Assembly (NCBI GenBank): GCA_017463365.1
Contig: JAFTPH010000042.1
Coordinates: 1 to 38,771, forward strand
DNA from: Bacilli bacterium
Lineage (GTDB): Bacteria; Bacillota_I; Bacilli_A; ML615J-28; CAG-313
Reading direction: 5' to 3'
Length of the DNA stretch: 38,771 nucleotides
The notes under the pieces were generated by a model. It saw nothing but the letters and a program-made list of their open reading frames with translations, had not been told where the DNA came from and did no database searches. Below, in pieces: positions 1-38,771 of the stretch. Made by a program: the position numbers and the translations under genes. Position 1 is the first letter of the stretch. The number at the start of each line of letters is the position of its first letter.

Positions 1-35
1 ATAAAAGTATAGCTTTATAGAAATGAGGTACATAT

Positions 36-704
36 ATGAAAAAAGATTTTATTAATAAACTTATTTCCATTTTACTTGGTTTTAGTGTTTTACTACTAAT
101 TATTACTTTTTCTATTGGTTTACCAATTTATATTAGACCCTTTTATTACTTACATATTAATGCTTTAGATTTGCCAAATAAAACAGGTTATTCTTATGAA
201 ACAATAAAAGAAGCATATGATACGGTATTAGATTTTTTAACATTAAACAAGGATTTTAGTACTGGTAAACTACTATATAGTACATCTGGTAAAAATCACT
301 TTGTCGATTGTAAATTTTTATTTGATTTAAATTTCTATGTTTTATTAATTAGTTCTATAATAGTTATAAGTATTATATTGTTAAAACATTTTAAAAAGAT
401 TGAAATAAAAAAACTTTTTGGTTTTTCCCCTGTTTTTTATGCATCTATCTTTATAAATATTATAATTATTGCTATTGTGACAATAGCTTCTACTGATTTT
501 GATAAAGCCTTCACAGTTTTTCATAATATTTTCTTTCATGGTAAAGATAACTGGATTTTTAATTCTAAAACCGATCAAATTATTAATATTTTGCCTCAAG
601 ATTTTTTTATGAATTGTGCCATCTTAATCGCGAGTTCAATTATTATTATAACTTTTTCTAATATTATTGTTGAAATAATTAAAAGAAAAAAACAACTTAA
701 TTAA
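36..704 (+). CDS. DUF1461/Lit-like integral membrane protein (222 aa)
   Basis: The length and layout match the TIGR01906/DUF1461 family, whose characterised members (Lit) are lipoprotein intramolecular transacylases that move an acyl chain from the lipid glycerol to the N-terminal cysteine of lipoproteins at the outer face of the membrane. I see four hydrophobic segments near residues 8-30, 101-117, 133-152 and 191-215. Two external segments carry the family hallmarks: NHFVDCKFLF (His88), and the stretch with His163 and His168 followed by DNWIF and ILPQDFF. A GAGGT ribosome site lies 7 nt before the ATG. The product could act on the several lipoproteins encoded in this window, but that link is inference. 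Family membership is fairly secure; enzymatic activity is not shown by sequence. Confidence 0.72.
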   Translation: MKKDFINKLISILLGFSVLLLIITFSIGLPIYIRPFYYLHINALDLPNKTGYSYETIKEAYDTVLDFLTLNKDFSTGKLLYSTSGKNHFVDCKFLFDLNFYVLLISSIIVISIILLKHFKKIEIKKLFGFSPVFYASIFINIIIIAIVTIASTDFDKAFTVFHNIFFHGKDNWIFNSKTDQIINILPQDFFMNCAILIASSIIIITFSNIIVEIIKRKKQLN

Positions 705-770
705 ACATATATTTTTGTCTATCCATATTTTTTCTTCCTGCATACAATAAAATTGAAGGATGTGTTAGAT

Positions 771-1547
771 ATGGATCTACAAGCATTATATGCCCTTTTA
801 TTGTCAGTAATTGCCGGAATGGCAACCTTAATTGGGGGATTAATCGTTATTTTTACTAAAAGTGATAACAAAAAATTTATTAGTGCCTCCTTAGGTTTTG
901 CTTCAGGCGTAATGATAAGTGTTTCAATGATGGAATTATATTCAACATCAGCCTCATATATTTCCATTGATACTAATGATTTTTATGGTACAATCCTTTC
1001 AACCCTTTTTGTAGGAATAGGAATGTTTATTACATTCATAATTAATCATTTTGTGCAAGATGAAAACAAATCATTAGATAACCTAAATCATTCTCCCAAA
1101 AACAAACTTTTTTCGGTAGGCTTTGTTTCGATGCTCGCTATAGCAATTCACAATTTCCCCGAAGGAATAGCGACATTCATGTCTAGTTATGGGAACATTG
1201 CTTTGGGTTTATCAATTACTTTAGCGATTGCTTTTCATAATATTCCTGAAGGTATTACAGTCGCATTACCAATATATTTATCAACAAATAACAAAAAGAA
1301 GGCCTTATTATACACCTTTTTATCAGGAATTACTGAACCTCTTGGAGCCCTTCTTGCTTACTTTGTTTTAAGATTTTTCTTAACTAATTTTATAATGGGA
1401 AGTATCTTTGGAATTGTTGCAGGAATAATGATATATATAGCTGTTGATGATTTAATTCCTTCTTCAAGAAACTATGGTTATGACAAAATTGCTTTATTAT
1501 TTACTTTAATTGGTATATGTCTTATGTCTTTAACACAAATATTTTAA
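771..1547 (+). CDS. zupT: ZIP-family divalent metal transporter, ZupT-like (258 aa)
   Basis: A multi-spanning membrane protein of the ZIP family, which imports zinc and other divalent metals into the cytoplasm. The two signature metal-site helices are plain: HNFPEGIATF and HNIPEGITVA, with the conserved His, Asn, Pro, Glu and Gly residues, followed by the E-P-L-G segment of a later helix. A longer reading from a TTG at 753 is possible. I prefer the ATG at 771 because a GAAGGA ribosome site lies 10 nt upstream, the TTG has no such site, and a TACAAT -10-like box at 743-748 would start transcription close to or beyond 753. The gene ends in a strong bidirectional terminator shared with the convergent GNAT gene. 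Metal preference cannot be read from the sequence. Confidence 0.88.
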   Translation: MDLQALYALLLSVIAGMATLIGGLIVIFTKSDNKKFISASLGFASGVMISVSMMELYSTSASYISIDTNDFYGTILSTLFVGIGMFITFIINHFVQDENKSLDNLNHSPKNKLFSVGFVSMLAIAIHNFPEGIATFMSSYGNIALGLSITLAIAFHNIPEGITVALPIYLSTNNKKKALLYTFLSGITEPLGALLAYFVLRFFLTNFIMGSIFGIVAGIMIYIAVDDLIPSSRNYGYDKIALLFTLIGICLMSLTQIF

Positions 1548-1582
1548 AACTCTAATATCAAAAACGATATTAGAGTTTTTTA
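1547..1582. terminator. Bidirectional intrinsic terminator between zupT-like and GNAT genes
   Basis: A perfect 13-bp inverted repeat, arms at 1547-1559 and 1566-1578 around a 6-nt loop, is flanked by T-runs on both strands. It can stop transcription from both convergent genes. Confidence 0.9.
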
Positions 1583-2002
1583 ACTTTCTTTTACAAGCCC
1601 AATTGCGTTATGATAAAGCGTATTTTCAAGTGAGACTTCTCCGATATAAACATTTTCTATTAAACATTTATGAAAACCTAATTTTTCAAAAAAAGGAACT
1701 AGACTTTCATCATCAATTACGGTTAAAACTAAGTTGATACTTTCTTCTTTAGTGTTTTTTATCATTTCTTCTACAAGCATTTCTAATTCTTCAAAATCTA
1801 CATCTTTATGGAATATAAAATATCTTATTAACCCTTTATTAGAAAAACATTCATATGAGATTATAGCTTTTATTTCAAAATCATTTCTTAAGATTAACAC
1901 TCTATTTAAAATTTCTTCATTAATTTCGCTTATTCCTGGTATCCTTCTAATAAATCTTTTAATTTCTTTAATATTTTCTGAATTTATTTTTTCTATCCTC
2001 AT
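1580..2002 (-). CDS. GNAT-fold acetyltransferase-like protein, YwlB-like position (140 aa)
   Basis: A small soluble protein whose C-terminal half looks like a GNAT acyl-CoA N-acetyltransferase: a helix, then a strand (INLVLTVI), then the F-F-x-K-L-G-F-x-K segment that closes the acetyl-CoA site in many GNATs. The N-terminal half is divergent. In B. subtilis a GNAT gene (ywlB) sits between spoIIR and ywlC/tsaC. Here the gene lies directly downstream of spoIIR on the same strand, 40 nt away, so it is probably the displaced counterpart. AAGGGTG upstream of the ATG is a good ribosome site. Substrate unknown. Confidence 0.6.
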   Translation of the reverse strand: MRIEKINSENIKEIKRFIRRIPGISEINEEILNRVLILRNDFEIKAIISYECFSNKGLIRYFIFHKDVDFEELEMLVEEMIKNTKEESINLVLTVIDDESLVPFFEKLGFHKCLIENVYIGEVSLENTLYHNAIGLVKES

Positions 2003-2042
2003 ATAGCACCCTTAATATAATATGAATTATTATTAAAAATGG

Positions 2043-2504
2043 TTAATTATTAAATAAATCATATATATAACTACGGTATTCTATTTCCTCACTATCTTCA
2101 TATTCAACACCAAAAAACTCTGGATATAGCACACTCCACCAATTATCTCCCTTTCCTTCGCCAATTGTAATAAGTAAAGTTTTATATGTTCCTGAAGGAA
2201 TAAATTTACCATTTTTAGTTTTTGATGGGAACGTTACATCTTTAAATTCGATTTTATATTCATGTATAAGATTTAAGTTTTTTTGATTTAGTTTTTGTTT
2301 TAACTCATCTAAATTAGAAATTTTAATTGTCTCTTCTTTAAATATTTCTAAGAGGGCTTCTTTTATAATCTCTTTTTCTTTTTGATCGACTTCACTATTA
2401 CTGTTGGGTAAAATTCTAATTCTTAATTCTTGGCTATCCATATATGTACAACCACCTAAAATTAAGATCATAATTAAACTTAATAATAAATATACTTTTT
2501 TCAT
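2043..2504 (-). CDS. spoIIR: Stage II sporulation protein R, compact lipoprotein form (153 aa)
   Basis: SpoIIR is made in the forespore and signals across the septum to the protease SpoIIGA, which activates sigma-E in the mother cell. The hallmarks are present: LRIRILPNSNSEVDQ near the N-terminus, and the G-E-G-K-G-D-N-W-W-x-V-L-Y-P segment near residues 114-128 that defines the family. The N-terminus is a lipoprotein signal ending in LGGC, so the mature protein would be lipid-anchored. At 153 aa it is shorter than typical SpoIIR proteins of roughly 200 aa or more. It follows tsaC, as in the B. subtilis neighbourhood. A hairpin lies immediately before the start codon (see separate entry). Confidence 0.87.
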   Translation of the reverse strand: MKKVYLLLSLIMILILGGCTYMDSQELRIRILPNSNSEVDQKEKEIIKEALLEIFKEETIKISNLDELKQKLNQKNLNLIHEYKIEFKDVTFPSKTKNGKFIPSGTYKTLLITIGEGKGDNWWSVLYPEFFGVEYEDSEEIEYRSYIYDLFNN

Positions 2505-2538
2505 AAAAAAACATCACCAATTATATTTTGGTAATGTT
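2505..2538 (-). terminator. Terminator-like hairpin abutting the spoIIR start codon
   Basis: Arms at 2510-2520 and 2528-2538 form 11 pairs in the minus-strand RNA, one of them G-U, followed by seven U residues that run directly into the spoIIR ATG. It lies about 10 nt after the tsaC stop codon. The only plausible spoIIR ribosome site, GGTGAT, is inside the 3' arm. It may end tsaC transcripts, hide the ribosome site, or both. Confidence 0.65.
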
Positions 2539-2547
2539 TGGTAATTT

Positions 2548-3132
2548 TTATACATTTATTTTTTCTAAAAGATCGCCTTTTCTTAAAATTTTAACTTCAC
2601 TAGTTGAAATATCTAGAATAGTTGAAGATGTTTTTGACTGAATTTCTTCATCAATTACTAGATAATCTATTTCATCTTTAAAGTTTTCTTCAATACTTTC
2701 TAAATCATTAAGCGGCGCACTACCACTCAAATTCATACTAGTAACTGCCATAATTCCAAAGTGATTTAAGATTTTTAAAGCACATTTAGAATCAGGAATG
2801 CGAAAACCAATGGTTGGCAAAGCATCTTTTTCTACTAAATCTTTTTCTTTTTTAAATATTAGGGTTAAAGCTCCTGGCCAATAATTCATTAATTCCATCG
2901 TATTTTGATAGGTAATTTGAATATATGGCATAATATCTTCTTTATTTCCTGATAAATAAGCAAGTGGTTTTGTTTTATCTCGATGTTTTAAATTATATAT
3001 TTTGTTTATTGCCTCTTCATCTTTAGCTAATGCGCCAATCCCATAAACTGTATCAGTTGGAAACACAATTACTTTTCCTAATATTTCTTCTTTTGATAAT
3101 TTTATTAAATCGTTTGCTGTTATTTTAATCAT
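2548..3132 (-). CDS. tsaC: L-threonylcarbamoyladenylate synthase, TsaC/YwlC family (194 aa)
   Basis: Makes threonylcarbamoyl-AMP from threonine, bicarbonate and ATP, the first step of t6A modification of ANN-decoding tRNAs. The YrdC-like fold is evident from FPTDTVYGIGALAKD near the N-terminus, K-x-R-x-K-P-L in the nucleotide site, and the late T-S-M-N-L-S-G-S segment. The length equals the short TsaC form without the C-terminal Sua5 domain. The ATG overlaps the last 8 nt of the upstream membrane-protein gene (ATGATTAA), which implies translational coupling. The cluster prmC-x-tsaC-spoIIR resembles B. subtilis prmC-spoIIR-ywlB-ywlC. Confidence 0.9.
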   Translation of the reverse strand: MIKITANDLIKLSKEEILGKVIVFPTDTVYGIGALAKDEEAINKIYNLKHRDKTKPLAYLSGNKEDIMPYIQITYQNTMELMNYWPGALTLIFKKEKDLVEKDALPTIGFRIPDSKCALKILNHFGIMAVTSMNLSGSAPLNDLESIEENFKDEIDYLVIDEEIQSKTSSTILDISTSEVKILRKGDLLEKINV

Positions 3133-3868
3133 CTTCGTTGCTCCACCAAATGCTACGTAAACGATTATTTAATTCGCTTTCGGTAATTTTTCCACTATTA
3201 TAATCATCATACGCTTCTTTCATTTGTTCTTCTTTGGTTTTTTCTACTACTTGATAGTTTTCTTCATATACATCTATTACTTCTTCTTCTGGATGATATT
3301 CATAATTTTCCCATGATGTATCTTTTGGATAATTTGTATTAAAACGTCCCATTTTTCTACGGTACAACATTGTTAAAACAACCGTAAATAAGGCGATTAT
3401 CCCAATAAAACCAAAACTTAAAGAAATAAATATATCGATAATATCTACCTTTATTTTTTCTTTCGGAAAATTATTTTTACCTTCTCCAACAATAACATCC
3501 ATATTATTAAGTTCTTCTTCCGCAGGAACCTTTATTTCGTATCTTTTAAAAATGGTTCCCTCATTTGTTTTTACGAATACCTCAAGTAATCCATCTTTCT
3601 TTATTTTATAAAAATGGTTTTCATATATATTGTTATCTATACTAAAAACATGTTTTGTTTTTGTCGTATTATATATGAATCCACTAACATACATTTGCTT
3701 ATTTATACTTCCTACCACAATTATAATATCACCAACAGTTGTTTCTTCTTCTACCACATAGTAATATTTTTCATAATTTTTATTAATCGTTTCTTCAAAC
3801 CTTACTTGTTCAACAGTTGGAGCAGCAATTAAAAAGAAACTACAAATTAGGGTTAATATAAATTTCAA
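3125..3868 (-). CDS. Unknown single-pass membrane protein with signal peptide (247 aa)
   Basis: I do not recognise a family. The first ~20 residues form a signal peptide (basic start, hydrophobic core, small residues near position 16). An extracytoplasmic beta-rich region to about residue 140 follows, then a transmembrane helix near 148-167 ending in YRRK. The acidic cytoplasmic tail of about 75 residues ends in a short helical segment (E-Q-M-K-E-A-Y-D-D-Y-N-S-G-K-I-T-E-S-E-L) that resembles a SHOCT-like short domain. The gene sits between prmC and tsaC, 22 nt after prmC and overlapping tsaC by 8 nt, so it is co-expressed with two translation-modification enzymes, an unexpected setting for a receptor-like protein. 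Confidence 0.6.
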   Translation of the reverse strand: MKFILTLICSFFLIAAPTVEQVRFEETINKNYEKYYYVVEEETTVGDIIIVVGSINKQMYVSGFIYNTTKTKHVFSIDNNIYENHFYKIKKDGLLEVFVKTNEGTIFKRYEIKVPAEEELNNMDVIVGEGKNNFPKEKIKVDIIDIFISLSFGFIGIIALFTVVLTMLYRRKMGRFNTNYPKDTSWENYEYHPEEEVIDVYEENYQVVEKTKEEQMKEAYDDYNSGKITESELNNRLRSIWWSNEDD

Positions 3869-3890
3869 TTTTTCACCTACTTTTTAATAT

Positions 3891-4748
3891 TTACTTCGAC
3901 AATTGTACTTCAACAATTGTAAAGCGATCTTTATCTTGCATATCTTTAATTGAAGTAATAGTTGCTTCTGGATAATACTTTTTAGCAAGATCAATCATAG
4001 CTTGTTTTTTGCTAAAACTATGTTCAAAAGCAAAGAAAGCTTTATCTTTTATTATGTCTTTCGCATTTTTAAAGATTTCTTCGTAGAACTTCATTCCGTC
4101 TTCTCCCCCAAATAAAGCAATATTGGGTTCATTATCTTTTACAATGTCTTCAACAAATTCATCACTTGGAATATAAGGTGGATTTGATACAACAATATCA
4201 AATTTAATACCTAATTCTTTTAATGGATCAACCATATTACCAACTAAAAACTTAACATCTACTTCATTTCTTCTAGCATTTTCTTTAGCTACCATAATAG
4301 CTTCTTCTGATATATCACTCGCATATACATTAAAGTTTGCTTCTTCAGCTTTTAACGCAATCGCAATATTCCCCGATCCTGTTCCAATATCACAAAGATT
4401 TACCTTTTCACCATCAAACAATTCATCATATTTTGATAATACATAAGCTACTAATTCTTCTGTTTCTCTTCTTGGAATTAATACTCTTTCATCAACAATC
4501 ATCTTGTAACCATAAAAATAACTATATCCTAAAATATATTGTACCGGATAATTATCAATTAAATATTTATCAATTGCTTGAGAATATTTTTCTATAGTTT
4601 CTTCAGGAATTTCGTCTTTGTATGAAGCAAGAAAATTAGCTCCATTCATACCAGATAATTCAAGCATTAAAAGTTTAATAGCTTCTGGTTCTTTGTTTAA
4701 GGCTAAAGCCCTTTTTGTTTGTTGTTTTAAATATTTTTCGTATGTCAT
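3891..4748 (-). CDS. prmC: Peptide chain release factor N5-glutamine methyltransferase PrmC (285 aa)
   Basis: Methylates the GGQ glutamine of release factors using S-adenosylmethionine. The SAM motif IGTGSGNIAI is at about residues 121-130 and the catalytic N-P-P-Y at 189-192. The N-terminal helical release-factor-binding domain and the I-P-R-R-E-T-E-E linker are intact, and the length is normal. GGAG 7 nt before the ATG supports the start. The first 74 nt overlap the 3' end of the alanine racemase frame. The usual upstream partner prfA is absent from this window. Confidence 0.93.
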   Translation of the reverse strand: MTYEKYLKQQTKRALALNKEPEAIKLLMLELSGMNGANFLASYKDEIPEETIEKYSQAIDKYLIDNYPVQYILGYSYFYGYKMIVDERVLIPRRETEELVAYVLSKYDELFDGEKVNLCDIGTGSGNIAIALKAEEANFNVYASDISEEAIMVAKENARRNEVDVKFLVGNMVDPLKELGIKFDIVVSNPPYIPSDEFVEDIVKDNEPNIALFGGEDGMKFYEEIFKNAKDIIKDKAFFAFEHSFSKKQAMIDLAKKYYPEATITSIKDMQDKDRFTIVEVQLSK

Positions 4749-5742
4749 TTTGATACTCCATAAAATATATTCTTGAAAAATTACGATATGAAGTTAGAAC
4801 TTCATAATAGTTTGCTTCTTCTTTATTATCTATTTTATCATTATTTGGAAAAATATTCAACAAACTATAATTTTTTGTTTCATTATTTACACGAATAAAA
4901 GTGTGATTCATACAAATTTTACCAATTACCGGATAGATTTGTTTTTTATAATGCATATATCTTCCTTTAAATCCTTCATAATATCCAATTGGAACAATTC
5001 CAATTTTTTCATCTTGTTCAGATATATATTTTATTCCATAACCAACTGTTTCAAATTTTCTTACATCTCTTATAGAAGTAATATGACTATATACATTAAC
5101 AACACTTTTTAGATTTAAACTTGTATGATATCCATACATTCCCATTCCGACTCTTACATAATTTCCAATAATATTTTTTGATAGTGATGATGTAGCAGCT
5201 GAATGAATTATTTTAAAGTTGCTTGTTAAAAGATGTTCATTAAATTTTAATTGTTGCTTAAGATATACATCTTGTTCATCTTTATCACTAATATAGTGGG
5301 TATATATACCTTCTAATCTATCTTTAAATATCTCTTTTACCTTTTTAGTAAACTCTACATCTTTAATTCCGTCCCTATTCATTCCGGTATCTATTTGAAG
5401 GTGAAAAAGAGCATTTATATCTTTATATTTTTCAACATCATTTATTGTATTAATACTCAATCTTACATTACTTGGAATATTATTTAAATATTTTTGTTTA
5501 ACTGTTTCTAAGATTAATACTTTTTTATTCTTTAATAAATCACTACATTCAAGGTATTCTTCGTAATGATTGAAAACGAAGAACTTAACATTAAATTTTA
5601 TTAAATACTTTAAGATATATCTTGCTGACAAATTATATGCATTACTTTTTAAAACACACATAATTTCTTTACCCATTTTTCTTTGAATTTCTTCAATATT
5701 ATATTTTAAATTATTTAAATTAATATTGATAATATTCTTCAT
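4675..5742 (-). CDS. alr: Alanine racemase, divergent (355 aa)
   Basis: A PLP-dependent fold-type III enzyme converting L- to D-alanine for peptidoglycan. Visible features: PLP lysine Lys32 in VLKSNAY, the D-T-G-M-N-R-D-G-I segment near residues 118-125, the R-V-G-M-G-M-Y-G phosphate-site strand near 197-204, and the catalytic tyrosine Tyr235 in VGYGIKY. The Cys-Met element appears as I-G-K-I-C-M-N. It is divergent: the residues after KSNAY are N-L-S instead of the common G-H-G, and M-N-H replaces M-D-Q. The family's usual end falls near the prmC start, and the frame then stays open about 24 codons into prmC. Because the key residues remain, I expect an active racemase, though another amino acid substrate is possible. 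Confidence 0.8.
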   Translation of the reverse strand: MKNIININLNNLKYNIEEIQRKMGKEIMCVLKSNAYNLSARYILKYLIKFNVKFFVFNHYEEYLECSDLLKNKKVLILETVKQKYLNNIPSNVRLSINTINDVEKYKDINALFHLQIDTGMNRDGIKDVEFTKKVKEIFKDRLEGIYTHYISDKDEQDVYLKQQLKFNEHLLTSNFKIIHSAATSSLSKNIIGNYVRVGMGMYGYHTSLNLKSVVNVYSHITSIRDVRKFETVGYGIKYISEQDEKIGIVPIGYYEGFKGRYMHYKKQIYPVIGKICMNHTFIRVNNETKNYSLLNIFPNNDKIDNKEEANYYEVLTSYRNFSRIYFMEYQNDIRKIFKTTNKKGFSLKQRTRSY

Positions 5743-5753
5743 AAAATCACGCC

Positions 5754-5796
5754 TCTATATATTTTATACACTTTAAAAGAAAAAACACCAATTGGT
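5754..5796 (-). promoter_or_regulatory. Possible promoter of alr-prmC-tsaC cluster
   Basis: On the minus strand TTGGTG and TATAAA are separated by 17 nt, just upstream of the alr ribosome site (GAGGCGTG). The -35 lies inside the 3' arm of the preceding terminator palindrome. The -35 match is weak. Confidence 0.4.
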
Positions 5797-5802
5797 GTTT
5801 TT
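5781..5802 (-). terminator. Intrinsic terminator after nptA
   Basis: A perfect palindrome (AACACC-AATT-GGTGTT with extra A/T pairs) begins at the nptA stop codon and is followed by a T-rich tract on the minus strand. Confidence 0.85.
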
Positions 5803-7432
5803 AATTTGTTCTTCCAGCAAGTAAATCAACAATATAATTTAAGTGGTCTCCTGCTCTTTCTAAATTAGAAATTAAGTTAATGAAGACACCACTACTTTGA
5901 GGTTGACATTTACCTTCTTCCAAACGCTTAATGTGACCATTTGTTAAATCTACACGCATTGTATCAATACGTTCTTCAATTTTATCGACACTTTCTAAAA
6001 CGCTATGATCTTTCTTAATCATTACACGTTCTACATTTTCAAATTGACGAGCTAATAAATCTTTAATTTCATATAAAGATTGTACAACTTCATCTGAGAA
6101 TGTTATATCTTTTTCTATAATTGTTTTTGTATGTTTAACTACGTTATCCGCAATTTCTGCCTCACGAATAAAGTCATTAATAATACTATGTAAGTTTGAA
6201 ACTTTCTTTTCATCATGTAAAGTAATTTCTTTAGAAGATACTTTTACAAGATAAGTTAATACATTTTTATTACATTCTTCAACGTTATTGATAACTTCAA
6301 AAACTTTGTTTTTATTTTCACTATCACGTTTTAGTAATCCATCTAATGCTAAATCTAAAGCACGCATTGCTTCTTGTCCTAAATAAGCAACTTCTCTTGT
6401 TGCTTGTAATACCGCAACCGAAGGAGTATTTAAGAAACGTTCATCAAGATAACTTGTTCTTTCTTCTTTTTTCTTATCTCTTACAAGAAGACTTGCTAGT
6501 TTAATAAAGACATTTATAAATGGAATAAAAATTACTGTTGAAACAACGTTAAATAATGTGTGGAACATTGCGACTTGAGTAGTTGGTTCTGGGAACGCAT
6601 TTTGTAATACATCAACCGCAAAGTTTTTCCAAAGAAGTAAAACAACAACAAAGATCGCTGTACCACAGACATTAAACAATAAGTGAATAACACTCGCACG
6701 TCTAGCATTAGTAGTAGCTCCAACTGAGGATAACAACGCTGTAACACATGTTCCAATATTAGTACCTAAAATTAAGAATAATACCGCATTTGGTGTTGAT
6801 CCAATTGTAAGTCCTACTGAAACCATAGAAATAATAATTGTTGTAACAGCTGATGATGATTGAATAATACCTGTAATTACAATACCAATTAGTAGTAGTA
6901 AAAATGGATTATCAATACTTGTTAATAAATCACGAACCGCTGGTAATTCTTTAAAGAATGCCATTGAATCTGACATAAATTCTAAAGCTAAGAATACAAG
7001 ACCAAGTCCTGCTAAAGTCATTCCGGCAGTTTTGGTTTTTTCTTTCTTACAAAGCATATCCATAAATACACCAATAAAGACTAAACCAATTGCGAATGTC
7101 GCAATATCAAAAGATTTTAAAGCAACAATTTGTGCTGTAATCGTAGTACCAATATTAGCTCCCATAATCATTGCTGTTGCCTGGAACAAATTCATGATTC
7201 CCGCATTAACAAACCCTACAATCATTACCGTTGTCGCTGATGATGACTGAATAATGGCTGTAACAACCATCCCAATAGCAACACCGATAAAACGATTCTT
7301 AGTTGCTTTTTCTAAGATACGTCTTAACCCTTTGTTAGCAAGTTTTTCAATGTTATCTGATAAAATTTTAAACCCTAATAAAAAGGCTCCAACTCCACCA
7401 AGTAACATTATAATCTTGTATACATATTCCAT
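5801..7432 (-). CDS. Na/Pi cotransporter family protein with PhoU-like C-terminal domain (543 aa)
   Basis: A membrane protein of the PF02690 (NptA/YjbB) family, sodium-coupled phosphate carriers. Two inverted repeats each carry the signature QSSSA(T/V)T, at residues 62-68 and 191-197, and each is followed by an M-G-A-N-I-G-T or L-G-T-N-I-G-T turn. Hydrophobic helices fill residues 1-315. The cytoplasmic tail from about 340 to 540 is helical, rich in charged heptads, and typical of the PhoU-like domain of this family. The gene has its own terminator; an extended -10 (TG-G-TATTAT, -10 hexamer at 7467-7472) lies upstream. Direction of phosphate flow, import or export, cannot be decided from the sequence. 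Confidence 0.85.
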   Translation of the reverse strand: MEYVYKIIMLLGGVGAFLLGFKILSDNIEKLANKGLRRILEKATKNRFIGVAIGMVVTAIIQSSSATTVMIVGFVNAGIMNLFQATAMIMGANIGTTITAQIVALKSFDIATFAIGLVFIGVFMDMLCKKEKTKTAGMTLAGLGLVFLALEFMSDSMAFFKELPAVRDLLTSIDNPFLLLLIGIVITGIIQSSSAVTTIIISMVSVGLTIGSTPNAVLFLILGTNIGTCVTALLSSVGATTNARRASVIHLLFNVCGTAIFVVVLLLWKNFAVDVLQNAFPEPTTQVAMFHTLFNVVSTVIFIPFINVFIKLASLLVRDKKKEERTSYLDERFLNTPSVAVLQATREVAYLGQEAMRALDLALDGLLKRDSENKNKVFEVINNVEECNKNVLTYLVKVSSKEITLHDEKKVSNLHSIINDFIREAEIADNVVKHTKTIIEKDITFSDEVVQSLYEIKDLLARQFENVERVMIKKDHSVLESVDKIEERIDTMRVDLTNGHIKRLEEGKCQPQSSGVFINLISNLERAGDHLNYIVDLLAGRTN

Positions 7433-7529
7433 ATAATTTACCTCGTCATTTTATTTATTCTTATATATAATACCACATTTTCTTATTTTTTACTATGTTA
7501 ATATAAAATAAAATGTTTTCAAAATAAAA

Positions 7530-7550
7530 ATCTCGCAATAAATGCGAGAT
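7530..7550 (-). terminator. Intrinsic terminator after spoVG
   Basis: An 8-bp stem (ATCTCGCA / TGCGAGAT) with a 5-nt loop is followed by a T-run on the minus strand, 7 nt after the spoVG stop. Confidence 0.88.
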
Positions 7551-7556
7551 AAATTA

Positions 7557-7814
7557 TTATTCTTCTAAGTTATTATAGGCTTCTAAAACTGCTTCCTCAA
7601 CCTTTTTTCTTGTTTCTGCATTAATCGGATGAGCTATATCTCTAAAAGTCCCTTCAGAAGTTTTGCGACTAGGCATTGCTACGAAAAGACCTTCGTTTCC
7701 TTCAATAATTCTTAATTCATGTACAGCAAATGCTTCATCAATAGTAATAGAGGCTACTGCTTTTAAGCGAGTTTCTCCTTCTACCCTGCGAACTCTAACG
7801 TCCGTGATCTTCAT
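7557..7814 (-). CDS. spoVG: Septation/regulatory protein SpoVG (85 aa)
   Basis: A small nucleic-acid-binding regulator involved in asymmetric septation, sporulation and, in other Firmicutes, virulence and cell-wall genes. The sequence starts with [10 protein letters not shown] and contains F-V-A-M-P-S-R-K and the D-I-A-H-P-I-N segment, both strongly conserved in the family. Length is normal. An AAGGAG ribosome site precedes the ATG. It is a single-gene transcript with its own promoter and terminator. Its place downstream of ksgA-yabG-ispE is the B. subtilis order, with purR and yabJ missing. Confidence 0.95.
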
Positions 7815-7843
7815 AATTCCATCTCCTTTTTCGCCTGTATCTT

Positions 7844-7881
7844 ATTTTAACATAAAACGTTTTCATTTGCAAGCGTTTTCA
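7844..7881 (-). promoter_or_regulatory. spoVG promoter overlapped by cre-like operator
   Basis: Minus strand: -35 TTGCAA at 7867-7872 and -10 TAAAAT at 7844-7849, spacing 17. A perfect match to the catabolite-response consensus TGNAANCGNNNNCA lies at 7868-7881 (TGCAAGCGTTTTCA on the plus strand), covering most of the -35. A second related half-palindrome, AAAACGTTTT, lies at 7856-7865 in the spacer. The promoter looks sigma-A type rather than sigma-H. Repression by CcpA or another LacI-family regulator is inferred. Confidence 0.6.
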
Positions 7882-7895
7882 TAATATTTAATAAT

Positions 7896-7920
7896 AAAAT
7901 ACCTCTTATCGAGGCATTTT
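7896..7920 (-). terminator. Terminator after YcxB-like gene
   Basis: Ten-base arms around a 5-nt loop with one mismatch (ACCTC / GAGGC core plus A/T pairs), overlapping the stop codon and followed by T-rich sequence. It separates the ispE operon from spoVG. Confidence 0.75.
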
Positions 7921-8439
7921 GTTAATTTTTTCGTATTTTCCGGCTTCTTTATACTTTTCTTCAACTAATTTTTCAAGTTCTTCAATTTGTTCACAATCGC
8001 TTTTTTTTATGATTGCGATCATCGCACCTGTAAAATATAAATATATATATTCTGGTAATACAACTACTTTAAGTACTTGATCATAAGTATATTTGGCTAC
8101 TTCTTCATCAGGTGTTTCCGTTAATGCATAAGTAAAACCTTCTTCATCAAAGGCAATTTTTATTTTTAAACTTTCTTGCATATTCTTTTTAACTGCTTTA
8201 TATATCATTATTTTATATAGTGGCAAAAAGAAAACTGTTGAGAAAATTAGTAAAACTATTCCTACTCCTAAAAACACCCATTGTTTTTGAGATGAAGCCA
8301 TTATAATCATAAGAATTGCCATTCCAATAAAAATAAGTTGATTAAATAGATATTTACGTTGTTTTTTGAAGTTATAATAATTTGCGACTTGTAAATCTTC
8401 TACTAATAACTCTTCGTTAAATGCGATTAAATTTTCCAT
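7906..8439 (-). CDS. YcxB-like membrane protein (177 aa)
   Basis: Two adjacent transmembrane helices (about residues 33-50 and 54-75) are followed by a C-terminal domain of alternating strands and one helix. The pattern F-D-E-E-G-F-T-Y, then Y-D-Q-V-L-K-V, then Y-I-Y-L-Y, matches the YcxB-like fold (PF14317), a PH-like cytoplasmic domain of unknown function. It lies 9 nt after ispE and replaces the purR-yabJ interval found in B. subtilis. No function can be assigned. Confidence 0.65.
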   Translation of the reverse strand: MENLIAFNEELLVEDLQVANYYNFKKQRKYLFNQLIFIGMAILMIIMASSQKQWVFLGVGIVLLIFSTVFFLPLYKIMIYKAVKKNMQESLKIKIAFDEEGFTYALTETPDEEVAKYTYDQVLKVVVLPEYIYLYFTGAMIAIIKKSDCEQIEELEKLVEEKYKEAGKYEKINKMPR

Positions 8440-8448
8440 ATTTTACTC

Positions 8449-9270
8449 CTATTTTATTTTAGTTATATATATTTTATAATTTGGATATTTTGATTTATAT
8501 TGTTTATATAATTTTCTAATTTTATTTGGACTATTCAAAACAAAGATTGTGGAACCAGATCCACTCATTAAAGTAAGAGGATTACCACTGTTTATTAATT
8601 CTTCTTTTAAAGATGAAACTAAAGGATATTCTTTAAATACAACCTTTTCTAAATCATTTTCAAGCAGAGCATCTAATTTCATTTCTTCTATTTCACAAAG
8701 CTCATTTTTAATACTATATTTATTATCTAAATCATATTTAGTATATATATCTTTAGTAGACAATTCAATATTAGGGTTAATTATTAAAACCCAACTTTTT
8801 ATTTTTCGGTTTAATTTAGTTATTTTTTCACCTATACCTTCGACTAAGGCCAGTCCTTCTTCTAAACAATAAACAATATCAGTACCAAATAACAAAGATA
8901 ACTCTTGTAAAGTTTTCTTGTCTAAAGATAGTTTATAAAGTTTGTTAACAGCAAGAATAACCATAGCTGCATCGCTACTTCCACCGCCAAGACCGGCACC
9001 AAGGGGAATATTTTTTTTGATTTTTATATATATTCCTCCAGGTAAATTAAACTCCTCAAACATCTTTTTTACAACTTTATAGACTAAATTATCGTCTCTT
9101 GGAACAAAATCCATATCTACAACAATTTCTTTATTTGTTAATTTCTTTATTGTTATTACATCGAATAAACCTATCTTGGTATTAACCATTTGTAACAAAT
9201 GATATCCTTCTTTATTAAGACCTAATACTTTAAGTCTTAGGTTTATTTTTGCGTATGCTTTTACTTTCAT
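8449..9270 (-). CDS. ispE: 4-diphosphocytidyl-2-C-methyl-D-erythritol kinase IspE (273 aa)
   Basis: A GHMP kinase of the non-mevalonate isoprenoid pathway; phosphorylates CDP-methylerythritol with ATP. The N-terminal V-K-A-Y-A-K-I-N-L-R-L, the ATP loop P-L-G-A-G-L-G-G-G-S-S-D-A, and the third GHMP motif L-M-S-G-S-G-S-T are all intact. Length is typical. It follows yabG by 11 nt in the same operon, as in Bacillus. It ends in TAG, unlike most genes here, which end in TAA. Its presence shows that the organism makes isoprenoids by the MEP route. Confidence 0.93.
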   Translation of the reverse strand: MKVKAYAKINLRLKVLGLNKEGYHLLQMVNTKIGLFDVITIKKLTNKEIVVDMDFVPRDDNLVYKVVKKMFEEFNLPGGIYIKIKKNIPLGAGLGGGSSDAAMVILAVNKLYKLSLDKKTLQELSLLFGTDIVYCLEEGLALVEGIGEKITKLNRKIKSWVLIINPNIELSTKDIYTKYDLDNKYSIKNELCEIEEMKLDALLENDLEKVVFKEYPLVSSLKEELINSGNPLTLMSGSGSTIFVLNSPNKIRKLYKQYKSKYPNYKIYITKIK

Positions 9271-9281
9271 TTTTTTCCTTT

Positions 9282-10049
9282 CTAAAGAAGAAGACGCATT
9301 TTCCCTTTTGTTTCTACTCCTCCAAGAGCACTTCTACCGTTTTCAATATATTTTAACAATCCATCAAAATCAATATTTTGATTAATTGATGTTGTCGCAA
9401 CCTTTATTGCTGCAACCGCAGGATCATAAGTATGTGTATTTAACCTTTTAGGGCTAGAAGCAAAGTTTGCCCCAGAAGCAATTAATGCCTCAAAATGTGA
9501 ACCACATGCTCCAGCAATAACAATAACATCATCTAAAGAGAAATGTTTACGTATTTCGCGAATAGTTTTCACAAAATATTTACTATTTTCATAACTATCT
9601 AGCGAAGCAATATTACTTCCGTTATATGCATCATGACCCGTAATAACAATAATATCCGGTGTTATTTGTAATAAGATATCTTTAATCTTCAAATAACCTT
9701 CTTTTTCGGATAAATGTATTCCTTCTGCATATATTCCTAATTCTTTATATAAAGCCATACAACTATTTAAATATTCTTTATCGCCATCTATATGAAGAAT
9801 TCTCCCAAATATTGCTTTGGTTTTTCGTGAATTACTTTTTTCTTTAATAAGTTTTTTACGTTTTTGGTTTTTTAGTTCTTCTTTTTCTAGTTCTTCATCT
9901 GTTGCTAGTCTTATTTCTTCTTCTTTAACATATCTAACCATTCGGTAGCTATAACCAACCAAACAAATTAGTTCATTTATACTCTTAATCTTATATATAT
10001 TTTTATTGTCATCATCAATAACAATAACTTTATCCCCCACTTTAAACAT
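9282..10049 (-). CDS. yabG: Sporulation-specific protease YabG (255 aa)
   Basis: YabG is a mother-cell protease (peptidase family U57) that processes spore coat proteins. The protein begins M-F-K-V-G-D-K-V-I, like the family's M-x-F-x-I-G-D start, and carries the conserved segments I-L-H-I-D-G-D, D-I-I-V-I-T-G-H-D and the G-A-C-G-S-H-F-E-A segment with the Cys/His pair considered catalytic. An ATG 12 nt upstream at 10061 would add four residues but has no ribosome site. GGGTGA lies 5 nt before the ATG at 10049, so I choose 10049. It lies between ksgA and ispE, as in B. subtilis, and is strong evidence of spore-forming ancestry. Confidence 0.9.
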   Translation of the reverse strand: MFKVGDKVIVIDDDNKNIYKIKSINELICLVGYSYRMVRYVKEEEIRLATDEELEKEELKNQKRKKLIKEKSNSRKTKAIFGRILHIDGDKEYLNSCMALYKELGIYAEGIHLSEKEGYLKIKDILLQITPDIIVITGHDAYNGSNIASLDSYENSKYFVKTIREIRKHFSLDDVIVIAGACGSHFEALIASGANFASSPKRLNTHTYDPAVAAIKVATTSINQNIDFDGLLKYIENGRSALGGVETKGKMRLLL

Positions 10050-10077
10050 ATATTCACCCATATTATTATATGTTTAA

Positions 10078-10923
10078 TTATGCCAACTGTTCTTTAAATA
10101 TTAAACTTAATTTTACAATTTCTTCAACACTTAATACTTCTGAGCGAATTGTTTTAGAAAAACCATTTTGTTCAAGAATTGCTGCTGCTTCTTCTTTAGA
10201 AATATTGTAACTACTAGCAACATTATTAACAAAAGTCTTTCTACGTTGTTTAAAAATATTTCGATTGAACTTTAAGAAAAATTCTAGATCTTTTCCAGTT
10301 AATAACTCTTCTTCTTTATATGATAAATGAATTACTGCACTTGTAACTTTAGGAGCTGGCACAAAAGCACTTGGTGAAACATCAAATAACTTTACCGCGT
10401 TTGTAAAATACTGAATCAACACACTTAAAGCGTTATAATCTTTAGTATTAGGGCGGGCTACAAATCTTTCAGCTACTTCTTTTTGAATCATTACCACGAT
10501 ATCTTTAACTTCACGCACCTCTTCTAATAACTTTAAAAGAATTGGACTAGTAATATAATATGGTAAATTAGCTATTAAACAAGGATTTGTTTTTAAAAAC
10601 TTCCCAATATCTTTTGATACATCACTTTTTAAAAAATCTCCTTCTCTTATAATTAAGTTATTTTTTTCAATCGTATTATTTAATACTTCAATCATGTCCT
10701 TGTCAATTTCATAACAAAGTACTTCATCATACATTTCAACTAAATATCTAGTTAAACTTCCAAGACCAGGACCTACTTCAATAACACTTTTATATCCTTT
10801 ATCGTTTAATGCGGAAGCAATCTTTTTTAAAATATTATCATCTACTAAAAAGTTTTGTCCAAAATTCTTTTTAGCATTTAAATTATATTTATCTAATAAA
10901 TATTTAACTTCTTTAATATTCAT
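10078..10923 (-). CDS. rsmA: 16S rRNA dimethyladenosine transferase RsmA/KsgA (281 aa)
   Basis: Dimethylates the two adjacent adenines in the 3'-terminal hairpin of 16S rRNA, late in small-subunit assembly. The SAM loop V-I-E-V-G-P-G-L-G-S-L-T and the catalytic N-L-P-Y-Y-I-T-S-P are present, as is the C-terminal F-K-Q-R-R-K-T segment. Normal length. The ATG lies 4 nt after the peptidase stop codon, with AGAAGAG inside the end of that gene as ribosome site, so the two are coupled. Confidence 0.95.
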   Translation of the reverse strand: MNIKEVKYLLDKYNLNAKKNFGQNFLVDDNILKKIASALNDKGYKSVIEVGPGLGSLTRYLVEMYDEVLCYEIDKDMIEVLNNTIEKNNLIIREGDFLKSDVSKDIGKFLKTNPCLIANLPYYITSPILLKLLEEVREVKDIVVMIQKEVAERFVARPNTKDYNALSVLIQYFTNAVKLFDVSPSAFVPAPKVTSAVIHLSYKEEELLTGKDLEFFLKFNRNIFKQRRKTFVNNVASSYNISKEEAAAILEQNGFSKTIRSEVLSVEEIVKLSLIFKEQLA

Positions 10924-10927
10924 ATAA

Positions 10928-11980
10928 CTACTCTTCTAAAAAAGGATTAAAAGTGTCATTTTCTGTTAAAGAACAAATAAATTCAACTAATAAATCAGTA
11001 ATATATTCAGCATCTTTTAGACTACATACTTCTACTGATGAATGCATATATCTAAGTGGTACACTTATTAAAGTTGAAGGAATTCCCCCATTATTTTTAA
11101 ATACTTGGTCAAAATCAGTATATGTTTTAGATACTTCTACTACATATTGAACAGGAATATTTTTTTCGTTAGCTACTTTTTCTAAACGTTTAACTAGTAA
11201 TTTATTAGATGCAGAATTATGTGTTAACATACCACCTTTTCCAAGTGAAACTTCTCTTGTAAAATTATTACGGTACGCAACATCACTACTAGATCCAACA
11301 TCTAACGCTACAGCAAGCGTAGGGGTAACATCCACTGTTGAGAATACTGCTCCACGACCAGTTGTTTCTTCTCCAACTGTTGTTACAAGATATACCCCGT
11401 TAGTACTTCTTTCTTTTACTTTTCGTAATACTTCACATCCAATAAAAGCGCTAATTTTATCATCAAGAGCTCTTGAGGCAAGGGCATCATTTGCTAGTTC
11501 TTGATAACAATCTTTATGTGTAACCGCATCACCCACTGAAACAAGTTTTAAAGATTCTTCTTTTGATGAAGTTCCTAAATCTAAATTTAAATCTTCAACC
11601 TTTACATGACCATCTACATAATTAGGAGTATAACCGATAACTCCTGGAATATATGTATAATTTCCCTTTTCATCATATTTTACAACATTTACATGTTGAC
11701 CAATATACATTTCTGGACGTACTGCGCCAACATTAGTAAGTTTACAAATTCCGTTATCTAAGACCCTTTCAATCATTAATCCAATTTCATCAATATGGGC
11801 TAAAAGCATAACTTTGACTGAAGAGTTAGGATTTACCACATGTACAACATTTAAACTATGATGTTTTAATACTAAATCATCAACATCTTTCATTTCATTA
11901 ATTAACATTTTTTGAAAAGCAAGTTCATAGCCACTAACTGATGGTGTAGTAAGCATTTTAAATAATAATTCTTTTTTCAT
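10928..11980 (-). CDS. M42 family metallo-aminopeptidase (350 aa)
   Basis: A cytosolic two-metal aminopeptidase of the M42 (FrvX/PepA/YsdC) family, which forms large tetrahedral particles and trims peptides. Likely metal ligands are visible in order: A-H-I-D-E-I-G, R-A-L-D-D-K, T-V-G-E-E-T-T-G-R-G-A, A-L-D-V-G and R-Y-M-H-S. In Bacillus, rnmV (ribonuclease M5) precedes ksgA; here the peptidase heads the ksgA-yabG-ispE operon instead. An extended -10 (TGTTATAAT, hexamer at 12002-12007) lies just upstream. The family has been confused with endoglucanases in annotation; peptidase is the sounder call. Confidence 0.88.
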   Translation of the reverse strand: MKKELLFKMLTTPSVSGYELAFQKMLINEMKDVDDLVLKHHSLNVVHVVNPNSSVKVMLLAHIDEIGLMIERVLDNGICKLTNVGAVRPEMYIGQHVNVVKYDEKGNYTYIPGVIGYTPNYVDGHVKVEDLNLDLGTSSKEESLKLVSVGDAVTHKDCYQELANDALASRALDDKISAFIGCEVLRKVKERSTNGVYLVTTVGEETTGRGAVFSTVDVTPTLAVALDVGSSSDVAYRNNFTREVSLGKGGMLTHNSASNKLLVKRLEKVANEKNIPVQYVVEVSKTYTDFDQVFKNNGGIPSTLISVPLRYMHSSVEVCSLKDAEYITDLLVEFICSLTENDTFNPFLEE

Positions 11981-12033
11981 ATTTTTTTACCTCTTATATA
12001 TATTATAACACTTTATGTTAATAAATAAAAGAA

Positions 12034-12055
12034 AAAACCTAAATAATTAGGTTTT
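12034..12055 (-). terminator. Intrinsic terminator after rpoE
   Basis: A 9-bp stem (AAAACCTAA / TTAGGTTTT) with a 4-nt loop, starting within the rpoE stop codon and followed by a T-run on the minus strand. Confidence 0.85.
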
Positions 12056-12542
12056 ACTCTTCGTCTTCTTCAAAGTCATCTTCTATTGAACCAACCATAA
12101 CTTCGAATTCATTTGATAAATCATCTTCATCATTTTCTTCTTCTTCATCTTCTTCTTCCTCATCATGAACAGGTTCAATAATAATTGGAGATTCATAGTT
12201 GTTTTCGTCTGTGTATGCGGCATCAAAGGCACCGTCTTTTAACTCATTCTTCTTAACGTCTTCGTCGTTATCTAAGAAGTCTTCGAAATCTCCACCATCT
12301 TTATCTAATACTGATGTAGGTTGGCGATCTTTTAAATCCCAACAATCTTCACCACAATACACAAAGTATCCTGATAACATAAAGTCCATTACAAATTGGG
12401 GAGCATGTTCGGATACTTCTGCAGCTTTGATTCCTTTAATTGTCATAACTTCTTTAATAATAGTGTTGATATTTTGAGGACGTTGTTTCTTTTGTAATAA
12501 TTCTATAGCGATTTCAAGTAATGAATTGTCTTTACTACTCAT
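12054..12542 (-). CDS. rpoE: DNA-directed RNA polymerase delta subunit (162 aa)
   Basis: Delta is a Firmicutes-specific RNA polymerase subunit that raises specificity and speeds recycling. Residues 1-75 form the HARE-type winged-helix domain (S-L-L-E-I-A-I-E-L-L, then F-V-M-D-F-M-L-S-G-Y-F, then W-D-L-K-D-R). The rest is the typical disordered acidic tail, dominated by Glu and Asp. An upstream ATG at 12569 would add nine residues, but those codons contain the AAAGGA ribosome site of the ATG at 12542, which lies 8 nt downstream of it and fits the family start. Single-gene transcript with its own promoter and terminator. Confidence 0.92.
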   Translation of the reverse strand: MSSKDNSLLEIAIELLQKKQRPQNINTIIKEVMTIKGIKAAEVSEHAPQFVMDFMLSGYFVYCGEDCWDLKDRQPTSVLDKDGGDFEDFLDNDEDVKKNELKDGAFDAAYTDENNYESPIIIEPVHDEEEEDEEEENDEDDLSNEFEVMVGSIEDDFEEDEE

Positions 12543-12573
12543 ATTCTTAATCCTTTCTATCTTTATCATATAT

Positions 12574-12602
12574 ATTGTACTCTAAATGGAGAAAAAATGC
12601 AA
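12574..12602 (-). promoter_or_regulatory. rpoE promoter
   Basis: Minus strand TTGCAT (12597-12602) and TACAAT (12574-12579), spacing 17. Confidence 0.75.
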
Positions 12603-12625
12603 ATAGTTTATTGATTTTTTTATTT

Positions 12626-12805
12626 TTACCATAAATTAAATAATAAAATGCATATAGCACCAGGTACTTTTAAACATCCTACTATTAATATTGACCAAAT
12701 ATTAATGGGAATATTCACATTAATATACTGTCCAATAAAGTTAAATACAAATAAAAAGATAATCCCAAATAAAATTGATTTTAAAAACCATTTAAAGTAT
12801 TTCAT
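12626..12805 (-). CDS. bofA: BofA-like small membrane protein (59 aa)
   Basis: In Bacillus, BofA holds the sigma-K processing protease SpoIVFB inactive in the mother-cell membrane during sporulation. The frame runs from the ATG at 12805 to TAA at 12626: a hydrophobic stretch (residues 11-24), then F-I-G-Q-Y-I-N-V-N-I-P-I-N, then I-L-I-V-G-C-L-K-V-P-G-A and a hydrophobic end. The spacing of N-x-x-G, I-P-x-N, G-x-L-x-x-P-G and the closing helix is that of the BofA C-terminal half. It lacks the extra N-terminal helix of B. subtilis BofA (87 aa). AGGTG lies 5 nt before the ATG. It sits downstream of surE, not beside recR as in Bacillus. The assignment rests on motif spacing in a short protein. 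Confidence 0.68.
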   Translation of the reverse strand: MKYFKWFLKSILFGIIFLFVFNFIGQYINVNIPINIWSILIVGCLKVPGAICILLFNLW

Positions 12806-12846
12806 ACTATCACCTATATAATAATATGAAGCATTATTCTAAAATA

Positions 12847-13578
12847 TTATTTAAACATTGTTTTATCATATATATTATAAACATTATAATCAGTACGATC
12901 AACAGTTATTGGTGTTACTGATACATAACCATCATAATATGCATCTAAATCACAGGAAGTTTTGTTGTCTAAAACTCCATATAATGACTTACCGGTTGCT
13001 AAAAAACCTTCTTCTGTTTCAATAAACTCGGTATCAAAAGTATTTAACCCTTGATGAGTTATCTTTAATCCTTTTACTATTCTTGGAATATTTATATTTA
13101 ATGTATCAGCAATATTGAATATTTCACTTTCAATAATTTGATTAAAAACATTAATAAAGTTATTTGTTAAAGCTTCCATATCTCCCACTTCTACTGATAC
13201 AGCAAGACCTTTTTTACCAAAGAATGCGGCTTCGCTTGCCCCGGCGACTGTTCCGGAATAAATAATGTCGTCTCCCATATTAAGACCATTATTACATCCT
13301 GATACCACTAAATCAAAATCATAATCTAAGTGAACATAAGCAAATTTAGTACAAGTTGCGGGACTAGCATCTAAAGAATAAGTTTTAACTCCTTCAACTA
13401 AATCTTCACGCTTTTCAAGTTTCATTGGAACACCAAGAGTTAACGCATGACTTTTAGCTGATTGTTGATATAATGGAGCAACAACCATTACTTCATGGTT
13501 TTCACTTTTTAAAAGTCTTGCTAGTTCCTTTAAATAAGGTGATGTTATTGAATCGTCATTTACTATTAATATTCTCAT
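12847..13578 (-). CDS. surE: 5'/3'-nucleotidase SurE (243 aa)
   Basis: A metal-dependent phosphatase that removes phosphate from nucleoside 5'- and 3'-monophosphates; some members also trim short polyphosphate. The N-terminal metal site M-R-I-L-I-V-N-D-D-S and the downstream S-G-C-N-N-G-L-N, Y-S-G-T-V-A-G-A and P-L-x-Q-Q-S-A-K-S-H segments are intact. Normal length. Its ATG overlaps the stop of the preceding DHH gene (TAATG). Co-transcription with two oligonucleotide phosphoesterases points to a nucleotide-breakdown role. Last or second-last gene of the operon. Confidence 0.93.
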   Translation of the reverse strand: MRILIVNDDSITSPYLKELARLLKSENHEVMVVAPLYQQSAKSHALTLGVPMKLEKREDLVEGVKTYSLDASPATCTKFAYVHLDYDFDLVVSGCNNGLNMGDDIIYSGTVAGASEAAFFGKKGLAVSVEVGDMEALTNNFINVFNQIIESEIFNIADTLNINIPRIVKGLKITHQGLNTFDTEFIETEEGFLATGKSLYGVLDNKTSCDLDAYYDGYVSVTPITVDRTDYNVYNIYDKTMFK

Positions 13579-14546
13579 TATTCTAATTCCTTATTAGCTT
13601 GTTTAAATGAAGCATGTAAACTATCTAAATCATTTAGTATTGCTTTCATTTCTTTTTTATTATAGATAGTAGCTCCACTTGCTTGTAAATGTCCACCACC
13701 GCGGTAGCTTCTTGCAACTTCGTTAACAGCAACATATCTAGAACGTAAACGAACACGGATATTATCACCATAATCAACAAAAGTAACCCAAATCATTGAT
13801 CCTTTAATAGATGCCATTGTATTAACTAAAGCTGCAGCTTCATCACAACTAACACCAAATTTTTTCATAATTTTCTTAGTGAAGAACATATATACTACTC
13901 CACTTTTAGTCATTTTCATATTTTTATAAACATAAGCTTCTAAACGATAAGTATTCATTTCTTTTAAATTTAGTTTTGCGAACATATATTCTGTATCAAT
14001 ATCATAACTTAAAAGATTTGCTGCAGCATTCATTAAAGTTTTATCTACACCACGATACAAGAATCTTCCAGTATCAGTAATAATACCTGTATATAAAGCA
14101 AGAGATGCTTCTTTATTCATTTTCAACACATCACTTGATTCAATAAGTCTTGCGATTATCGCCGAACATGCAGCACTTCCTGCATCAATAAATTCTAAAT
14201 AATTTTCTTCTCTAAATGGATGACTATCATCATGATGATCAATTTTAATTAAGAATGCAGCATTTTGCCATCTATCATCATATATACGTTCTTTAATGCT
14301 TGTATCTACCACAATTACTAGGGCTTCCTTATATATATCATCACTTACTTCATCAGAAAGTCCAATAAAACCTAAATATTCCGGAATATCATCACCAACT
14401 GAATATATCTTTTTATTTGGATAAGTATTACGTAAAGCTTGAACAAGTCCTGCTTGAGAACCAATACAGTCTCCATCAGGACGCATGTGACGATGAACAA
14501 TTATTGTATCAAATTCTTCAATCTTTTTAATAATTTCTTTAAACAT
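13578..14546 (-). CDS. DHH/DHHA1 phosphoesterase, NrnA-like, copy 2 (322 aa)
   Basis: A manganese-dependent phosphoesterase of the DHH subfamily 1. Bacillus NrnA hydrolyses short oligonucleotides (nanoRNA) and 3'-phosphoadenosine 5'-phosphate; relatives cleave linear or cyclic dinucleotides. Motifs: H-R-H-M-R-P-D-G-D near the start, V-V-D-T-S, K-I-D-H-H-D (the DHH), and the DHHA1 signature G-G-G-H-L-Q-A-S-G-A-T near the C-terminus. All metal-binding positions are present, so it should be active. It is a tandem paralogue of the gene just upstream, overlapping it by 1 nt in TAATG. Confidence 0.88.
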   Translation of the reverse strand: MFKEIIKKIEEFDTIIVHRHMRPDGDCIGSQAGLVQALRNTYPNKKIYSVGDDIPEYLGFIGLSDEVSDDIYKEALVIVVDTSIKERIYDDRWQNAAFLIKIDHHDDSHPFREENYLEFIDAGSAACSAIIARLIESSDVLKMNKEASLALYTGIITDTGRFLYRGVDKTLMNAAANLLSYDIDTEYMFAKLNLKEMNTYRLEAYVYKNMKMTKSGVVYMFFTKKIMKKFGVSCDEAAALVNTMASIKGSMIWVTFVDYGDNIRVRLRSRYVAVNEVARSYRGGGHLQASGATIYNKKEMKAILNDLDSLHASFKQANKELE

Positions 14547-15487
14547 TATATTTCCTCCCCACTAGCAACTTTTTCTAAATCTTTAATAATTTCTGGAACA
14601 ATATCTAAACTCTTAACGGTTGCTCCACTTGCTTGTAAGTGTCCGCCACCACCATATTTAACAGCGACTTTATTAATATTTGCTTTATTTGAACGAAGTT
14701 CAACATATACCTCACCATGTTCATTTTCAGTAAATGTTGCCCAAATATTAATATTTTCAATGCCAGCCATGATTCCAATCATTCCTCGTGATATTTGATA
14801 AGTAGATACTCCAAGACGTTCAACCTCAGAGTATGGAGTTAATAGATATGCAACCTTTGTTGGTAAAACCGTAAATTTTAGTGTCATTTCGGCACGAAGA
14901 CGAACATTTTCTAATGAATCTATATATAAATTATTATATATTTCATCAATTTCAATTCCCGCATTCATTAAATAACTTGCTATTTCAAATGTTTTAGAAG
15001 TTGTTGATGAAAATCTAAAACGACCGCTATCTGTTACCATTCCTAAGAAGATAGCTGTTGCGGAATCCTTTGTTAAAACTAAAGGGGTATTTCTTATTAA
15101 ATCACCAATAATACCAGCACAACTTTCATAGCTATTATCAACTAAAACTAACTCTCCATATTCACCTTGAGGAATATGGTGATCAATCTTAATTAAGAAC
15201 TTTCCCGTTTTATAACGTTCATCATCAATTAAAGTTTCAGCCCCACTATCTAAGACAATTACTAAAGCATCATGATAGTCTTCATCACACGCTTCATCTA
15301 AAGTTCCTAAAAAAGCAAGGTTTTCACTCATACCCCCTACCGCTAATACTCTCTTAGTAGGAAACGTCGCTAAAATCGCGCGTTTTAGGCCTAATTGACT
15401 ACCTAAAGCATCACCATCTGGTTTTTTATGACGATGAATAATAATTGTATCAAATTCTTTAATTTTGTTATATACTTGTAAAAACAT
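14546..15487 (-). CDS. DHH/DHHA1 phosphoesterase, NrnA-like, copy 1 (313 aa)
   Basis: Same architecture as the next gene: H-R-H-K-K-P-D-G-D-A-L-G-S, V-L-D-S-G, K-I-D-H-H-I and G-G-G-G-H-L-Q-A-S-G-A-T. The aspartate of V-L-D is followed by Ser-Gly here and by Thr-Ser in copy 2, so the two may differ in substrate. It is first in an operon with copy 2, surE and the BofA-like gene, each joined by short gaps or 1-nt overlaps. AAGGAG precedes the ATG. Exact substrate (nanoRNA, short DNA, pAp, linear dinucleotides) cannot be fixed from sequence. Confidence 0.88.
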   Translation of the reverse strand: MFLQVYNKIKEFDTIIIHRHKKPDGDALGSQLGLKRAILATFPTKRVLAVGGMSENLAFLGTLDEACDEDYHDALVIVLDSGAETLIDDERYKTGKFLIKIDHHIPQGEYGELVLVDNSYESCAGIIGDLIRNTPLVLTKDSATAIFLGMVTDSGRFRFSSTTSKTFEIASYLMNAGIEIDEIYNNLYIDSLENVRLRAEMTLKFTVLPTKVAYLLTPYSEVERLGVSTYQISRGMIGIMAGIENINIWATFTENEHGEVYVELRSNKANINKVAVKYGGGGHLQASGATVKSLDIVPEIIKDLEKVASGEEI

Positions 15488-15510
15488 AAATAATTTCTCC
15501 TTAATAGATG

Positions 15511-15539
15511 ATTATAACATAAACTTTATGTTTTTTCAA
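15511..15539 (-). promoter_or_regulatory. Promoter of DHH-DHH-surE-bofA operon
   Basis: Minus strand TTGAAA (15534-15539), 17-nt spacer, TATAAT (15511-15516), preceded by TG in extended -10 position. Confidence 0.8.
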
Positions 15540-15550
15540 AGAAAAAGAAA

Positions 15551-15577
15551 AAAGGCATTAGTTAACCTAATGCCTTT
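15551..15577 (-). terminator. Terminator of ABC-nuclease-OB repeat operon
   Basis: Perfect 11-bp stem (AAAGGCATTAG / CTAATGCCTTT) with a 5-nt loop and a T-rich tract on the minus strand, 11 nt after the stop codon of the repeat lipoprotein. Confidence 0.92.
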
Positions 15578-15588
15578 ATTAATTTTAA

Positions 15589-18500
15589 TTATTCAGCGTA
15601 AAATACTTCAATTTTGTCAACACGAACTTGAGCAGCTAATTCATCAATTGTGAATGAAGTAGCGCTTGATGCAAATTCGATAGTTGTAGTGCTACCATCA
15701 ATTGTAACAGTTGCACCAGTAATATCTAATGATTTGAAGTGTTTATTGTTTGTAGTGATTACAACTTTAGTGAATGCTTTTGTAGATTCAACTACTACTT
15801 GTGAACCAGCATAGAATCTTGCAGGATTGTAGTATTTTCCGTTTACTGCAGCTTTAGCACCATTTCTATTGTTGCTTACTTTAATTCCATTTTCTTCCCA
15901 AACTTGTGCTTCATCAGAAATTTGAGTTCTCTTTGAAAGGTCATTAAAAGTAATTGTTGCAGATTTAGTTGCAGGAGTTTCTCCACCTGTTGAACCTCCT
16001 GTGTTACCACTTTCAATTACAGCAGTAGCACCAGCAGCAACTTGTCTAGCATTATTATATGTACCCATCTTACCAGTTACAGTAACAACGTCACCAACTT
16101 TAACGTTAGTAGCAAGTCTGTAGCAGTATAATTCACCAGTTTCATCTTTAATAGTTACAGTAATGTTACCATATTTGTCGCTCCAAGGAGTATTGATTTC
16201 AGAAACAGTACCCTTAACAACAATACTTGCACCATCTTCTAATTTTAATGCTTCAGCAATTTTAATTGTTCCAGCAGGAGTAGAAGGAGTTTCTTCTTCT
16301 TTTTCTACATCAACAACAACGTAAGCAACTGCACCAGCTGCAAGTTGTCTTGCTTCTTTATAAGTTGCCATTTCACCAACAACGATAACTAATTGACCAA
16401 CTTCAACTTTAGTAGCAAGTCTGTAGCAGTATAATGATCCAGAGATATCACTAACAGTAACGCTCATATTACCATAAGTTTCATTCCATGGAGTGTTAAT
16501 TTCAGTAACTGTAGCTTGAATAGCAACCTTTGTTCCATCAGCTAATTTATTAGCTCCACGAATTGATAATGAAATTGCATCAGCAGGTATTTCGATTTCT
16601 TCTTTTGGAGCACTAGCGATTAATTCATAAGTAGCACCAGCTGCAAGTTGTCTTTCTTCTTTATAAGTTGCCATTTCACCAGTAACTTTAATAGTATCAC
16701 CTAATGCAACTTTACCAGCAAGTCTGAATAAATATAATGAACCAGTTTCATCTGTAAGAGTTACAGAAATATTTTTATATTGTTCACTGTATTCAGTTTT
16801 AATTTCAGAAACAACACCTGTAAGAATAACTGGAGTTTCATCTTCTAATGTTAATGCATCTTTAATAGTTGTTTCAACAGGATTAACTGGGTCTTTTACG
16901 ATTTCAGCAGTAGCACCAGCTGCAAGTTGTCTAGCACCTTTATAAGTTGCCATTTCACCTGTAACGATGATATAATCATCTAATTCAACTTTAGTAGCAA
17001 GTCTATAGCAGTATAATTCACCAGAGATGTCAGCGATAGTAACGCTCATGTTACCATAGTAATCACTCCATGCTGTATTAATTTCAATAACTTTACCTTG
17101 AAGTGAAATTGTAGTTCCATCTTCTTGTTTTAATGCATATTTAACTGAAACCAAGTCTGTATCTACTTCATCAGATACTTCAGTTTTGATAATTTCAGCA
17201 GTAGCACCTTGAGCAACTTGTCTTAATCCATTATAAGTAGTCATTGAACCAGTTACTTTAATAACATCACCAACAACAACTTTTGTTCCTAATCTATATA
17301 CATATAATCCACCTGTTGCATCAGCGATAGTAACAGAAAGGTTATTGTATTGATCGCTCCATTCAATGTTTACTTTAACAACAGTACCAGTAACGATAAC
17401 TTTTGTTCCATCAGGTAATTCATTTGCTTTTGCGATTGAAACTTCTACAGGGTCTGCAGGAGCAGGTGTTTCTCCACCAGTATTTCCACCTTCAATTACA
17501 GCAGTAGCACCAGCTGCAAGTTGTTTAGCACCATTATATGAACCCATCTTACCAGTTACAGTAACAACGTCACCAACTTTAACGTTAGTAGCAAGTCTGT
17601 AGCAGTATAATTCACCAGTTTCATCTTTAATAGTTACAGTAATGTTACCATAAGAATCGCTCCAAGGAGTATTGATTTCAGAAACAGTACCTTTAACAAC
17701 AACTTTAACACCATCTTCTAATTTTAATGCTTCAGCGATTGTTACTTTTTTACCTTCTTCTTCTTTTACTTCTTCTTTACCAACGATTTCACCAGTAGAT
17801 CCAGCTGCAAGTTGTTTAGCTCCATTGTATGAACCCATCTTACCTGTTAATTTAACAACGTCACCAACTTTAACATTTAATTTAGTTCTGTAGCAGTATA
17901 ATGTACCAGTTTCATCTTGGATAGTTACAGTAATGTTACCATAAGTATCGCTCCAAGGAGTATTAATTTCGATTACAGTACCTTTAACGATTACATCAGT
18001 ACCATCTTCTAATTTTAATGCTTCAGCGATTGTGATAGTTTTAACTTCAGTTTTTAAATTTAGTGTTAATTCAACTTTTTCTTCGATTGAACCACATTTA
18101 ATTGTTGCAGTTAAAGTTGCAGTAGTATCTGCAGTAACAACAAATTTACCATTTACTAATACAGATGCAGGATTTAATGCCCATTCAACTGTAACACCTT
18201 CAGCAGGGTTTACATTAGGGAATGCAAATTCTGAACCATTATAGTAAGCTTTTTCTAAAGTAACAGCTTTTACTTTGTTTACTGTTTGTTCAACTTTTTC
18301 TTCATCAGTTAAAGTTGGAGCACTTGCTTCAGCGATTGATGAAGCAACAGCGATAACACGGCTGTTATAAGGTTTGTATGTAGAATATTTATCATATGTA
18401 GCAGCGTTCATTGTTACATATTTTCCAACATAACCTTGTAACATTTCATCTTCTTCAGCAGAATAAGATTTGTAGTAAACTAATACTTGAGCACCAGTTG

Positions 18501-19413
18501 TTGGGTCTTCTAACCAATAAGAATCACTATCGTTAGCATTGTATTTACCATAAACTAGTTTACCATATAATTTAAGTGTTTGACCACCATACATACCATC
18601 ACTAATTGATTGTTCATGTAATTCTTGAATTGAAACTTCATCAGTATAAACGATATTTTGATCTTCAATATCAGTTACAGTAACTTCAATGTTAGAACCA
18701 ACTTGTAATACACCATAGTAAACAGTGATTGATCCTTTAACGTGAACTTCATCACCAACTTTTACAGCAACTTTATTAGAGTATACATAGATACCAGCAG
18801 TTCCATCACTTACCATGAATTGACCAGCACCGCTTGCTGCACAAACTGCAGTAACAGTTGCGTCAAATTCAACTGGATATTCTAAATCAGAACTACTTGA
18901 ACCAGGTTTAACACCATTTTCTTCGAAATAGAATTTAGCAGCAGCTTCTTTAATAGTAGCTAAAGTACCTCTTTCGATAGCACTAACTTCTTCTAAAACT
19001 GTAAATGTAAATTCTTTCTTAGCAGTTAATGTTTTAGTTTCATCATAAGTAATTGTAAATGTAGCAGTTAATGTTACATTTGCATTTCCAGCACCTTTTT
19101 CAGGTCTAGTTACTTTTGCTGTTTTGAATGTTGTTGATACAGCACCATTTTCCATTAAATCAGCAATTGCGATTACATCTGGATTACTACTTTCCCAAGT
19201 AATAGGAATTTCATATCCACTCTTTTTACCTTTAATAGCTAATTGGAAAGATGTAGTTACTTCAGTTGTGTTCGCGAATGTAACATTTTGAGTAAATTCA
19301 TCTAACACTTTTTGAGCTTCTTCTTTAGCACTTCCACCACCACATGCTACTAAAGCGATAGCAGCAAATAATGTTAAAGCAACTAAGAAGAATTTTTTAA
19401 ATGTCTTCAACAT
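15589..19413 (-). CDS. Giant lipoprotein with seven tandem OB-fold repeats (1274 aa)
   Basis: A lipid-anchored surface protein: signal peptide ending at L-V-A-C (Cys24). Order of parts: bacterial Ig-like domain about 30-142; an OB-like domain about 146-250 with Q-F-M-V-S-D-G-T-A-G-I-Y-V-Y, resembling the OB-like domains of the B. subtilis nuclease YhcR; a second about 256-358; another Ig-like domain about 370-455; seven repeats of about 87 residues at 459-545, 556-642, 656-743, 754-840, 847-932, 948-1033 and 1048-1134; a C-terminal beta domain 1150-1274. Each repeat reads I-x-x-A-x-x-L-x-D-G, then W-S-x-x-Y-G-N, then L-Y-C-Y-R, V-G-D, Y-x-x-x-R-Q-L-A-A-G-A-T. No nuclease catalytic motif is seen. 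OB folds bind single-stranded nucleic acid or oligosaccharide; nucleic acid capture is inferred from the adjacent nuclease. Last gene of the operon, with AGGAG before its ATG. Confidence 0.85.
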   Translation of the reverse strand: MLKTFKKFFLVALTLFAAIALVACGGGSAKEEAQKVLDEFTQNVTFANTTEVTTSFQLAIKGKKSGYEIPITWESSNPDVIAIADLMENGAVSTTFKTAKVTRPEKGAGNANVTLTATFTITYDETKTLTAKKEFTFTVLEEVSAIERGTLATIKEAAAKFYFEENGVKPGSSSSDLEYPVEFDATVTAVCAASGAGQFMVSDGTAGIYVYSNKVAVKVGDEVHVKGSITVYYGVLQVGSNIEVTVTDIEDQNIVYTDEVSIQELHEQSISDGMYGGQTLKLYGKLVYGKYNANDSDSYWLEDPTTGAQVLVYYKSYSAEEDEMLQGYVGKYVTMNAATYDKYSTYKPYNSRVIAVASSIAEASAPTLTDEEKVEQTVNKVKAVTLEKAYYNGSEFAFPNVNPAEGVTVEWALNPASVLVNGKFVVTADTTATLTATIKCGSIEEKVELTLNLKTEVKTITIAEALKLEDGTDVIVKGTVIEINTPWSDTYGNITVTIQDETGTLYCYRTKLNVKVGDVVKLTGKMGSYNGAKQLAAGSTGEIVGKEEVKEEEGKKVTIAEALKLEDGVKVVVKGTVSEINTPWSDSYGNITVTIKDETGELYCYRLATNVKVGDVVTVTGKMGSYNGAKQLAAGATAVIEGGNTGGETPAPADPVEVSIAKANELPDGTKVIVTGTVVKVNIEWSDQYNNLSVTIADATGGLYVYRLGTKVVVGDVIKVTGSMTTYNGLRQVAQGATAEIIKTEVSDEVDTDLVSVKYALKQEDGTTISLQGKVIEINTAWSDYYGNMSVTIADISGELYCYRLATKVELDDYIIVTGEMATYKGARQLAAGATAEIVKDPVNPVETTIKDALTLEDETPVILTGVVSEIKTEYSEQYKNISVTLTDETGSLYLFRLAGKVALGDTIKVTGEMATYKEERQLAAGATYELIASAPKEEIEIPADAISLSIRGANKLADGTKVAIQATVTEINTPWNETYGNMSVTVSDISGSLYCYRLATKVEVGQLVIVVGEMATYKEARQLAAGAVAYVVVDVEKEEETPSTPAGTIKIAEALKLEDGASIVVKGTVSEINTPWSDKYGNITVTIKDETGELYCYRLATNVKVGDVVTVTGKMGTYNNARQVAAGATAVIESGNTGGSTGGETPATKSATITFNDLSKRTQISDEAQVWEENGIKVSNNRNGAKAAVNGKYYNPARFYAGSQVVVESTKAFTKVVITTNNKHFKSLDITGATVTIDGSTTTIEFASSATSFTIDELAAQVRVDKIEVFYAE
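16012..18039 (-). repeat. Seven in-frame OB-fold coding repeats
   Basis: Repeat units lie at 17779-18039, 17488-17748, 17185-17448, 16894-17154, 16618-16875, 16315-16572 and 16012-16272, joined by short acidic or Gly/Thr/Pro linkers. Units 2 and 7 share an uninterrupted identical stretch of 111 bp (16063-16173 and 17542-17652), although they are not neighbours. Confidence 0.92.
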
Positions 19414-19432
19414 GTTTTAAAATCTCCTTTTT

Positions 19433-20770
19433 TTATTTTTGGTAACCTAAATCTTGTAAATTCATTACCATTAATTGATACCCATCATAATATGGTTGAA
19501 CTACCCCTACAACATTTGTGAATGTACATCCTTCAAATGTTGCCCATGTTTTATTTTTAATAATTCCCGTAACTTTTAATGCGACATTCGCATCGATTCT
19601 AATATTAACTCTTACTCCATCTGGAGTTTCAGTATAAATAGTGTAAGCTTCTGTATTTTCATCATCTTTACCACCAACTACTTTTAAAGTATCAAGTTTA
19701 ATTAAACGGCAAGACATTGAAACATCTAGATTTTGCCAATCTTGTGATGTTAATACAGTTGGCTCAACCACATTACCTGTAGATTCTACTTCAATTCGGT
19801 GATTTGCAACTCCAACTACTTGAAGAGCACCATTATGATAACTAATATTAGCATTTGTAATAATGTAATTTCCTTCAGCTAATTTTAAGTTTTCTTCGAA
19901 TCCACCATAAATATATACACCATATTTTTTACCATCGCCTTCAACGAATACTTCGTTTCCGTCTTCATCTACAGTGTAATATCCTTCATTTACTTGTTCA
20001 ATATATGCAGAACTAATACCTAATTTTCTAGTTACTAATCCTTCAATATATACCTTTGTTCCTTTGAACTCTTCTGATGAAATTGCCTCAGGAGTTCCAA
20101 ATTCATCAATAATTTGTTTTAACGTATATTTTTTACCTTGTGCGCTATAATCGTATGTTGGATCTTGTTCTCCATTTGTACGATCTTTAAATGCTTGTGC
20201 ACGACTATTTGCGTCATAGAATGTTTGCATATAAATAGTTCCAGTTAAACCTTTTGCTGGAGAATATCCCTCTTCAACTAATTCAAGATTTAACATTCTA
20301 TATGGTTCAGTAGCACTATTGCGATACCAAACATATGCTAAATATCTACTATTACTATCAAATAATCCTGTTGGATCAGCTTGTAAAATAACTGATTCAG
20401 CATTTTTTAATTTTTCTTTAGTAAATTTAGCAGCTGCAATTCCCCATGGTTCAACTTTATATGTTGATTCTGGAGTATCTAACCCTAAATATCTAACACT
20501 AATATCTTCTTTTCCTGTTGAAAGTAATGTTGTAAAGTATGTTGTGTCTCCATCAACATATTTAGTTACTTCAGCAAAACTTACCCCATCAACATCAAGA
20601 GTTGATGTTGATGTAGGCATTTTTGATATTTCTAATGTGTCTGTATATTTTGTTCTTGATCCAGTTAAATCAATTTTAGATCCATCTGGTGTATCTCCAC
20701 CACAACCTACAAGACAAATTATTGTAAATATTGTTAGAACTAAGGCAAATAGTTTAGTTCTAAATTTCAT
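19433..20770 (-). CDS. Thermonuclease (SNase-like) lipoprotein with C-terminal OB-type domains (445 aa)
   Basis: A secreted, lipid-anchored calcium-dependent nuclease. Lipobox L-V-G-C at residue 23. The SNase domain spans about 66-200. V-D-G-D-T (73-76) supplies the metal aspartates, R93 in V-R-Y-L-G-L-D-T-P-E corresponds to staphylococcal Arg35, D98 and E101 to Asp40 and the general base Glu43, and R142 in S-R-Y-L-A-Y-V to Arg87. All catalytic positions are therefore kept. Residues 200-330 and 335-445 form two more beta-rich domains, the first OB-like (K-V-Y-I-E-G-L-V-T, then Y-I-I-T-N-A-N-I-S-Y-H-N-G-A-L-Q-V-V). It lies 12 nt after the binding protein gene and 19 nt before the OB-repeat lipoprotein, so it is co-expressed with an importer. 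Confidence 0.88.
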   Translation of the reverse strand: MKFRTKLFALVLTIFTIICLVGCGGDTPDGSKIDLTGSRTKYTDTLEISKMPTSTSTLDVDGVSFAEVTKYVDGDTTYFTTLLSTGKEDISVRYLGLDTPESTYKVEPWGIAAAKFTKEKLKNAESVILQADPTGLFDSNSRYLAYVWYRNSATEPYRMLNLELVEEGYSPAKGLTGTIYMQTFYDANSRAQAFKDRTNGEQDPTYDYSAQGKKYTLKQIIDEFGTPEAISSEEFKGTKVYIEGLVTRKLGISSAYIEQVNEGYYTVDEDGNEVFVEGDGKKYGVYIYGGFEENLKLAEGNYIITNANISYHNGALQVVGVANHRIEVESTGNVVEPTVLTSQDWQNLDVSMSCRLIKLDTLKVVGGKDDENTEAYTIYTETPDGVRVNIRIDANVALKVTGIIKNKTWATFEGCTFTNVVGVVQPYYDGYQLMVMNLQDLGYQK

Positions 20771-20782
20771 TTAAATCACCAA

Positions 20783-22210
20783 TTATACTAAAGCGTTACA
20801 GTTTTTAATTGCTGTTGCGTATGCTTCATCAATTGGAGTTCCTACTAAAATAGCACGAACTAAAGCTTCAGCTTCATCACGAGCTTTAGATGAACCATTG
20901 AATGCTTCTGAAGTATAGAATAATTCTTGTTGTGACCAACCAACTAATTGAGCTTGAGATTTAGTTGTTCCGTCAGATACGCTCGCTTGGAATTCTGCAG
21001 AATTATAAACACTTTCACGAATTGGGAAGTATGCAGTTTCTGTACACCATAATAAAGCGTTATCGAAGTTAGTCATCCATTTCATGAATAACCATCCACC
21101 AAGTTCTTCTAAATCGTTATCTTTATCGAATAAGCAAACGTTAGTACCTTGTTGGATAACATTTTTATTTTGTCCATCTGCTCTTTGTGGATATTCAGCA
21201 ACACCAGTAACGAAGTTAGATGTAGTGTTGTATGATGCACCAGCAGAAGAACCGATTGTCATAATACATTGCATTGCTTTGAATGCATCTGATGAATAGT
21301 CAGTACCGAATCTTGTTGATGTTCCGAACAATCCTGCTTCATAGTTTTCAGCGAACCATCCAATAGCTTCTTTAGATTCAGCGTTATTGAATAAATATTG
21401 ACCTTTACCATTAGCATCGAATCCTGTATATTTACCACCCCATTGTTGAGTTAAAGTGATAAATAAGTTAGCTTCTGAATCAGCAGAGAATCCAGCTGCA
21501 GTTGCTTTTAATGATGCTTCTAATGAATTGTATTCAGCAGTTGTTTTGTAGAATGCTGCAATACCTTCGATTTGTTCCCAAGTAGGATTTCTCCAAGTAC
21601 CATCTGCTTGAACACCATATTTAGCAAGTTCAGTTGCATATGCTTGGAAGAAGTCTTTATTGTAGAATAATACTTCTGTTGATTTATTGAAAGGTACACA
21701 GTACATTTTTCCATCTCCGTATACAGAACCTTCTGCATAGAATGCTGATACGAAGTCATCTTTATCTGCTTGTGTCCATCCAACTTGTTCAGTTGCAACA
21801 GCTGTTTCAGCCCAACTAGGATCATCAACATAGTTAATTTTTGATGCTACAGATGCTGTATCATCAATGTATCCTTCTAAACTTGTTAAAGCTCTAGCGC
21901 TTAAATAACTTGCAATGTGGTCAGGATATGCTTGTGCAATTGTTGGAGCTTCTCCAACTGGAACTGAGTATAAAATTTTGTCTCTTAAATCAGTATAACC
22001 ACCTTGTGATAATTGTTCTACTTCAAACATTGGATATGCTTGTTCGAATGAATCAATCATTTCTTGAATAATTGCTTGGTTTGCTTGTCCCATCGCATGC
22101 CAGAAAGTAATAGTAGTTTTTCCTTCAACAACACCACTATCATTTCCTCCGCAAGCAGCTAATGAAACACTTGCGAATAATAATGCAATAATGCATAAAA
22201 TCTTTTTCAT
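20783..22210 (-). CDS. ABC importer solute-binding lipoprotein, family 1 (475 aa)
   Basis: An extracytoplasmic substrate-binding protein of the UgpB/MalE type, tethered by Cys19 or Cys20 of a lipobox (S-L-A-A-C-G-G-N). The mature N-terminus T-I-T-F-W-H-A-M is characteristic of the family, with F-W-H-A/S-M most common among glycerol-phosphate-type binders. Length is normal. The gene follows its two permeases by 54 nt, the largest gap in the operon, and precedes the nuclease. Substrate is unknown: sugars or sugar phosphates are the family norm; a product of nucleic acid breakdown is suggested only by context. Confidence 0.88.
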   Translation of the reverse strand: MKKILCIIALLFASVSLAACGGNDSGVVEGKTTITFWHAMGQANQAIIQEMIDSFEQAYPMFEVEQLSQGGYTDLRDKILYSVPVGEAPTIAQAYPDHIASYLSARALTSLEGYIDDTASVASKINYVDDPSWAETAVATEQVGWTQADKDDFVSAFYAEGSVYGDGKMYCVPFNKSTEVLFYNKDFFQAYATELAKYGVQADGTWRNPTWEQIEGIAAFYKTTAEYNSLEASLKATAAGFSADSEANLFITLTQQWGGKYTGFDANGKGQYLFNNAESKEAIGWFAENYEAGLFGTSTRFGTDYSSDAFKAMQCIMTIGSSAGASYNTTSNFVTGVAEYPQRADGQNKNVIQQGTNVCLFDKDNDLEELGGWLFMKWMTNFDNALLWCTETAYFPIRESVYNSAEFQASVSDGTTKSQAQLVGWSQQELFYTSEAFNGSSKARDEAEALVRAILVGTPIDEAYATAIKNCNALV

Positions 22211-22264
22211 TTTTAATCTCCTTTTATCTTTGTTACTTATATCTATTCTAAAACAAGTTTAGTT

Positions 22265-23176
22265 TTAGCCTTTAATACCACTTCTTGATACCCCTGACAT
22301 AATATACTTACGTAAGAAGATAAATACAAGAAGTAACGGAACAGTTACAAGAACTGTCGCTGCCATTTGCGTATTATACGCAATACGTCCAGTTTCTGGA
22401 TCGGTGAAGGCTGCCCCACGTAACCCGTTCGTAATCAAACGCATTTCTAGTTTATTGGCTACTAGGTTAGGCCATACATATGAGTTCCATGAACCCATTA
22501 ATTTTAAGATTGTGATTGTAATGATTGTTGGCATTGCAATCGGAATCATAATTTTTAATAAATATTTGAAATCTCCTGTTCCATCAACTTTAGCCGCATA
22601 GTAAAGTTCATCAGGAATTTGTTTAAACGTTTGTCTTAATAAATAAATATAGAAGACACTTACAATAAACGGCACAATTAATGCTGTATATGTATTACCC
22701 CATTTTAAGTCAGCAACTACTGTTTTATAGTTAGTAATTGTCATCATTTCACCTGGGATCATCATTGTAGCCATAAATAATGAGAACATTAAGTTGCTAC
22801 CTTTAAATTTAATCCTCGCAAATGCGAATGCAGCAAGAATTGTTGTAATTAATGAACCAATTGTTGATAAAACACCTACATAAATTGTGTTATATAATAA
22901 TCGTCCATAATTAAATTCTGTTGTACTTAAAGCATTTTTATAGTTTATCCATTGAGGATGTGCTGTAAACAACGATTGAATTGGCGCTTCTAATTCAGCA
23001 GATGTTTTTAATGATACTAAGAACATCCAATAGAAAGGCACAATTACAAAGAAAGCCATAATAATTAAGAAAGAATAAAGAATAATGTGTTTGATAATTC
23101 TTAAAATTCTTTCTCTTTTAATCATTGCTTGAGCATTCATATGTTCACTTTGTGGAGTTATAACTTTACTTGACAT
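22265..23176 (-). CDS. ABC importer permease, MalG/UgpE-type (303 aa)
   Basis: Inner membrane subunit of the carbohydrate-type (CUT1) importer. Six hydrophobic helices follow a cytoplasmic N-terminus of about 30 residues. The coupling-helix motif E-L-Y-Y-A-A-K-V-D-G-T-G-D-F-K-Y-L occurs near residue 190, the usual EAA loop that docks on the ATPase. It pairs with the neighbouring permease, 12 nt upstream. Strong ribosome site (GGAGG). Confidence 0.92.
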   Translation of the reverse strand: MSSKVITPQSEHMNAQAMIKRERILRIIKHIILYSFLIIMAFFVIVPFYWMFLVSLKTSAELEAPIQSLFTAHPQWINYKNALSTTEFNYGRLLYNTIYVGVLSTIGSLITTILAAFAFARIKFKGSNLMFSLFMATMMIPGEMMTITNYKTVVADLKWGNTYTALIVPFIVSVFYIYLLRQTFKQIPDELYYAAKVDGTGDFKYLLKIMIPIAMPTIITITILKLMGSWNSYVWPNLVANKLEMRLITNGLRGAAFTDPETGRIAYNTQMAATVLVTVPLLLVFIFLRKYIMSGVSRSGIKG

Positions 23177-23188
23177 ATCTTACACCTC

Positions 23189-24121
23189 CTAGTAATGAAC
23201 AAATCTCTTGCTGACTTGTGATTGGATGGCGGTAATAATCATAATTATTACGAATAGTACAACTGCTCCAGCAGCGGCACGTCCAACCCCTCCGTCAACT
23301 CTCTTAAGACTGTCATAAATGTACCATACAATGGTTGCCATTGTATTTTGTTGATATCCATATGGTCTAGCATTATCAAAGATTGAAATAACTGAGTTAT
23401 ATTCTTTAAATGCACCAATGAATGATGTAATCATTAAATAAACAATTTGTGGAGAAAGTAGTGGAACTGTAATTCTACCAAATGTTCTAAGCTTTGATGT
23501 ACCATCAATTTGAGCTGCTTGATAGTATTGTTTATCAATACCTTGTAATGAACTTAAGAATAATAGAATTTTAAATGGTAAAGCGTCCCACACGATATAG
23601 ATTAATAATACCGCTAAACTATTAACATATGGTGCAGTACCTAAGTCAGATCCTAACCATTTAATTGGATCTCCTCCAAACATTTGAACTAATGTATTAA
23701 CTAAACCTGATTTATCATCAAACATAACCGCAAATACCATCCCAATAGCGATTGTATTTGTTACGTATGGTAAGAAGAAAATAGTTTGTAATACTTTTTG
23801 GAATTTAGGAATTGAATTTAAAGCAACAGCAATTATTAATGCTAAAGCAATTGAGATCGGTACAGATACTACCGCGATTAATGCTGTGTTTTTTAAATAA
23901 ATGTTTATAAAGTTCATATCAGGGTTTACATCGCTTCGAACAAATAAGATTTCGAAGTTTCCTAAACCAATACCTGAATATTCACCACTAAAATAATTGT
24001 AATTTTCTTTGAAAGCTGTAATAAATGTATTAACTAGCGGATAGAAAGTAAACACAATCATCAATATGATTGTTGGTGCTAGATACAACCACGCTTTCCA
24101 TTGACTTTGTTTAACTTCCAT
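23189..24121 (-). CDS. ABC importer permease, MalF/UgpA-type (310 aa)
   Basis: Second membrane subunit of the importer. Opens with A-W-L-Y-L-A-P-T-I-I-L-M, the standard first helix of CUT1 MalF/UgpA-type permeases, and has the EAA-loop sequence Q-Y-Y-Q-A-A-Q-I-D-G-T-S-K near residue 200. Six helices, normal length. It starts 1 nt after the ATPase stop codon, so the two are translationally linked. Confidence 0.92.
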   Translation of the reverse strand: MEVKQSQWKAWLYLAPTIILMIVFTFYPLVNTFITAFKENYNYFSGEYSGIGLGNFEILFVRSDVNPDMNFINIYLKNTALIAVVSVPISIALALIIAVALNSIPKFQKVLQTIFFLPYVTNTIAIGMVFAVMFDDKSGLVNTLVQMFGGDPIKWLGSDLGTAPYVNSLAVLLIYIVWDALPFKILLFLSSLQGIDKQYYQAAQIDGTSKLRTFGRITVPLLSPQIVYLMITSFIGAFKEYNSVISIFDNARPYGYQQNTMATIVWYIYDSLKRVDGGVGRAAAGAVVLFVIIMIITAIQSQVSKRFVHY

Positions 24122-24122
24122 A

Positions 24123-25202
24123 CTATTGAATTCGACTTTCTGTTATTTTATCAAATACGAAACATTTATTTTTCTTAATAGTTGCTTTAATTTGTTTTCC
24201 TGGTTCAACATTTTTAATATCTGAGTCAATAATGAAACGGAATGTAGGATTTTCAGAATATGGATTTCTTCCCACAATTGATTTGTCACGTCCGATATAT
24301 TCTACTTGTTCAATATCAATTGTAAATTCTCCAGTACCTTCATCGTTTACTTCAAATCCTTCAGGTCTAATACCAACAATTACATCTTGGTTTTCTAATT
24401 CAGAATCACCAATTTTTTCATCACCAATATATAAACCTTTGTTTTCAACTTTACCAAAGAATAAATTAATTGGTGGAGTTCCTAAGAATTTAGCAACAAA
24501 TTTATTAACAGGATTGTTGTAAACTTCTTGTGGAGCACCTTTTTGTTGTTCAAGACCAGTTTTCATAACTACGATTTCATCAGAAATACTCATCGCTTCT
24601 TCTTGGTCATGAGTTACGAAAATAGTTGTGATACCCGTTTCACGTTGAATTCTTTTGATTTCTTCACGAGTTTGTAAACGTAAACGAGCATCTAAGTTAG
24701 ATAATGGTTCATCTAATAATAACACTCTTGGTTCTTTAACTAACGCACGAGCAATCGCAACACGTTGTTGTTGTCCACCTGATAATTGTTTAGGTTTACG
24801 ATTTAATAATGTCCCGATGTCAACTAAGTCAGCAACCTTTTGAGCTCTTTCTAAAGCTTCTTGTTTAGGCACTTTTAAGTTTTGTAAAGGGAATAAGATG
24901 TTTTGTAACACTGTCATATGAGGGTATAGAGCATAGTTTTGGAAAACTAGTCCAATTCCTCTTTTTTCTGGTGGTAACTCAGTTACATCTTCATCATCAA
25001 AAAAGATTTTCCCTGATGTAGGTTTAAGTAGACCAGCAATCATGTATAGAGTTGTTGATTTACCACATCCAGAAGGACCTAATAAACCAATTAATTTCCC
25101 TGAAGGGATAGTAATATCAAGTTCATCTACGGCTCTTACTTGTTGAGATGCATCACCTTTATCTTGGAAAACCTTAGTTAGTTTCTCTAATCTAATATCC
25201 AT
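24123..25202 (-). CDS. ABC importer ATPase, UgpC/MsmX-type (359 aa)
   Basis: Energises the importer. Walker A G-P-S-G-C-G-K-S-T, Q-loop V-F-Q-N-Y-A-L-Y-P-H-M-T, signature L-S-G-G-Q-Q-Q-R-V-A-I-A-R-A, Walker B V-L-L-L-D-E-P-L-S-N-L-D-A and the switch histidine in F-V-T-H-D-Q-E-E-A are all intact. Residues from about 240 form the TOBE/regulatory domain usual in this group. MsmX-type ATPases often serve several importers; here a dedicated copy heads the operon, with promoter and GGAGG ribosome site directly upstream. Confidence 0.95.
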   Translation of the reverse strand: MDIRLEKLTKVFQDKGDASQQVRAVDELDITIPSGKLIGLLGPSGCGKSTTLYMIAGLLKPTSGKIFFDDEDVTELPPEKRGIGLVFQNYALYPHMTVLQNILFPLQNLKVPKQEALERAQKVADLVDIGTLLNRKPKQLSGGQQQRVAIARALVKEPRVLLLDEPLSNLDARLRLQTREEIKRIQRETGITTIFVTHDQEEAMSISDEIVVMKTGLEQQKGAPQEVYNNPVNKFVAKFLGTPPINLFFGKVENKGLYIGDEKIGDSELENQDVIVGIRPEGFEVNDEGTGEFTIDIEQVEYIGRDKSIVGRNPYSENPTFRFIIDSDIKNVEPGKQIKATIKKNKCFVFDKITESRIQ

Positions 25203-25255
25203 ATAGCATTCCTCCGCAAAATTTTAAGAAGTATTTTTACTTCCTTTTTTATCTT

Positions 25256-25284
25256 ATTATACCATATTTTTATCTTTTTCGCAA
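25256..25284 (-). promoter_or_regulatory. Promoter of ABC-nuclease-OB repeat operon
   Basis: Minus strand TTGCGA (25279-25284), 17-nt spacer, TATAAT (25256-25261). A palindrome AAAACGTTTT at 25336-25345, about 50 bp upstream, recurs at the spoVG promoter and may be a regulator site. Confidence 0.85.
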
Positions 25285-25374
25285 CACATATAAATCTAAA
25301 AATGTTTTTTTTAAGTTTCTTTTTTTATTTTCTTCAAAACGTTTTCTTTTTTGTTATTTAATTATTTCCTAAAA

Positions 25375-25400
25375 AAAGAGTGAAGTTTCCTTCACTCTTT
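25375..25400 (-). terminator. Terminator of dnaX-ebfC-recR operon
   Basis: Perfect 11-bp stem (AAAGAGTGAAG / CTTCACTCTTT) with a 4-nt loop and a run of T on the minus strand, overlapping the end of the small membrane protein gene. Confidence 0.92.
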
Positions 25401-25635
25401 ATATAAACATCCATACTATCGATATAATCACCAAAATTGAAGCAATTGTAATAATTAATTTGGCACTTTTCTTAATTACCGCAACAATTCCAATTAAAAC
25501 TAAAACTCCTCCAGCAAGTAAGATTAAGGCTTGCATTATATCTGAAAAAGAACTAAATAATCCTAAAACATAGTCGACAAATTCGTTACATTTTTCAGTA
25601 ATAAAATCTAATATCGGTTGAAATATATTAAGCAT
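25399..25635 (-). CDS. Small two-helix membrane protein downstream of recR (78 aa)
   Basis: Not recognised. An amphipathic N-terminus (residues 1-30) precedes two hydrophobic segments near 36-54 and 58-77, the last ending at the C-terminus. It follows recR by 22 nt and ends in the operon terminator. In B. subtilis this position holds yaaL and bofA. It lacks the I-P-x-N and G-x-x-P-G pattern of BofA, which is found instead at 12626-12805. A strong AGGAGG site precedes the ATG, so it is very likely translated. Confidence 0.65.
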   Translation of the reverse strand: MLNIFQPILDFITEKCNEFVDYVLGLFSSFSDIMQALILLAGGVLVLIGIVAVIKKSAKLIITIASILVIISIVWMFI

Positions 25636-25657
25636 ATTTAGCTTCTTTTCCTCCTTT

Positions 25658-26257
25658 TTATAATTTTATTCTTGATGATAAAGCTTTTCTTAATGTTAAT
25701 TCATCAGCATATTCAATATCTCCACCAGCTGGAATACCATAACCAATTCTTGATATTTCAAGATCATCTCGCTTTAAAATCTTTTCTAAATATAAAGCTG
25801 TTGTTTCTCCTTGTGGAGTAAGACTGGTTGCTAAAATAACTTCTTTAACACTTAAATCTTTACATCGCACTTCTAAATCTTTGATGTTTAAATCATCAGG
25901 ACCAATTCCATCAATTGGTGATATTAAGCCACCAAGCACATGATATAAACCATTATATTGTCTTGTTTTTTCTAATGATATCACATCTTTAGTATCTTTA
26001 ACTACTAATATTTTATCTTTTTCTCTTTTTTCATTATCACAAATATCACAAACTTCCGAAGTTGTAAGCATATTACAAACAGAACAATGTTTAATATTTT
26101 CTTTAGTTTCAATTAACACTTTAGCAAACTCGGCAATATCTTCTTCGCTTAGTTTTTCAACAACTTGAAAAGCATAACGTGTTGCGGTTTTCTGACCAAC
26201 CCCTGGAAGTTTTTCGAAACTTGCGATTAAAGGTTCTAAAAACTTTAGTTCGTTCAT
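25658..26257 (-). CDS. recR: Recombination protein RecR (199 aa)
   Basis: Forms rings that, with RecF and RecO, load RecA at gaps. Order: helix-hairpin-helix L-P-G-V-G-Q-K-T-A near the N-terminus, C4 zinc finger C-S-V-C then C-D-I-C, then the Toprim domain with the L-G-G-L-I-S-P segment and A-T-x-x-x-x-x-G-E. A TTG at 26278 would lengthen it by seven residues into ebfC. The ATG at 26257 gives the family's usual length and lies 1 nt after the ebfC stop, with GGAGG inside the end of ebfC. Confidence 0.95.
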   Translation of the reverse strand: MNELKFLEPLIASFEKLPGVGQKTATRYAFQVVEKLSEEDIAEFAKVLIETKENIKHCSVCNMLTTSEVCDICDNEKREKDKILVVKDTKDVISLEKTRQYNGLYHVLGGLISPIDGIGPDDLNIKDLEVRCKDLSVKEVILATSLTPQGETTALYLEKILKRDDLEISRIGYGIPAGGDIEYADELTLRKALSSRIKL

Positions 26258-26258
26258 T

Positions 26259-26564
26259 TTAGAACATTGATCCTCCAAGCATAGCTTGATATTTACCTAA
26301 TTTTTCTTCAGTAAATTTTTCTACTTCATCGTGTGCTGCATTGTATGCGGCAACAATCATTTCACCTAACATTTCTGTATCTTCTTTAGATTCAATAGTG
26401 AAAGATTCATCAATTTCTACTTTTAATAATTGTCCTGTACCTTGTACAGTTACAGATACAACCCCACCAGCACTTTTTGTGAAAGTTGATTTAGCAATTT
26501 CATCTTGTGCTTTCATAATTTCTTGTTGCATTTGACGTATTTTACGCATTTGTTGTGGATTCAT
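26259..26564 (-). CDS. ebfC: Nucleoid-associated protein, YbaB/EbfC family (101 aa)
   Basis: A small dimeric DNA-binding protein, nearly always encoded between dnaX and recR, as here. The M-R-K-I-R-Q-M-Q-Q-E start, the G-G-V-V-S-V-T-V-Q-G-T-G-Q-L core and the A-A-Y-N-A-A-H motif are typical, and the length is normal. It starts 5 nt after dnaX ends. Confidence 0.95.
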   Translation of the reverse strand: MNPQQMRKIRQMQQEIMKAQDEIAKSTFTKSAGGVVSVTVQGTGQLLKVEIDESFTIESKEDTEMLGEMIVAAYNAAHDEVEKFTEEKLGKYQAMLGGSMF

Positions 26565-26569
26565 ATATA

Positions 26570-29500
26570 TTATTCCTCTTCTTCCTTGATTAAGTTTTCT
26601 CCAAATAAATCTACCGCTTTGTTATATGATGCACTTTTTTCATTAACAAAAGATTTTTTAATTATTTTTAATTCTGGATTATTAATTGGAGTAAGTTTTG
26701 GATATCTAGTACCCATTTGATATTGTCCACGATATTCATTACGTTTTTCTTGCCAAATGTTTTCAGGCAACGCAATAAAATCATATTCTCTACCAAAAGT
26801 AATTTTTAAGATTTGTTTTGCTTCAAATCTAATCTTGTCTCCCATAATGTGATTACATAGTGCAGCATTAGGGTAAGTAATAATGATACAGTTATTTCCG
26901 TTTACTACAGGAACTCCATCCATTAAGAATCTAGCAACTGGAGATAAAGCTGTACCGATACGATCTCCTAAATGACGCCAGTTATTTAAAATAATCTTGC
27001 GTTCTTCACGAGATATTTCGCTTCTTGAATCATGCATAACCAATTCAATCTTTTCAATTGCGTAAGGGTTATCTTCATCAACTTTAGGAGCAACTGTTTT
27101 TGTTTTAGTTTCAATAACAGTTGAACGTTTATAAACAGGAATTTCTTCTTGCACCTTTTCAACTTCTTTTTCTTCAATTGTTGGCACTGTAAAGGCAGGT
27201 TTTTGAACAACTGGCTCTTCTTTAACTTCTCCAACTACCTTTTCTTCTATTACAGACTCTTCTTTAGTTGGTGTTTCTTCTAAAGTTTCAGTTTCAACAA
27301 CTTGTTCTGCTGGTTCTTCAACAGGCGTTTCAACAGTCACTTCTTCAGTAACAGGAGCCACAACTGGTTCTAAAACAACTTCAACAGGTGCTTTTTCAAC
27401 AACCGGTTCTTGAACTTGAATAGGTTCTTCTACTGGTTTTACAACTGGAGTAGGTTCAACATATGTTGTTTGACCTTCTTTTGCGTTTCTAAATTCCTTA
27501 ATTAAACCTTTAATTTCTTCAATTAATTTCTTTAATTCTTTATCTTTAGTTACTGAAACCATTGCATCTCTTACACTGATTGTAATTAAGAATGTCTTAA
27601 TATTTTTATTTGCGTCTTTTTCAAGTAATGGGTCTGATGCGTGAACACCAGTTTGTTTATCTTTAATAAACATATTGATGTCATCTTTCATACCATAAAG
27701 ATTTACAACCGCGTGATTTAATTCATCAAGTTGTTCTTTATTGCTGTTAGCAACAACTCTTAAACAATATTCTAATTCTTTTACATTACATGATAAATCG
27801 TAATGTTTTTCTTCTTCAACAACTCTTTCGAAATCATCAATTGAAAGAATTCCGCTCTTATTAGGTTCAGCTTTGACTTCAACTTTGACTGGTTCTTCTT
27901 GAACAGGCTCTTCTTTAACTTCTTCAACTTTCTTTTCTTCTTCTACTGGTTCTTCTAATGGTTTATTAAAGAACACTGGATTTGTAAAGAAATCATCAAT
28001 TGATCTTGTCATTTCTTCTGGAAGTTCAACTTCTTCTTCCTCAGTTTCTTCTTCTACATCAACTGGTTGTGGAGCATTTTCTTGTTCTTGATCATTTTCC
28101 CAAGCCTCACTTACTTCATTATCAATTACTTGTTCATCACTAGAAGGTTCGTTTTCTACTACTTCTTCAAAAACAGGTGCTTCAACTGGTTCTGGGAATA
28201 ATTCTTCAAGAGGAGCTTCTTGTTGAGCTTCTTCTACAGTTTCTGGGAATAATTCTTCCATTACTTCTTCTTCAGGTTTATCATCTGTAACAAACTCTTC
28301 TTGTTTTTCCTCAATAAATGGAATATAGAAAGGTTTTTCTTCTTTATTTGTTTCGCTTACAGGGAATAGCTCTTCCATTATTTCTTCATGTGGATACTCT
28401 TCTACATCTACTTGAGGTAACTCAACTTCGTTAACTGGTGATAATTCTTCAGTTTCTTCAATTTGAGAATATTCTTCAACACCCTCAAATAGATTATTTT
28501 CTTCAGTTTCTTCAATTTCTTCAGGAATTGATCCACCAACTGGGAATAATTCTTCCATTACTTCTTCATGTGGATATTCTTCTTCTTGAGCCTCAGTAGC
28601 TTCTTCTAATTCTCTTTGAGCTTCAACTATATCTAAAACTTTTTGTTCATATGGGTTTTCACGTTTTTGAATAGTTGGTTCTTCATCTTCGTTTACAAGA
28701 ATTAATTCATTTAAAGCAGCTTCCACATTATTATATGCATGTTTCATTTCTTCTAGTTCATGTTTCAATTCTTGATATTTTTGTTTTAATTCTTCTAACT
28801 CTTCAGAATTGTTTGGTTCATTAAAATCAAATAATGTTGGTTCAACATCATTTTGTTTATTAATTTCTTTTAAATTCATTGATAATTCATCAAGTTGGTT
28901 GAAAGCAAGTTGAATAGATGCTTCAATTTTTTCAAATTCTTCTTGGTTAATATATGTATTAGTGTCTTTTTCTTGATTTTCTAATTTATCAACTTTTTGA
29001 ATTAATTCTTTTGTTTTATTTTCTAATGTTGAAAGTTTTTGATTAACTTCTTCATTATTTTCATCATTATTATTTCCATTTAATTGATTTTTAATCAAAT
29101 TAATTTCTTCATAAACACCATCTAAATTAACATTTGTTGGAGCTTCTTGATTTTCTAATTTTACAATACGTTCTTCTAAATCATTAGATGGATTATTATA
29201 AATTGTTTTTGTTGCCATATCTTCTAATGAATTTAGTTTGTTTTTTGTTTCTTCTTTAAATTCATGTAAATTTAATTTTACAAGTTCGCTCTTTAATTTG
29301 TTAAATTGAGTTTCTAAAAGATTAACTTTTTCATCGTTATCGCCTGATGAAGCTACCATACCAGCTCCATCTACCACAACATGAGCATCATAATCTTCTT
29401 TTGTGGCATTTGCCATTTTCATAATACCAACTTCAAGGAATATTTTTTGAGATAAACTAAATTTAATTTTATTTTGAACATCACTTAAAACATCAATATA

Positions 29501-30481
29501 ATAGAATAATTTCTTTTTATTCATTGTATTACATAACATTTTAAATGCCATATCATCATAAATTAATTTATCATCTGCTTCACCATCTGTTGATTGATAT
29601 AATAAAATATCACGAACTATTTGAAGTAAACTTTGAACAAGACGTGAAACTTCTTTTCCTAAAGATAATAAATCGTTAGTAAGTTCAATTGCCTTTGTAG
29701 AGTTTGCTTCATTAAGAGCTTGCATAAGCTCAATTAGTTTTTGGTTAGATATTCTTCCTGTAACATTATTTACATCATCTAAAGTTATTTCATTTGTGCT
29801 ATATGAGTTAACTTGGTCTAAAATACCAATTGCGTCACGCATTCCCCCTTCAGATGCTTCAGCAACTAAATTTAGGGCTTCTTCTTCAATTGAAATATTT
29901 TCTCTTTCTGCTATTTTTACAAGATTTGTTTTAATTTCTTTAACAGTTAACGGTTTAAAATCAAATCTTTGACAACGAGAAAGAATAGTTGCTGGAATCT
30001 TATGTGGTTCAGTAGTTGCTAAAATAAACATTACGTGTGCAGGTGGTTCTTCTAATGTTTTTAACAAGGCATTAAAAGCAGAAATACTTAACATATGTAC
30101 TTCATCGATAATATAAACTTTATGTTTTAAAACACTTGGTAAGAAGTTTACTTTTTCAAGTACATTTCTAATTTCTTCAACACCGTTGTTGCTGGCAGCA
30201 TCAAATTCAACAATGTCAGGAGTTTCATTGTTGTTGATTAATTTACATGATGCACATTTATTACAAGGTTCACCATCTTGTAAGTTTTCACAGTTAATGG
30301 CTTTAGCTAAAATACGAGCAATAGTTGTTTTCCCTATCCCTCTTGGTCCACTAAAAATATAAGCATGTGATGTTTTTTTGTTTGTAAGAGCATTTTTTAA
30401 AGTTTTAATAATGTGCTCTTGTCCTATTACTGTACCAAAACTATTTGGTCGATAACTTCGATATAACGCTTTGTAAGCCAT
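26570..30481 (-). CDS. dnaX: DNA polymerase III subunit gamma/tau, greatly enlarged (1303 aa)
   Basis: Clamp-loader ATPase and replisome organiser. Residues 1-360 are a normal clamp-loader part: Walker A S-G-P-R-G-I-G-K-T-T at 44-53, four-Cys zinc module at 64-79, Walker B Y-I-I-D-E-V-H at 123-129, sensor 1 A-T-T-E-P-H at 155-160, and the collar domain. From 380 to 600 the sequence predicts coiled coil. Residues 610-890 are Glu-rich and disordered, with a repeated (V/I)-M-E-E-L-F-P motif. Residues 890-1005 look folded, 1005-1135 are a Pro/Val/Glu linker, and 1136-1303 are a C-terminal domain likely equivalent to the tau tail that contacts polymerase. Bacillus DnaX has only about 560 residues. 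An extended -10 (TG-T-TATAAT) is at 30521-30526. First gene of the dnaX-ebfC-recR operon. Confidence 0.93.
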   Translation of the reverse strand: MAYKALYRSYRPNSFGTVIGQEHIIKTLKNALTNKKTSHAYIFSGPRGIGKTTIARILAKAINCENLQDGEPCNKCASCKLINNNETPDIVEFDAASNNGVEEIRNVLEKVNFLPSVLKHKVYIIDEVHMLSISAFNALLKTLEEPPAHVMFILATTEPHKIPATILSRCQRFDFKPLTVKEIKTNLVKIAERENISIEEEALNLVAEASEGGMRDAIGILDQVNSYSTNEITLDDVNNVTGRISNQKLIELMQALNEANSTKAIELTNDLLSLGKEVSRLVQSLLQIVRDILLYQSTDGEADDKLIYDDMAFKMLCNTMNKKKLFYYIDVLSDVQNKIKFSLSQKIFLEVGIMKMANATKEDYDAHVVVDGAGMVASSGDNDEKVNLLETQFNKLKSELVKLNLHEFKEETKNKLNSLEDMATKTIYNNPSNDLEERIVKLENQEAPTNVNLDGVYEEINLIKNQLNGNNNDENNEEVNQKLSTLENKTKELIQKVDKLENQEKDTNTYINQEEFEKIEASIQLAFNQLDELSMNLKEINKQNDVEPTLFDFNEPNNSEELEELKQKYQELKHELEEMKHAYNNVEAALNELILVNEDEEPTIQKRENPYEQKVLDIVEAQRELEEATEAQEEEYPHEEVMEELFPVGGSIPEEIEETEENNLFEGVEEYSQIEETEELSPVNEVELPQVDVEEYPHEEIMEELFPVSETNKEEKPFYIPFIEEKQEEFVTDDKPEEEVMEELFPETVEEAQQEAPLEELFPEPVEAPVFEEVVENEPSSDEQVIDNEVSEAWENDQEQENAPQPVDVEEETEEEEVELPEEMTRSIDDFFTNPVFFNKPLEEPVEEEKKVEEVKEEPVQEEPVKVEVKAEPNKSGILSIDDFERVVEEEKHYDLSCNVKELEYCLRVVANSNKEQLDELNHAVVNLYGMKDDINMFIKDKQTGVHASDPLLEKDANKNIKTFLITISVRDAMVSVTKDKELKKLIEEIKGLIKEFRNAKEGQTTYVEPTPVVKPVEEPIQVQEPVVEKAPVEVVLEPVVAPVTEEVTVETPVEEPAEQVVETETLEETPTKEESVIEEKVVGEVKEEPVVQKPAFTVPTIEEKEVEKVQEEIPVYKRSTVIETKTKTVAPKVDEDNPYAIEKIELVMHDSRSEISREERKIILNNWRHLGDRIGTALSPVARFLMDGVPVVNGNNCIIITYPNAALCNHIMGDKIRFEAKQILKITFGREYDFIALPENIWQEKRNEYRGQYQMGTRYPKLTPINNPELKIIKKSFVNEKSASYNKAVDLFGENLIKEEEE
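28193..28579 (-). repeat. E-E-L-F-P peptide repeats inside dnaX
   Basis: The stretch E-Y-P-H-E-E-(V/I)-M-E-E-L-F-P-V occurs at residues 635-648 and again exactly 60 residues later. Shorter copies E-E-V-M-E-E-L-F-P and L-E-E-L-F-P follow at 738-746 and 758-763. All lie in predicted disorder. Confidence 0.85.
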
Positions 30482-30533
30482 ATTTATTTTCTCCTTATTT
30501 TTTATTTATTACTTGTTCTTATTATAACATATT

Positions 30534-32360
30534 TTATCGTTTTGGTGATTTGCTAAGATTATTTTTTTTATTTACCGGTTTATTTTCTCTAATTAAGCAT
30601 CCTTTTCCATTACCTATTAAGTCAAATCTCTTACATTTTATTAGTGCTTCTTTGACTAAATCATAGTTTTTTGGATCTTTATATTGAAGAAGCGCTCTTT
30701 GCATTGCTTTATCTTTTTGACTTCTCGCAACAAATACCGGCATCATTGTTCTTGGATCAACTCCTGTATAATACATACATGTTGAAATTGTTGATGGAGT
30801 TGGGTAAAAATCTTGAACTTGTTCAATATATATTTTTTCATCTCTAATGTATTCAGCAAGCATTATTGCGTCTTCTAATTTTGAACCAGGATGACTGCTC
30901 ATTAAATATGGCACTAAATATTGATCTTTTTTAAGTTCTTTATTTAATTTGTAATATTTTTCCACAAATTTACGATATAAAGCACTACTTGGTTTTTGCA
31001 TATACGATAAAACTCTATCACTTACGTGTTCAGGCGCCACTTTTAGTTGTCCTGATACATGGTGCGTAATAAGTTCTTTAAAGAATTCATCTTTTTTATC
31101 ATACATTAAGTAATCATATCGTATACCACTACGAATAAAGACTTTTTTTACTCCATCTATACTTCTTAAACTTCTTAAAATATCTAAATAATCATCATGT
31201 GATACAAAAAGATTTGGGCATCTATTAGGAAACAAACATTGTTTTTCAGTACATGCCCCTTTTGTTTCTTGTTTAGAACACGCTTTATGGTAAAAGTTAG
31301 CGGTTGGACCACCAACATCGTGAATATATCCTTTAAAGTCTGGATCCTTAACAAGTTTATGGGCTTCATCTAACACCGATTCTTTGCTTCTAGATTGAAT
31401 AATTCGCCCTTGATGGTTAGTTAATGCACAAAAACTACATCCTCCAAAGCAACCTCTATTTATGCTAATACTAAATTTAACTTCTTGTAATGCCGGAACC
31501 CCTTCTTTATACATTGGGTGAGCACGTCTTTCATAAGGTAAAGCATATACCCAGTCTAGATAACTTTGTTCTAGTGGAGGGTTAGCCGGATTTTGAACTA
31601 CATACACCCCATCATATTCTTCAACTAAAGGTTTACCTGAAAAAGGGTCAGTATTTTTATATTGGATATTAAAGCTTTTCGCATAATTTAATTTATCACT
31701 TCTCAACTCTTTATAAGTAGGTAAAAATATTGCGTCGCTCGGCAATAAATCTTTATCTGTTGTTTTCCAAGTTGTTCCAGGTAGATAAATCAAATCTTTT
31801 GCTTCTATACCAGATGCTAAAGCATCAGCAATCTCAACAATACCCTTATCTCCCATACCATAAGAGATAATATCAGCTCCACTTTCAAGTAAAATTGATT
31901 TTCTCAAATCATCTTTTATATAATCATAGTGAGCAAGTCTACGTAAAGATGCCTCAATTCCCCCAATTACAATCGGTTTATTAGGAAATAATCTTTTCAC
32001 TATTTTACAGTAAGTTATAGTTGCATCTTTCGGTCTTCTTCCAAATTTACCACCTTCTTGGTATAAATCTTTGCTTCGAAGTCTTTTGTTAGATGTATAC
32101 ATGTTAACCATTGTATCTATGTTTCCTGCGGAAATCATAAATCCAATTTTAGGGGTACCTAACACTTTAAATGAATCATCATTTTTAATATCTGGATGGG
32201 GAATAATTCCAATTCGATATCCAAACGCTTCAAGTACTCTTGTAATAATAGCTGCCCCAAAAGATGGATGATCAACATAAGCATCCCCAAGTATATATAT
32301 AAAGTCGAGTTCTTCCCAACCTCTTTCAATCATATCTTGTTTATTAACAGGTATAAACAT
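30534..32360 (-). CDS. YgiQ family radical SAM protein (608 aa)
   Basis: A large radical S-adenosylmethionine protein of the UPF0313/YgiQ family. Starts F-I-P-V-N-K-Q-D-M and has the N-terminal cobalamin-binding-like fold (G-D-A-Y-V-D-H-P-S-F-G). The iron-sulfur motif appears as R-G-C-F-G-G-C-S-F-C, followed by the TIM-barrel with V-A-P-E-H-V-S-D and Y-L-M-S-S-H-P-G-S. Extra cysteines around residues 360-385 (C-S-K, C-T-E-K-Q-C, C-P) suggest another metal site. Slightly shorter than the E. coli protein. The reaction is unknown. Monocistronic, with its own promoter. Confidence 0.92.
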   Translation of the reverse strand: MFIPVNKQDMIERGWEELDFIYILGDAYVDHPSFGAAIITRVLEAFGYRIGIIPHPDIKNDDSFKVLGTPKIGFMISAGNIDTMVNMYTSNKRLRSKDLYQEGGKFGRRPKDATITYCKIVKRLFPNKPIVIGGIEASLRRLAHYDYIKDDLRKSILLESGADIISYGMGDKGIVEIADALASGIEAKDLIYLPGTTWKTTDKDLLPSDAIFLPTYKELRSDKLNYAKSFNIQYKNTDPFSGKPLVEEYDGVYVVQNPANPPLEQSYLDWVYALPYERRAHPMYKEGVPALQEVKFSISINRGCFGGCSFCALTNHQGRIIQSRSKESVLDEAHKLVKDPDFKGYIHDVGGPTANFYHKACSKQETKGACTEKQCLFPNRCPNLFVSHDDYLDILRSLRSIDGVKKVFIRSGIRYDYLMYDKKDEFFKELITHHVSGQLKVAPEHVSDRVLSYMQKPSSALYRKFVEKYYKLNKELKKDQYLVPYLMSSHPGSKLEDAIMLAEYIRDEKIYIEQVQDFYPTPSTISTCMYYTGVDPRTMMPVFVARSQKDKAMQRALLQYKDPKNYDLVKEALIKCKRFDLIGNGKGCLIRENKPVNKKNNLSKSPKR

Positions 32361-32379
32361 CTTACCACCTCAATTGATT

Positions 32380-32408
32380 AGTATATCACTTTTTTAATCT
32401 TTTAGCAA
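32380..32408 (-). promoter_or_regulatory. ygiQ promoter
   Basis: Minus strand TTGCTA (32403-32408), 17-nt spacer, TATACT (32380-32385), followed by an AGGTGG ribosome site. Confidence 0.75.
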
Positions 32409-32426
32409 GAAAATCATTTTAGCACA

Positions 32427-32432
32427 TATAAT
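32427..32432 (+). promoter_or_regulatory. -10 box of the divergent Na/Pi-like gene
   Basis: TATAAT 16 nt before the ATG at 32449, with AGGGGA between. No good -35 is visible and the leader would be very short. Confidence 0.4.
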
Positions 32433-32448
32433 TAATAGGGGACAAAAT

Positions 32449-33351
32449 ATGTCAATAATAATTATTTTATCAACACTTTCTTTATTAATATATAGTATTA
32501 ACAAAATGACTTATATAATTGAAGCATCAAATCAAAATAAAATAAAAAATGTTCTTAATAAATTTACTAAAAACATTTTTTTATCTTTTATAACTGGTAT
32601 TGTTGTTTGTTTAATAACTCAATCTAGTTCTATAATTACAATTTTAATAATTAGCCTAGTTTCCTCAAAAACCCTTTCTATTGAAAAAGGTTTAGCCATT
32701 ATTATTGGAGCAAATATTGGAACAACGCTCATATCATTAATTATTACTTTAGATATAGGTTCCTTTTATTTTCTTTTTATTCTTTTAGGTGTAATCATCT
32801 TTTTCTTAAAGAAACATTTCTTCGCAGAAATATTAATTTATCTTGGTTTAATTTTTCTAAGTTTAGATATTTTAGAAAAAGAATTAATATCTCTTTTTAG
32901 TTCAACTTTTCTAAATAACCTATTAATGAAAGCTACAAACCCCATTACAGGTATCTTATCAGGAACATTTTTTTCATTTTTAATTCAATCTTCATCAGCT
33001 ACTATCGCTTTAACACAAAAACTATATATGAACAATTTAATTTCGGCAAGTCTTGGAACATCGATTATGCTAGGTGCTAATATTGGAACAACTATTAGTG
33101 GTTTGATTTTTTCATTAAACTGTGACACTAGTGCTAAAAGAGTATCACTTGCTAGTTTATTATTTAATTTATTTGGTGTTTTATTAACTCTTCCTTTTCT
33201 TTATATATATAAAGATATAATTAATAATTTTAAATCTATTTATTTAATATCAACACTACATATCTATTTTAATATTATTACAGGGTTTATTGGTTTATTT
33301 TTTATAAAACCACTTTGTAATATATCTTGCTTTCTAATTAAAGAAAAATAA
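32449..33351 (+). CDS. Short Na/Pi cotransporter-like protein without PhoU domain (300 aa)
   Basis: A second PF02690-type protein. The paired signatures are QSSSIIT at residue 58 and QSSSATI at 180, each followed by a G-A-N-I-G-T-T turn (about 87-93 and again near 210), so both inverted repeats are complete. It stops after the membrane part and lacks the cytoplasmic PhoU-like tail found in the 5801-7432 homologue. This is the smaller NptA-like architecture. The sequence is more hydrophobic and more AT-driven (Ile/Leu/Phe) than its homologue. It ends in a bidirectional terminator. Phosphate transport is the family role; direct evidence is absent. Confidence 0.8.
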   Translation: MSIIIILSTLSLLIYSINKMTYIIEASNQNKIKNVLNKFTKNIFLSFITGIVVCLITQSSSIITILIISLVSSKTLSIEKGLAIIIGANIGTTLISLIITLDIGSFYFLFILLGVIIFFLKKHFFAEILIYLGLIFLSLDILEKELISLFSSTFLNNLLMKATNPITGILSGTFFSFLIQSSSATIALTQKLYMNNLISASLGTSIMLGANIGTTISGLIFSLNCDTSAKRVSLASLLFNLFGVLLTLPFLYIYKDIINNFKSIYLISTLHIYFNIITGFIGLFFIKPLCNISCFLIKEK

Positions 33352-33372
33352 AACGACAAATTTTGTCGTTTT
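33350..33372. terminator. Bidirectional terminator between convergent genes
   Basis: Eight-bp stem (AAAACGAC / GTCGTTTT) with an A/T-rich 7-nt loop, U-tracts on both strands. Confidence 0.85.
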
Positions 33373-33383
33373 ACTTTTTTTCA

Positions 33384-33770
33384 TTATTTTGGTAATTTTT
33401 TGCCACAATCATTACAATATGTATAATCATCTTTTACTTTATTTCCGCAATATGGACAATAATTAGAATCATCTTTAGGATCAAACTCATAATCAGTATG
33501 ATTAATACCATATTGTTCATTTAATGGGTCTGGTTCTTCGCCATCTTCGGTTATATCAAATAAAGAATGTCTATTTTTGCTTTTGGCATTTCTGAAATTA
33601 TATACTGCTTGGTAAATGGCAACACCTATAAAGATAAGCCCAAAAGGAATCATAATGAAAGCTCCCATTGATACAGCAATAATAGTCCAAAAAACTCCAA
33701 ACAGTGCCGCAAAAATTCCCATTACTCCGCTATTTCTTGAGGGCCCTCGTCCTGGTTTAATACTTTTCAT
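33384..33770 (-). CDS. Membrane protein with C-terminal zinc ribbon (128 aa)
   Basis: Two transmembrane helices near residues 14-34 and 36-53, a charged linker, and a C-terminal zinc ribbon formed by C-P-Y-C-G-N-K and C-N-D-C-G-K-K, the treble-clef pattern of zinc-ribbon membrane proteins. It follows the SPFH gene by 5 nt and closes that operon. No specific family recognised. Confidence 0.65.
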   Translation of the reverse strand: MKSIKPGRGPSRNSGVMGIFAALFGVFWTIIAVSMGAFIMIPFGLIFIGVAIYQAVYNFRNAKSKNRHSLFDITEDGEEPDPLNEQYGINHTDYEFDPKDDSNYCPYCGNKVKDDYTYCNDCGKKLPK

Positions 33771-33775
33771 ATATA

Positions 33776-34810
33776 TTATTCAGCTTTTGTATCGTCTTTT
33801 TCAGTTACGAATTCTTTAAATGACGCCGCAAGACCAGCTAAACCTTGCATATTAGATGGAACAATAATCTTAGTAGCTTTACCATCAGCCATTACACCTA
33901 ATGCTTCATATGCTTTAAGTGTTAATACACCTTGGTCTACACTTACATCTTTAATCATCTTTAACCCTTCAGCTGTTGCTTGGTTAATTTTTAAAATTGA
34001 TTCTGCTTGACCTTCTGCTTCTTTGATTAAAGCTTCTTTTTTAGCTTCTGCTTTTAAGATTTCAGCTGCTTTTTCAGCTTCTGCTCTTAAAATTTCAGAT
34101 TCTTTAATACCTTCTGCTTTTAAAATGTTAGAACGTTTTTCCCCTTCAGCAAGCAAAATAGCTTCACGTCTTTCACGTTCTGCACGCATTTGTTTTTCCA
34201 TTGCATCACGAATGTCTTTTGGGGGCATAATATTTTTAACTTCCACACGAATAACTTTAATTCCCCAAGGATCTGTTGCTTCATCTAGAATTTGACGCAT
34301 TTTTGTATTAACAACGTCTCTACTTGTTAAAGCACCGTCTAAATCTAAATCACCCATAATGTTACGTAATGTTGTTGTTGTTAAGTTATCTAATGCTTTA
34401 ATTGGGTTAGATACACCATAAACATACGCTTTAGGATCTGTAATTTGATAATAAACAACTGTATCAATTTGCATTGTAACGTTATCTTTTGTGATAACTG
34501 GTTGAGGTGCGAAATCACAAACTTGTTCTTTTAAATTAACAATCCCAATTTTCTTTGGAACTAATACGCTACCATTAGCGATTGCAGGAATAGCTGATGC
34601 GTCAACCGCAATTCTATCAATAAATGGAACTAAGAAGTGAACTCCTGTATCCCATGTTTTATGATACTTACCTAATCTTTCAATAACATAAGCATTTGTT
34701 TGAGAAACGATTTTAATGTTTGCGATAATAATGATTGCTAAAATAATTAAAATCACCGCTAAACCAATTAATAAAATGTTACCACCTGTTGTAAGAAATA
34801 ATTTTAACAT
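33776..34810 (-). CDS. SPFH/band-7 stomatin-like protein (344 aa)
   Basis: A membrane-scaffold protein of the stomatin/QmcA type. One N-terminal helix (residues 10-30), then the band-7 domain (A-Y-V-I-E-R-L-G-K-Y-H-K, then F-L-V-P-F-I-D-R), ending in the long Ala/Glu helix from about 190 to 275 with repeating R-A-E-A-E-K-A-A-E-I-L-K-A-E. Encoded next to an NfeD-like protein, the usual bacterial partner arrangement, where NfeD's OB domain meets the SPFH oligomer. Likely role: organising membrane patches or regulating a protease. Confidence 0.92.
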   Translation of the reverse strand: MLKLFLTTGGNILLIGLAVILIILAIIIIANIKIVSQTNAYVIERLGKYHKTWDTGVHFLVPFIDRIAVDASAIPAIANGSVLVPKKIGIVNLKEQVCDFAPQPVITKDNVTMQIDTVVYYQITDPKAYVYGVSNPIKALDNLTTTTLRNIMGDLDLDGALTSRDVVNTKMRQILDEATDPWGIKVIRVEVKNIMPPKDIRDAMEKQMRAERERREAILLAEGEKRSNILKAEGIKESEILRAEAEKAAEILKAEAKKEALIKEAEGQAESILKINQATAEGLKMIKDVSVDQGVLTLKAYEALGVMADGKATKIIVPSNMQGLAGLAASFKEFVTEKDDTKAE

Positions 34811-34829
34811 AAATATATATCCTCCTTTA

Positions 34830-35303
34830 TTATTTTATTTCTATTTCTTCAATAATATCCACAATTAGTTTGTTTCCGCTTACAGCTTTAACAACTACTT
34901 TTGTGTCTTTTTCAATTCGCTTGTTTTTATAAGAAATCGCTGTCCAATCTTGGAAATCTACTTTAACTGAACCCTTTTGATCCGGTTCAATTGTTTCAGT
35001 AACTTTTGCGACCATACCAATTAAACGATCAACATTAGTTTTTAATCCCCCTTTGGCATTTAATTTTTTTGCTAAAGGTCGAGTTGCAAAAATCATCACT
35101 AGAGTTATTGCCGCAAACACCGCAATTTGTATATATACACTTAAATCTGCTAAAGCACATACAATTGCAACAGCACTAGATAATGAAAACCAAATTGAAA
35201 CAAGGGCACTTGTTTGTGATTCCACAATTATCCCAACAGCAATAACAACAATCCATACTACAAGCATTGTTATTTGTCCTGAACTTAACGCATTAAACCA
35301 CAT
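34830..35303 (-). CDS. NfeD-like membrane protein (157 aa)
   Basis: Four hydrophobic segments at the N-terminus, then a small OB-fold C-terminal domain beginning near L-I-G-M-V-A-K-V-T-E-T-I, with G-S-V-K-V-D-F-Q-D-W-T-A. This is the short NfeD type lacking the ClpP-like protease domain. A longer frame from 35324 exists, but GGAGGT lies 7 nt before the ATG at 35303, which I prefer. The start overlaps the last 11 nt of the preceding gene. Partner of the SPFH protein. Confidence 0.85.
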   Translation of the reverse strand: MWFNALSSGQITMLVVWIVVIAVGIIVESQTSALVSIWFSLSSAVAIVCALADLSVYIQIAVFAAITLVMIFATRPLAKKLNAKGGLKTNVDRLIGMVAKVTETIEPDQKGSVKVDFQDWTAISYKNKRIEKDTKVVVKAVSGNKLIVDIIEEIEIK

Positions 35304-35679
35304 CTTCTTTACCTCCACATTCAACTATAAGCATTTTGCTTCCCGTATTCCATCTAGCATTATATTTGTATGCTACTTGTTTATTGAAATCTAATTTCAA
35401 TATTTCGTTTATTCTATCAATTAAAAATTTTCCTGTTATTCTTCCATAAGATGATTTAATTGATATCTTGTTTAAAGATTCTTTATCTACTAATAACGAA
35501 TCAACTTCTTCTTGAGATACATTTTTGATAACGATATTATTTGTATCACTATCAACACCTATCGCTACAGCATATGCATCTACAAAATAATTTGATGCTT
35601 GTTTATTTAAACAAATATTATTTGCGTAAATCGTTACAGCACCTAAGTTGTCTTTGTGACTAAACCATTCAATTTTCAC
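35293..35679 (-). CDS. Unknown soluble protein, first gene of the SPFH operon (128 aa)
   Basis: No family recognised. Predicted mixed alpha/beta, no signal peptide or membrane helix. The first half alternates short strands (G-A-V-T-I-Y-A-N-N-I-C-L, Y-A-V-A-I-G-V-D, I-V-I-K-N-V), which suggests a beta-barrel or sheet similar to a transcription-factor or PH-like fold. It starts with GTG, 8 nt after GGAGG. It is the promoter-proximal gene of an operon with NfeD-like, SPFH and zinc-ribbon proteins. Confidence 0.65.
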   Translation of the reverse strand: MKIEWFSHKDNLGAVTIYANNICLNKQASNYFVDAYAVAIGVDSDTNNIVIKNVSQEEVDSLLVDKESLNKISIKSSYGRITGKFLIDRINEILKLDFNKQVAYKYNARWNTGSKMLIVECGGKEDVV

Positions 35680-35701
35680 AATAACTACCTCCTTTGTATA
35701 T

Positions 35702-35731
35702 ATTATACAACAAAAAGTATCATTGCGTCAA
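35702..35731 (-). promoter_or_regulatory. Promoter of SPFH/NfeD operon
   Basis: Minus strand TTGACG (35726-35731), 18-nt spacer, TATAAT (35702-35707). Confidence 0.85.
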
Positions 35732-35813
35732 TAAAATGTATAAAAATGTATTTTAGTGTATTTTGTTTTTTTCTTATTTTCACATAATTTTCATCTTTAA
35801 TCATATCTTTTAT

Positions 35814-35847
35814 TTGAAAAATTTTAAAAGTAATGATATAATATAAT
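35814..35847 (+). promoter_or_regulatory. Promoter of orphan membrane protein gene
   Basis: TTGAAA (35814-35819), 17-nt spacer, TATAAT (35837-35842). A second overlapping TATAAT lies at 35842-35847. Confidence 0.8.
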
Positions 35848-35870
35848 AGTTTTTAGGAGGTTATATATAA

Positions 35871-36878
35871 ATGAAAAAGAAAAACCTAGTAGTATTACTG
35901 ATTTCTATTCTATTCCCGCTACTAGTTACCGGGTTTATCGGACTATATACATACGGAAGTTTTGGAAATTGGGATAAAAACCAAAAAGATTTTATTAATT
36001 CTATTTTTAATGAAGAAACAGAAACAAAAACAAGCATTGAGAACTATGCTAAATTCGCTTCTTCTCATTATTTAAATTTATCTGAAAACATGACTGTATA
36101 TAGTGATTATCAAGAAAGAACAGTTTTAGAACCAGTTAATGGTGCATATACTATCGAAAATAAAATCACTGTTTCTCCATATGCTTTAGGAGAAGTTAGT
36201 GAAGATAATCCTTATATTTCTTATATGTTCTTCTTATATAATTTAAATTACAACAATGTTAATCCAGCAAATATCTATTTTATTTGTGTACAAGGAACTG
36301 AAGATGAAGACTATGCACACTTACTTAAAGCTATTGAACAATTCAATAACGATTGGGTAGAAAGTGGAGCAACTGGTTCTGCAGCTATGACTTCTTCTCG
36401 TGGTACTCCTTATCCAATTTATGATATTCATGCGGTATTAGATGAAGATAGTGATTCAGAAACAACACCATACGCTTATAGTATTACAACTAACCGTAAC
36501 TATACAGTAGTAGACGAAGATGGAAACGAAGATGATTCAATTAATTTTGAAAAACTTGCTAATTGTTCTTTTGCGATTATCGAAACAACAAGCGAAAGCG
36601 AAACAACAGTTTTAATGAGTGGATTAATGAACAACATTAAAAGAAACGCATCTGCTCTTGCTTCTTTAGATAATGTAGGAATTGGATACGGTTCAACATC
36701 TACTGATGAACTTACAACTCTTGAAGCTGCTGGTTACTTCGGATTTGTTCTTCCAACACTTTTATTATATTGTGGAATTGCCCTTCTTGTTTCTGGTGTA
36801 ATTGCGTTCTTATTCTATATGGTATGGACAACTGAAGAAGAAGATCCAAAGAAAAAATTTAAGAAATCAAAAAAATAA
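35871..36878 (+). CDS. Orphan two-helix membrane protein with large external domain (335 aa)
   Basis: No family recognised. An N-terminal helix (about residues 7-29) and a C-terminal helix (about 293-318) flank an external domain of about 260 residues rich in Asn, Thr, Ser, Asp and Glu. The tail ends in Lys-rich K-K-K-F-K-K-S-K-K, so both ends are probably cytoplasmic. Only one cysteine pair is obvious, so it is not disulphide-rich. AGGAGG sits 11 nt before the ATG. Monocistronic, with a strong promoter and terminator, which suggests good expression. Confidence 0.75.
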   Translation: MKKKNLVVLLISILFPLLVTGFIGLYTYGSFGNWDKNQKDFINSIFNEETETKTSIENYAKFASSHYLNLSENMTVYSDYQERTVLEPVNGAYTIENKITVSPYALGEVSEDNPYISYMFFLYNLNYNNVNPANIYFICVQGTEDEDYAHLLKAIEQFNNDWVESGATGSAAMTSSRGTPYPIYDIHAVLDEDSDSETTPYAYSITTNRNYTVVDEDGNEDDSINFEKLANCSFAIIETTSESETTVLMSGLMNNIKRNASALASLDNVGIGYGSTSTDELTTLEAAGYFGFVLPTLLLYCGIALLVSGVIAFLFYMVWTTEEEDPKKKFKKSKK

Positions 36879-36903
36879 GGTTGATATCAATCAACCTTAT
36901 TTT
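36872..36903. terminator. Bidirectional terminator between orphan gene and asnS
   Basis: Stem around the GGTTGAT / ATCAACC core with A/T extensions and a 4-nt loop (36886-36889), U-tracts on both strands. Confidence 0.9.
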
Positions 36904-36908
36904 TTATT

Positions 36909-38297
36909 TTAGAACTCACAGTTTTTAGGTGTTCTTGGATAAGGAATTGCATCACGAATATTATCAATACCTGTAATATACATAATCAATCTTTCAAATC
37001 CCATACCAAATCCTGAGTGAACACAACCACCATATCTTCTAGTATCTAAATACCAGTCAATACCATCTTTGTCAACACCCATTTCTTGCATTCTTTCAAG
37101 AAGTTTGTCTAAATTTTCTTCTCTTTGAGATCCACCCATTAATTCTCCCGCTTGTGGAACAACTAAGTCTACCGCAGCAACAGTTTTGTTATCTGGATTT
37201 ACTTTCATATAGTATGCTTTAATATCTTTTGGCCAATCTGTAATGAATACTGGTCCATTAAAGTATTCAGTAATATATCTTTCGTGTTCTTTTGCGATAT
37301 CATCTTCATAACTTGGCTCAAATTCCCATTTATTTTTGGCTTGTTTTAAAATATCAACAACATCATGATGAGAAATTCTTACAAATTTACTGTTTACAAC
37401 GGCAGTAATTTTTTCTTTTAATCCTTTTTCAACAAATTTATCACAGAAATCAATTTCTTCTGGACAATTATCTAAAACATATTTAATAACAAATTTTAAC
37501 ATTTCTTCTTCAACATCCATTAATCCTTCTAAATCACAGAACGCCATTTCTGGTTCAATCATCCAGAATTCATTTGCATGTGTTTTAGTGTTTGAATTTT
37601 CTGTTCTAAATGTTGGTCCAAAAGTATATATATCACCAAAGGCCATTGCGTAAGTTTCACCTTGTAATTGACCTGATCCAGTAATAAATGCTTGTTTTCC
37701 AAATAAATCTTTTGAATAATCAACTTTACCATCTTCTGTTAATGGTAAGTTATTTAAGTTTAAAGTACTAATTTTAAACATTTGGTCGCTACCTTCACAG
37801 TCAGCACAAGTAATAAGTGGTGTATGTACATATACATAACCTCTTTCTTGGAAATAAGTGTGAATCGCATGTGCAACAACACTTCTAATTCTAAATACTG
37901 CTGAGAAAAGATTTGTTCTTGGTCTTAAATGAGCAACTTCTCTTAAAAATTCTCTTGTATGACGTTTTGGTTGAATAGGGTAGTTTTCAGGACAATCTCC
38001 AAGCATTTCCACATGTGTTGCTTGTAACTCTAATGGTTGTTTTAATTCAGGTGTTAATTTAACAATCCCTTTTACTAATACTGAAACTCCAACACGATAT
38101 TTAGAAATTTCCCCAAAATTTGCTAGTTTTTCATCATATACTACTTGAAGAGATTCAAAGAAAGAACCATCATTTACGTTTAAAAACCCAAATTGAGCTT
38201 GTGCTCTATTTGTTCTAACCCATCCACAAATAGTAACTTCTTTCTCGTTATATAATTCTTTTTGTCTAAATAATTCTTTTACTCTTACTCTTTTCAT
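36909..38297 (-). CDS. asnS: Asparaginyl-tRNA synthetase (462 aa)
   Basis: A class II synthetase. An N-terminal OB-fold anticodon domain (V-T-I-C-G-W-V-R-T-N-R) is followed by the catalytic core, with F-R-T-E-N-S-N-T (motif 2), G-G-S-Q-R-E-E-N-L and the C-terminal motif 3 G-F-G-M-G-F-E-R-L. The ending Y-P-R-T-P-K-N-C-E-F is typical of AsnRS. Length is normal. Controlled by the T-box leader directly upstream, with asparagine specifier. AGGAGG ribosome site. Confidence 0.97.
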   Translation of the reverse strand: MKRVRVKELFRQKELYNEKEVTICGWVRTNRAQAQFGFLNVNDGSFFESLQVVYDEKLANFGEISKYRVGVSVLVKGIVKLTPELKQPLELQATHVEMLGDCPENYPIQPKRHTREFLREVAHLRPRTNLFSAVFRIRSVVAHAIHTYFQERGYVYVHTPLITCADCEGSDQMFKISTLNLNNLPLTEDGKVDYSKDLFGKQAFITGSGQLQGETYAMAFGDIYTFGPTFRTENSNTKTHANEFWMIEPEMAFCDLEGLMDVEEEMLKFVIKYVLDNCPEEIDFCDKFVEKGLKEKITAVVNSKFVRISHHDVVDILKQAKNKWEFEPSYEDDIAKEHERYITEYFNGPVFITDWPKDIKAYYMKVNPDNKTVAAVDLVVPQAGELMGGSQREENLDKLLERMQEMGVDKDGIDWYLDTRRYGGCVHSGFGMGFERLIMYITGIDNIRDAIPYPRTPKNCEF

Positions 38298-38310
38298 TTT
38301 TTCCTCCTAA

Positions 38311-38560
38311 AAATAAAAGCCCCTAACTAAAATTGTCTTAAGACAATTGTTAAGGACGAAAGTTTTCCGTGGTACCACCTTAATTTGTATTTCTACACAC
38401 TCTTTTATTTGTTAACACAGTATCTTTCTGCGGGTAGTTCTACTAAAATATTTTTTCTTCTACCACTCATGGGTGTTCTCATAAAAAGCATTTATTTAAG
38501 TTCGCACTATCCTTAAATCACTGAGTAAATGTTCTTTTTATTCGTCCCAATCAACGTTTT
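38311..38560 (-). promoter_or_regulatory. T-box leader (asparagine) of asnS
   Basis: The conserved T-box AAGGTGGTACCACGG is at 38367-38381 on the minus strand. Stem I spans about 38475-38548, with T-G-G-G / C-C-C-A pairing around the specifier loop and a longer arm above it. The specifier AAC (Asn) is at 38475-38477. A terminator hairpin (38320-38355, U-run 38311-38319) competes with the antiterminator. Uncharged tRNA-Asn should raise asnS expression. Together with the promoters on either side, this accounts for most of the 429-nt gene-free stretch 38298-38726. Confidence 0.92.
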
Positions 38561-38574
38561 ATATTTATATTATT

Positions 38575-38603
38575 ATTATATATATTTTAACCAGCTTTGT
38601 CAA
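38575..38603 (-). promoter_or_regulatory. asnS promoter, full consensus
   Basis: Minus strand TTGACA (38598-38603), 17-nt spacer, TATAAT (38575-38580); a perfect sigma-A consensus. Confidence 0.93.
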
Positions 38604-38673
38604 ATTATTCATCATATTTTAATAAGAGACTCTGATTGTTTTGTGATATATTCAAAATAGTAGTTTTATGAAA

Positions 38674-38703
38674 TTTACAAAATAACCATTCTTATGTTAT
38701 TAT
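38674..38703 (+). promoter_or_regulatory. Promoter of edge gene
   Basis: TTTACA (38674-38679), 18-nt spacer, TATTAT (38698-38703), then AAGGAGG at 38712-38718. Confidence 0.65.
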
Positions 38704-38726
38704 ATCAACATAAGGAGGTCAATTTT

Positions 38727-38771
38727 ATGAAAGGAATTAAACTGACTGTGAACGAACAATTTAAATATGAA
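38727..38771 (+). CDS. Partial CDS at window edge, unidentified (first 15 aa)
   Basis: ATG 8 nt after a full AAGGAGG site, reading M-K-G-I-K-L-T-V-N-E-Q-F-K-Y-E to the end of the window. The translation signal is strong, so the gene is very likely real. The opening resembles N-termini of some transposases that begin with a short helix-turn-helix lead-in, but 15 residues do not justify a call. Confidence 0.55.
   Translation, partial: MKGIKLTVNEQFKYE

Follow-up and report, generated by a model that had tools for sequence, protein, structure and literature searches.

Gene and domain organisation of the OB-array lipoprotein

The window analysed here, the whole 38,771-nucleotide stretch of contig JAFTPH010000042.1, contains on its minus strand a gene for a 1274 aa protein (15589–19413, stop codon at 15589–15591), as defined by its ORF and translation, and all features of this gene and its neighbours given below lie on the same strand unless stated otherwise. 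The protein starts with a signal peptide read from the sequence (19342–19413, aa 1–24) with the lipobox LVAC at aa 21–24, followed by an Ig-like domain (18991–19272, aa 48–141, Pfam aBig_2 PF20578), an N-terminal OB domain (18664–18960, aa 152–250, 3e-15 with an iterated repeat HMM and supported by the AlphaFold2 strand order), a second, divergent OB-like domain (18319–18630, approximately aa 262–365) and a second Ig-like domain (18052–18306, approximately aa 370–454), the bounds of which are approximate and were taken from the second aBig_2 stretch and AlphaFold2. Seven OB repeats follow, placed by repeat HMM and alignment: R1 (17773–18039), R2 (17482–17748), R3 (17179–17445), R4 (16888–17154), R5 (16609–16875), R6 (16306–16572) and R7 (16003–16269), with linkers that are short and either acidic or composed of Gly/Pro/Thr. 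The last 125 residues form a beta-rich domain (15592–15966, aa 1150–1274), recognised from the beta structure in AlphaFold2 and from relatives, with close relatives present at the C-terminus of the homologues in genomes G010 and G011. The Pfam matches of the protein were to tRNA_anti-codon (PF01336, 2.2e-31, 108 bits vs a cut-off of 27), BOF (PF04076, 2.9e-15, domain score 56.6 vs a cut-off of 25.8) and, in two stretches, aBig_2 (2.7e-12).

A sequence-only reading of this DNA had described seven tandem repeats at 16012–18039 on a lipid anchor, with W-S...Y-G-N, LYCYR and RQLAAGAT motifs, two Ig-like domains, two further OB-like domains and no visible catalytic site. The repeats are real as judged by HMM and identity, extend over 16003–18039 within one minus-strand ORF and contain the quoted motifs, and the anchor and Ig-like domains agree with the lipobox and the two aBig_2 stretches. 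The Pfam scan likewise gave no catalytic domain in the protein, which consists only of OB, Ig-like and beta domains. With regard to the two further OB-like domains, the one at aa 152–250 is solid, whereas the one at approximately aa 262–365 gave no match with the iterated repeat HMM and is placed by AlphaFold2 strand and helix order only.

Neighbouring genes and a likely operon

The gene directly upstream of the OB array encodes an SNase-type nuclease lipoprotein of 445 aa (19433–20770, PF00565, 2.6e-11), with a weak OB match at its C-terminus (0.0013). The equivalents of SNase residues Asp21, Arg35, Glu43 and Arg87 are kept in 17/17 aligned sequences (the window SNase and 16 homologues), and the Asp40 position is either Asp or Asn across the same alignment. 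This gene is preceded by genes for a solute-binding lipoprotein (20783–22210, SBP_bac_8, Pfam 5.2e-29), with below-cut-off NCBIfam matches to UgpB and Mycoplasma P68 (5.5e-6 for P68), and, based on Pfam and NCBIfam, a UgpE-like ABC permease (22265–23176), a UgpA-like ABC permease (23189–24121) and a UgpC/MalK-like ABC ATPase (24123–25202). The order on the one strand is thus ABC ATPase, permease, permease, solute-binding lipoprotein, SNase lipoprotein and OB array. Gaps between the six genes are short, a promoter-like site is found upstream of the ATPase gene (25256–25284, 10/12 match, TG before the second hexamer) and a terminator-like hairpin with an 11-pair stem after the OB-array gene (15551–15577), both from a consensus scan only, and the six genes are therefore likely to form one operon, as predicted from this arrangement.

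Downstream of the OB-array gene, and preceded by their own promoter-like site in the consensus scan, are two genes for NrnA-like DHH/DHHA1 phosphoesterases (14546–15487 and 13578–14546, NCBIfam NrnA 1.2e-68 and 1.6e-73, both below the curated cut-off, with Pfam DHH and DHHA1 domains) and a gene for the 5'/3'-nucleotidase SurE (12847–13578, TIGR00087, over cut-off with 147 bits). Products of SNase are 3'-phosphorylated, and hence the annotation of SurE as a 5'/3'-nucleotidase fits with an SNase in the adjacent gene set.

Several other genes were recorded in the window. Na+/Pi cotransporter genes flank the locus (5801–7432 on the minus strand and 32449–33351 on the plus strand), one with a PhoU domain, and phosphate handling may be linked to the locus, because the DNA-degradation loci of Ca. 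Izemoplasma are described as also holding phosphate transporters (PMC8289736). A Lit-like lipoprotein intramolecular transacylase (PF07314) is encoded at 36–704 on the plus strand, and surface lipoproteins may therefore be present in lyso-form in this organism. The DnaX protein (26570–30481, 1303 aa) has a very long, acidic and repetitive Glu-rich insert, and family members with a complete orthologue have a shorter protein of about 835–1015 aa. Homologues of Spore_II_R (2043–2504) and the YabG peptidase (9282–10061) suggest that sporulation genes are present, the genome being 1.74 Mb in size and also encoding RNA polymerase delta.

Sequence and history of the repeats

The repeat unit is approximately 89 aa, and the seven repeats align over 90 columns, 19 of which are invariant. 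When the repeat HMM was used to search the whole 1.74 Mb genome, it found exactly these seven (E 7e-43 to 1e-47), plus two further weak OB matches (E about 1e-5 and 3e-4). Pairwise identity between the repeats is 47–87% at the amino acid level, with R7 being 87% identical to R2, and 60–91% at the nucleotide level, against a mean of 7.5% and a maximum of 19% for shuffled-repeat controls; these E-values and identities rule out chance as the source of the array. Tandem Repeats Finder detected R1/R2 only (period 291). In the repeat tree, R1/R2/R7 and R4/R5/R6 form separate groups with R3 apart, although the alignment has few columns and many of the forks are unresolved. This weakly resolved tree suggests that the array arose in several rounds of duplication (R1/R2/R7 and R4/R5/R6), and the same splits give no support to one recent expansion producing all seven repeats.

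We compared the repeats with the OB domains from related loci, giving a set of 72 OB domains from the window and from distant hosts. Eight positions (Y33, N35, Y50, R51, G59, D60, G66 and Y71) are conserved in 72–100% of these domains, with fractions of 0.78 for Y33, 0.91 for N35, 0.72 for Y50 and 0.74 for R51.

Fold prediction and structural similarity

When folded alone by AlphaFold2, R2 is predicted to form an OB barrel with a mean pLDDT of 96.8, and in a model of aa 75–1274 the same strand pattern is seen seven times, with low-confidence linkers in between, resembling beads on a string. This near-whole-protein model can be used for domain order only (pTM 0.37), and its Foldseek matches were mostly DNA binders with tandem OB domains, although these superposed poorly at the global level. 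The best matches of R2 in Foldseek searches of the PDB included RPA32, CST-Stn1, HIN-200, POT1, LysRS and E. coli YgiW (1nnx), with a TMq of 0.77 to the HIN-200 p204-dsDNA complex. While single-sequence phmmer searches of the PDB with a repeat gave chance-level matches only, the profile of the 72 OB domains matched yeast Rfa2 (4e-7) and human Stn1 (2e-4). In this alignment, the conserved Tyr-Arg of the repeat corresponds to the strand of human RPA32 which carries a DNA-stacking tryptophan. The predicted five-stranded barrel and the similarity at family level support assignment of the repeats to the PF01336, RPA32/Stn1-like OB fold.

The BOF family (YgiW/YdeI) consists of small periplasmic single-domain proteins, and this does not describe a 1274 aa multi-domain lipoprotein, which also scored 23.5 against a cut-off of 108 with the YgiW/YdeI subfamily model. 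BOF/YgiW proteins are not known to bind nucleic acids.

Conservation of the locus in the family and in distant genomes

The family was sampled with 15 genomes (G000–G014). A full-length SNase lipoprotein is present in 12/15 (G000–G006, G008–G011 and G013), and the next gene encodes an OB-domain protein in all 11 genomes where the contig continues; G009 is outside this count, with a contig ending within 90 bp of the SNase gene. The SNase gene is directly upstream and on the same strand, with a gap of mostly 16–131 bp across these genomes and the distant loci with the same gene pair. The best match to the SNase in G007 is shorter, and a contig of this genome starts inside the OB gene and runs into nrnA-nrnA-surE; G012 and G014 (71% and 65% complete) have the shorter SNase only. 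The nrnA-nrnA-surE genes are adjacent and on the same strand in the family. Since there are two SNase genes in the 1.74 Mb of the window's own genome, we estimate that random SNase-OB adjacency would occur at approximately 0.2% per locus.

When the OB repeat was used as the sole query against 84,980 species in an independent scan, 23 loci were obtained, mostly from gut metagenome-assembled genomes (MAGs) named as Clostridia, Lachnospiraceae, Oscillospiraceae and Bacteroidota, the distant relatives being mostly from the ruminant gut. The ABC-SNase-OB locus is present in 9/23, and in 7 of these 9 distant loci nrnA-nrnA-surE are adjacent, in inverted orientation relative to the arrangement in the family. 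In complete homologues from the locus the number of confident OB domains is two to four, and in the window protein it is eight (2–8 overall); across the whole order, the seven-repeat model matches at most twice in any other genome at E 1e-12. One locus (L010) encodes a secreted Endonuclease I fused to four such OB domains, which are at most 66% identical to R2. Two loci contain further genes: HD phosphohydrolase, DeoC and thymidine kinase in L013, and a 5'-nucleotidase-like gene in L015.

The OB gene of L013 (5367–8282) appears to be split in two frames, with a 156 aa lipoprotein start followed by 801 aa, and the probable cause is a frameshift, either in the MAG or in the genome itself. The window's own genome also has a second multi-OB lipoprotein of 718 aa (L072, 16664–18820, on contig C1 of G000), and the surrounding 19 kb contains no homologues of the window SNase or ABC genes. 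In L025 (2997–9647), a dockerin-bearing GDPD enzyme adjoins a protein that combines a dockerin, five OB repeats and F5/8C domains, which represents the same OB type in a possible cellulosome-like setting acting on phosphodiesters.

Proposed function and alternative explanations

We consider it probable that the OB-array protein acts as a multivalent, non-catalytic receptor for nucleic acids, anchored by its lipid and belonging to a nucleic-acid foraging locus. This is because the OB fold and RPA32/Stn1 likeness combine with a conserved locus of SNase, NrnA and SurE, and with the repeat-nuclease fusion in L010; the fold prediction, the anchoring signal, the conserved gene order, the intact nuclease residues and this fusion are what the analysis shows directly. 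In the proposed mechanism, the seven RPA32/Stn1-like OB domains would retain extracellular DNA or RNA on the surface of the cell, presumably with gain from avidity, with the Ig-like and other OB domains lifting the array off the membrane. The held nucleic acid would then be cut by the SNase lipoprotein from the adjacent gene, and the products would be taken up by the solute-binding lipoprotein and CUT1-type ABC importer, their putative substrate being such products. Inside the cell, the two NrnA-like enzymes and SurE may trim oligonucleotides and dephosphorylate nucleotides. The OB fold proposed in the sequence-only reading is borne out by the single-repeat structure prediction, Foldseek and the Rfa2 profile match, and its multivalent array by the seven tandem OB repeats. 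Its suggestion of polymer capture receives indirect support, and the conserved set of SNase, importer, NrnA and SurE genes allows it to be narrowed to nucleic acid; these neighbouring genes, which that reading had not used, carry most of the functional evidence. An experimental parallel is provided by ExeM of Shewanella, where nuclease activity is almost completely lost when a region with two putative YhcR-like OB folds is deleted (PMC6085458).

Several findings count against the receptor reading, namely the acidic repeats (net charge −1 to −7 per repeat, array pI 4.6), the BOF/YgiW matches, the L025 OB repeats with dockerin and F5/8C domains beside a GDPD enzyme, the ability of OB folds to bind sugars or proteins as well, and a transporter which is Ugp/maltose-like and not a proven nucleotide importer. 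Typical DNA-binding OB domains are not acidic like the array repeats. We judged net charge to be non-discriminating as an argument against nucleic-acid binding, because the partner SNase lipoprotein, which must bind its substrate, has the same pI of 4.6.

The acidic surface would also suit an array that serves as a structural spacer or as a scaffold for docking, binding the SNase lipoprotein or the solute-binding lipoprotein and holding the nuclease off the membrane with the polymer untouched. OB domains often mediate protein contacts, with OB-OB contacts in Stn1-Ten1 and RPA14/32, the SNase lipoproteins themselves carry weak OB matches, and an OB count varying from 2 to 8 between locus homologues would be tolerated in a stalk. 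We nevertheless regard this as unlikely: the conservation of the Y-G-N and Y-R positions over 72 OB domains goes beyond the needs of a spacer, and the same repeats are found within the secreted Endonuclease I of L010. The linkage of SNase, NrnA and SurE, which act on nucleic acids or their products and stay together across distant lineages despite the inversion, argues against capture of another polymer, such as a polysaccharide, peptidoglycan fragments or a teichoic-type polyphosphodiester, with import of sugar or glycerol-phosphate and only an incidental role for SNase. The UgpABCE/maltose-like ABC system, the BOF/YgiW similarity and the L025 arrangement of OB repeats with F5/8C and dockerin adjoining a dockerin-GDPD enzyme are all in line with such a ligand, but zero glycoside hydrolases were found among the identified locus genes, and we think this option rather improbable. 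Finally, surface capture of DNA beside recR and dnaX genes could point to a DNA-uptake receptor for natural transformation instead of feeding. We consider this very unlikely, as a nuclease, a small-solute importer and intracellular NrnA and SurE point to degradation; moreover, the window ORFs that were scanned with Pfam include no competence gene, and neither recR nor dnaX was matched in the distant loci over the stretches that could be read.

Comparison with known systems

The nucleic-acid receptor reading places the locus next to several described systems. In M. agalactiae, MAG_5030 to MAG_5070 are described as one transcription unit encoding a lipoprotein SNase, a solute-binding lipoprotein, an ATPase and two permeases, and this Mycoplasma SNase-ABC operon was proposed to supply the importer with nucleotide precursors (PMC3585158). 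The window locus has the same components, with a lipoprotein SNase with intact active-site residues and, adjacent on the same strand, the solute-binding protein, ATPase and two permeases. The likeness is in gene content, as the Mycoplasma operon has a different gene order, and its description in PMC3585158, as far as covered, includes neither an OB-array lipoprotein nor adjoining NrnA/SurE. The DNA-degradation loci of Ca. Izemoplasma include a 1,049 aa protein joining binding, nuclease and lamin-tail domains (PMC8289736); going by that description, binding and nuclease are on one polypeptide there, whereas the window has a separate non-catalytic tandem-array lipoprotein and an SNase-type nuclease. 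A locus of the DNA/RNA degrader Hujiaoplasma nucleasis zrk29 combines an extracellular ribonuclease, NrnA and ABC transporters, with no OB-fold protein or lipoprotein in its main-text description (PMC10470597).

ExeM/NucH and YhcR contain OB domains of the same kind as the array, and the NCBIfam ExeM model matches four stretches of the OB-array protein. However, the protein lacks the EEP catalytic domain of ExeM/NucH (NF033681, 84.8 vs a cut-off of 300) and the phosphoesterase/nucleotidase domain of YhcR, and in Pfam it is likewise without a lamin-tail; because no catalytic domain is present, we discarded the interpretation that the array belongs to an ExeM/YhcR nuclease. RPA32 and Stn1 give the best profile and fold matches of the array repeats, but these are intracellular single OB domains in heteromeric complexes, whereas the window array is extracellular and homotypic.

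While SNase-ABC operons and DNA-degradation loci are known, a separate OB-array lipoprotein of variable length appears to be new, as we found no earlier description of one in the main texts of open-licence papers. Little is known about how gut bacteria capture and consume environmental DNA and RNA, and the described loci are centred on nucleases and transporters; the present locus offers a candidate for the capture step that is both defined and conserved, and makes such loci recognisable in genomes where these proteins match a generic OB domain only. As the homologues form a natural series of 2 to 8 OB domains, the avidity idea is directly testable. Whether the homotypic, extracellular RPA32/Stn1-like OB string, separate from the nuclease and with species-variable length, constitutes an undescribed class of surface receptor is in our view evenly balanced. 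If it does, such strings would serve DNA and RNA eaters in the way that SusD-like or CBM-array proteins serve polysaccharide eaters.
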